A stretch of 64,000 nt of DNA. It comes from Branchiostoma lanceolatum (Eukaryota; Chordata; Leptocardii; Amphioxiformes; Branchiostomatidae). The translations under genes were made by a program, and so were the position numbers. The stretch lies in the NCBI RefSeq assembly GCF_035083965.1, contig NC_089730.1, forward strand, positions 17,591,242 to 17,655,241. The letters are read 5' to 3'. Below are positions 1-64,000 of the stretch, one piece after another. How positions within the stretch are numbered: the stretch's first letter is position 1; every line of letters begins with the position of its first letter. The notes beneath the pieces are model-generated. The model searched no databases and was not told where the DNA came from. It saw only the letters and a list, made by a program, of their open reading frames with translations.

Positions 1-2654
1 ACACCTGTTCGAAATGGTGCAGTTGCAAACCATACCCAGCTAATGAACTAGAAGTAATTACCGAATCAAAGCATATAACAACTCCCAATTACACCTATGT
101 AACGGGGGACACTGACATTGGAGGCTGTAATTATTAATTAGGGAAAGCGGCCATTGTCAACTTACAGCCTAAATTGCACTATGGTCTTTTAACGTGAAAT
201 ACAAACAATATTGATATTATACACAATTGTCATTGTCGATATAACATATATGAATATATATATACAAATATAATATGACATATGTGTAAGCATTTTCAAA
301 AGAACCTATTATGCTTTATATTGTTGTATGTATGAATGGCAAAGTAGCTTTAGATTATAAGACATGTACTTTTGAATGATAGTACATTATAGGTTGATGA
401 TTGATACCATTTTGCTGCGAGTTAAACGGGTTTTGTCAATTGTGACGTATTTAATGTCAAGGACATGTCTGTGCTGTATAACAATGGAACAATACCCATG
501 CGCACCTGCACACGTGACGTTATTGTTCTCTTGATAGACAGCCGGTTGGAAGTCACGTTCGGTTCGGTCGCTGTTGCAGTTGACGGAAACGCTCTGCACG
601 TGCGACAGCTTACAGTAATGAACGATAATGAAGCCGGCGTCATACAGCTGGGTGATAGCTCGTTCGATGGGTTAGCCTGGAAACCATACCGTCGGGGGCT
701 CCCCGATATCTCTACGGCGCTGGGCCCGGAGTGATCCCCGCCCGCCAAGACAGCTTAGTCCGCTCGGGGTGTGTTTATGGCCTTGGATTACATTAGGGTG
801 GAACACTCTATGGCAGCTAAAGTAGAAAGGCTGCGAAATTCTATATGCCAGCTAAGTAGACAGGCTGACAGAAACGGCTCAATAATGCAGAATGGGCCCG
901 GTTAAACACCCCTGAGCCGACCCCTAGAGACTGGGACCAGGCTATCGATGGGTCTGCTAGGCACGTTTCCCGAGGTTCAATTTACACACAGATTTTCGGA
1001 GTCGACTCGGGGCTGTGTGTGAGGAGCTTTAGGCTGCTCAAGTGGAGTTTTCCACCAAGAAAACGCTACTTGAGTGGACCAGTGTTCTCCATGCACAGTC
1101 CTGAATCGACTCCAAGTTGATTAAAAAACTTGTGTGTAAATCGTCAACGGTCGTCACCAATCGATCTTTCCATAACTTTCTTGTGACAAGATGCAAAATC
1201 ATGTATAAACCAACTTTTTAATCACAAATGTGCGACTGCGTCGGAATAGAAGGTAAAATAAAGTGCTCCAGCTCGGTTTTGAACCCAAGTAAAAAAAAAA
1301 ACTATTTTCTAAACCCTAATTAAGAAACTACCCAACGAAACGTTACGCTGTTGACAGCGGTCAGTCAATCTGCACAATCATTTTTCACAGAAAGACTTTG
1401 TTCGTGTTTTGACTGTGATTGCAAAACAAAATTAGATTAAGTAAATACGATGTATGTGAACATTTCAAATATTTATCCCGGCTGGTCTAAGCATCACATA
1501 TATTTTCACTCTTAGTGACCATAGAAAGTATTTCATAAATATCAAAGTATTGGAAAATTAATAAGGAGATGACTACAATTTGTGTTATGATATTTTATGC
1601 ATGTATGAGTTACGTTTTTAGTTTCTTAGCTTTTTTTTGACGGCCTTTTAGTTACGCTGTTTTATGTTGTGAATGTGTAATTTACTTTAAAATGTGGAGT
1701 AAACGGGAAACAAACAACTGATATGATCAGCCTGACTTAGCACACAATGTATAATGCACTGTAAATATGTTACTATGACACAACCAGAATCTTTATGTGA
1801 TATGTGGTTTAATCTTGAACCATCCTGCCAGTCTATGTACTGTAACACAATGTCATATACTCTTTGGTGCCAACATTGTAACATGTGTAATATATTATGC
1901 TGTAACATTGATGTATATTGTGAATAAACTGTGGAAAAAAAATTGTGTACGCAGACAGTGATTTCTATTTTAGATCACGAAGGCCGCCGTAACCTACAGT
2001 ACCTATTGTTCCAGACAGGTGCGCTGAAGAGTACATCATTAAGTAGCATCTTAATTTTCATTTAATTTGTCCGCTGTGATTACAAAATTACATTGTTATC
2101 TGTCGAATGCACTTGTAATTATGCATTGTTAGCTCTACCTTATACATTTTACCTGAGGCAGGAAGGTTAAAGTTTATCTAAGGACACCAGGCTACTACAA
2201 TAATACACTGTAAGGAACAAACCTTCGAATTCATTGTGTTTAGATCATAAGAGCTAACAGTAGCCATGAACGCACTAAAAAGGTTTACGTTAGCTTCTTG
2301 AACGGTTTCTAAGTCAAAGGCTTTCTTCCGAGCCTGGCTTAGATTGAGACTTCGTATATGTCGTTCTTCTGATTGTAGTGGTTTTATGTATAGTTTAGGG
2401 AGGGGTACGGTGTGAAACAGACACAGTCTCTCCAAGCAGATACAGGTCGTCAAATGTTCAGCTAGAAAATGTCATGACCATTCCTTCTAACATCTCCTTG
2501 TAGTTTCCAAACTCATATCTGATTCAATGTCCACCCAACACTTTCATAATTGTCCAACAAATAGTTGCCAGTACTACATGTAATGCGCACAAAAAATGCG
2601 TTTGTATGCTTACTGATGCATTGGGAACAAGTAACAGTTAACTTCAGTGCACAG

Positions 2655-2765
2655 TGAACCAGTCAGAAACGCACCGAAGAAGATGCTAGACGGTCATCGA
2701 AACGTCGGCTGTTGTTGAATATGTGGTGGTGAATAAAGAACTTTGTTATTCAGTCATTCACCAAC
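2655..2765. repeat. Single arm of a foldback MITE family
   Basis: The stretch with GAACCAGTCAGAA, a GGTCATCGAAACGTCGG-type motif and a TTATTCAGT end resembles the right arm of the palindromic element at 32007-32241. The left arm is missing, so this looks like a decayed or half copy. Confidence 0.5.
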
Positions 2766-5700
2766 CGAAAGTGTATATTTAGGGATATTTGTCTAACAGA
2801 CTTTTAGTCACTTTTATTTGGTTAAGGTATCGAGTTAATTATTGTCTATGGCTAAACGATTACAACTCTAAGTCTAAGCTCAGTATTCTATATGACAATG
2901 CACTACGGACAGCCCTGTTTACACAAGTATGGGTTAACAGCGGATTTGTCAACGGTGTATATGGCCTCATGTACATGTAGAAAAGGGCTAACGTGGAACA
3001 AGTTTACTTTGATTTCTTAGGTTACAGTCACAGTGCACCTGGTATAGACACGGTAATTTCAAAGAGCATATGATGGAAATGTTGTCTATACAATCATACT
3101 ATTAGACGCATAAGTAAAGTTGTTAGTGGTTTAATGAGTGTGTGATTCTGTGTGCGTTACGTGCGTACATTTGTGCGTTTTGTGATCTCTATGTGGAAAT
3201 GTTTGTGTATGTTTTGTATCATGCGATATGTTTGTTTGCATACACACCTTGTGTTCGTACATGCATGTGTTTTGTGTACACTTGCATTGTGTCCATTTTA
3301 ATCAATTGAAATTATTACTCAACTTTGTTTACCATCCTCTATGTCAAATTCTGTAAAACTTAACGCCCCCCTCCCCCTTACGAACCCCCAAGTTGTCCAT
3401 TATTATGGACTGTAGTACTTACACTTATAGAGACTACTCTTGCCCAAACCAGCAAGTCGTTAGTGTGTCGTTAGTATTTCCAGACAGATGGGCAGGAGTT
3501 TCCCAGTAAAGGAGACCATATGTGTGAACGGGCGTCCCCACTGCCGACCCTCCCAATCCTTTCTGTACCACCGCCAGAGGCCTTCTCTCAAACCCCCATT
3601 CCATTCTGTCCAACAACGATGGACAATCTGTTACACTTATCCCTCATGCGGGTGTTGGAATATCCGTTACAAAGCTGTTCAAAATGAGCGTTACACGATT
3701 ATCTATTGTACATACAAGACCAACGCATCTGGGCGATGTATAGGAAAGAGAAAAATTGATGTAAACAAACAGGATTACATTAAACCCGCATGCATGCAGG
3801 AAGTGTTTACTATTGCAGTTTAATAAAAGAAGGATCAGTAGCCTATTTTCAACGGTATTTTGTGGGATTTTGTGGTGGTGGCCCTCTGCACAATGTAGCG
3901 ATTGTCCGTAGGCAATACATGACTGACATGTTATATCTAGGATAAGTATTATAAACGCATTGTGGTGAAACTACAATAAGGATAAACGGGTTAGACACGG
4001 TTTAGATTGGGCCCGGGTAGGGAAAATGGTACACTGAATGAGCTGATATTAGCGTCATTTGTGTATATGGGATTACGTATGTTTTAACCAAAACGTAAAA
4101 TACCATTTAAGATATATCAAAAAGCTTTTAGTAGTCTAGTATTGCAGCTGAAAATGAAACCCACTGAATACGACTACAATAGAGCGTCTGTCTGATAGTG
4201 TTGAAAATATGTTAAAGCCAGTGCAAATAAACAATGATTTCACTAAGCGAGTGGTCTTTGAAATATTGCCGAAAACAAGTCCCTGAATAAAAATGTCTTC
4301 TGTTTCAGTTTCGTCTTTAAAAGTGTAGGCTACAAAATCATCATCAGAATTGATGGCATGTGCACAGAATGTACTTTCGTGTACAAAGAATGTTTGTTTT
4401 CGTATAACGAGAGCAACATAAACAACATTAAGTATAGGTCACATAATATTTCATTCGAATTGATGTCATGTATGCAAAATGAATTTTCATGAACCGAGAA
4501 TTATGTGTTTGCGCATACCGGGAACAACATAAACAACATTTGAATATTGCTTTAAAGATAATGAATAAACGAGAGCCCGGGTTTCCATAAGTTTTACTTA
4601 TCGATAAGGGACATGATAATATACGAGCAGGGCCAATCTCAGTATGTAAACTATTTCATTATGAAATACCACGCTATCTCCCCCACTTATAGTAGGCCTA
4701 CGGAAAAATGTTTTGTTTTCGGTTATCCAGGGACCCTAGGCTTTCTGAGGTCTGGCAATGGACATCAAATTTCCGATGTAATATTTCAATGGTGAAATTC
4801 AAAACAGACACCCTGCATTTCACTCCATTAGTAGATTTGGGTTTTGAACAATTGATGTAAGAATGTGTAGTAAATATTGTACTTTGTTCCGTTTACATGT
4901 GATTGCACAATGTATAAAGTTATCTGTATATTAATACAATGTGATGTTGAAAATCATGGTGTTCCGCATTTCAGTTTAGAATTATATTAAACGGTTGGAT
5001 CGATCCAGTGGAAAACCCGAAATAAGGAAAAACCCATGCCTACCTACGTAATTTTTTCAACACCATAATGAAAAACACAGCATTGCTTTTCCATGGCCTA
5101 ACCGATATTGGCCGCACCTGTCACAAAAACACGTCTCCAAAATCACAACAGAACTATTTATTAGCATTAACTTAAGGTGCCATTTTACTGTCACAAAAAC
5201 CCCGCCGCCATACCGTCCCCTTAGGTAACACCGTCCGCCATTATGTCATTAGCAGATCGTATCCGCACATTCGGGAATCGCCCCGGCTATTGTTAGGACT
5301 CAATTATAGAGTTTTAAGTGGGGTTTCTATCCCCCCGAGGGTTGGCTGGCGAGTCGGGGTGCCGCTCAATGTTGGCGATAACAGAGCCCAAATCTACACA
5401 ATAGATATACATGGAAATTTGTAATATTTTATGGATAGTTCAGATAAAAATCTGTCACAGTGATATGGAAATGATTTCTCGTGTTGTAGATTTGTGGCTC
5501 AGTGTACAAGTCGTTGTTCTAACAATCGAATTTTCTTAAGTTTCTTTATGTCGTTCCTGGATGTAATATGTAGGTCATCATTATGTTTGGATGGAGATTT
5601 GATTCGGTGACATTACATGGTTTTAGTGGCATATATTGTTGTACATAAGGGTTTCTACCGTAGAGAGACAATATTTGAAAAGTCAATTCTACATTGTAAC

Positions 5701-6521
5701 ATTGATATAACAAACACTACAAATTCTGGGTCGTTTTCTTGAATTTGAAATAGGTAAATCTTTAACTTATTCAATGTACTTCACAATACTTGTGTTTAGC
5801 TTTGTTAACGTTTGGGTGGTTGTGTACTGCGTGTGTAAACGGGTCCACATATTAGTAATTATATGAAATTTGTTCTCGTAGAATCTTATTTTCAATAGAT
5901 TTCATATATATCTATCCTATGTGAGGTATTTCGTTTCCAGTCAAAGGACATGAATGAAAATAGGAATAAAAATGTAGACATTTTATGACTTATAATGTGT
6001 CACTTCTAGATCAATTTAAGGGCCCTATCTTATTTGTCACACAATATATGTCAACGACAAAGGCATTATTGGGATAGTCGAAGGTATGTCGTGAAAACGT
6101 GAACTGTTTTGCGCGGGATAATCTTGTCGCAGATATATGTCCACGGCGGTTCTACCATCATCATCATGCCCGTGTGTCAGCGGTCACATTTGTCGTTATA
6201 GACCTTTGGCACAGTCTGTGACAGAACCAACCATCGACAAGCCAAAGTAGGCTTTTCCGTATGGAAACAGTTGAACTTTATACGACGCATGAACGACTAT
6301 TCCAAGGATGCCAGTTTATATTCGTACGACGATCGTACGGCGTAGGTGGTTTGCCCAAAATACGGTACGACAAGACAAGGCTTCGCTATCTGTACAGAGG
6401 CTTCGCTATTTGTACATGCCTTCCCTTAAAAATGACCCATAACAGTTGTGTACAGACCCGTTTCTTTTCGAAAACATTTCTAACCGGCTAGCCTATTAGC
6501 CGGGAACCCTCCTAGCGTTAA

Positions 6522-6667
6522 GAATCGAAATGTCTTTGCGCTGTCAAAGGGCAAGCGGCCGAAGACAAAGCATCAAAAACAAACCTTGGCCGGACAGGGG
6601 GATGTCCCAGCGGGCAGGCCCGGCCTCAGTACGCCTCGGCACCGAGAAAATTACAGACCCGCTCCGC
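6522..6667. repeat. GC-rich segment related to 15773-15900
   Basis: This segment shares an ordered series of short matches with 15773-15900, in the same orientation: AATGTCTTTG, then CAAA-GG, then ACAAA-CATCAAA, then a GAAAATTA/GAAATTA-AGACC core in GC-rich sequence. It lies about 2.8 kb beyond the PRDM12 stop codon. It could be an interspersed repeat or a duplicated regulatory element; the sequence alone does not decide. Confidence 0.45.
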
Positions 6668-8111
6668 TTCTAGACGTGGGAAAAACGGTACGACATCAAT
6701 TTGTGAGCCATCTACTCGAGTATTAGAGCGTCGTTTGAATAAAGGAGAGCCGTATGTTTTTGTAAGGTGCTTTCATGAACAAAATGTTCTCAAACACAAG
6801 AACCGGTGATTATACTATGAACATGAGGTTCAAAGTGAGCAAAATAAGACCCTTTTTTGTCAGTCTGTACAATTTCACCTTTAAGGGAACTCTTGGGAGA
6901 ACACTTAAGCTGTGTTTCTGACTTAACAAATGCTTTTGAGGGCAACAATGTTATATAAGAAACTCCGTTACAACAGCACCGTCGTTTCGTTGTTCTAGAA
7001 AAAGCCTTATCACCAAAAGTAGCTGAACGCATTCGCAGTGACTGAGACTACGCGTTTACTAGAAATTGTTATATCTTTTTTGTTTAGGTAGTTGTTGATC
7101 GGTGTTCTTCACAAGCGTTTATCTGACAGTGGCAGAACTTCCATTTCGTCAATAAAAAAGTTTACAGTTATGGATGAAAAGGGTTGTTTTTTTGTGATTC
7201 CTGTAATAATTGTTTTAGGTACAAAATCTGATATTTTTATTTCGAGATTTTTCTAGGAGATTTAATTTTTTTTTACTGCTTGCCGGCTATTGTTCCAGTT
7301 CCATTTTATTTCATATTTAACTGGATACTTTCAGTTGCCAGATAGCAACAATTTAAGATTTGGCAAATTTGAACAGTTTATTACACCAAGAAAGAATTCT
7401 GAGGGAATCCGGTGAGGTCCAATGAGAGGGGGCTTTAAACAGAACTTCTTGGTTGTCCTACGCCCCCTCCCCAATAACAGCCCTTAGAAACCGCATTTAC
7501 CGTTCAGCTCAGTAAGAGTATGTGCGAGCACTAGCATGTATAATATATGGTGTATAAAGCCTGTAAATGATAGGTTTGGTGTTGAGACCATCTGTTGTCT
7601 GGCCGGAGAACAGATTAAGACGTCACGGTGGAGAATGTCGCGAACATGACGGCACGCCAGCGCGCATGACACGATTGTTCTCCCTCAGCACGACGCTCCT
7701 CTCAATAGGCACACCGCGATGGTCTGAAGCGAGTAAATTGTTCGAGCTATAGCTACCCCGGGTTTAGGCTAACAAAAGAGCAGTCACCGCGAGCCTTCTG
7801 TCTTGTTTGTGTATTCTATATAATGATAAACACGGTATATTTCACGTAAGCATTCAACGCCTAATTCTTCGAACGGTAACTTTTGTATTATGCAACGTTT
7901 GCTACGTGTTTGCGCGTTCGGCAAAGATGCGGGTTTGCCTTCGGTACTTTTGTGTCGTTTTGCCTTTTTAAAACTGGACAAACAAGTAAGTAAAAGAGGC
8001 CGAATACGAAGTTCTTTGCTTTCAGTCAAGATATTCGGAAATAGTGCTTTAACTATTTTGTCGAAACTGATTTTGCTAACGTTGAATACTATTAGTCTCT
8101 ACCAGACTTGC

Positions 8112-8165
8112 TATGCCGGCTTTAGGGCGAACATTTGACAGAGAGGTCGGCCACCATAGGGTAAC
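8112..8165. repeat. Short segment related to 61458-61515
   Basis: GCCGGCT, then a TAG-rich spacer, GAACATTTG, GGCCAC and GGGTAAC occur in the same order and with similar spacing as in the segment at 61.46 kb. This suggests a dispersed repeat family. Only part of the unit is recognisable. Confidence 0.35.
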
Positions 8166-9181
8166 CATTTCCAGCTTATTCATTATCGATACGCCAGTAG
8201 AAAGGCCTGGTGGATGCTAGAATATTGCAAGGCTTTTAAAAGCCACCACAGTCTTGACAAAAACCTACGCTAGCTATCCTGTGTGACGATCACTTCGCCA
8301 CGCCTGTCAGCGCGACATTGTGGGGTACACAGATTGACTGTGCCGACCGACCTCAGCACTCCTCTCTTGTCCAGAACACGTTTCAAATCGCCCCCACAGA
8401 CACACAGGACTAGAACGTTGCACCGCCTTAGGTCTGACCTCGCTGCTTTATGTTTGCGAACCTTTTCTTGACGAGGTTGGAGCGCGAACCAACAAGATTT
8501 ATCATCATTTCTGGACGCGGTTACGCTTGTTAGACAGGTCGTCACTAGAACAGGACGAACAGATGTTACAAGCCGTGTACGTGTGTGAGGTTGTCTATGT
8601 AGGAGAGGTTTTTTTAGGCAAAAGCGTTCATAATAAAACTCTTCTCCTAAATAGTAAATTACATATCATATTAAAACCAAAAGAAACATTCATAATCGAC
8701 GCTCTCGTATGCGTATGATCCAATCATGCCTTTTAGCCAAATATGAAATTACGGTGTAACGATATCTTGCCTAATGAAACATAAAGAGTAACAAAAAGAA
8801 TACACTCTTCTCGCACAATCACACATATTGGTTGCTCAATGATGACTACTATGATATATGATATTTTTAACGTATAATGCAAACTAATGTATTCTACAGG
8901 AAACGCTTGGTAAGTTTGTTTAAATTGAACTTTTGAATGGCACGAGAAATAACACAATTGATATGTTTCCTACATTGTGTTTTTGTAAGAGTAACCTCGG
9001 AATATGACTAAATCACGACTATATGACGTAGATATTTGCCTTTTAAAAGACTTTCCCTTTACATCATTTTATCTACACTTCTTGCAATTACCTGTTCTGA
9101 TAGCATGGTTTTTCAACGAGAAGCAGTTTCACGTCGCCCTAAAAGAAGAAACGCAAACCAGTATTGCATTTTCATTCATGG

Positions 9182-9187
9182 TTTATT
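9182..9187 (-). terminator. Polyadenylation signal for PRDM12
   Basis: The plus strand reads TTTATT, which is AATAAA on the minus strand. It lies about 250 bp beyond the PRDM12 stop codon, a normal distance for a 3' UTR. Assigned by position and consensus only. Confidence 0.45.
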
Positions 9188-9435
9188 GCCATATATCAGA
9201 AGAGAAAGGCATCGAGTAAGTTAACACTATATTTACAGTATTTACATAGAAGTGAAAATGGCAATAGAGTTCGTTTTATCATGAAAAAGATTTTACAAAC
9301 ATTCGACAGCTATTCCAAATAGACCACATTGCTTTACAAGAGAAAAAAATTGTCTAATATTTGCTGTAAGTTCTGGCTTTCTATTTTCACTGAAAACGGA
9401 GGATTTTGGACTGATCTCTGACCACTGTACAGATT

Positions 9436-12162
9436 TCAACATGGCGACCGAACGAACGTCATGGGGTTCTCAGTCCGTACCCTCTCGGACGCGAAGTAAG
9501 CTGTGAAGAACGACTGGTCAGGAGACGGCGTCGACCTGTCGCTGTTACCGTCTGATTTCGTGTCCCGGATGTAGGTGGAGGAGTCTGCCTGGAGCGCATG
9601 CGCGGGAAGGGAGGGACTAGTGGATGATGGGGCGGACTCCGTGCTGGTGGGCATGCGGTGCCGGGAGCTCTTCTGGTGCGCTCGGAGCCCTGCTAGTTGT
9701 GAGTACGCGCTGTGGCAGATGTCGCACCTGTATGGCTTCTCTCCTGCAAAATATCACAAAAAGAACGGTTTTCAGAAAGTGGCCATCAGCCGTATTCACT
9801 ATCGTTAAATGTATCGAAGTCCGTTGTCGAATTCCAATATCGTAGAATTTGCAAACAGACAATGCTAGAACTAAACATCAGATGAAAAATAATCGTTTTG
9901 TATTTTAATAGAAAAATTAACAATCTTTAGCAATTTGCGCATGCGTACCTGTGTGTAATCTAATATGGTTCCTCAGCGTTGATGACTGACTGAAGCTTCT
10001 CTGACAGAACTTGCAGATGAAGGGTTTCTCCAGGGTGTGAATGCGCATGTGCGAGCGGAGGTTGCTACGTGAGTTGAAGCCCCGATTGCAGACGACACAT
10101 TTTAATCGGTGCGTTATCGGCGCCGGCCGCTCTGCCGTCACTGTCTCGTCTGAAAAACGCGTTGTAATATCATCTTAGATATGGGAATAATATGTATGAG
10201 AATAACCTGTATAGAACAATAACAACAGCATAAAACTACTTTGTTGTAAACTTAAATGGCTCTGCTGAAGTTAAAAGTGATATCCACCTTTTTTTCTGAC
10301 TACATCTATCTGCACTACATCAGAATACATTATTGTATTATGACGTATTTTTATCACATTTTGTATTCTAAATACGGTGAAGTTTGCTAACCTTCTTTCT
10401 TAGTTGCAAACTCCTCTGGCTGTGGGACTCCGGGGATCCCCAGAAATGTTGAAGGGCTGAACCGGTACCACACTAACAGTTCCTCGTCCGGCGGAATGGC
10501 CTGCAGAGAAATGTGAATGTAGAGAGGAGGGTTTGTCATTGTCTAAATACATTTCTACTTGGAAAGGAAAATCAACATTGAAGTTCATAAAATACATGCC
10601 GATAGAAAAAGTAAAAAAGACTATTTTTCGTAGAAAAAAAAACAGTCATGATTTTAAAAAAAACATGAACATCATTTATGTTACAAAGCTTATTGGAAGT
10701 AAAAATTATGTCGTAATTAGAATAAAAGACCGTACATTTTAGTTATAGTAAGCATATAGATACATATACGCAAGGAACGTCATGGCTTTACAAGAAAAAA
10801 ATATGAACGCTTTCTGACCTTCATGGCTCTGTAGTAGATGTGTTCTCCCTTCTGGAGCAGTTCCAGGTTCTGCTCCTGGTCGCTTCTTGCGCAGTTGACG
10901 TACGCCATCCAGCTTCGGTCTTCCTGGCGACTAGCGTCGACGTAATGACTCAGGTCACCGTACGGCGTGAACACCTGGACGAGAAATGACGTCAAGGTGT
11001 GTATAGAGACAATATCCTGACATTAAGGTTAATTCAACTGTATTGTTACAGGGAATGCTTTCTTATATCCTTGACGGCGGTTGGTTTTGCCACATACATT
11101 AAACCCACATATCACAGAAAAAGTGGGATCATTCGTCATCCACAGTCTCGGAAAAAGAAGTCGAACTCAATAAGTTAGAACTTAGTGGCAGTAGTTAAGA
11201 CTAGAGTAGACATTTGTTATACTGTTCATTATTGTCTGTCCGTCCACTCCGTGTTACATGTACATGTACTTGCAATTAGCCTACGGGCAGGAATTTGCAA
11301 TAAAACTTTTCTATTAAAATCTTACGGCGACCTATTAGGAATGCGACCGCGCCGTGAGATGACAAAGTTCGTTGTGGGAGTTCACAAGCGAACGCCAAAC
11401 CAATCCAGCGATCACTCAAACGACTTGAAGGTACATGTAGCCGAATGATAGTACGGGGTCAGGATTTTTAAAATGCTTCGTTCAATGAAAAATATAAGGA
11501 ATTGAAAAAAAGTGATCACAATGGTCAGAAGGTACTATCATTGTAAAGATGACCATTAGCATACATTTCATTTTCAGCGTACATTTTGTGTAAGATCACG
11601 ACTTTATGCTAGGGTCACATTTCCAAGCCGGGGCCCGGCCGGGCAGTTTGCCGGAGCGAAAAGTACGACATAAAAGACAACAAGAGACATAAACGTAAAA
11701 ATGGTTCTTTATGAGCATGACTTGTGTATATTTTCTTATATCAATTTTTATTTTACGTTCCCGCAAACAGTCCGGCCGGGCCCCTGTATGGAAATGTGAC
11801 CCAAGCATAAGCGGCCATATTGGTGAAAAGCACTACATCTATTTTTTCACGACGGACAAGTAACGGATAGGAAATGAAAGAACCGTACCTCCCACATGAA
11901 CTCGTTCTCCACGCACGGGTCCACGTCGGTCGGGTTGACCCTCCTCCCGGTGTACGGGCCCATCTCCGTGCCCTCCTTGATCCACGTGCGGGCGAACACG
12001 CCCCAGCGCCGGCAGGGGATCAGGCTACTGCGCGCTTCCAGCTGGGGCGGGAGAACCAGACCCGGTAGGCTAGACACATCTGTGAAGGGAACAAAAATTA
12101 TGATTTTTCTCTCAACATCTCGGTGTCTCTGTCTCTCTCTTTCTCTCCCTCTCTCTGTGTCA

Positions 12163-12203
<41 letters not shown>

Positions 12204-15200
12204 ACACGTTCCAAAAAAGGCGACGAAAGTGAAAAAAACCCAGACAAGATTAACTTTACTCCTTTAAACCAAAAAGTACCATTACTATTTATTGCGTAAT
12301 GTATTGTCTATCGCATGGTAAAAATTTGACCTAAAATATGTCGTCTACACAACTTAATATGTCACAGCCACATATGCAGTAACGTTAAACATGTTCCTCT
12401 GGAACAATCGTTAATGTCTTTTTAAAAATTCACAGAAGGCTTAAAAGGGACAGCAAAACACTCAAATGGCTTATTCATTATCTAGTCTCAGAGGAGGATC
12501 ACACCGTTATTAAATGGACAGCAGATAGACGTGCGACCGTCTCTGAGGACAGTGGGCATTTTTGCCTTAGGCTATGGATGGTCTGTTGTGCCCACATATA
12601 TATCGGACAGCCCACATAACTTTTGCAGCGTTCACTGAAACATCGTGCGAATAGTTTACAACACAAGATAGCATTGAGGCGGTTTGTGGGACAGTTGTAC
12701 GTGTGTGTCGTACAGTGCTGACCGAGCTGTCTTTTGCGGAAACTTGATCGTAAGTCCTGGTCGACATTAGGTTTTGAAAGTAGCTGAAATTAGTTCAAGA
12801 AGATATCGCCCTTCGGCGTAGCACATTAGCTTGGGGATTCGATACAAAAAGAAACGAAACAAAGTTAACAAACACATAAAAAAGCAAAAAACTTAAACCA
12901 AACAACAAACATTATGTGGCCACAGTGCCCTGGTATAATCGTGCATGGTATCGTTTTTATTTGTAAGACTTATACTTTTATTGACGTCCGCTATTTGTAT
13001 CGATTTGTTTCATGCTATAAGCAAACAAGCAAAGAACGAACTATGAATGATCTAACAATTGACCGAGCCAGTAAACAAAAGTACCAAATGTGCGTTCATC
13101 GAACCCCGTCTGGAAGTAATGAAAATAATAATCTATTGACCTAGAAACAAAATGCTAGTCTGCAAATCTAGGACATCGTTTCAAAACAGAAGTTTATTGA
13201 AAAGTCTGTAAAAAGATTTGTGCAGCACTCATCTGCAAACAGATTGCATGTTTAGAGTATATCGTTGTCTTTGCTTAACATTTTTGTTGGTACTAGATAT
13301 CGTTAACAACCTGCTAAAGACGAATAAATGTTGTCGGTCACCTGCACACCTTTCTACCATCACACCTGTCCACACACCTGTCCGCTTGCCCCGACACGGA
13401 CCCAGGTACGCAAGGTATCACTGCGCTATTGTCTGATGACGTCAGAACCGAACGTAGGTGCCCCGATTACCCCGCTATTTTGAGATAACGCATGTTTCAA
13501 GGCTTTTCGTTTGAAGCATTGTTCTTGCCCAATGATGTGGGGTTATTGGTTGATGGAGATAGGATTTGATTGGAGCGCTGTCTAAGCGGACGGTCGCGCG
13601 CCTGGTTTCCTTCTCTCCAAGCAGCGGTTAGTCTCTGTCTCGTTTGGGACGTTTTTGTCGGGCTTTCAATTTTGTCCGTTTTTTTGTTGTTGTCCTAGCC
13701 TTGGCGATAAAGAAAAACCAGACAAAGCAGAAAGCCCGGGACGTTTGGGGCGTTTTTCTAGGCGTTCTTGTCGGGCTTACTCTTTTATCAGATTTTCTTT
13801 ATGTCGCTAAGCCTTGGCGATAAAGAAAACCTGACCAAAAAAAAAACCCGGAGCAGAACCTCAGGAGAACAGGCGCCGATTTAAGCGCTTTCTCCGCGGA
13901 CGGTCCTTCGTCGCACGCAGGACAGGAGACGATGTTTATCTCAGAATAATTGACAGGTCCGTCGCACGATTGTCGCGCGCATCCGTCCAGGAAATCTGAG
14001 TAACAAATGGGCTTCCTGGCGGATAATGACCTCTGGGTTTTCGCGTTTCCCTCAGACGCCGCTCGTGCGTCTTTTGACTGCTATATGGGAAGTTAATTGC
14101 GCCCAAATCTGTTTTATTATGCAGCCACATCAATCGGGATTAGAAAGTATCAACGTAACTTCAAGTTCTACCTATAGACGACGAATAGCGGAAAATTTAA
14201 AACAAAAATAGATGACCACTTACATATCTTTAACAAATTCTCAATTTGGAGGGGGGAGGGAACCAGGACATCGGTTCAGGCTTTGCTGCAAGTTTGCCCC
14301 GTCTTGTTTTGTTGTTTTTGAATGCTTCATTTGGTTATTGTATGAATATCAACAATATCAATAAAAACGGTAAAAAAGATATGTTCGAGACATATGAAAT
14401 CTGTATCATTGATGTTAACACCATTTATTATCAGATGAAAATGTCAAAAAAGGCTGGCTTTGCGGCATTGTACGATACGATCTTTTACAACTGAAATCAG
14501 CGTGCCTCATTTACTATTCAGCGCACGATTCTATTGTCATTTTCCCCTTTTCCCTCTACAGAGTTTACTCCAATTTTCTCGCGCGTGATGTTCTCGCTCG
14601 CACAAACAAAGACAGTGCCGGTCCTTCCGTGATCCATTTCCTCCGTGCACGTGTCTGATTCAGTCCGCTGGAAGGTAAAACAAAATGACGCGTGCCGAAG
14701 TGTAAGCCGCCTTTTTGTTCCTGACTGCGGGGCACACGTGTGTCTTTATGGCCGTCGCGTGGACGTATGCCCACAGGTACGGGGCATTATCAAGTCATAA
14801 ACACCGGTATAAATTATGTATCGGTTAACGAGGATAATTACCTAAGCCGCTCCTCATTAAATCCGTACACCTTTTTTGTGTTCGGAGATAAAATCATTGA
14901 CCTATAAGTGACTTGGCGCCCCGTTTCTCTCCGTACGTAAGAATAAAATCATCTCCTTTGACAACAGAATTGATAAAAAAGTGAATTGTTTCCCTATAGA
15001 ATGTTACAAAAAATATTATTTCAAGTAAAACTAAAATAAATTCCTCGAAAAGGATCTGCATTCTACCAATCACTGCAGGTCATTTTTTCCTTGTCTTTTG
15101 ACTGTTTAACGGTGATAGCGGTAGCACTGTATGTGGTAACTTTCTCATGAGACACTATGGAACAGAATATAATCGTTATGATATAGGAAATAAAGACAGA

Positions 15201-18200
15201 CAAAGGTAGAGCACACCTTTGTTGTAAACAATAACTGACAAGTTCTAGAACTATTCCGAAAGGTATGCTCTATTAATATTAAAGAACATCCTTAAAGTCA
15301 TTAGTCGTAGTTATTTTCATTTTGTTTATGTTATGAAAGTTAAAGCGAGCCTACGACGGAATCGATCATCGACAAAGGTTCACCATCATAGATGTTTTTA
15401 CGTCACAAAATGACTGGATTTCGCATGACATATTCACTAGAATACCTTCAATTTCCTGTCGTAAATCTTGTCAAACGGCAAACTTGCGACGAACTATGTG
15501 TGAGGAAATACATGCTGGTAGGTGCTGCATATATGAAACCTAAGCTTGGGAACGTTGTTAAATGATAAAAATCTACATATGACCGTCGCAGTAACACATA
15601 CATGTAGAAGCCAAATTTTCAAATTTTGTCATAAAATATACTCCTGTTCTTTCTATTCTTTGTAACTTCTCTTTATATCACACAAAGGGGTCCTAAACGC
15701 GTCGTCTACTTTATCAATGATGCCAGAAACTCGGGACAAAGTAGCGGCCGGGGTACGCCCGCAGAGCGGAGAAAATCAGAATGTCTTTGGCCTGCCAAAA
15801 GGTAATGGCCTCCAACACAAAACATCAAACAGTCGCCGTGTGGGTACAGCCGGGAGTCCCGTCTCGGTAACGGGAAATTAAAGACCGCCGCCCGTTATAC
15901 CCCCTTCAACTGAGCCGGCAACCGTTCAGAGACTGAAAATCTCATTAGTAGTTCAAAAACGATTTTCATTGATAAAGAAATATGTAAGCTTTGTGTGTTT
16001 TGTTGTCTTTTAATCACTCTTTTAAATCACGGATCGTATTCAATCTATGAAGTTTTAATGATAATCCGATTTTGATCAATAGACGCTCATTATCTATTGG
16101 AAAGTCAGCATTCAGAAACAAACTTAAAAACAGTATCATGAATAATCAACGATTTTGCGTAAGGTTTGTTTTAACAAAGGAAATGTTTGGTAGAAACCTT
16201 TTGTTTTCCCACGGTCTTAGGTTCTCTATTTCATGTTCTCATATTATGATTGATGATATGTACATGAAATTGGCATTCTAGCGTCTGCAGAGCGAAAAAG
16301 TAGAACATTCATTTATTTCATTTATTTACTAGCAAGCGTAGAACATTCATGGCAAATGATAAAGATAAACATTGTAGTGCATCAACATAGGAATTATTTG
16401 TCGCTCTCTCGTTGTAACGCTTTCACGCAAGTGATGTTATCGACTGCAGTTGTTTTTCTGTCAAAATGTCGACGAAACAATGTTAAAAAGAAAAAAAAGT
16501 ATGGTTATAAGAAAAAGGCACAGCTTACGATTACATGGCTTTAGGATCATAAGCACACAACCATTTCATTTTGAAGAAAAATAAATTAGTCGACGACAGT
16601 ATTACGAGTTCTGTGGCCATGTCTTTCGCGGATGCATTTCTTGAATGTCTTGTGAGCAGAAATATTGATAACAACAAAGTCCAAAATGCGACTTTGTTTT
16701 GCAAAGAAAGGTAAATATCATAGCTACTAACGATAAACACCTCGCAAGTATATGTATACTCGGTCTATATATACTCAAACAAATAGGGAAGGCTTGCATG
16801 AATATAGTAGCAATTAAACTGCCCGCACTTCTAAAATCGTAAAAACCTAATAATTGGTTGGTAAATCTCTGTCTTCTATATACCAATATACAATATTTAG
16901 CGTTTCTTTGGTAACATCATGTCATCTTGCGTTTACTGCGCGAGGCTAGATGCGGGCTTATTCATTTCGTGTTGACTTAACCCAGGACAAGGTCTTCTTC
17001 GAAAACAAGCCCGGGATATACGGGCTACCCACATATATATGGGACAATGAGTTAAACCGAATATGTTAAATGCACATAGGAATAGCGAAATAGCCCGCAT
17101 CGTGTGAGCCACACTGGTTTGGTAATCCAGATGACTCATTTGAAGACAAAATAGCCCGCAAGCATAGACGAACAATGCACATATTTGGTCATTTCTAAAC
17201 GAACATTTTATTAGAATATAGCATATGATGACTTATGCTACAGTATCTTCTTTTTATTGAGAAATCTTGGATACATTTGGTATCCCTTTCTCTGATTGTT
17301 TAGATATAAAAAAGAAGAATGCTCCTTTCTGTTCATCTATTTGTACATCGCCTTTGTCGACTAGCAGCGGGCGATTTCAACAACCCATAATCTTTCACCC
17401 GACGCTCGTATGAAACTTGTTATTTGAAGACCACAGTTTCCGTTCTTTTAGTCGCTTAACTTTTCTCCGAGACTTTTGAACCGTGCAACGGTGACTATTT
17501 CTCCGCAAATTATATAATGCAGCCGTCCTGGGGTTTTGTGATCGCTGTGGTCAGTGGCAGATTGAGACGTTCCGGTGTAGAACAGTGCGCGGTAAGTGTT
17601 GACTGACCACTATTGTGGCTCGCTTGTAGGGAGTTTTCTAAGGTATAATGTAACTAAGGAAACGGCTAGTTCAGACGGCAGAATAGTGGCTCCATTTATT
17701 TAGTTTTGTTTTCAAAAAGACAAGATCTGTATTCTTCTATTGCGTGTCTCTTAGAATAACAAACGAAAAGACGCTTAGTTTTATGCTAGATATGAATTAT
17801 ATTTCTATCAAACGGTTTTAGAAAAAAAACACGCATTGTTTGAATTAAATGTCCACTTCTCTAAGACTGTAACTACGTTGTACTTACAATTCTCTTTGTA
17901 TCAGAGTGTGTATTTTTAAGTATATTTTTCCAATTCTACTTTAGAATAATACGTTTTAGGGAACGCCGATGCAAAAAATGCTGCTCTCCATTTTTAACAG
18001 TATGTCCCCGTATTGTACACTTTATTGCTAACCCTCTTGTGTTGTACGATGAACGAGAACTACCTCTATAATAGTGAAACTCAACGGAACAGTAAATTGA
18101 AATATTGTCATATCTATCCAGTACCAAATACGGTTTCGTGATCAGTAACTTCCATATATTACGTAACGTATGACAAGTTCCCAAAGAAATTATATCAGGC

Positions 18201-18646
18201 AAAAAGACCCCCAGAAACAACCAAGCCGAGTATGTGATGTGAAAGGATACGGCCAAGTTTGGTACTAAATGCCATTTAAAGGAAAAAAGTTTTTATCAAC
18301 CGATAACTCATCTTTATACAATATATTTACTATAACAGAACATACCAGTGATTGTGAGACACTTACCCGGACTGGCTGGAGACCGTTGATGGTCAGGGGA
18401 CGGGACCCTGCTGTCCCTCGGGCTGGCGGCGCGTGTCTCCCCGCTCCTTCCCTGCCACCGCCCGTACAGAACCGTCCGCAGCATCTCGGGGGTGATCTGG
18501 GCTAGAGACAGGGAGTTCAACTCTCCGGCAGGCGATTTGAACACCGTTTGTTGCTGTTTCTTCCTTTGGGGGAACGTTGGGAGTACGGCAGGAGGGGTTC
18601 TCCTGTAGTGTCCGTACAGCTGACGATCAAACAGGGTCGGCTTCAT
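9436..18646 (-). CDS. PRDM12: PR/SET-domain zinc-finger protein, PRDM12 orthologue
   Basis: Six coding exons on the minus strand (18646-18367, 12079-11889, 10974-10819, 10500-10392, 10149-9949, 9743-9436) splice in phase to 414 codons plus stop. Exon 1 ends GTAAGT and carries the [14 protein letters not shown] region that matches the PRDM12 N terminus. Exons 2-4 encode the PR domain, roughly residues 110-225, including [15 protein letters not shown] and [12 protein letters not shown]. Exons 5-6 encode three C2H2 fingers, roughly 261-345, with [17 protein letters not shown]. In vertebrates PRDM12 is a nuclear repressor that specifies nociceptors and V1 interneurons; the amphioxus role is inferred. 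Two oddities: the PR-domain motif WYG reads WYR, and the polyalanine tail of mammalian PRDM12 is replaced by a Ser/Thr-rich end. Identity is secure; a 5' UTR exon was not looked for beyond the promoter. Confidence 0.95.
11604..11810. mobile_element. Foldback MITE in PRDM12 intron 2
   Basis: The two ends are inverted copies: TTATGCT-GGGTCACATTTCC, then GGGGCCCGGCCGG and GTTTGC, with the reverse complement at the right end. The middle is AT-rich and has no coding capacity. The left arm sits about 80 bp from the splice donor of PRDM12 exon 2. I found no convincing target-site duplication. Confidence 0.75.
12125..12205. repeat. TC/TCTG simple-sequence tract
   Basis: Continuous CTCTCT and CTGTCTGTCTGT repeats within PRDM12 intron 1. 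No gene content. Confidence 0.9.
13606..13860. repeat. 113-bp tandem duplication with MITE-like end
   Basis: Two diverged copies, at about 13658 and 13771, share TTGTCGGGCTT, then CCTTGGCGATAAAGAAAA, then ACCAGACAAA/ACCTGACCAAA and CCCGG. Each copy is itself partly palindromic. The left border CTCCAAGCAGCGGTTAG resembles the CCAAGCAGAGG termini of elements at 54.4 and 58.1 kb, so this is probably a rearranged member of that MITE family. Confidence 0.55.
15773..15900. repeat. GC-rich segment related to 6522-6667
   Basis: This is the intronic partner of the 6.5-kb segment. The AATGTCTTTGGCCTGCCAAA block, the CATCAAA block and a GGGAAATTAAAGACCG block match in order and orientation. It lies in PRDM12 intron 1. 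It may be a repeat family or a pair of related regulatory elements. Confidence 0.45.
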
Positions 18647-18807
18647 GCTGAATTTCTTTCCGTTAACAGAATAGATCCAAATACAGGAATGTAGCTATGC
18701 CTCTATGAAAAGAAGCGTTCAACTTTTTCAGGAGACGAAGTTTCGCTGCTACCCTTTTATGTACCTACGTTATGTGCGTGGTCTTCTCTTGTAATGACTT
18801 CTCTAGC

Positions 18808-18890
18808 TTTTATACACTTACCGCCATCCCCTGTGTACACCTCTTGACCAATCAGGTGAGAGTCACTCGCAGCTCTTGACCAATCACGTG
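18808..18890 (-). promoter_or_regulatory. PRDM12 promoter: TATA box and two CCAAT/E-box modules
   Basis: On the minus strand TATAAAA lies at 18814-18808, about 165 bp upstream of the PRDM12 ATG. Upstream are two copies of CTTGACCAATCA-GTG (plus-strand notation). The CCAAT motifs are at 18848-18852 and 18880-18884, each directly joined to an E-box: CAGGTG at 18853-18858 and CACGTG at 18885-18890. The 32-bp spacing and repeated layout suggest a real core promoter with paired NF-Y and bHLH sites. Confidence 0.6.
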
Positions 18891-19576
18891 GAAGATACCA
18901 ACTTCACGCTTGGGTGACGTGCTTGTGAAAGGGGAGTGGGAGGGGCAACACTGCAGACGACATTTTCGTTCTTTTTTTTCTTTTCTTTCCAGGACGTTTC
19001 TGACAGATAATTTATTATTAGGGTGTCCCTTCAGTCTACAGACTATTTAGCGGCCCGACAAGGGTTTTGCTTAATGTTTACCCTCATTATGCATGTACCA
19101 AATATTCAAAAAGAAGACATTATTTTATACGTGCTATAATTACATCAATAGGGAGCACTGTTCATTAGATACATTGCAGTTCATATCAACTTGTTGTGAG
19201 AAACAGAAATTTCCCGCAGTCCCAGGTGGTAAGTTCATATGGTAAGACATGTGCTTCAATTGAAGAATAAACAAAAGAACTCATTGCAATGACGGCCTAC
19301 CAACAAATGACCGGCGGTCTGCGATTGTTGTGGTATACAGGTGACCACAAAATGAATACCCTTTGACGGATCCGGACTGGCATAGATTAATCATCTGTCT
19401 TCTCGCCGCTGTATAGGAGACGTCAACTTCTTAGCGCTAACGATAAGTAGGTTCGAATCGCAACCGATGGAAAAATAAAAGAGAGACAAAGAGAGAAAAA
19501 GAGGGGGGATGAGACAGACAGACACAGAGAGAGGCAGAGAGAGTGGGCGGAAAGAGAGGGAGATAGACAAACACGT

Positions 19577-19832
<256 letters not shown>

Positions 19833-20889
19833 CATGATATAGTTTTTTTCCCCCCGAAGGACAAAGTTTTTATTTTCATTTTATATTTCTGGCACAACTA
19901 TTAATGGTATATGCAGATGTCAACATTTACATTGCTTAAAGATAGATAAAAGATAAGTAAATAAAAGGAAACGACTTATTAACAACAAGACGTGGTGTGA
20001 GATTGTAATCATTTGTTCATCTGACAGTCTTAAGGTAAATAAGACGGCAGCCATTTTATGGAGCCCACCTTCACCCCCTCACTAATATCAGTCTCAAGAT
20101 TATTCCATCCGTCAAGAAGGGCTCTGTGTGTGTTTGCCTTTTTCTATATCTGTTGAACAGCATAACTCATAACATAAGTTCTGTAGGGATCAGTTCTTAT
20201 GCTGGTAGCCTGCCGCAGGACCTCTTGTTTGGATGTCTCATGTTTTTTTGTGTAAATATAGGATTGCTCTTGCACTCATAAAGGACCAATGAACTGGCAA
20301 AGTTTTGAAACCTAGCAGCCGTACGACTTTAATACTTTGTATATCTTTCTGTGTTCTTTGAGTGGAGATGGTCAATAATTGATATAATCTAACCGAGATA
20401 ATCAGTATTAATAGCAGTAATGATATTCTAATTGACAAAAATTTTAGCATACGTCAGTTGTAAAGTTAAAGGTAACATCATTCGGCAAAGGCATGATTTC
20501 GGTGACTATTTCAGAGTGTAACTACCAAGTAACAGTGACATCTGTCGACTCTTTCAAAAAGTGCAGCGTCTGTCTTCGAGATTACTGTACTATTGGCCTT
20601 GGGTATTGGGGGGGGGGGGGATTCCATTGTAACTATACTAATATGCGCCAGTTACGTTCGTTAGCACTGTGATGGTAGTGCTTTACAAGTCGGAAGCTAG
20701 CTCGACATTTACCGATTACGTTCGGATTCAAAGAAAAGTAAAGGAAAGGAATGTAATCTCGAACCAGTTTAGCTCAAATGAACTCAATGAACAGAAGAGC
20801 TATTCTTTCACTGGTCGTGACAGAGAAGACAAAAGCTATGTACTGTATCTACAGGTTCGTTGTACCGGGGAAAATTCCCCTAGCTCTTT

Positions 20890-21050
20890 TCGACAAGCAC
20901 AATGATCAGTGGACCACGGCTTAACGTCCCGTCCTAAGGACTGCGATCCTTTCCGGCAGCGCGCATGTCGGATGAGCGACACAGCCGGGGTCGAACCAGT
21001 GGCTTCTAGTTCCAGAGCAATATAGCTAACCACTGGACTACGCATGCCCC
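20890..21050 (-). mobile_element. tRNA-derived SINE
   Basis: On the minus strand the sequence begins GGGGCATGCGTAGTCC. It has a pol III A-box-like TAGTCCAGTGGTTAGC (21040-21025) and a B-box-like GGTTCGACCCCGG (20997-20985) at tRNA-like spacing. A non-tRNA tail with ACGGGACGTTAAGCCGTGG follows. A functional tRNA is unlikely because the acceptor stem does not close. Confidence 0.7.
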
Positions 21051-21086
21051 ATTCAAGAGTGTTATCTCTTGTGTATCATGATACAC

Positions 21087-21300
21087 CCCCTCCCCCTCCA
21101 AGATGGTGGGGTCTACCTTGGTTATGCAACATATGTACACGTAGACCGGAAGCAACCATGCCTCGGTCGTGTTGTGAATGCTCTATCATCTCCCACCCAC
21201 CATTCCCCTCCAAGATAGTGGGGTCTACCTTGGTTATGCAACATTATACACGTAGACCGGAACTTGTGGGAAACAACCATGGGTCGGTCGTGTTCTGAGT
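21087..21300. repeat. 112-bp tandem duplication
   Basis: Two copies begin CCCCTCCAAGAT at about 21093 and 21205. They share GTGGGGTCTACCTTGGTTA, TACACGTAGACCGGAA and TCGGTCGTGTT. The second copy carries a small insertion. No coding potential is apparent. Confidence 0.85.
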
Positions 21301-22839
21301 AGATCCTCTTCAAGCCGACCACCCGTCCAAAATGACCCCTTGTCCGGCGGTTTACATGCGACAGCTAAAATAGTCAGTCAACCATTATCCAGTAGTCAAC
21401 AAAAAGCCTGACGCCGTTCCCTGCCGTCTTGGACTAGGTTTTACTGTACATCAATTAAACTCCGGATCCCTAACATTCTGTTCGAGAGCAGCTTAATGGC
21501 ATAATTGTTATGTATGTATTTTTAGTCTAACTTTTCTGACACGCCCCCCTCGCTATGTCTGTGTTTCTTGTCTTATTAAAAAAACAGCTTAAAACCACAT
21601 CTCAAGCCACTGTGTTTACAACATTGTCTCATTGCAACAAGTAGGGGAAACTCGCGACAGTATAGTGGTGGAGAAGAAACGGTATGTTGCCTGTGATTAT
21701 TTAAATGAAGAGGTAAACAAAACTTAGTCAAAGGTTTGTAAAGCACATAGCTCAATCTCAGTTACACGTCCATTCAAAGCTGGTTTGCATTGACAGAATT
21801 TCAAGGTTTACACAGAAATTCATACCGTTTATCTTTACAGTTAAGAGGGGTTCGCGTTTCCTCTAGATCTTTTTCTCGGGACTAAACGCACAAGTGATAC
21901 TGAGACTTTTCGTCCTGACTTCTAGAGCGGGACCACAAGATTGTTTCCTGCCACGCTTCTTTACTGGCGACACGTCTAAACACGTACACAGGTGCGTTCG
22001 CCGCTGTACCTCACACAAAGGAGCGCAAACCTGTCCCTTTCAGGTGCGCTCAGCTGTGAAAAGACGCCACGTGAAAGGCCGGCGGACAGAGATATCCTCA
22101 GCACTACGCTCCCCTACCTCGCCATTTTCTACCCCCTTTCTCTGTTTTCCCAAAACATGCGACCCATGACTGGCAGATATCCGAATAAATTCTTTTGACT
22201 TCAAACCTGCCATGCCGACCTTTGACCCTTTGGTCTCTTAGGTTCAGGTAGCGTGGCGGGGGTTGGGCGGATTGTTTTTCTTTCTGCCAATAGCACGAGC
22301 CGATACATGACCCTAGACTTGTATCGCGATACGGGGGAGTCGTTGTTTCTCGTGAAGTGTTTTGTGAAAACAAGGCCGCTCAGAAGGCCAGTCGCACTTT
22401 TCAGAGTCGTTTGTGGAGGGCAAAACAGTAGACTAGACGCACTCGCAGCGTACCCGTCTGCACTGGCTTTTTTTTCAGTCTTTGGGGAATTTTTCTCAAA
22501 GGAATTCCACATAGACTCCAAGGAGCAACTTTTCTATAGACGCTGGGAAAACCTTTACGTATTCTGCAGTTGGTGACTGCTGGATGGTTGGATTATTCTA
22601 CAAGAAGAAGAGGGTTATACGGTAATGTTTTTTTTCTGGGCGTCTTTTTGTAAGTATCTCTAGGAACGGCAGGAAAGTTGGAATCTTTAACAGTTTTGAC
22701 TCAAATTATGTGCATTGGAACATGGACAAGGATGCTGATAGTGTTCTTCCCAATTGAATTTAAAGGCATGGCCTCGACTTTGAAAGGAAAGACATAGAGA
22801 TGTAAAGTCAAGGTCATGTGAAGATATCGGCAAGAAAAA

Positions 22840-25800
22840 ATGGCGGAGGCAATAGACGCTACCAACTCTCCAGAATTTGATGACGTTGGACAAGACACGC
22901 CGAGACAAGAAACGGACCAAGCCGGACCAGTCACCAATCATGCACGTAAAAAACACGTTAAGATTATTATACCAACAGAAGTTGATAACTCTGGCATAGA
23001 AAAGGCAGAGGAAGAGGCCCAGGAAACGGACCCTGCAGTTGAAAAAGACGCTAGTCCGCGGAGGAAAGGTAAGAGATACCTTCGACCTTTACAAAACTAC
23101 TTGCGGTCCAGTCGAGACAGGTGGTTGAGACTTCTGCCGGCGATTCCCGAGATATCGTCCACAAAGGAACCGCCCGAATCGTACGACGAGGTCACGAAAG
23201 CGATCAAAACAGCCTTACAGAAATGTGACGGCCTTCTTATATCGGTTCCTTACCTAGCTACCGACGTAAGCTATCTACAAACTGTAGAAGATGCACTCCT
23301 ACGCCTTAAAGATGAATCAAACGTTGACAAGTTGACCGACTTCAAGACACTACAGAAACTGGTGACCATGACGCGGTCTAAACAACAGTATCAAAAGGAG
23401 GGGGACGTTTTGGCCGAGTTTGAAACGACGGCCAGTGGTGCAATACTGCAGCTAGAGAAAGTTTTTAGAATACTAAAAGAAGAGGTGCTCTTCTTTCTCA
23501 GAACGTTTTGTACGGGTGAAAAGGAGCAAGAGAAGTGCCAGGAAATTTTAAAGAACAATATCGACAGAATCCAGGGTCTATTAAACAGTAAAGCAAGTGA
23601 AGTGGATTCGAATATCTTCAGCTATGGCCAGCTATCGTGCCAAGTGGCGATTGATGTAGTGAACTGGAAAAACTTTCCAATTTTGCGGGTGATACCCGAT
23701 ATTGTGGACAGGTGCTACGATGCAATAAAACAAGGTAACACATGGCTAACGGATGACTCCGAATACGTGTCACGACTAAACAGAAGAGTCGAGGAAAGCC
23801 GAAGGACCGTGAGCGACATCCGAACCCGGATCATCATTACAAATCTGCAGCGAAACGTACTAGAGAACGCGTCCAAGAACGTGAATAGAGAGATTCGGCA
23901 AAGAAGCAGGCGGCTGCACCAGATCCAAAGGGAGGTTAAACAACTCGGAGATGAAAAGGCGAGCAGAGAAGCACAATTGGGCGACACGAAACCGTCAACA
24001 AACATGACAAAGACACACGGCTTGACCTCTGACCTTGGGAACGTGACCTCATCCATGCACCTGGATTCAAAATGGCGGATCGAGGAAGAGCTCAGAAGTC
24101 TGAACTTGGAACTTTCAAAGAGAAACGTTCGTCTCCAGGAAGTAGAGTTGAGTCTAGAAGAATACATGTTCAGCCATGGGCAAGATAAAGCGTACTTACA
24201 GACACAGCTCAGGAAAAACGGTGAAAAGTCTGACGCGCTACGCAAAGAATTAGCCGAGGCGTTTGAGAAACTTGCTTCTTGGGAATCCCTCTTGCAAGAG
24301 AAGACAGGTCGAAGGAAGATCGCGGAAAAATTCTGGGCGGCAACCGACAAAACCTCTGGCAGGGAAAGTTATGAAGGTGCGTTTGTTTTATTGTTTTCTT
24401 ACATTCATTGCTGATAATATCACATTGCACTGACGCTCCTTCACACAATATTATAGTTTATAGATGATTAACGCTAGATCTTATTCAAATGTACACATTT
24501 TGTTACCGTTTGAAGTAAGATGTTCCTGACATTAAGATATGCCACATACAAGGTGCCAAACTGTCGTTTTCAACAACCAGAAAAGTTTTAAGTCGTCATA
24601 AAAACGACAGTTTGGCACATGATACATTATATGTGTTATATCTTCATGCCAGGAACGTCTTACTTCCAACGGTAACGGAAGGTACAAAATGTGTACATTT
24701 AAATGAGAACGAGCGGTAAATGAAATGAAACAAGACCATCTCGAGTTATAGTTTTTCTCATTAATTATGTCAATGAGGTTCTCATTTGCAAAGCTGATAT
24801 CTATTAATATTTCTCTCTTCCTCAGTTACATATGTCACATGTTTGAGAGTCCTATCTTTTGATGGATGTATAAACTTTCCTCATTAATCATGCAAATTAG
24901 ATACTGATTTGCATAATAAGTATCTAATCATGTACATCAGCACTCAAGCTATGTACTTACAAAAATTTATGACCATCCACCAAGCCCTTCTTGAGTAATT
25001 CCCTTTCAAAGTCTGAAGCAAAACCTGCCCCTGCTATAGCCAACCCATACGTCTGCTTGGAGACTACCTTACCAATGCCAACAGCTGGCTGACAGCCAAT
25101 TTGTGTAACTGACGTTTCCTGCCTCCAATATGACCCCTCAGGACCCTTGCCCCTATCCATGACGCCTTAAATTGGAATAACACAGCCAACACTACACATA
25201 CTTCAGCATACAATGTAACACATTTTTACACTTTTCTCGTTAATTATGCAAAACACTTCGCCCAAAATCTAATCATCTTGAGATGTCCCACATACACACC
25301 GACACACCAACTACGACAACAAACCATCCAGGCGTTCTCGACTTATTCTGTTCACTAACAGACACACAGACAAGCACCATCGAATAACCTTGTCGACGAA
25401 ACCATTTCGTCGACGAAGGTAATTAGATATGTCCTGTCATGTGTCGGAAAAAAATGAAAATATTCTCCAAAAGTAGACTAGTGGTACACCCTCGACGAGA
25501 AAAGGTAAGATTAGCGTAACTGCTACCCAGTGTTGTTAGTATAGTAGTTAAATTTAACTTATACGTTTAGATCAGTTCATTACACCTTTCGGTGCATAGG
25601 GCAGTGCCCATCCTCCTTTTGGATAGCCTTAAGGTCACACGATTGTGAGTCATGTAGCGGCAGCAGGGGGTGGGTCCACTTGTACGGTGTGTGTTTAACT
25701 GCCAAACTCTATTCAATTCACCATGGGATGAACGTTGCACCGATTCACAAAACATTGATTGTGATCGCGGGTTATATCTATGTAACCAAGGAGGTTTTGA

Positions 25801-26225
25801 TATAACCAATACCACAATGAATATGATAAAATCGTAGCGATTTGACTCGAATCCAAACTATGTGTTTTATCTATAACTGGAAGAGCTAGAGACTGAACAA
25901 AGAATATTTTGTTCTTCCCTCCTGCCCAGAGCTAGAAAGCGTCCTTGAAATCCTCCAGGAAGAACTGGGAGCGAAATGGCGGCGTTTCGTCCGCCATCTT
26001 CCCGGACCCCGTCAGGTCATCGATGTCGACATCGAAAGCATCAAAACGGCACATCCGCTCTACCGGGAGGACCAGATCTATCGCGCCCTGTCGCTGTGGA
26101 GGAAGCGCAACCCTCAACACGCTAATGTGGACAACATTCTCAAAGCGCTGGAGAAATGTGGACTTCTCGGTATCAGAGAAAAGGCGCTTAGAGTGTTAGG
26201 AAGGCGACCATATGCTACAGTTTAG
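22840..26225 (+). CDS. Coiled-coil protein with C-terminal Death domain
   Basis: Two exons, 22840-24376 (donor GTGCGT) and 25930-26225, join in phase 1 to encode 610 aa. The start ATG is preceded by an in-frame TAA. The N-terminal third is charged and I do not recognise it. Residues about 310-505 are rich in Glu, Lys, Arg and Leu and should form coiled coils. Residues about 517-600 have a Death-domain pattern: LGAKWRRFVRHLP, then ESIKTAHPLYREDQIYRALS, an LW-RKRNP-HAN segment and ILKALEKCGLLGI. Death domains assemble signalling complexes by homotypic contacts. Amphioxus has many such genes, and this one has no caspase, NACHT or TIR domain in view. A role as an adaptor in apoptosis or immunity is inference. 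No signal peptide or membrane segment is seen. Confidence 0.82.
24485..24705. mobile_element. Palindromic MITE in the Death-domain gene intron
   Basis: The arms 24487-24570 and 24601-24703 are inverted copies around a roughly 30-bp loop. They share AAATGTACACATTTTGT at the outer ends and TGCCAAACTGTCGTTTT at the inner ends. No coding capacity. Inserted about 110 bp after the exon 1 donor. Confidence 0.85.
24735..24960. repeat. AT-rich interspersed repeat with ATTTGCAT motifs
   Basis: Repeated CTCATTAAT-ATGCAAAT and TTTGCATAAT motifs resemble the larger repeat in the transporter intron at 44.9-45.97 kb and a fragment at 42.95 kb. The boundaries are uncertain. Confidence 0.4.
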
Positions 26226-26316
26226 TCATCTTTGTAAAGAGTTTTATTACTAAACAAACAAAATTGAAAACGCTAGTGGAAAACTTGCCCTCATTTTCAG
26301 AGCTACAATGACTTAT

Positions 26317-27357
26317 ACCCCCATTCCACTTGGACGGCGCTCTCACCGCGCTCTCACGGCGACCTCATTTTGGCCAGATCGCCGTGAGAGCGCCGACAGC
26401 GCGGCGAGAGCGCCATTGAGAGCGCCGACAGCGCGGCGAGAGCGCCGACAGCGCGGCGAGAGCGCCATGCGCGCCGTCACCTCGGCGATGGTTTTGAACA
26501 TGCTCAAAACCTTCGCCGTGAGAGCGCCGAGGATGGCGATCAAAAGACAAGCGCCGAGAGAGCGCCGAGAGAGCGCGGTGAGCGCCGTGAGAGCGCGGTG
26601 AGCGCCGTGAGAGCGCCCAAGGTGGGATCAAAGGGCCGCAGCGAGCGCTCAAGGATCGCAGCGAGCGCTCTATGAGGATTGAATGGTCTTAACTGTAGTT
26701 CAAACAAATTTTATTCTTGAAGTGGAGTATCTTAAATTTCATGGAATTTTGTGGTCAAATCATAGTTTTGCTCGTGGGTAATACAAATTGACCAATACCT
26801 ACAAGCAAGGAGGTTAAATTTGCTACAAGTACTTGCTTCCATTCAAATTAAATTCCCTCCAAGTTTTGTTGTCAGTGGTTCAAAATGTGTTTCAAAATTC
26901 TGTGATTTACGTTTCTATTATAACGTAGAAAGATAAAATATATCTATTGCAAACAGTTTACATGACAGACAACACAGACAAAAAACAAGTTGAACATTAA
27001 TACATTAGTTAAAACATACACTGAGCGACCGTGCAGCGACTAAAATTGAATCTGTTTTCCCCTTGATTTTATCATTCAAATATGATACAAGAGGTAAAGG
27101 TATGACTGAGAAGACAACAAAGCACACAAAACGTAACAAAATTTCGTTCTTTATCTCTGGAATTCGTTGAGTGATCTATAAAATCATTAAAAAGTTGCTG
27201 ACATTTGACATTTTGGTCGCGCTGAGAGCGCGCAAGGGTCGCCGTTGAGATTCCACTTGAGCACGTTTTCCAGGAGTTCGGCGCTCTCACGGCGCTCTGG
27301 ACCATTTTAGGTCGCCGTGAGAGCGCGGTGAGAGCGCCGTCCAAGTGGAATGGGGGT
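26317..27357. mobile_element. Non-autonomous DNA transposon with 48-bp TIRs
   Basis: The two ends (26317-26364 and 27310-27357) are perfect 48-bp inverted repeats that begin ACCCCCATTCCACTTGG. Similarity continues less perfectly to about 80 bp. The subterminal regions are packed with GAGAGCGCC-type units in both orientations; the interior is AT-rich and has no transposase frame. The element starts 91 bp after the stop codon of the Death-domain gene. No clean target-site duplication could be read; CTTA occurs near both sides. Confidence 0.88.
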
Positions 27358-28238
27358 CTTAGCTACGTGCCCTATTCGCACTGCAGCAGCGACACCTAGC
27401 AGAAGTGCGAAGTAGTATCATCGCCCTGAGGAAGGTGACAGACGTTGGCTGAATATTAAACCTTTAGTTGTGTTTAAAATTCTCCTAACCATTGATTTAC
27501 CAACCCGATTGAAGTCTTCACCGTTTAGAAGTCTGTTTGACTTTTTATCTGTAGTAAAAGCTCGCTCACCGTCCATAATTCAAAGTCGCATGTAGGGGGG
27601 TTTATTCTGTAAGTATTGGCTGCACGTATTTAGAACCTAATCACCATGGCTGGTGGATATATGTACAACGCAGGCTATCCGTTAACGGCTGTATTTACAA
27701 GAATGTAAATTTTGCTCCTATATTAAACGTGTCAATATACTGTTACTTTTGAAGTGTTCGAGGGTGTTTTATCTTCAAGGTTTTCTTGATACTGCATTGT
27801 ATTAATATTGATATTACTACTGCGCTATCGCAAACTTCAAAGACCACAAAAATTCACTTTCCCGGCCTTGTACCCAAAGATAAATAAGCATCGGTTTGGT
27901 TGTGTCCTACATGTAGAGAGGCTTAAACCCTTGTTTTATCATATTTCCAAATACTGTAACACATCAGTTTATCACGTACATACTAACACTTCATGTTTTC
28001 TAATTCCGGAGCTTCGGCTAGTGGCCGCGAACTGTCTTGGTGCCAAAATTTCCGATATCCTAAAAACAAAAACAGTATCGGCGTCACGTAACTCACTTAT
28101 CGTAGGGTCCACAAAGGGCAAAGTTTAAAGTCCGAGCGCTAGTGGATGATAAATCGACTGCTCTCGGTGAGAAAAACACCGTGCAGTACGCATTGCAGAA
28201 TTAGCTAAATCTAATTGTTTTGAAAGACGACAGCGATC
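27358..28238. other. Spacer before the hydroxylase gene
   Basis: No gene was recognised. At about 27400-27480 a stretch with GAGGAAGGTGACAGACGTTGG and a GAATATTAAACC tail resembles a degraded arm of the MITE at 32 kb. The last 150 bp may be promoter and 5' UTR for the downstream gene, but no TATA box is clear. Confidence 0.55.
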
Positions 28239-31200
28239 ATGTTCAACACCCGAACTCATCCGCGCCTGACCGCGACGATTGCTGCCGTTACTGTGGGACT
28301 GGTCCTTGCGGCGTGGCCTGCCATATCCGCCGTGTTAGTGGCCTGGTTGGAAGAGAACTTTGAACCACTGGTTGCGGTAAGTAACAATATACAAAAACAA
28401 TGTTGTTTTTGTGCATGTTTAAGTAGATTATCACAATATATTTATACAACAGAATAATGACATCAGAGACATCAAAAGCATTTGAAGTAAAATCTCTTAA
28501 TATTTGCTTAACAAGCCCGCCTGTCTTCAAACTGGTCCATAACAGCTTGCTGATATACAACTAAGCACATGGTTTTAATTTACTGATAAAGCTTTATTTG
28601 GCTTAAGTTTGCTGGCAACACTACGTTGTATGAGTCGCACTCTGCAAGGTTAGGGGTACAATGATACGTTGCAATAAACTAATTAATAGTTTTGATCACT
28701 GAGCATGCACGAGGTCAAAGGAAAAGGCCCCCAAGTTGTAAACAGTTCGTATCTAGACTGTAAAAACATATTTTGTTCATATTTCAGGGGCCTTTACCTT
28801 TGACTTACTAACCACAGTAAATAACACAACGAATTCGCAGTTGGAAGAATAATCCCACTTATAATCCTGAGTGTGTTTTCCCTGTATAAATGAATACAAA
28901 GGAATGAACGAATGAATAAATGAAATAAATCCTATTCTTTTCATAATTAATTCCACTTCATTGATGATTAAGAACGAGCGATCAAAATGTTTCTCATCCA
29001 AATCTTAAACAATGCAGTAGACGTCATTAGAAAAATATTCCACACAGAGGCTCACCTTAAAATACACCTACTTACCTTGAAAGTTCATCTGTGTTGGTAG
29101 AAATTATTCTTAAACGAGTTTAAACTGTAATTTCCAACACAAAAAATTGGACTTACCCAAATTTTCGACCGTACGACATCGGTCTTTGTCAAGGAATGAT
29201 CCATCCACCGCTGGGGTGACGTCACGTTATGCAGATAGCACACGTGACTCTGTGATTAGTGGATCGTAAGTATTGGAAAGTCGGGCGCTACAGACTTTCC
29301 TACTTACCATTACGTGTATAGAATGATGATTGAAATACTTCTGACCGATCAGAACACAAGTCTGTGGAGGAATTCTGGGACGTTTTGTCAGAACCAATGG
29401 GAGAAGGTCTATGACTGGTACGGAGGGAACGCCTATCTACTGGGAACCCTAGGTAAGTAAAGAGAAATAATCAACATATCATTAAATTCTTGCATACCAA
29501 ATCATGCTTTATACTGAAAGCATGATAAAAACCAACACAAAATCGCATTAATGAACACTTTTAAGGTAAGAAAATGTCTGAAATAACATAGACATAGTAT
29601 CTAGCATTAGATAATTCATTACCTTGCCGTGATCTACTTTAGTTAAAATATGTTGTTGCTTTAGAAATCGATGTCTAATTTAAAGTACACCATGCCGTAA
29701 TTGAAAATATAGAATCTACAATTCTACACGTCTTGGAAACGTGATAAATATTCAAGACCTGTAAGTGAAAATGAAAGAGGGTCAAGTTGTGCTACAATGG
29801 TCTCTGATCGAAGTTCTCGAGTCCTTATTGAAGAATCAGTCCGATCATCTTGTTATCTAAAGTGCCATAGATCGAAATTGAAAAGTCCTGAATTTCTTTT
29901 TGAAGTGAATATCAACATGCACGGGAACGTTTACAGACTCCGATATGGGTCTCTATACTCAGATAGCATAGTAGATTGTACTAGCAAAGATGCCAAACGT
30001 GATCTCTGACAGTCTCTACCCAAACATACGGTATGAATACTATACATAAAGATATAAACATATCTTCCTCTTCTTGTTTACAATAACACAGGTAGTACCA
30101 ATGTATATGGCCTAACGTTTTTGGTGCTGAACTCCCTGTACTTGTACATGGACATCACGGGACGACCCGCTGCCTTGGTCAAGTACAAGATACAACCGGA
30201 CGTCAATGCACCTCCTGTAAGTACCACGAAATGATATTGATTTTCTTTTAAAGATAATGATAACAAAATCTCCAGCATGCGTTTCATTTCAATTGTCAAC
30301 GTTATTATAGCGGTGATGTAAAATACACTTGCCGTAGACAATGTCAAGCTGCGTGTGTTTCGGTGTCTCTCTCTCTCTGTGGGTGCGTGAGCGTGTCTGT
30401 GTGCGTGTGTGCCTGTGTCTGTGTGTGCGTTTGTGTGCACTCGAGCATTCGTGTGTTGTTATTAATGGTGGCCAACACTTGATATCTCAGGTTGACCATT
30501 CCATCCTGCGCAAGGTCGCGCTTCAACTACCAATCACCTCCCTCGTTACATTTGTCTCCATCTGCCTGGCCTGGCCCATTCTGATGTGGCGGGGATGTAC
30601 GTTCGGACGAGAGCTGCCGTCCTTCTGGCGCGTTCTGGTGGACTTCCCAGCGCTGATGTTGGCCGAGGAAGCCGGTTTCTACTTTTCTCACAGGTTCGGC
30701 CCATTTCTTGTCATCTTTCTACTAGTCTGCCTTTTTCCAAATAAGGCAACTACTTTCTGTCAGAATGTCAGAAATTTCCCTATGTACAGCTGATTACATC
30801 TATCAGTTTTGGTGTGTTTACTTTCGAGGATATGTATCTGTATTCATTTCTTCATTCATTCATTCATTCATGCAATCATTCATTCATACATGCATTCATT
30901 CATTCATGCATTCACTCGTCCGTTCATGCATCCACTCAATCATTCGTCCATTCATTCATTCATTCTTTCTTGTACTTTATTCCTCCCTTGGGAGAGCGAT
31001 GCATAGTTGAAGTATTTACAAAGGGGATGCCATGGCACTTAACATGTGGTACATAGCGATCCTGTTTTATAAAATAATTATATTCTTATATTGTTGTTAT
31101 TCCGTACTCATATTTACAATCTCTCAGAGGCCAGGTGAACGAACCTGCCAGGGGTATCCCATGCCCCACACGTCTAGTCTACTGATGACCATTGGGACAT

Positions 31201-33259
31201 TAATAAACAAACATTCGATCAGATCATATCTATAAAAAACTGATTCTGTGTATTGTACAAATAACTCTCAGAGTTCTTTAAAGGTCTTTAGTGTTTCACT
31301 TTCAAAGTTCATTGTCTCTGCATCTTTCTCTACAACTCCTTGTTAATCCACACAGCTCAGTTCTCCACAGCTCGCGTGTTTAACTCGCAGCCTAGCTTCT
31401 GCCAAGACTGTGTTGTAGCTTTTCTTGGGTGGTTAAAGTCCAGCTCTTTCTTCTTCTCCCGTATGTACTTACATACTATGTATGTACTCAGCTCTCATTC
31501 ATTCTGTTATTTGTTTTGTATTCGGTCAAATTTTCATTCTTTTTCTTCAGGATTCTGCACCACCCTTACTTGTACAAACGTGTCCACAAGAAGCACCATG
31601 AGCTGACGGCCCCCATCAGTATCGCAGCTCCATACGCCTACCCGATAGAAAATGTCTTCTCCGGGGTCCTCCCACCTCTGCTTGGACCACTCGTAACTGG
31701 TGAGTACCCTCTACCCTTTGCACAGAGTGTAACCTACGTCATGAAAATGGCGGCAGCATGCGTCATTAAAATTGCGTCAGCCTACCAGATGTGGTAATAT
31801 TGGTCGTCCAAGCTAGCCTATGAGGTGACAGAGTATCTCAGAGTCATCTGAAGCCATATATCTAATATGTCATTAACTGCACAAGAAATACGATTGGTTG
31901 GGAAAACCTGAAGGGACCGTGTTCTCATTCTGTAATCCATAATATGGTACATGAAGCAGTGGTAAAGTCAATCGGTGTTGTGGATAGTTTCATCAGGTTG
32001 ATAAGTCAGTAAAAAGACTATTTTTTACACAAACAAGTGTTTTATCCAACCAACGTTTCGGTGACCATCTGTTACCTTCATCAAGGCAATTCTGATTGAT
32101 TCACATTGCACTGCAGCACAGGCTGTGAGAATGACAGAATGTGAACCAGTCAGAATTGCCTTTACGAAGGTGACAGATGGTCACCGAAACGAAGGTTGAA
32201 TAAATCACTTGGTTGTGTAAAAATAGTCTTTTTATTCAGTGTAATTTGCTGCGATGTAGTTTCATGTATCAATCATACGTGTTAAAAACTTACAGCAGTT
32301 TTAGTGCCTGAACAGTCCGACGCACACGATTTACATTTCTTCTGACTTGTACTCTGCGCCCCCTGGGTATCGTGATCCGGAAAAGGACTGTCCTTAGAGG
32401 TTTTTTTACCCATTCATCCTGTGATTGTATGTTTTTTTCTGAACACAATAAAGATGATTTCAGATGTTAGAAATTATGTGTACGCCATCTTGATATTTTC
32501 CAGGCTGTCACGTGAGCACTATCTGGTTGTTCGGCTGCTACGGACTGTACATCACCGTCACAGATCATTCCGGATATGACCTTCCCTTCAACTTCCGGTC
32601 TCCGGAGTTTCACGACTTTCATCACGCGAAGTAAACGCAAAATCTTCATTAACCTTCAAAGAGAATTGTTCTGTTTTTTAACATTGTCCATGTTTCTTAA
32701 TCTCAACCTAGACAGCAACTAACATATGTACATGCCGTTCAACTGACAAATGTTAACGGTATGCATTTCACGAGAAAAGATAAAACAGAGAAATCCTTAA
32801 CGTTTTTATGATAGAGATTGAAGTTCTATAATGCACACAACCAAATTACAAATTAACGCATGCAGAGCAATAATGACTTGAGCCACTAGGTGTCGTTGCT
32901 GTGCCAGGAATACGATCCAAACCTAAGAAGAAATAGTCAGCAGCCGTTATTGCCCTAGTTAAAATTCAAACGGTGGAAACATTGGCTATTATAGCAAGAG
33001 CGATTTTGGTTGCGTAAAATAGCTTCGAACTCCAGTGATTTTTTTTATAAAACCACTAAGTTAAACGAAGACTGAATCTTAACTTTTTTCTGTCTTTCAC
33101 AGATTCAACTCTAACTTCGGCGTCTATGGCTGGCTCGATCGCCTGCTGGGGACAGATTCGGCCTACCGACAGAGCAAGGTCGCGGCGCGTCACAGTCTTA
33201 AAAATGGTATCACTCCGCCTTCAGACTTCATCCGAAAAAAGGAAAAGAAACGGAACTGA
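28239..33259 (+). CDS. FAXDC2: FAXDC2-like fatty acid/sterol hydroxylase
   Basis: Seven exons (28239-28376, 29353-29452, 30092-30216, 30491-30693, 31551-31699, 32514-10 i.e. 32504-32630, 33103-33259) splice in phase to 332 aa, close to the human FAXDC2 length. The membrane-bound di-iron hydroxylase signature is complete: H188-R-I-L-H-H193, H201-KK-HH205 and H275-DF-HH279, followed by KFNSNFGVYGWLDRLLGTD, which is typical of FAXDC2. Several hydrophobic segments precede and separate the boxes, so the protein should be a multi-pass ER enzyme. The family hydroxylates or desaturates sterol or fatty acyl substrates; the exact substrate here is unknown. The exon 4 to exon 5 junction splits the Arg codon of the first histidine box and uses a weak donor, GTTCGG. 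Exon 2 is the least certain exon because its 5' boundary rests only on phase and an AG. Confidence 0.92.
29080..29290. repeat. Half copy of a large foldback element
   Basis: TGTGTTGG-TAGAAAT, TTTAAACTGTAATTTCCAACAC and TTGGACTTACCCAAATTTTCG resemble the arms of the palindrome at 51913-52305. Only one orientation is present, so this is a partial or diverged copy inside FAXDC2-like intron 1. Confidence 0.45.
30843..30967. repeat. ATTC tetranucleotide microsatellite
   Basis: CATTCATTCATT-type repeats with point variants, in intron 4 of the FAXDC2-like gene. Serine/histidine/isoleucine-rich open frames here are repeat artefacts. Confidence 0.93.
32007..32241. mobile_element. Palindromic MITE in FAXDC2-like intron 5
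   Basis: The outer ends AAAAAGACTATTTTT-ACAC and the inner AACGTTTCGGTGACCATCTG and GGCAATTCTGA blocks recur as reverse complements on the right side. The centre holds a short palindromic GCACTGCAGCACAGG stretch. No coding capacity. Related single arms occur at 2.66 kb and 27.4 kb. Confidence 0.88.
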
Positions 33260-33428
33260 AACAAATGTAACTGATGATTATGATATCAAGTGATACTGAA
33301 AAATAGACACAAGGAAGGAAAAACGCTATCCCAACCAAATATTGATTCATTTAATGAAGCGATAAGAAGCATTTCCATTTGAAACACATTGACTTATTGA
33401 CCAATTTTGGCAATTTTGACCCTATTTG

Positions 33429-33434
33429 AATAAA
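33429..33434 (+). terminator. Polyadenylation signal for the FAXDC2-like gene
   Basis: AATAAA lies 170 bp after the stop codon. Assigned by consensus and position. Confidence 0.5.
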
Positions 33435-34165
33435 TGTAGTTGTTCTTACTACACGTACAACAATACTAATAATAACTACCGATTGTTGTCATACAACAAC
33501 CTGGGCATAACTGGATACCGACTGAAGAGACAATGTTATTCCTTGTAAAAGGATGGTTTTTAAATACCTTCCCCCGCAAAAACTATGATTACTCGATCCA
33601 CAGAGGTGTGTGTCCTTCGTCAAATTTTACCAAAAAAATGTACGCTGGACTGGCACTGATATCTTCTATCTGATTCCAACAACTAAATTCCTCCTAACAA
33701 CAAAACAATTGTACAATGATATTTCCATACGTCGAAATGAATATGAAAACACACATATATTCATTACTTCCTATCCACCAATTTACTCACCAGTAAAGGA
33801 TAAAAAACCTTCTACAATCTATATAACTGTATGAATTTTTGTTTATGAGGGTCTGTGTTACTTTGAAAAGAATACAATGTAACTGTAAAATTTTGGATTA
33901 ATGAAATCTTAATGTTTTTGCAAAGTCAATCAGGTATCAATGATACCCCTCTCAAGAGCCTTATGTTGACAATTAGAAAATAAAAATGATAAAAAATGTC
34001 AAATTTTCCATGAAAAAAACAACTTATAAACTGCTATAGGAGAATCAGAAAGTCTACACTGTACTTTATACATAAGATTCTCAATTCACTTTTGAACGAA
34101 ACCACGGATGGTGCAACTCCTAAATTACTGACTTTGTATCAGTAAGAAAACTCACATTTTAATTA
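33435..34165. other. Spacer between convergent genes
   Basis: AT-rich sequence between the 3' ends of the hydroxylase and the CLN8-like gene. No gene, repeat or RNA was recognised. Part of it is probably 3' UTR. Confidence 0.6.
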
Positions 34166-34171
34166 AAACAT

Positions 34172-34177
34172 TTTATT
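34172..34177 (-). terminator. Possible polyadenylation signal for the CLN8-like gene
   Basis: TTTATT on the plus strand gives AATAAA on the minus strand, about 430 bp beyond the stop codon. Other signals may be used. Confidence 0.35.
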
Positions 34178-34603
34178 CAACTCAAAATTTGTGAATGTTT
34201 TAATGGATTATTACAAAGAAGTATATTGCCAAGCTGTTTGAGACAATTCATATTGAGTTTCAAATTCGCAAAAGTCGTATAAAAAAAGATTTTGAATTAA
34301 AAGACGATCGTACCAACTTGCTTTCAGAAAACTAACCATGGCATTATTTGCGCAAAACAATGGTTTGCAATTGATTTCCCTTAGGCAAAATGTAAACGTT
34401 ATGAAATAAAAGAAGAACAAAAAGCCCAAACATTGTTATTTAACTGTAGATTGAATATATTCAGATGGCTGTCATCATTACAAATAAAGTTATTGTTAAT
34501 GAAACAAAAAATGACAATATGATGGAAAAAAATATTAACTTGAATTTCTTCTTGCTACTTGGCGAAGAATCGGATGTTTTTGAAAGGATTGTTTTGAAAT
34601 GTC

Positions 34604-36244
34604 TCACTTGCTCTTTTTGGAGCGGGCATCGCCATTTTTAACGTTAATGGTGTGGCCATTGGTTTGCCCTTGATTCTTAGTGTCATTAAAGTTCCAATCG
34701 ATTGGATTAAAGAGTTGGGCCGTCTTTTTGTAACACCAATATGGCGTCATCACAACGGAAAACAAGAACAGACCCCCTAAGAACACAGCTAGCAGGGGGA
34801 AAGGCGTTTCATTCATCTTGCTCCAGTATTTGTACGTCTGAACCCACAGAAAACACTCCACAACAGAACGGAGATGGAAGGTGTGAACGAGAACCACCTG
34901 GTTAACCTTCCAAAGCAAAGATTCCGCCGACCCGCATTTTAGTAACATCCAACAGAGGGCCGAAAAGGGCGTACTCATTTCCAGAATCAAACCACTTACA
35001 CCGAAATAGTGGAAACACCCGTAGTAGGCTACAAGGCTATGACCTAGCAGGGAAACAAAATGGTGGGCGTTAAGCAGAGGGTTGAACTTTCCGAATACGA
35101 GGTCAGAGGTCGTGGAGGCGATGGTCTCGAAGAGGAAGAAGCCAACCGTGACGTAGATGGTGACGAAACCAGTCGGCGTGGTAGCGTGGGCGACATCTTG
35201 GATAGCAACCTAAAGGAAAGAAATGCAATCACAATCTATATGTATTTATAGATAATGTATGCCAGCCATGCATTTGGAATCACAAACATATTTACACGAA
35301 AGACGTGTTGGGGGTCATGTGAACTTGAAAATTGCGAGGTAAATTCATAAGTTGTTCTGTAATTACATATAAAAAAAAAATTAATACACATGAAACCTTA
35401 TAGGAATAGTGAACATAGCGGCTGTTAAAAGATGTCGTAAAACCTTTCTCCTTTCTCACCTCGTCCCACCAGATGGCCCAACTCCCCATCACCGTACAGA
35501 AGACTCCATACAGAGCACGGACAACTGCCAGATTCCAGAAAACCTGGAAAAGAATTAAGCAAATTATGATATTTCTCAATCAGGATATTTTTGGTTTAAA
35601 GATGATTGAAAACGGACTTGATAACTTAATTTTCAGCAAGAAATGTGACAAATTTTTTTATGCAACAACAGTTTCTTGCCAGAAAAGGAAGATGTTGAGT
35701 TCATCATATGTCTTATTTAATTTCAGTTTACTAGTCATAGACGTAAGTCTTTTAGATAACTTCACATCACTTTCTGTTACTCTACGGTTAACGTGACAGC
35801 ATGTAGCATATGGAAATGAATCATTTCTAAAGCATAAAAAAGATAGCCCAGCAACAGTACCTCCTTTTTCAAAACCTCCTCCACAAAATTCACTACTTCC
35901 TGCATGCTTGCAGGGAACTTATTTTGACCTCCAAGTAGACTTTCACATCCTGTCAGTGTGATCGCTTACACAATCTTTCCTCCTATCCGTAACTTTACTT
36001 CATTCAAATAACTACAGACACACAAGAAAACAAACAAGAAAACAAAACCTCATTCACGGAGGTAACAAACCTTTTCCCGTGATCGTAAGTTGCGGTAGGT
36101 TTTTATCGCGTAGCTAGCGAGGGCGCAGACCATAAACACGGCCGCGAAGAACAGCAAAGAACCGCCGATGAAGACCAGCTTGACTCTCGGTTGTTTGTAG
36201 TCTATGGTCCCTAGGGTTGGGTGGATGGCTTCGACTAGTCCCAT
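34604..36244 (-). CDS. CLN8: CLN8-like TLC-domain ER protein
   Basis: Three coding exons on the minus strand (36244-36071, 35543-35460, 35209-34604), all phase 0 at the junctions, give 287 aa; human CLN8 is 286 aa. Exon 2 encodes VFWNLAVVRALYGVFCTVMG, and exon 3 encodes LILEMSTPFSALCWMLLK, ESLLWKVNQV and PYWCYKKTAQLF-P-DWNF, a CLN8-specific pattern. Several hydrophobic segments form the TLC domain, about residues 60-265. The last four residues KKSK form a KKxx ER-retrieval signal, as in the human protein. CLN8 in vertebrates is an ER cargo receptor for lysosomal enzymes and its loss causes ceroid lipofuscinosis. The start was set at MGLVEA because a splice acceptor (TTTCAG) sits directly upstream, so a 5' UTR exon must exist. 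A strong minus-strand donor, CAG/GTAAGG near 38574, is a candidate end for it. Confidence 0.92.
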
Positions 36245-36589
36245 GCTGAAACTAAAGAAATTGCACACATGTAAGTATACACTGGGAATATTTGCCGAAC
36301 AGCAGTTTTTTTATCTACGAATTTTGAATTGACATGCAACTATAGTTAGGACAATTTTAGAGAGTCAAATAGGGAAAATAAACAAAGTCAATACAAGGTT
36401 GATGCTAATGAGTTAACTAGCTCCTGTTTTGTTTTTTTTAATCAATTCGTAAGAGCCTGATGTTGCCATCGATTTACGAAGAAAGTCGGCTCAAATGTTA
36501 CTGTAGCAGCATCTCTTCACCTAGGTCAGAAATATCAATGCTCGAGACAAGTATTGACTTCACTGACCCATTAGGTGAAGCAGGGGTTA

Positions 36590-36790
36590 CGAAGGCTGCT
36601 CGGGAAATTCCCTACCCCATTTAGGCCGGAATGTTTTTGGTCCACTCACACCGGGGCATGCCCCTGCTCTTTTTCGAAAGATGTGGTGGGTTCTTTGACG
36701 TGCTCAAGGTGTGACTCTCCTCAAACACGGGACCTCCATTTAACGTCCTATCCGAGGGACGTCCCCAACTCTAGAAGAGCTTGAATGCTG
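36590..36790. repeat. SINE-like fragment
   Basis: The segment with CACCGGGGCATGCCCC, CTCTCCTCAAACACGGGACC and TTAACGTCCTATCCGAGGGA looks like the non-tRNA part of a SINE. The gaps and boundaries are unclear. Confidence 0.4.
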
Positions 36791-39651
36791 GCGCTAATGT
36801 TGTCTGCCCGTCGGCGCTGGAGCGGTAGGCTTTAATTAGTTATTTGTTAGGTAATTCCAGGTTGCCTTAAACGTGATGTGGCAAAATTCTAGTTTATGAC
36901 TTCAAAACAATTTTGTTTAATAAAGAACACTAATGCCTTTATTCGTTAAGCATGGCAACGACCTAATTTCCAGTGGAAGGATATTCAAATTAAGTTCAAA
37001 TATTAGGTCAGTAGCCGACCTTTGAACGGACTAGATTGGATGTAGAGTAGTACGTCCACTGTTTACTGTGCTACAACCGTTCCTCGGTAGAACCTTCTCC
37101 ACCCAACGGGAAAATAGCTTGTCCGACGAAACTGTGAGCTTTGAAAATACGTTTTTGACTGCAATACAGTGTCATCTCAATGAGCGACTTTGATGCAGCG
37201 GCCAATGTTAGCAGTTCACTGAGCCCCACCCAATGTATCAGGCTAATGCTCGATTTCAATGAGGAAAACATGCCAACACACGGAGATATTCGAAATTCAG
37301 CGACCTTCAGGCGACTTACAAATTGGGCAAAAGGTCGTTGAAAGTATGTCAACACGTGCACCGACCATGTGGGTCAGCAGGTATATGTCCGATAAGTGGG
37401 TCAAGGCCATAATGCAATTGTTGGTCAAGATCTCACAAAATGACTTTCAGATACTTTACTAAACGGTTTTGACTTGATAGCAGCAAGAACGAATGTTTGA
37501 TTCTTTTAAATTCAAAAGACCCGGTAAGGTTAAGATATCTGAATTAATGAATTCTTAAATTAACTTCGTCGACTATTACTATGAGTTTTATTTGTAAGTT
37601 CTTACCCGAGGGCTAATTGCAATATGAACAATGTATAAAAAAAAGAATACAGAAAGTGCAAGTTGGCGACATAATCATTTGGGAGAAAGCACACTGCTCC
37701 TTGAATTAAACATAGAATAGACGATGTGCCAAATGATGCAAACGTAATGCCATGATGATTAATTTTTCACATGCCGAGAGTGCAAGGTGTAAACCTAAGT
37801 CCGCAGCTGCCCTTCTGACCAGTTGAGATGTCCTGTATATGTGACACTAACCTTTGACCTGCTTTCGCCCGATGACCTTTGGCCTGCTGATATCGCACGA
37901 TATTTGCGTGGAGTTCGGCGTCTTTATTGCTGTAATGACTGCTAATTTCAAACTCTTCCAGATTCTTAAGCAAAGTAAACGGTTCTTAAACATTAAGGCA
38001 ACTATTTCTGCAGTATGGAAATTTGGTACAATATCAGATTATTGCAAAATTGAAACGTTTTGTTTCCCATAGATTTTGCTATATAGAGTACAGATTTCTG
38101 TACGTTTTAGAAAAATCATAGCATCTTTTAGATGCAACTTACGTACAGAAAGTCAACAGCTAAACGAACCAACTGTATTTTTAAATCAATATTTAACGCG
38201 AAGATAATATTTGCTGTATAGAATAATTCTAGGCCACGAAACACCAAACCGAATAAGACTGCATGGTGACGCTTTCTTGATATGTTGCATTGTCTACGGT
38301 GCACTAACTTTCATCGTAGACCGTCGTATGATTTTCAGGAAGGCTGTGCCATAATCCAACCACCGTGTTTCCGTAACAAGACATCTGAATTATGTACCTC
38401 ACACGCACGACTATCCAACAAACACCTCTGGTTTATCATCGTAAGACGTCACCAATCACTTACAAGGTCTTATTATTCTTCAAGTCCAATCGGTTGTCTT
38501 AAGTTGTAGATACCACAGGCTTGAGAATAGTACTTCATCATAACATGGCTATAAATCTTCTTAAAGCCTTACCTGTTATAGATGTCGCTTGTATGATGTA
38601 ACACGCCGACACCTGGACGCAATCTTATTGTCAACTTTCTTCAACAGACTCCAAAGGTCACCTTTCCTGTTGAAGGAAAAACTAGTCCTATGTAGCAAAA
38701 ATCAAACACAGTCCGATATTGCTGTCAATGCCACGAAAAATGTTTGAGCTAGAGAGCTTCAAAACCGGTGACTGGTTCTTAGGCTCAGTTAAGTCGATGA
38801 ATGTAAGTATTCTTCTTGCGTCGTCTTTAATTGTTCACCCGTGACAGGCACGTGGTTTTGTTATCTGGGTGTCCTAGTTTTCGGACAGTGTACATAACGG
38901 TTCAGCTCAAATTGAAACGTGCGATCATTGGTCAAGCCTGCGTCATACAGCAGGAAAATAGCACGTCTGATCTATGTCATCTATCCATGAGTGCCTAAGT
39001 AAGAGACACTTTCGGCAGCTATACCGTCGTTGTTTTCCTTTGATCACTGCGTATCTGTTTAAGAGATCGACCGATGTTCACAAATGACTCATCCGGCGCA
39101 TTTATGTAGAAAGGTTGAATGTCAGCTGGTAAGTATGGAATTTGGCTGCCATCTGGCCATCAACAAATTAGGTCAGAGGTCGTTCGGGCAGTGTGACGCT
39201 AACTTTGAGACAGGGCCTCCGGTTGAACCTGTTAACGCCCGATCTAAATGTCTTCAACAACCCCAACCAGAGGTGTTGGTTCAACTAAGACTGTGTCACT
39301 CATAATATGGATTACTACCATTCGGACCAACGCAAACAATTGCAAGTGATCTATCTAGATAAGAAAGTAAATACGTGACACATTTAAGAAGATTGTTTAC
39401 AAAATTCAATGAAGAAAACACCACATGTCCCACCCAACACTTGGTATAATGGCGACAACTAATGTTGATTTTTAGTTGTGGCATCAATTGCAAACACTAA
39501 ATAAAGTTTTGGAAACGCTGATGACTTAAACAGGACAATTTATACTTCCAGTCTAAAACGACACTGTAAAAGGTTAAGCTAGTCCAATAGCCGTTTTGAG
39601 GCCGTATGAGGTGGTTGTTATCCACTAATCAACTTCCTGAGTTGTATTGTC

Positions 39652-39734
39652 CACATACATACATATATACATACATACATACATACATACATACATACAT
39701 ACATACATACATACATACATACATACAAACATAA
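39652..39734. repeat. CATA microsatellite
   Basis: About 18 copies of ACAT/CATA. No other content. Confidence 0.95.
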
Positions 39735-39821
39735 ATTCGTCCATAGAAACGTCATCGACTGTATAACATTCTTAGCAATGATCGTAAAAAGTCATCTTCC
39801 ATTAAACGCCATGGTGGTCTC

Positions 39822-39928
39822 CCGAACTTCCCCGAAGCCGGTGCTCTTACGGACATTCCCGAAGCCTGTCCCCTTCCAAACTTCCCCGAAGCCAGTTGTC
39901 TTCCGGACTTTCCCGAACAGGTGTCTGG
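39822..39928. repeat. 27-bp minisatellite, about four copies
   Basis: A CTTCCCCGAAGCC-type block alternates with a 13-bp variable block, giving a 27-bp period. Because 27 is a multiple of three, both strands show repeating nine-residue open frames (for example ASGKFGR on the minus strand), but no start, splice sites or homology support a gene. Confidence 0.7.
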
Positions 39929-41134
39929 CCCGAACGCCCCCAAAAGATATTGATGCCATTTATCTAGATCCGTAGGTTAAACATTTCATTCAGTATAGAA
40001 TTCATTCAAAATGGTAATGATTGAGCGGACTCTTCTCTTCTGTGATGAAAAAAAGGCCTTGAACGCCTTGAACTTCTCACGACCTGATGATGATGAAAAA
40101 ATTGTTGCGTTAAAAAGTCTGTTTTTTTGTGCAGTTTCCGTTCTAGTATCAACATGTGATTCTCGTGATAGAATCTTCATCCTAAGTTCAGGGTCAAGGA
40201 GAAGTATTGATCCTGTGTCACGCCAAATAATTGCCACCTGCCAAATAACTAGCCCGACACTGCTTGGGGATTTCCACTATACCCGAGGGATGAGAAGCGA
40301 ATTAAACTGCCTTATTGATTTCAAATCAGAAATCTGAGTGAATTTTTGAGATAATGGGTCGCGCTGTAGAGACCAATGCTAACCCGAGCGACACAAACAG
40401 TAAGCCTTAACCCTTACCTAATAAATCCTGCAACCGCAACAATATAGGAAATCTTTATTGACACGACAAAAGCACAGCGACTTTCGTAAGGTCTTTTACA
40501 ACTATACAATGCCAACAACAAACAATTGGATACAAAATGATTGACCTACGTACAAGTATAACATTGTCAAGAAGTTAAGCCAAAGTCGGGTCAGCAAGCT
40601 GAGACTTTCTAATCTCATCCTGAGACAATATATGTCATATACAACAGCTCGACGCAGGCGAAATACCCCATTTGGCAAACCAAGTCTTATCATGACATTG
40701 ACTCCTACACACCCGCACGGTAGAAAAAATCCCGATATTCCACGCTAACATGTGCTTGGAGATCATGCGAGCTGACTTTAAAAAAATTATCTACAACAAT
40801 AAGTGAACAGTTATAGGAAGCTTGGTTCCAAGTAAGGTTGAATTATCTTTACGACCCACTTTACAAGACGACTCGATAAGACTGTCTACTCAAGGCGGAG
40901 TCACATTTGCCGAACGGGGCGAATGGTTTTTGGCGAGGCTATCACAAAAAAAAGCCGCCGACAAAAGACATAAAAGACTGCTCATCATTTATTTGAACCG
41001 TCACACAACAGCTGAATTTTGCCCGATCCATCTAAGACTCTCCTAAATATTGTATTGACTTACTGACGTTAAACTAATTGTATGGCGTATTTGACAGGGT
41101 CTTCTTTTGTTTGTTTGTACATGTTTGTATTCTA

Positions 41135-41295
41135 CAGTTACCAGGGGCCTCTGGCGCTATATCCCATCCGAGGGGAGGTTCCCAGGCCGAACTAGTTATC
41201 TTGCACGTGTCGAGGAGGTGTAGAACGAGCTCGAGGGCACAGCATCGGGGACTGCTAGCAATAGGGATTTGGAAACGAGAACCTGTGAGTCTTTA
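41135..41295. repeat. SINE-like fragment
   Basis: CCCATCCGAGGGGAGGTTCCC, GAGCTCGAGGGCACAGCA and CGGGGACTGCTAGCAATAGG resemble the tail and B-box complement of tRNA-type SINEs. Weak and diverged. Confidence 0.3.
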
Positions 41296-42751
41296 TTGTA
41301 GCCATTTTTTTAATTCCTAAGCCGATGGTGGGAAGCAAGATATTAGAGATTCCTAGCTTCACGCCAGTGTTATAAATCGCCTCCCTTTTAAAAGTTAACG
41401 GACTGTTAGGAAAACATAACCTTTTGGCTTAGGGGGGGGGGTATACTGGTACCTGTCATGCAGCAATACGTACCCTGCGATTGTGTAATTACATAACCTC
41501 AAGCAAGTAATTGCCATTTGAAAATGATTAACCATATGTACATAAGACTCACATTTTAAAGTTTGTCGTCCGATGCCTTATGCTAACATCGTCACGAAAT
41601 CTTTTGGTCTCCTGGCTCGACGCAAAAACTCGACCTCGTTTAAAGACAGTCACAGTTTGGATTTACCTGAGAGATCCACCAGACGAAGACGGCGATTTTC
41701 TGCCGACGCTTTAGGTGAGAAATACTGGTGAAATTGACAGCATTTTATTTTCCATTCTTCCAATTTGTACGTATTAAAAGCAACTGACGTTTTTCATGAA
41801 TAAGCTTCTTATTGCACATAAGATAATAATTTTTCCTGGGAAGTTTCAGCTATATATGCGTGTATCTCTCAAGTTTTGCTTGTTTACCCAACGATACATA
41901 GGCACTAGGGGTATCAGGGTCTCAACATGTGGTGTGCTTAAGTACAAAATAAATAGGCAGTGATTGCTTAGGGCAAAGATCGGGTGTGTGCTTGTGTTTT
42001 ACGTGCAGAGAAACGTGAGTTATATTTTGTTGTTGTTTGCCGACAATCTTAAATATTCGTGTCAAAATGCTGAAATAGTTATAATCTTAGCTAGACTTGG
42101 CATGGAAGGAAATATGAAACTTGCAAGCCACAATTCAAATGTTTGTGTCCAGTCACATTAGTCGTACGATCGCAAACTGAGAACATTTTGGGGAGAGTCG
42201 TTTATGTGTCGAACAAACCTCAACCAACAACATGCCTGACGTTACGCTGCCTCACATACTTTCGGCTGCTGATATTGTCACAACCTCAATTGTGAACGAC
42301 GCCCCATGCCGAATGTAACCAACCGATATGTAAATTCGTTGATATGCCACTCCCTCTTACCGGGTCTATTTACTACCACAGAAAATTAACGTTTTGCCGA
42401 GTCATATCAGGGTCTAGATTCCATACTATTTTGTATTTTGTTCAGCCATTCGAGGCATCTATCATCTGAATGCATATGGATGTTATAAGAAAGTTACGTT
42501 TGAAAAGAAAAAAAAACAAACTGTAATTCAAAGCTCCTGATATCATTTGTCTGTTTGTTTCTTTGTTTGTTTGCCCCCCTACCCAATATGTCAGATGACA
42601 TTATAGTATGCTGTGATTTGTGCAAAATACCCCATATCTCTGCTAAATTATAATAACTATATAAAATCATCAAGACACCATAAGCTTTGAGAATGACTTA
42701 ATGTGTGAAGATCTTTTGTTGCTTGAAATGTTCCGACAGTGCTGAGTTACC

Positions 42752-45700
42752 ATGGCGACCGAGGTGCGATACTTCGGTGTCTGGGACTACGTGGTGTTTG
42801 CCGTCATGCTTTGCGTCTCGGCAGGAATAGGACTCTACTACGCATGCACGGGCGGTAAGCAACGCACACAGAAGGAGTTCCTGATGGCAGACAAGGTCAG
42901 TGACCTCTACCTTTTAGAACTAGTCTGTTCCTAGTGAAAAATGTATCATGAGATATAATTCATGCAAATGAGGTACTTGTTTGCATAATACATGTGATAC
43001 AGCTTCGACATGTCACTACAAAATGTGGGGTCGTGGAACTCTAGCTCGTTAATTTGTTTTAGCATATTTGGATGACGGCAATTGTGCAATAGGATATCTG
43101 TAGCAATGGTTGATTTGATCCTAGATAAAACATGAGTCACAGTGTCAACTATATATTCGGATATTTGGAGGATTGGCTGGTTTGTCTCTACTCCAATGTT
43201 GTAGACATGCAAAAAGTATCAACTTAAGGCTACACCAACAGATGTATTGGCGTTAGGATACCCATAAGGAGCTTGTTTTATCTTAAGACGAAAAAAAAAT
43301 AACAAAAACAAAACACAGTTACTCAAGCAACTGGATATGATTTTGGAAGCGGCGAGACGTTTCAGGCAGCATACACTACGGCGAATACCTTTCGTCATTT
43401 TTTGGCGTACCTTACTCCCAGAAAAGATGTCTAACCTTCGAAATTCAGTTATTTCATTATTTGTATTCATTTACCCAGGGTCAAACATATCGCCACAAGG
43501 GCGGTTTTCAATATGCCCAGCAGGCATACATAGTCAAAACATACATATTAAGTAACAAAATATAAAAGATGCAAAACAGCTTTGGGACAATAATGATAAA
43601 AGTGCGAAGCAATGTACTTCAAGGTAATATGACAAACTGAAGACTAACATAAAACAAGCCAAATAAATGTTACAAATGAAGTAAACGATATAGATAATGG
43701 AATGACGCACCTTGTTCTTTTCCTTCCAGTCCATGTCCATAGTGCCCGTGACCATGTCCCTACTAGCCTCGTTCATCTCCGCCATCACGGTGCTGGGTAC
43801 CCCGGCGGAGGTGTACAATAACGGCACCATGTTCTGGAACTTCGCGGTGGCAGACGCCTTAGCCATGGTGGTGGTAGCGAGGCTATTCGTGCCGACTTTT
43901 TACAATCTCGGACTGACAAGCACCTATGAGGTCTGGTCATTTGTACAATTTTCCCACTCTTTTGTAGCAGTTTTAGATCCCTTATTTTTGGCAACACCCG
44001 GTACCACATGGCCTAGGGACGGAGCCTTCAGTACTCCAGATATAGGTATCGAGTTTTAACCTCTAGAATTATAAAATGTATCTAATTGAAAACGTCCCTA
44101 CAACGTTATTGTATATGAAAATACCATGTAAATTCTTAATGGCCTTTGAGAATTCATAACTACTCTGTTGTAAAATCAACGATTTTAACATTGAGTAAGA
44201 TGATACCATGATATTTTGATTTCACATTGCAGATAACAATCTTTCTTTTCTTCATGCATGTCCAGTATCTAGAAATACGTTTCTCCAAGCCTGTCCGGTT
44301 ACTTACTACAGTAGTGTTTATGGTGAACATGGTGAGTTGACAGATAAGCAGTTAACAAGATACTTTCAAAAATAACAATTTCAAATAGAAGAAAATGTTA
44401 GAAACCATTGAGAGTTGCACATAGTTAACATCATCACATAATTTCTGATTGGATTTAATTTTCGATAAGAATTTAAAGGACATTGTAAAACTACAAGTCA
44501 GTTTCTTCGTTACAATTGTTGGCAACAACTTGTAGTATTTCAATTTTTGATTTTGGGAAAAAATTATATATTCGTCTTTTTTTCTTTACTTCTATTTTCT
44601 TGCTACAGCTGGTGTACATGGGGCTTGTTCTGTACACGCCCTCATTGGCTCTCAACGCGGGTGAGTATAAAACCACGAACAGACAAACGCACACATTACC
44701 ATAACATGTAACATGTTTTAGGAGGAAATAAAACCCACATCGAAATAGGACATACATGTAATTACCCTGAAAGCAAATGATGTTCAGGTAGAATATTTGT
44801 TAATGGGACAGCACGCATTTCACATAGATAAAGAAAATATTGTTGTGATGGAAATTGATCGAAGTCATTGCACCACAACTTCAAATTTGATTTACATCCT
44901 TCATGTTTAAGCATGCAGCATGCTCTTTTTATCTCCATGAAAAATGGAGATATTGTTTTGGGTGTGTCTGTGTGTGTGTTTGTCTGTTTGTGTTTCCGCA
45001 CTACTGTAGTCAGCATAACTCAAGAACCTCTAGATGGATTACGATGATATTTGGTATGTGGGCAGGTGTTGTGAAGCCGAAGTTCAAGGTCAATTTTGGG
45101 CCCCCTGGTATGTGACCTTGGTACTGCAGTAGAAATTCAATTTTTGTATCTTTTGACCTGGACGTGCTGTGGTCTTGATTTTTGGGTGGCAGATAGCTTG
45201 TGATGTAATAAAGAAGTGGTGTAGGTTTGGGCCCCCTAGCAGCTTCCTCTGGAACTGCAGGGGCGTTTTTGTAAAAATCTTCTAAGGAGAATAACTGAAC
45301 AAAGGAACGATGGATTTCCATGATATTTATTATGCAAGTAGCTTAGACAGAGATGTACACAATGAAGTGCAAATTATGCTAATAGGGACTTAATTTGCAT
45401 AGCTAATGAGGAAAATCTATATGTGCAGTGTTTTCCATTATAAGACTCAAATACATGTACCTTATGTAGTTTATGGGAAGGGGATCATCAACAGATACCA
45501 ATTATGCAAATAATTTCCTAATTTGCATAATTAATGCAAAACACCGTATCTCATCTAAATTGGAAAATTATAGGATTGTCAATATGATACTTAGTATGCA
45601 GGTAGCTTAGACAGAGATATACATAATGAAGTGCATATTATGCTTATTGTGACTTAATTTGCATAGCTAATGAGGAAAATCTATATTTCAAGTGTTTTTC

Positions 45701-48700
45701 ATTATCAGACTCAAATGCATGTAACATATGTAGTTTATGGAAAGTATGAATTAATTTGCATCAACAGATACCAAATATGCAAATAAATTCCTAATTTGCA
45801 TAATTAATGCAAAAACACCATAATTCATCTAATTGGAAAATTATACGACTGTCAATATTGCAACATATGTAAGTTAGATAAAGGTGTTTATGACCAAGCA
45901 TATATTATGCAATTGTGTAAGTCATTTGCATGAATAGAATTGTTCATGGAGATATGAGGTCGTGGAACTCTTGTTCTTCCAGTAACCGGCCTTACACTCT
46001 GGGGAGCCGTTGCAGCAGTAGGCGTAGTGTGTACGTTCTACACAACTTTGGTGAGTTACATTATACAGAATACAGAAATTTCTTTTCAACAAGAGTATTC
46101 ATTTTGTTCGTTCACGCAACCCTTTTTTCACATGACCAGTTGCTATCATAAACCTCCTAATTCACGATTGAATGAAGACCTTTATTGTACACATATACTC
46201 ATTGGTTGAGTACAGGTCACAACAGAAAATTTCACAGTTTACAAACACATATATTATATGTGATAGGCTAGCACTAGTCTAATAATTGCATGGAATTCTT
46301 ATTGATGGTGTAGATATAGGTATGCATGTGCTTTATAATCAAGGGTTTGTCTAAAGCTTTTTGGAACTTCATTGTGTTGCTAAGGTGTATGAAATAGGGA
46401 AACATATTATGCATCAGTTTGTAAATCTCAGCTCTCTCTTCTCCCCTTCCAGGGCGGCATGAAGGCTGTGATGTGGACAGACACGTTCCAGGTAGTAGTG
46501 ATGGTGGCGGGGTTCCTGGCCGTCATCATCCAGGGAACTATCGAGGTCGGGGGACCAGCCCGCGTCTGGGAGATAAATGGACAGGGAGAGAGGCTGGAGT
46601 TCTTCAAGTAAGAAGGGACGGTCTTCTTCCCGCTAAACAAGAAAGGACGGTCTTATTCCCGCTACGTGCTGGACAGAATTTTAGCGCTGTGTTTTCAGAT
46701 ATCAAGCATTTCTATTCCTTTATGTTTTTTAACCCTCTAGTTTGTATTATTGTCTGTTTGTGTGTTAATGGGCAGTTAAGAAAGTGTGTCTACTAGATTT
46801 CAATGGCAGTATAATTGACACTGCCACTCCTTGTCGCATGGTGGTGTTGCAGCAAGGATGATGCAGTTACAAACCTGACTGTATCGATATGATATATCGC
46901 CCTCCTGATCTCTAATCAGTTTGTATTGTTTTGACTTTTTATGTCGCTTATCTACGTTTATTAATTCGGTCAACACAGCTTTAATCCAGACCCAAGGATC
47001 CGACACTCCTCTTGGGGCATCTATATCGGAGGGATCTTCATTTGGGCGTCTGTGTATGGGGTTAACCAGGCACAGGTGCAGCGGTATCTCAGCTGTCCCT
47101 CTCTCAAACAGGCTCAGAAGTGAGTATACAGCCTCCTTTTCAATGCTTTAATGTTCGGACAATTAACAATGTTTTAGCGCGTTTGTGTTGCTAATGTAAA
47201 TTGATGTTTTTGCGGGACTCGATTTCATGGAATTTCATGACGTAACCATGATATGTTGTTCGTAATAGCACAGTCTTGCGATTACAGGAATCGAAATGCT
47301 CAGTGTTATCACACCGGCTTGTAGTAAGAGTAAGGGAAAATGTAGTTGTAGCACTCTTGAATGAATAGCTATGATCGATGAAAAAAAGTTACTGACAAAT
47401 GAACGTGACATTATATTTATAAAATATCTGTTCGCGTCACAGCTACTGTGCTAGTTACATGAAAGAGTCAAACGTTACAACAACTACGGTTAAACACATT
47501 CAAATTGACTTCTCAACTGCTGGTACCTTAAGCGCCCAGAATAGCGGACGCCATAGTCACGTGGGAACAACCACCTCAGAGTCAGGGACGCTAACATGCT
47601 TCCGCCCGCGTTCTTGTGCTGCAGCGCCCTCTACTGGAACATCCTGGGACTGGTTATACTAATCTCCTTTGCAGTCGTGAGTGGGATGGTGATGTACGCG
47701 CGTTACTTCATGTGTGATCCGAAGACGATTGGAGCTATTGACAACTCAGACCAGGTAGCATAGTGTCTCTTTTTACATTTCGAGCTCATGGCGTTTATGT
47801 GGTTAAAAAGAGACCAGATTAGAAACTGGTCCCGCATATTCCGAAACAAAATAACGCTGCAGGAAGCAAACTGTATAATCACCGTGACTACATTGACTTT
47901 CAACGTATCAAAACCTTTTCCACATTGCTTTTATCGAGCTTCTGTGCTATGCTATATCTAAAACTGGTCGTTACTTCATAAATTCGATTACTTTTAGACA
48001 ATTGGTTTTTTAATTGAGGATGCAATAACTAATAACAGAAGATGGGTGGAAAGAAGTTGAAGCAAAATGAAGATTAAACCAACCTCCTCGTTTTAACATT
48101 GTCCCTGCCACAGATGATGCCGTACTTTGTGATGGACATCCTTAGTAAGTTCCCGGGCATGCCTGGTCTCTTCACGGCCTGCGTGTTCAGCGGGGCCCTC
48201 AGCACCATGTCCTCGGGACTGAACGCGCTGGCCGCCGTAGCGCTAGAGGACTTCGTCAAGCCTTGCTTCCCGAACTTCAGCGACGAGAAATATACATGGA
48301 TATCGAAGGGTCTAGGTGCGTGCTACTAATGTTAAACGCATGCACCGTACATAATCCAGCTGTCTTGTCACGGAAACAGCTATCTAGTTTTCGTGTTTAG
48401 TTGTGTCATTGCGTAGAGTAGATATTTTTACTTTCATAGAATTGTTGTAAACTAGCAGTAGTAATGTACCCAGCAGTGTGGACATTTGGTACCAAGTAAA
48501 ATAAAATAAAAAATGCGGCGCACACTCTATCTCGTAGAAAAAAAGATAAATATGTCATAATTATCCTTATAGAACTTTCATTGTTGAGCCTTCGCCTATT
48601 AGCTAAAATCATTTTAAGGTGTAGAATAGCTATGTTGATTATGCTCAACCTAGCGGTTGTGATATATCATACGAGTCTTAAATATCTCCCTGCCTTTCGC

Positions 48701-50339
48701 AGTTATGCTTCGATACATTACAAGTGAACCGCGAAAAATGTTTCCCCTCCAGCGATGTTTTTCGGCGGTTTGATGATCGTGATGGCGTACGTCGCTTCGT
48801 TCCTGGGCTCGGTGGTCCAAGCAGCGCTGAGTCTGTTCGGCATGGTGGGGGGGCCGATGCTCGGGATATTTGTGCTCGGCCTGATGTTCCCGTGTGCCAA
48901 CAAATGGGTAAATTCTACAATGCCGCATTTTTGTGTGAATGATTTCAGTTTACCGCTAGGTTACGCTCTTGCGAGATTAATGCGGTCCCAAACGTAACTG
49001 AGTGTTGAGTTTTTTTTTTTTGCAAACTATTGCCCTGTCTGCGAATGGAGATATTTTTCTGTGAAGTACATGTCGTAAGCTACAGACATATGGCCAAAAT
49101 GTATCACAGATGCGTGCGTTATGCCACGGTATTGTTGTTACAAGCTTACTGAGGATGTACTCCAGTGCAATTTGTCGGGTAGACGTCACAGGCGTTACAC
49201 TCTTAATCGTAATGCAGCCTTAGTACACAGCTTTACTTTTGTTCTAACCCTAAAACGTCACTCTATATTTTGTTAACTACAAACAATGATGGACATTTAT
49301 GTTAAGATGTACCCTTTTCAAGTATAACGCTATGTATGGAGACCATTGCGTTATTTTCTACTTTAAAACTAGTTGATGATATACACGTTTTTTACAGGGT
49401 GGGCTGGCCGGCCTTTTAAGCAGCCTCTTCCTCACTCTTTGGGTCGGGATGGGCGGTATCGTTTGGCCGCGGGCTCGATGGATGCCGCCGGTCTCGATCG
49501 AGGGATGTCCCGCAGACTTTCCCGGAAACATCACCGCAAATTTCACCACGAGCCCCACCATGTCTACCAGCATGACGCAGCACAGTTTCACCACTATAGC
49601 CGCGGGCAACGGGTAGTAAGTGATTTGAAAGATCTTCATTTTACACACAGTGTGCATGCGTGCATGTATGCAAGTGTGTTTAACGTATTGGCGTGTTCGT
49701 TTTTTGTGTGTACATGTGTGTCAATGTATTTATGTTGGTCAATGTATCTTTGTATGTATGCGCGCGTGTGTGTCGATGAGTTTGTTTTACAGTACTATGT
49801 CACTTAACATGCTATGTTAACTATGTTACATATTACTTAAAATGCATAAATAAGAATGTCTAATATTACCTATACTAGATACCATATACGCTATTATCAT
49901 TGCCAAGTTATTTTGTCTTCTGTATCTTCTTGTACTTCACACAAACTGTATAATAACATTACCGCGGAGATGATTTGACCATTTTGTTCAAAACCTTTAT
50001 TGATATTTTTTTTGTTTATCCAGTCCACCTGAAGCAGCGTTATACGAGCTGTCTTACGTTTGGTTCGGCGCCCTGGCCACGGTGACTTGTGTCGTCGTGG
50101 GACTAATAGTGAGCTTTGCAACAGGTATCCATACAGTACAACCGCCAGGTGGCGTTTTGTCTGGAAAGCCAGATCATACAGTGTACAGACACAATCACCT
50201 TCTATCGGTGATGATGCAGTTTGGAAGTTCCCAGCGTTATAAGTTTGGTGACGACAAAAGTTCTAAAGTACATAATGGGATGTACTGGTGTAAATGGACT
50301 TGCTTAATAGAGACATGAGGCTTTATAAAATCCGTGAAT

Positions 50340-50397
<58 letters not shown>

Positions 50398-51149
50398 CAC
50401 ACACACACACAAACTGATCCGTTGCCGTACAAGCAGATCAATATCAAAATTATTTATCTAAGATCTTATTTTATCCAAGAAAAGAATTTGAAAAAAAATC
50501 ATTTTTTTTCCTAATCTTGACAATTCCTCTTTCGGGTTTTAGGGCGACAGGATCCGAAGGACATGGACCCGAAGCTGTTCATCCCGTTTTACGACCGATT
50601 CTTCTGCTGCCTGACCAACAGTTGGCTGACGTGGCTGCGCTGTGGAGTGCCACCCGGAGAGGAGGTAAGCCATAAACTGTCCTGAAAGCAAGCACAAACG
50701 GTAGACGAACTAGAACAAAAAATTTCATTGCAGTAAATCCACTCTTTATTGAATCAAAAGACTCATTATGCCATAATTTCTCGGTATGTGTTTAAAGTAT
50801 TGTGAACTGTCATGTTGTACAAGTTGGTCAGGAGTCAAAGCGAGATACATATGCATGTAATGCTGCGGTCGTCACACCGCCGGCGCAGCTGGGCATTCCA
50901 AGTCACTTCGCGTGGCCCCGTGTGTAAACGGAACGCTCCTGAGTCGACCCAGGCTGCGAAATACGTGTGTGTAACCCCATCCAAAGTCTTTTGTGTCTTC
51001 ATGTGCACTAAGTCTATGTTTTCTCTCTTTAGGACATTGAAGCGGTAGAAGTCAAGATGTCCAACGCTGCCAGCAATCCAACATTCTTGCCAGATGACGA
51101 AGAGACCGAGAAAAATGGAAGTGAAGTTGAAAATGTTACCAGTTTGTAA
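42752..51149 (+). CDS. SLC5A8: Sodium-coupled monocarboxylate transporter (SLC5A8/SLC5A12-like)
   Basis: Fourteen exons splice in phase to 623 aa: 42752-42895, 43730-43930, 44266-44331, 44609-44660, 45983-46050, 46453-46607, 46979-47119, 47625-47754, 48114-48315, 48753-48907, 49398-49615, 50024-50124, 50543-50664, 51033-51149. The product follows SLC5A8 closely: [11 protein letters not shown] near the start, [68 protein letters not shown] and SMFGMVGGP-like [11 protein letters not shown]. It should be a 13-helix plasma-membrane symporter that imports lactate, pyruvate or short-chain fatty acids with Na+. The exon 11 loop has NITANFT glycosylation sites. The C terminus TSL fits a class I PDZ ligand. 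The exon 2 donor (GTCTGG) is weak but phase and homology demand it. SLC5A8 versus SLC5A12 or a pre-duplication ancestor cannot be told apart here. A 5' UTR exon is likely, with an acceptor just before the ATG. Confidence 0.94.
44890..45976. repeat. Composite interspersed repeat with 264-bp tandem duplication
   Basis: The 5' part contains CTCAAGAACCTCTAGATGG and GGGCCCCCT motifs. Next, two copies about 264 bp apart, starting near 45338 and 45602, share GTAGCTTAGACAGAGAT, TTAATTTGCATAGCTAATGA and CAACAGATACCAA. ATTTGCAT/ATGCAAAT octamers recur many times. It ends at GAGGTCGTGGAACTCT, only a few bases before the splice acceptor of transporter exon 5. A related fragment with the same end is at about 42.94-43.05 kb. 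Confidence 0.75.
50343..50412. repeat. CA microsatellite
   Basis: About 33 CA dinucleotides in transporter intron 12. Confidence 0.96.
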
Positions 51150-51285
51150 GAGATTGCTGATGATAACCGCTAGACTGTATATGCAAATGATACCTTATAG
51201 AGTTAGGGGCAGTCAATAAGATCCACCTGTTTGTATTTCCTTCTACAGATTGTTTTCATAATTTACTGTCTAACTGTATGTAATG

Positions 51286-51835
51286 ATTGTTATGGACCGA
51301 TGTTGAGGTCATTGGACACAGATACAGGGAGCCAAGACAGAGATTGTGGAGCTACATTCAATCTGGATCTCTTCGTTAGCCAGGGGTTGCTCAGTAACTC
51401 AAATCGCTACACAATAGTTTTTGCCATGTCTTATTTTACAACATATTCTGAACAAAGGTACATACACTGTCTTGTTTACTGCAGTTTGATATAATTTGTA
51501 TGTAACGATATACTTGATATGTAGATTGTAACTAGTTAACTTAGTGGCTTAATTTGCTTATCATTCTTCGAATTGACCTTGTCAATCCTATTGTGGAAGG
51601 GGAGGCATGTTATGAACCCACTAAGACACATGTAAGACCATTATTTAGTAATTGTACCCCCCCCCCCCTTCATGAAAGTGGAATAGTCCAAGGCAGCCTC
51701 ATTCTGAGAAAGACCCATGCTGGCATTCTATGTGTTGGAATCCCGGGGGTCAGGGAATAAACCATGTAGGTCCACAATCTCTGTCTTGGCTCCCTGTATC
51801 TGTGTCCAATGACCTCAACATCGGTCCATAACAAT
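51286..51835. mobile_element. Foldback element with perfect 65-bp inverted arms
   Basis: Bases 51286-51350 are the exact reverse complement of 51771-51835; both contain TGGACCGATGTTGAGGTCAT and GGGAGCCAAGACAGAGATTG. The 420-bp spacer has no coding capacity and includes an 11-bp C run near 51660. It lies about 140 bp after the transporter stop codon and may fall in its 3' UTR. An AATAAA at about 51755 is just inside the right arm. Confidence 0.85.
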
Positions 51836-51912
51836 GATACATGGTTGTTGCACTTGCCTCACCTTGAAAAGAGGTCACGTTGTTCCTGGCCCGATCTACA
51901 CACAAGTAAAAG

Positions 51913-52305
51913 CATATTGGAAATTTCAAACTATAATCCAACACAAAGAAGTTGAACTAACCATAAATTTTCGGCTGGTAACTCCAACCTTCGTCAGTGT
52001 TCGAATCACTGCGTTGAACGCCGGGAAGTCGGAGACGTGATGACGTCAGCAGTGAATCGAAAGCAGCGGGCAGACGGAATCTTCCACCGTCGCGGTTCAG
52101 GGAGGGGTGATGAGCCCTGATGTAAATCGCCTCCTTCGCGCCCCTCACAAACCCCTTCGATTCACTGCTGACGTCATCACGTCTCCGACTTCCCGGCGTT
52201 CAACGCAGTGATTCGAACATCTGACGAAGGTTGGAGTTACCAGCCGAAAATTTATGGTTAGTTCAACTTCTTTGTGTTGGATTATAGTTTAAAATTTCCA
52301 ATATG
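51913..52305. mobile_element. Foldback MITE with about 150-bp arms
   Basis: The left arm 51913-52061 and right arm 52156-52305 are near-identical inverted copies around a 94-bp loop. Shared blocks include CATATTGGAAATTT at the outer ends, TTCGGCTGGTAACTCCAACC in the middle and GTGATGACGTCAGCAGTGAA at the inner ends. The inner arms contain TGACGTCA, a CRE-like palindrome. No protein is encoded. Confidence 0.92.
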
Positions 52306-53086
52306 TACTCTACCAACACAGATGAGCTTTCATGCGAATATAAGTAAAAGCATCCTTATTTTTAGAGGTTAAAGTAGAAAGCACTGAGAAAATTAGGCAT
52401 GGGAACCTTTGTTGTTGAAAATTGTACATTTCTAATTCTAGCGACCATTTTCATTATTTTCGGAGGTAGACTAAAAAAACATACAACGTCACTGTCTGAA
52501 ACCTGGGACTAGAAAATGACAGCGAATAAGGTTAACCCCCTGTCCCGGGTGCACTTTGAATGGCGACATAGCTAGAATGCCTGATCCTGGAGTTATGGTG
52601 CGGACAGAGTGTGCGCGGACACATAAAAGAAATAGCTATAGACTTTCTGGTATTCCTGGCAATTGTACGTATACTACACTATTAGACAAGCTTTAGGAAT
52701 AATATAATTGTGATTTTTTAATCAACTAATTTTACATGATAAAATATAGGTTATGAATTATGAAATATAAACACTTCTGTGTCGTTTCCTTAAACTGAAC
52801 TTCGCATTTCCATATCCCCTATGACGTGCCGCTAGCTCCTCGAATTATGATATGCACAGAGTGTGTGGAATTTATGACAATCGGGCATATGTTACACTAT
52901 TTGGCTTGCCCCTGAACTTGGTTTAAATTACTGGAACGGAAAAGAAAAAAAATGGAAAAGGAAAAAAAAGGAAGCAAAAGGATGACATTGGTTAGTTCTT
53001 AGTGACCCACGGCCGCCATGACCTCAGGCTGGAAGCTAAATTGAACGAATATCGGACATTTGACGCTAAAACTGAGATAAGCCTAC

Positions 53087-53311
53087 CGGTGTACGATCCC
53101 AACAAAATGGGATCGTCATATGCCCCCTCGTAGACGTCTAACCAGTCGTAGTTTTCCTCCAAAGCAATCGATACTGGTGCCATCTTCACCCCTTCCCCCG
53201 TGTTGACTTCTATGGTCCATGTACAGTACTCGTCGTTGCCGTACTGTCCAGGGTAGTTGGGAGAGTATACACGGCCAGACGATTGCCCGGTAATATAAGC
53301 ACCGCGGTTAC
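53087..53311 (-). pseudogene. Orphan CUB-domain exon
   Basis: On the minus strand a splice acceptor (ATATTTAG) opens a 225-bp exon that ends at a GTAGGC donor. It is phase 1 at both ends. The translation has the CUB core: GRVYSPNYPGQYGNDEYCTW, then EVNTGEGV, then EENYDWLDVYEG. CUB domains are extracellular beta-sandwich modules in developmental and immune proteins. The rest of the domain and any neighbouring exons were not found on either side: the ORF beyond the donor does not resemble a CUB end. It may be a gene fragment, or one exon of a gene whose other exons I did not recognise. Labelled as a pseudogene fragment with reserve. Confidence 0.55.
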
Positions 53312-53574
53312 CTAAATATTATGGTAAGATGTTTTTAAGTTTATGTCCCCGAACAGACCTGGTTAAAACATGTTGTATATGACAGACAGTTAAGTGAACG
53401 CCATAAAGAACAAGCACTTTACTCACACAAGAAAAAAACAAGTCGGTTGTAATTGTAGTTTACCATGCTCTTGAGCGTGGCCTGTCAGGTGATGTATTGT
53501 TTTTTGTTTTTTATTGGTCAGAAATTACCCGCAATGGCAGCCTTTCAAGCGCTGAATTGATGCAGGGTATTACA

Positions 53575-53845
53575 GCTTTCACACAATACACAACATATAC
53601 AATATCTTATCTACACTTGCAACTATCGCAAGGGTCTGGGCGGCTGCCATTCGGCGCCAACAGGTGACCTCAATACCACCTTCCCCAACCGAAGTCAGGT
53701 ACCCATTTACACCTGGGTGGAGTGAGGAAAGTCGTGTTAAGTGCCTTTCCAAAGGACACAAGGTCGGTGACATGACAGGATTCGAACTCGGGACCTCTTG
53801 GTTCTGAGTCGAACGCTCTGCAGTTGCGCCACACGACACCCATGC
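53575..53845 (-). mobile_element. tRNA-derived SINE
   Basis: On the minus strand, an A-box-like TGGCGCAACTGCAGAG (near 53833-53815) and B-box-like CGAGTTCGAATCC (53790-53778) are followed by AAAGGCACTTAACACGACTT and GTAAATGGGTACCTGACTTC. This is the usual layout of invertebrate tRNA SINEs. The frame on this strand is not a gene. Confidence 0.78.
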
Positions 53846-54385
53846 TGTCTAAAAATGATACAGATTTAACATATCAAAGTAAGATCAATGTTGTTACGAG
53901 AAGTCTTCCCAAACACGAGGCCTGGATGATAGAATGCTGTCGTCTCCGTGTAACGCCCTGATATAGATGTACAAGTGTCCGCCCACAAATCAGAGGTAAA
54001 ACTGCTCTGTTCTAATGCGACATAAGACTGAATAATTAGTGTTCGTGCCACATTTCAATCAGTATACCAGCTCGAGATTGCTCGTATACCGAGTCACTGT
54101 CTCTTCTTTCTACTGATTAATTCTGTGGGTTTTGTGCAGCTAAGAATGTTACATGTTCCACCTATCAAAGTACTACATTTTAGATGGAAAAATAATTTTA
54201 GCTCGTGAACATATAGCTGGCAGGTGATGTATAAAGATCCATGTTGTTACGAGAAGTCTTCCCAAGCACCATGCAGACCATGGCCGGATAAGATGTCAGA
54301 GATGTTGTTTTTGTCTCCCTGTAACGTCATGATGTAGATATACAAGGGTCTGTACACAAAAAATCACACACCCCTTTCAATGTAT

Positions 54386-54527
54386 TCTCCAAGCAGAGGT
54401 TGCTGGGGATGATTGTGACAGTTTTATCATATGCCCGTTTTTTTGTCCGGTGCCGGTGGGGAGAGCAGACAAAAACGGGGCATATAAAAAAAATGCCACA
54501 ATCTTCCCCACCAACCTCTGCTTGGAG
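54386..54527. mobile_element. MITE with CTCCAAGCAGAGGTTG termini
   Basis: Inverted ends CTCCAAGCAGAGGTTG and internal ATATGCCC/GGGCATAT blocks form a long hairpin. The right arm contains TATAAAAA at 54483-54490. The termini match those of the element at 58.1 kb. Confidence 0.85.
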
Positions 54528-54662
54528 AGTAGTAGCTGAAAATTCACACGCAAAAAAAACAAACTCGTTTTAAGCAGACGGAGGATTTCAGTGCGTTGCA
54601 GTCTGTTCCTGGCGGTGACATGGAGAATCAGCCATCGCCTCCAGCACAGTTGATCAAAAGAG
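54483..54662 (+). promoter_or_regulatory. Possible TATA box and 5' exon of the chitinase-chitin synthase gene
   Basis: TATAAAAA lies in the right arm of the MITE. About 130 bp further a candidate exon ends at 54662 in AGAG/GTGAGA. This exon carries an ATG at 54620 in good context; read across to the exon that starts at 55569 it gives an 18-codon frame that stops before the main frame. It would therefore be an upstream ORF. Only consensus signals support this. Confidence 0.3.
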
Positions 54663-55574
54663 GTGAGAACTTCAGTTTACACATTATATGTCGCTCTACT
54701 TAATTGATCCTCCTTGCAAGCTTGACAATAGTCCCTTGTAAACAATCCATTCGCACGTTCTTTAGTCATGCTGATTTTAAGCGTCCGGTGACACAGACAT
54801 ACACACAGGATAACACTTATACAAACGCCATGCAAAACGATATCCCCATGAAAAAGTCTTTCTTTTTTCATGGAGATAATAAGAATAAGTTTATTGCAAA
54901 TTCTTGCCCGAAGGCTAAATGCAAATAACGTTCATAAAAGAACAGTGTACAAAATAGGTTTAAAAGCTGCTTATCTAAGTTATACAAACGTAATTGTCTA
55001 TAACTAGTGAAGGGCATACGAACAGTATTTGTATGACTGTGGTTGTGTGCAAATGTGTATCTGTTCACCCCTAGCATAGATTAAACCACCACATAAAAGA
55101 TAAACATACGCACATACTCTCTTAATTACATCTATAGAACTTTAAAGTTACCTCCTACTTCTTGCTGTCCAACAATTAGATCGTCCTAATTTTGAAATCA
55201 AATCCCCCTGTCTGTGATCGTGAAGTCAACAAAAAACTTTTTCCCACGCCGCGCTTCAGTTTGTTAGTTTGGAATCTTGCATATATGCGGGCCCTATATT
55301 GTGTTGTCAACAAATGGACGAGTTGGCTTTTGTGAAACACACCAAGATATTATTTAAAAAATATTACAAACGTTTAAAACATTTCAGTGCACTTTTTAGT
55401 GACAAAATTCAGACGTTGAAATAAAGGACTTCCTAAATATTTGGACTAGATCCACACTAGTAACAATTCTAACCACCAATTAGAATTTAAAAAAAAACAT
55501 TACATAAAAACATGAAAATATCGTGTTGTTCAAAATTAAGAAAAATATAGCATTGCTTTCTTCTCCAGGTGTCC

Positions 55575-56951
55575 ATGCATAACCTGCAGGAAAGGCGGCG
55601 AAGCTTCGTGAAAATGGGGACTCTACCGTTCCTTATTCTTCTTACTGCGGTCCACGTAGGAGGTGTGTTTTATTTGTTATTGTACTTTTGGTGTAAAAGG
55701 TTTTCATAATTCCATTTTTTCAATCTACACTGTGGTAAAGTTGGGGTGTACTTTGCAATTTGATTTTAATCTAATTGACTTCTGTAAGTATATATCAACA
55801 CGTTGAAAAAGGAAAGGAAGGCTACTAAATAGTTTCATTTTGTATCCAGATTTTTTTGTCAATAAAGATTGTTCACTAGTGTTCTGTAATAGTTTAGACT
55901 GGAGTATAACGAAATTGATGTAAAGAAAGACTTTGCCACATTGTTATACAGAGAATTTCGACCTGCCTTTTTTTTACAAGTCTTCTAGTACCTTAAAGTT
56001 AAATGACTATTTGATTATTCTCTACATGACACTTCTAAAGTGTGACGTAAGACCTGGCTCATAAAAGATTGGTAGAAGTCTGTATGAAATCCTGTCTTTG
56101 GCCAAAGAAGACAACATGAGTCAACTGGTGTCATTTGCAGTTGTCTGTCGGGAGTATAACTACCTACACCCTTTGCGTCAATGTTCTAAGACGACACAAA
56201 GCATGAAACATGTACTTTGTTTTTAGTGGCAGAGTATCGAGTGGTTTGTTACTACACCAACTGGGCGCAGTACAGGAGGTCACCGTGGAGTTACGTCCCA
56301 GAGAACGTTGACCCGAATCTCTGCACACACGTCATCTATGCTTTTGCAAATATGGAGGACAATCAGCTGAAACCGTATGAATGGAACGACGAAGACATGC
56401 CGTGGGGGAAAGGCATGTACAGCAGGTATGATATGTTACCTTGATGGTAAAATTATACCAATATGTAAGAATATTGATCCTGGGCCGATTTAAATCTGGG
56501 ATAATTTCTAAAATTATACTAATAATTCTATTGAATTTAGATATTTTTGGCTTTGTAAATGCTGTATGAGACAGCCAATTTTTTTTAAAAGTTATCAGAA
56601 GCGCTGCTTGTGTCGATATTTACTTGATAAAATCACCTACATCTAGGATAAAGGTTGTCTTGAGATATTGACGTTTGGATGTCAAAATGTTATCATTTTG
56701 TAAGTATAGATAACCAGTTTTCATTTTTTACAAAAACCTCAGATGAGTCATTCCAAAGTCAAATCGTTATTTTCAAACTATATCAGCCTCTACACCAGAC
56801 GGGCATCAATGTTTACACACAAATCTTTGGTATTGAATGTGAATACGAACTGTTTATACATGTCATGAAGTGTCACACACACACACACGTACGCACACAC
56901 ACACACACACACACACACATGCATGCACACACAAACACACCCAGACATGCA

Positions 56952-57043
<92 letters not shown>

Positions 57044-60000
57044 CACACACACATGCACACACCTACGCGCGTTTGTTGAATCTGATGTAAAGTCCTAAAG
57101 CTGATGTTATTGTCAGGCTCAAGGATAAACTCAACAGTGCCAGAGGCGAAGTACCCAAGATGCTACTAGTGGTGGGAGGATGGAACTTCGGGACACAGCC
57201 CTTCAAAAATATGACGTCATCAAAGGACAACAGGAAGACATTCATCGAGACCTCAGTCCCGTTTCTCCGACGGCACGGCTTCGACGGTCTTGACCTTGAC
57301 TGGGAGTATCCTGAAACCGATGACAAGGAAAAATTTGCCTTGTTACTTAAGGTAGTAGTATTACGATATATTTTTTTACTACGTCTACATTTCAGAGTGG
57401 CATCATGGAAGGAGATATAACCTCCTTGCATGATGCCACTCTGAATTGTAGACTTACACCGGAGAAAAGGATATCGTAATACTATAAACGTTATGTAACG
57501 GGCCTGTTCGATGGAGTTTGGTTCGTGGTGTCTTTCTTTGCATTCCAAAGGATTGTACCTCAATGTCGTACATATTTCATTCCGTATAATTCTGATAGTA
57601 TATTTTGTTAGTTATACATATTAGATACAAGTTCTTTGAGATGGTCAAGATATATCTATAATTGCAAGAATCTTTCTACAATGATTAGATACCCGCGTCC
57701 ATGTTAGTATCACTTTTTCATTAGTAATGTTGTATGGTAATGCCATTTTGGCTACCTGTCGTCAAATATTCCGGATGTAAACAAATACAAAGATTGCTGA
57801 TATACCTCTACATTTGTGGTATCGTCATTATTTCCCTATGAACAGGAACTTCACGAGTATTACGATAGCGAAAGCGTTTCAACAGGGACAGGGAGGTTAC
57901 TACTAACAGCCGCCGTATCCGCCGAAATAAGCCTAATTGATACAGGATACAACGTTTCTGAACTTTCCAGGTAAGTCACTTGTTTTTTTGTTTGTTTCCT
58001 GTACTGTTGTGTTTCCTCGAAATGCTGTTGCAGATATTCTTTTACCAGCTAGTGCCACCGTTCGGATGCGTCAAGGAACGACCGTGGCGCTTCGGCTTGA
58101 GATCCATATTCCCCAAGCAGAGGTTTCGGTCGAGTGGGGTAGCTCTTCGGTCAAGAAGAGAAGAGAGAGGAACTTAAAAAAATCCCGGACACTCCTACCC
58201 CACTCGACCGAAACCTCTGCTTGGGGAATATGAGATCCATACTTCTCTCTGTGTTTGTGCTCAGCTGGGCAGGTGCTAGCCAGTTAGCCCCCCCCCCCCC
58301 CTTTAGTAGGGGCTGAACCTACCGCCATCCACGGTCAATGCGCAGTGTGATGGGCTAGTCGCTTCCCCAGCAACAACAAGATGCGATGTTAGGTCCTTTG
58401 CGGTGTAATATAATCAGCTGCTCGCGTGCGTGTTAAACCGAAGGGCGGTTATACCGGCTACATTATTACAGATATACATGTACATGAGTATCTCATTGTT
58501 TCTCTCGGTTAAGTACTACATGTAATTGCCAATCCAGGCTAGTTATGATTACCAGTCCCCCAGCTGAACTGAGGAGAAGTTATAAAGAACGAGATTAACA
58601 GTAGAGACCATTATTTGTCGACTCTTGATTTCGAACTCATTTGTTGTCTTCCGCGCTCACTAAAGTTTCTTGTTCACTGTATAACGCCCTTATCAGATGA
58701 ACCATATGTCTGCCCCCCTCCCCGACTTCATAGGTACCTAGACTTTATCAACCTGATGACCTATGACCTGGCGCCAGATGCATATGACAGGACGATAACT
58801 TGGCACAACAGCCTGCTGAAAGCACCTCCGAATGTGACGGACGATTTAGCCACTTTCAATGCGGTTGCTATAAATTTCATGTTGTTTTCAAATCGAGTCG
58901 ATTCCCATCTGTAAATACCGTTGTTCACTTTGTTAAAATGACTTGAGACTTGTGTACTGCTAGGTTCACTATCCAAACCTGGGTCCGGCTGGGCTGTTTG
59001 CTGGATCTCAAACAAAATAACTTAGACAATAATGTGCGTTTGATCAATAATCCATCAACAATTTTGCTTCAAACACTTATTGGAAATATAAAGATGTACA
59101 GGAGAATAGAAGTTGGCCTAATTGACAAAATGGCAATGGTAAATACTATAAATGATACATCCTACGGCTATAATTGTTGTTTCTACAACGCATGCAACAC
59201 ACAAACAATATCCGATTAGTTACTTGTGAGTCTACAAAACAGCATACAGGAGAATAAATATAACCGCATATGTCTTCTCTTTGTACCTAGGCCTCGGCCG
59301 TTGAGAAATGGATACAAGAAGGTGCAAGCCCTTCTCAGCTTGTCTTAGGTATACCTCTGTACGGCAATTCCTTCCGACTGCAGTCGAGCCACAGCACGGG
59401 GCTGTACGCGCCTGTTGAGGGACTCGGGCGGGGACAGACCTACACCAGGCAGGACGGCTTCCTGGCGTATTACGAGGTACAATAGTCAAAACCTGGGGAT
59501 AAAGATTTCATTTGGTCTCGCCCACTGAACAACCGTGTGAGCAGTCTTTACGTCCCAATTCCGGAGTAAGGTCATCGTAATCACCTAATGGAAATATGTT
59601 TAGTTAACCTTCAAACCGTGCTGATAAATGCATTTTAGCCACGAGGCTTCTTTTTATACTTTGCTGTTCCTCCGTTATTGCCATAGAATACATGTCTACC
59701 AAAGTATCATGAATAAAAAAAAAGACTATGATATTACAAATACATCTTTGTCCATTTGTGATGATGTTTCAGGCAAAGGGATGCAAAATATAAAACACTG
59801 GTAGTTTTAGTGATTTCGCAATTTTTTGGAGGGCCGGAGTAGGTTTTTTTACTAAATCATTTACTTTTAGCTTATCACCAATAACGTTTTGTTAATGATA
59901 ATTGCATTAGATTGAGGAGATAAATCAACTTATCAGATAAATGTAGGAAATTGAATATAGGAAACTAAAGGGAAATAGGGCAATGTCCTAGCAAATATCG

Positions 60001-63000
60001 TAATGCCCAACTTTTTGTTAAGGCGATTCTTTTGTAAAATGATGCTGATACGATATTTGTCTTGTTGCACAAGATGAGAAAACTTTCTCTTAATCTTGAT
60101 TATTGCAGGTTTGTGAGCTGCTTCAAACAGGAGGAGTGAGGGTTTGGGACCAGACCAACATGGCCCTTTACATGTACCGAGACAGCTACTGGGCTGCTTA
60201 TGATGATGAGATGACCATCCAAATGAAGGTAAGAACCGTATTCAATGCAATTGAAAACTATTTGATTGAGATGGCACTAGAGAGTAGAGTGCTAGCTTTG
60301 TATTTGAGAGAATACACAGCCAAAGCACAAAGCACTGGTGAGATAGAATATGCAGAAAGGGTGTCGAAAAAAAAGCAATGTGACAGTTATTGATAATAAA
60401 GACACATCTACTAGATGACCTTTCCTCTAGTGTATTCTTGCGCAACTGTCTGGTCTATTGGAACGGATGTGATAATGATGGACCCCGTTGATACTGATTA
60501 AGGTCATAACAATAAATATCGCACACCAAACAATTTAAACATAAAAGAAAAGATATCAAACAATATCAGCACTATTGGAATATAATAATAATCTAATTCT
60601 AATTTAGCATATTTTGATTATACACCCATAACGTCATAGTCATGCATCAATGATCGGCCAACAATGAAGATATGAATCGTCAGACCTGTAGCCATAAAAA
60701 AACCAACAGAGTCAGCGAAGTAAGCATCTCGGTCTGTTTAACTAACCATAAGTTGTGATTATTGTAGGTGGATTGGCTGAAGAACAGGGGTCTTGGAGGC
60801 GCAATGATATGGGCTCTAGACTTCGACGACTTTAGCGGTTCGACCTGCTCCTCACAGCCTTATCCACTACTTACGGCTATCAACAAGGCCTTAGGGCGAA
60901 ATGTCACCGAGGACAAACCTGAAACTGGCCATGGTAGCTGGGCAGGTGGAATAGGTACATGACATGTTATTTTTTAGGGTTATGGCAGAGGTTTTCTAGC
61001 CCGGTACTTTGAGTGATGCATTCGTATTCAAGCAAAACAAAAGAATCTTCTTGTGGGAATTAGCTAGCTCAAAGTAGTTTGCACATACACGATAAAGAGG
61101 GATTGTGTTTAATGTTTTGAGGAAGCAATTTTATAAATTATGTCGAGTAAATTAATTGTGCTCAATAGTAAATAAATAGCAACACATTTTCTATAAGTCT
61201 ATCTAGTTATAGACCTAGGGCAAATACGTGAATATGGCATTAATTTTCTCATTGTTGCGTAGAAACCTTGATACCTTGGTTTCAAGGTATCTTGATACCT
61301 TGGTTTCAAGGTTTATACCCAATGATGAAAAAAAAAATTGTTATACTCACATCTCAAATATTGAATAAAAACAAACTTACATCTTGCATGCGGCAATAAT
61401 AGTAGCCCCAGAAATATGTTTAATATGGCATGTTAATAGTCTCTACGAGACTAACCGCGCCGGCTATAGGTAGAACATTTGCCGGGGGACTTTGGCCACG
61501 GAGGGTAACATTCGCAGGCGCAGTTAGGGTTGCATATTTGACCCTCTCTCCGTAGCCGACTCCCTTTATACAATTAACTCTATTTGGCCAAATTCTACTA
61601 TTTTCCCAGCGACCCGTGGAGGCTGGTAGAGCCTAGCATGTTAAGAAGTTAAGATGATTTTTCAACTCTTATTTTCTATCTAACAGGGAATGATGTCCTC
61701 AATATCATTGTCGTCAGAACAGTGATATACGTCGCTTTGGCTCTGCTGTTGGTGATGTTTTTCACCTGTAGGACAATAGCGAAGAAAAGATGTCAGCAGA
61801 GGCATGAACAAAAGTGAGTGTCAAAATATTTAAAGTGTTCATGTCCCACGAATATTGCATTTTCTTAAATCTCAAGCAAGATTATGAAAAAAAATGTATA
61901 AACGGAAAAATTCACCTTTCTGATTTTATTCAAACAAAGTGACATTCCCAAAAACATAATTTCCAGCTCTTGATTCTTTAAACATGTAAATATACCAAAA
62001 GTTGAGCATACCTCTGAAGATGAATGTGATCATGGCAACCGTGCTGGTACTGTGGCTTGCGCAAGAAAAATCATTTTAAGAAACAAAACGTGCTTAATCA
62101 TCTTAGCCCAATTGAGCTGAGTAGCATGCATTACATTACATATTTGCCTTGTTTATTTATCCAAACTAATCGGTCACGAACCGCCTTTGATCTCTACACC
62201 AAATGTTGCACGACCCATCATATGACAAAGCTTTTACAATGTGGTAATACTCGCTTCTCAGGGGATACGTGGTCTTCAGGAAACTGATTTTATTCTATAA
62301 GCTTGTAAACATTTTTCAACCTGTGTATCAATGGACGTATACTAACTGGCTTTTCCAATCTTAGGGAAAATGAAACAACGGCAAAAAGAAACGGAAGCAT
62401 CTTGAATGAAGATAAGAAAATGAGGAAAGAAGACAAACAACAAGACATCAAGTTGCCTTTCACAGTTCTGAAAGTCCTGGTCTCCGTCGTCTTTTTCCTC
62501 GGGCTCCTGTTCTGTCTAAGTTCCGGGAAGGTGTCGATTATATCTATTTCAGGATGCTTGGCACAGGCAGGGTCCGACAACGTCGCTACAGGGTGAGAAA
62601 CCTTAGTGCTGGTGACTCTTGAACTAACACAATCGTCTGAATGAAAAATATGGTACAATATCGTGGCTAGAATGCTAGTATGTGACGTATGGTGCTATTG
62701 GTAACACCGGTTTACTCAGGATTATTTTTTCTAAATGAAAATGATGGTACACAACATTAATTAATAGTTGACGATAGAACCCAGTGTTGGCAACCTTTAT
62801 AAACTAACAGTCCCCCTTAAACAAGAAATACATACGGTAAATCTCGTGGTAACATTTTCATGAAGAATAAGTCAAAATTGCCGCTTTTTCCAATTTCTTA
62901 TGAGGACAGAAAAAAAAGTTCGTTTTATCGCATTTATGTTTAATCACGGTCTCGTCTTGTTGTTTACTGCTAAGCCCAAAAGAAATTGGATTATCAGCAG

Positions 63001-63720
63001 TTGAGTTTATTTGCATCAAAGACCATAGTCATTGACGAATTCAAAATCAGCGTTTTTTCTTGTGTGCTTTTTTTGGCCAGATCCAACTCCGACAACATGA
63101 CTCTTGTTCAAAACTGTGAAGGACAGAGCCCAGAGACCGTGATAAACATGATCTTCATCATGATGATGATCCCTTACACCATCACATTCCTGAGGTGTCT
63201 TTGGGTGACCGGGCTGAAAGACATCCATCCATGGCCTACTGGAAGAGCTCTAGTCTTGGTAAGTACTGAATTGTATGATTTTCTTGTTTCTTAAGTCCTC
63301 AATAAGGCAATGTTGATAGCGTTATATTGAAAACAAAATAGGTGGTAAAAGGATATCTCGCATCAAACTGTTTTTGTTGTTGTTGATGCTACTTACTCGT
63401 TGTCACAGACGACAGGGATAGTGCCCTGAGTGCAAACATGTACATTCATCAATGTAATAGTTTCATACGGGTGTTATTTTGTCGAACCGTAACAGAATCA
63501 AGAATGGCAACTGCAAATACGACAAATACTGATAGTGATGTTCTTCGATTGATAATTGGTCTGCATGTACTCGGCGATATACCCCCTCCCCCATTTTAGG
63601 TAACAGCAGCTGTTGCACCTGTACCATGTACGCAAACCCCTTGGTGCTTCCTTACCAGTATTGTTAGTGCTGATATTATCCGTTTCATCAATTTGTCTTT
63701 TTTTCCTCAATTCTTATTAG

Positions 63721-63775
<55 letters not shown>

Positions 63776-64000
63776 CATATGTCAGAATAATTGAATGGAT
63801 TGTTCTGTTAACGAATCTATTCTATTGTTTTCATTGAATTCCAGGGCTTGGCAACCAGTTCGGCTGAAGTATTCGGCCTTTTACTGTTTATGCTGAAAGT
63901 TCTCACTTCAGTCGAAGGCATCACCGGCGTTTTGTTTATGAACAACATCTACATAGTACAGATTCTTTACCAGTTTATCTACGAAGTTTACAAACTCATC
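55575..64000 (+). CDS. GH18 chitinase fused to chitin synthase N-terminal region (partial)
   Basis: Twelve exons join without a stop to 653 codons and run off the window: 55575-55662, 56227-56425, 57117-57351, 57846-57970, 58734-58863, 59291-59476, 60109-60228, 60768-60954, 61687-61813, 62365-62592, 63081-63258, 63845-64000. Residues 1-30 hold a signal peptide (an alternative start is M14). Residues about 31-425 form a GH18 domain with [13 protein letters not shown], the catalytic DGLDLDWE at 152-159, INLMTYDL and [16 protein letters not shown] membrane helix follows, then a basic cytoplasmic stretch and four more helices; [12 protein letters not shown] and [11 protein letters not shown] resemble the N-terminal membrane region of animal chitin synthases. 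The GT2 catalytic domain would lie beyond the window. The exon 5 donor (GTTGCT) is weak. Exon 8 to 9 is the junction between the two halves, phase 1, with a GTACAT donor. A single fused gene is the simplest reading; two mis-joined genes remain possible. Confidence 0.85.
56875..57062. repeat. CA microsatellite
   Basis: Long CA tract with ACGC and ATGC interruptions in intron 2 of the chitinase-chitin synthase gene. The Cys/Val and Thr/His open frames are artefacts. Confidence 0.96.
57356..57483. mobile_element. MITE next to a splice donor
   Basis: Inverted ends TAGTATTACGATAT and inner TTCAGAGTGGCATCAT blocks fold on a short GGAGATATAACCTCC-centred loop. The left end starts four bases into the intron that follows GH18 exon 3. 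Confidence 0.82.
58099..58239. mobile_element. MITE with CCAAGCAGAGG termini and 8-bp target duplication
   Basis: Arms of about 36 bp (ATTCCCCAAGCAGAGGTTTC and onward) are inverted at 58107-58142 and 58196-58231. The flanks read TGAGATCC on both sides, an 8-bp target-site duplication that fits the hAT superfamily. It sits in the intron after GH18 exon 4. Confidence 0.88.
61262..61315. repeat. 24-bp tandem duplication with hairpin
   Basis: Two copies of CTTGATACCTTGGTTTCAAGG, each itself nearly palindromic, lie in the intron between the GH18 and membrane halves. Confidence 0.7.
61440..61575. repeat. Dispersed repeat related to 8112-8165
   Basis: GCCGGCTATAG, GAACATTTG, GGCCACGGAGGGTAAC and, further right, an inverted GACCCTCTCTCCGTAGCC. 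It lies in the same intron as the 24-bp duplication. Confidence 0.4.
63720..63780. repeat. TA microsatellite
   Basis: About 25 TA dinucleotides with ACAT interruptions, upstream of the last visible exon. Confidence 0.96.

Follow-up and report, generated by a model that had tools for sequence, protein, structure and literature searches.

The window, a stretch of 64,000 nucleotides of Branchiostoma lanceolatum DNA, probably carries at its 3' end a single forward-strand gene in which an extracellular GH18 endochitinase is joined, through a transmembrane helix encoded by exon 9, to the membrane domain of a chitin synthase, with the GT2 domain predicted to lie past position 64000. Splicing at genomic splice sites gives 12 phase-compatible exons spanning 55569-64000 (+) that encode 653 residues uninterrupted by a stop codon, and all 11 introns have AG/GT borders. 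An earlier note on this DNA had claimed twelve such exons, open throughout, and the rebuilt model agrees; it also reproduces the junction 60954/61687, the start at 55575 and the length of 653 residues given there, and we infer that both halves lie on a single transcript. The window contains no undetermined bases (N), no tRNAs or RNA families at gathering score were found in it, and no paralogue of the gene was found elsewhere in it, the three matches outside the gene all having E values of 7.7 or worse. The features of the locus are as follows.

54620..54662, forward strand: possible upstream exon of 43 nt, with an ATG and the donor GAG/GTGAGA; speculative
55569..55662, forward strand: exon 1, signal-peptide-like (hydropathy 1.69)
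56227..56425, forward strand: exon 2, in which the GH18 domain begins (assembled model, Pfam)
57117..57351, forward strand: exon 3, GH18 with the catalytic motif DGLDLDWE at residues 152-159 (assembled model, motif)
57846..57970, forward strand: exon 4, GH18 (assembled model, homology)
58734..58863, forward strand: exon 5, GH18, LMTYDL (assembled model, homology)
59291..59476, forward strand: exon 6, GH18 (assembled model, homology)
60109..60228, forward strand: exon 7, GH18 (assembled model, homology)
60768..60954, forward strand: exon 8, in which GH18 ends (WALDFDDF) and a short linker follows (assembled model)
60960..60962, forward strand: in-frame TGA, reached if the exon 8 donor is unused
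61171..61369, forward strand: part of intron 8 with a pair of AATAAA hexamers that resemble poly(A) signals (first bases 61171 and 61364)
61687..61813, forward strand: exon 9, transmembrane helix (residues about 430-448), then a basic segment (model, hydropathy)
62365..62592, forward strand: exon 10, charged linker followed by a helix at about residues 499-517 (model, hydropathy)
63081..63258, forward strand: exon 11, loop with the sequon NMT (547), then a helix (about 561-579) (model, hydropathy)
63845..64000, forward strand: exon 12, cut at the window end, with a helix at about 599-620 (model, hydropathy)

The identity of the GH18 domain, also claimed previously, is certain from its sequence. 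Residues 34-381 match Pfam PF00704 over its full length (positions 1-317 of 317, E 1.1e-85), the closest solved relative in a PDB search is acidic mammalian chitinase (E 1.4e-104), and DGLDLDWE is an intact version of DxxDxDxE, the catalytic motif of GH18 chitinases. This part of the protein is a complete predicted endochitinase, and is probably active. The exon 5 donor (GCG/GTTGCT) is weak, but homology backs its junction. At the N terminus, translation from 55575 is allowed by the model, as the earlier note had it, but the Met at 55614 (GTGAAAATGG, then the hydrophobic stretch) is the likelier start. More speculatively, the candidate upstream exon could be joined to exon 1, creating a short upstream open reading frame, or spliced directly to exon 2, providing an alternative in-frame N terminus that lacks the hydrophobic stretch of exon 1.

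Beyond exon 8, the exon chain exceeds chance expectation. The best automatic chain 3' of exon 8, in which 61556-61625 replaces exon 9, scored 49.6; of 200 dinucleotide shuffles only 21 yielded any full chain, and none scored above 6.3. The preference of the automatic chain for 61556-61625 perhaps reflects the training of the codon model on GH18 exons, a model under which exon 9 has a negative codon score (-12.3). Summed over exons 9-12, the frame used contains no stops and the remaining two frames contain 21 and 8. Only two candidate exons between exons 8 and 10 are open, fit the phase and have site scores of at least 0, and the one that encodes a helix is exon 9. Of 2000 shuffles, 6 produced an exon as good, and none produced one with a helix of hydropathy at least 2.5, at thresholds chosen after exon 9 had been seen.

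Together, exons 9-12 encode four hydrophobic helices, and a further helix, below the hydropathy threshold, may follow residues 599-620 in exon 12. The loops differ in their content of lysine and arginine, with 14 such residues between TM1 and TM2, one between TM2 and TM3, and three between TM3 and TM4, and sequon 547 falls in the TM2-TM3 loop. Loop charges and this sequon agree with a predicted topology in which the chitinase is on the outside and the charged linker of exon 10 is probably cytosolic; sequons 468 and 475 count against it, as they sit in a segment assigned to the cytosol. The additional helix of exon 9 would reconcile the topology of the two halves, placing a secreted-type chitinase outside while leaving the subsequent linker and the later GT2 domain in the cytosol. 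Such a topology would require an odd number of helices between the start of exon 9 and the GT2 domain.

Whether the membrane region belongs to a chitin synthase bears on the larger claim of the earlier note, namely that one protein carries both a chitin hydrolase and a synthase. An intact GH18 domain does read in frame into a polytopic membrane region, but the synthase identity of that region is a plausible lead rather than a result. Animal chitin synthases are marked by a GT2 (Chitin_synth_2) domain that carries the motifs EDR and QRRRW; several N-terminal helices are expected before that domain and are present here, a feature that is not family-specific. An approximate query for the N terminus of an insect chitin synthase aligned weakly but colinearly across exons 10-12 with a score of 59. 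Among 2000 block shuffles, 10 scored as high (maximum 87), as did 13 among 2000 class-preserving shuffles (maximum 71); controls drawn from the open frames of other genes of the window, namely 13 pieces that overlap and three complete sets, reached 45 at most. When the same query was run against the whole window, the in-frame matches at exon 10 (E 9.2) and exon 12 (E 1.7) were within chance level, and the best match (E 0.081) fell at exon 11 in a different frame, crossing stops. Exons 9-12 had no Pfam match above the curated cut-off, and nothing in PDB matched them with an E value of 10 or less. Such results would also be expected of a chitinase anchored by a polytopic domain of another kind, transporter-like or unknown, a reading that gains from the weakness of the likeness and the approximate nature of the query; the colinearity of that likeness, its margin over the control frames and the failure of Pfam to provide any competing family argue against it, and we consider it quite unlikely. 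Connexin (E 0.014) and protocadherin (E 0.1) appeared below the curated Pfam cut-off for exons 9-12, and were ascribed to helix-plus-charge composition. Single-sequence scans, which reach close relatives only, gave one pattern match for the whole protein and 37 for exons 9-12 among viral contigs, and 192 for exons 9-12 among prokaryote genomes, none of them confirmed as a relative. Because the collections beyond PDB and Pfam hold few or no animal sequences, missing relatives of exons 9-12 are weak evidence either way.

Different issues are raised by the end of exon 8, whose donor (TAG/GTACAT) is weak. Read-through would encounter the TGA almost immediately, giving a helix-free chitinase ending in GGIGT, and this arrangement, along with the AATAAA hexamers of intron 8, makes isoforms or two genes possible. 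As two same-direction neighbours, the locus would consist of a gene for a secreted chitinase, ending at the TGA and polyadenylated within intron 8, followed by a second gene for a membrane protein. The second protein would start near the in-frame Met at 62420 in exon 10, and could be a plain chitin synthase. This Met does lie before the first of the helices aligned with the approximate synthase query, but two genes would leave exon 9 unexplained, despite its good splice sites, open frame, phase fit on both sides and encoded helix, a combination with no counterpart in 2000 shuffles. Moreover, when intron 8 was examined for start exons that begin with an ATG and have a donor score of at least 0, just one was found; it is poor (donor 0.9), and joins exon 10, skipping exon 9. 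A two-gene arrangement is unlikely. A single locus might instead produce two functional transcripts, one ended by intronic polyadenylation and encoding a secreted chitinase, the other fully spliced and encoding the membrane fusion. The same weak donor, stop and hexamers would then coexist with a good exon 9, but about 0.7 AATAAA are expected in intron 8 from base composition alone, leaving this a possible if rather doubtful reading. It overlaps, and is compatible with, the favoured explanation of one fused gene. An assembly chimera or a decayed gene is very improbable, given a window free of N, 12 exons free of stops and frameshifts, an intact GH18 catalytic motif and matching phases over the junction.

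If the single fused gene is correct, chitin made in the cytosol and extruded through the synthase would encounter the tethered chitinase on emergence, and the chitinase would trim or release the emerging chains, so that chain length and packing could be determined at the synthase itself. Tentatively, then, the polypeptide may be a self-editing chitin synthase, from whose gene a secreted chitinase would also be made when transcripts end in intron 8. Translocation by a chitin synthase of its own product across the membrane is described for an oomycete enzyme (PMC11546553). A natural fusion, if true, would suggest that hydrolysis is part of chitin assembly itself, as has been proposed from beetle work on the chitinase TcCHT7 (PMC5891080), and a gut chitin membrane is documented in Branchiostoma floridae (PMC6109156). 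A fusion of this type in a lancelet would, if true, offer a handle on early-chordate control of that membrane.

To our knowledge, the makers and cutters of one polymer are usually separate proteins that need to find each other. Plant KORRIGAN and bacterial cellulases, which are parts of cellulose synthase complexes, likewise bring together a hydrolase and the synthase of one polymer, but do so as separate proteins and for cellulose rather than chitin. Among GH18 chitinases, to which TcCHT7 also belongs, the vertebrate-type AMCase and chitotriosidase are secreted proteins; the lancelet domain resembles theirs over its whole length, with the catalytic motif intact, but is followed by membrane helices. 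Branchiostoma chitin synthase mosaics reportedly include discoidin and SAM domains (Guerriero 2012). Known chitin synthase mosaics include enzymes fused to myosin at the N terminus and enzymes with SAM domains at the C terminus, and both animal types, I and II, occur in Branchiostoma (PMC3942024). A term search of the text of PMC3942024 found none of the words chitinase, GH18 or hydrolase, and no GH18-chitin synthase fusion appeared in titles or abstract openings among the matches listed; an earlier report may exist. The myosin-linked lophotrochozoan, SAM-bearing type I and Branchiostoma mosaics all similarly add one or more domains to a polytopic synthase. Insect group III TcCHT7, needed in the beetle to organise new chitin, shares with the predicted fusion a membrane-bound chitinase acting on newly made polymer, but differs in having two catalytic chitinase domains and, as far as its abstract mentions, no synthase region (PMC5891080).

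The gene model comprises 12 exons, placed by eye at splice sites of the window sequence, and assembly across these genomic sites gives 653 residues with zero stops, recovering both the length and the junction 60954/61687 of the earlier note. The window has no N. GC content is 41-59% in exons versus 34-37% in 10 of the 11 introns and 48% in intron 4. Scored with a generic splice matrix, as percentiles against all same-kind sites in the window, all but one of the 12 acceptors and all but three of the 11 donors rank above the 90th percentile, those below being the acceptor of exon 8 (83.8) and the donors of exons 5 (58.8), 6 (88.3) and 8 (89.6). The exon 5 junction is supported by alignment to solved chitinases, which runs unbroken across it.

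Exons 1-8 encode the GH18 chitinase proposed previously: PF00704 aligns over all 317 positions to residues 34-381 (Pfam, E 1.1e-85), and 140 distinct PDB sequences match this half at E 0.001 or better, the nearest solved relative among the best 60 of these 140 matches being acidic mammalian chitinase (E 1.4e-104). Because the catalytic DGLDLDWE motif is intact, chitinase activity is predicted as likely. The likeliest translation start, judged from sequence, is the Met at 55614 (model residue 14), directly after which hydropathy finds a hydrophobic, signal-peptide-like stretch. A candidate upstream exon with good start context (GACATGG) lies at 54620-54662; spliced to exon 2 (56227) with exon 1 skipped, it is in frame, a phase fit that chance alone gives one time in three, and would let the chitinase begin with a possible alternative N terminus that lacks the hydrophobic stretch; splicing to exon 1 yields a short upstream ORF. 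The introns also carry repeats. Intron 4, the sole GC-rich intron, holds an inverted repeat whose two 38-nt arms match perfectly and are separated by 52 nt (58105-58232), possibly a small element of the mobile or foldback kind; a 35-nt inverted repeat (91%, 7-nt loop) lies shortly 3' of exon 3 at 57380-57456, and a long CA repeat occupies 56874-57063 in intron 2.

If the exon 8 donor is unused, translation ends at TGA 60960-60962, and intron 8 contains AATAAA at 61171 and 61364. A search for bridging exons between exons 8 and 10 (60-300 nt, open, phase-fitting, both sites scoring 0 or more) returned only two, the helix-free 61556-61625 and exon 9 itself, 61687-61813, with a hydropathy of 2.71. 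With limits chosen after seeing exon 9 and set just under its own values, 6 of 2000 dinucleotide shuffles produced an exon that was 100 nt or longer and scored at least 3 at the acceptor and 3.5 at the donor, and none of the 2000 did so once hydropathy of at least 2.5 was also required. When exons were chained automatically from exon 8 as far as the window end, the best score was 49.6 versus a maximum of 6.3 in 200 shuffles, 21 of which gave any chain at all; this score belongs to the chain using 61556-61625 instead of exon 9, with exons 10-12 identical to the model. Codon scores in the used frame are 1.4, 17.6 and 2.2 for exons 10, 11 and 12, other frames being negative. That of exon 9 is negative (-12.3), and its support therefore comes from its helix, its phases, its splice sites and a frame free of stops rather than from codon usage.

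The membrane helices claimed to follow the GH18 domain in frame are borne out by hydropathy, which places four near residues 430-448, 499-517, 561-579 and 599-620 with no intervening stop; a further helix, below threshold, is possible at the very end of the sequence. Lys and Arg number 14, 1 and 3 in the TM1-TM2, TM2-TM3 and TM3-TM4 loops, a pattern that places the chitinase on the outer side of the membrane and the long linker on the cytosolic side. A sequon at 547 falls in an outside loop, whereas those at 468 and 475 fall in an inside segment, mildly against this topology.

Of the window's 496 open frames with at least 50 codons, 20 were scanned with Pfam, and five passed the curated cut-off, with PR, death, TLC, sodium:solute symporter and CUB domains, a set consistent with an animal genome.

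Other genes and domain matches in the window
9439-14080, minus: PR-domain (PRDM-like) zinc-finger gene fragments; PF21549, E 1.8e-17, at 10783-11022
9439-9753, minus: C2H2 finger in the PRDM-like region, below cut-off (Pfam)
11850-12263, minus: PR-domain match in the PRDM-like region, below cut-off (Pfam)
18317-18694, minus: PF00906 (Hepatitis core antigen), E 0.00036, 20.6 versus 22.6 bits curated cut-off; probably basic-residue composition
25890-26222: death domain (Pfam, E 6.2e-12)
34607-35209, minus: TLC domain (Pfam, E 4.1e-11)
42746-50682: sodium:solute symporter gene, several exons; PF00474 at 43706-44056, the rest by eye
52995-53318, minus: CUB domain (Pfam, E 7.3e-13)

Frames 48078-48326 and 49380-49613 in the symporter region had no Pfam match. 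Arginine/serine-rich repetitive frames (26254-26672) lie near the death domain.

Exons 9-12 had no match in PDB and none above cut-off in Pfam, and no relative was confirmed in viral and prokaryotic collections. A synthase motif occurs in four PDB sequences, one a hyaluronan synthase and three named chitin synthases, presumably fungal and oomycete. Exons 10-12 align colinearly with an unverified N-terminal sequence of an insect chitin synthase. The alignment score is 59, a value equalled or exceeded in 10 of 2000 shuffles by block and in 13 of 2000 that preserved residue class; frames of other genes in the window, used as controls (13 pieces that overlap, and three complete sets), scored at most 45. 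When the whole window was searched with that synthase query, the in-frame matches in exons 10 and 12 were no better than chance and the top match was out of frame. The resemblance is a lead to a chitin synthase region, whose GT2 domain would lie past base 64000.

Among the literature matches listed, titles and abstract openings gave no GH18-chitin synthase fusion, a scope outside which the Branchiostoma mosaic synthase paper falls. Chitin synthases with myosin, SAM and other domains have been described (PMC3942024), and the words chitinase, GH18 and hydrolase do not occur in that paper. Should exons 9-12 belong to a synthase, its product would exit the membrane on the side holding the GH18 domain. 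An oomycete chitin synthase has been shown to move its own chitin across the membrane (PMC11546553), and the membrane-bound beetle chitinase TcCHT7 is required for organising new chitin, not for degrading old cuticle, its authors proposing that enzymes of this type process chains as they are made (PMC5891080). The favoured role is therefore one in which the chitinase would trim or release nascent chains at the synthase. For a lancelet gene, a possible site of use is the gut membrane, which is chitinous in Branchiostoma floridae (PMC6109156).
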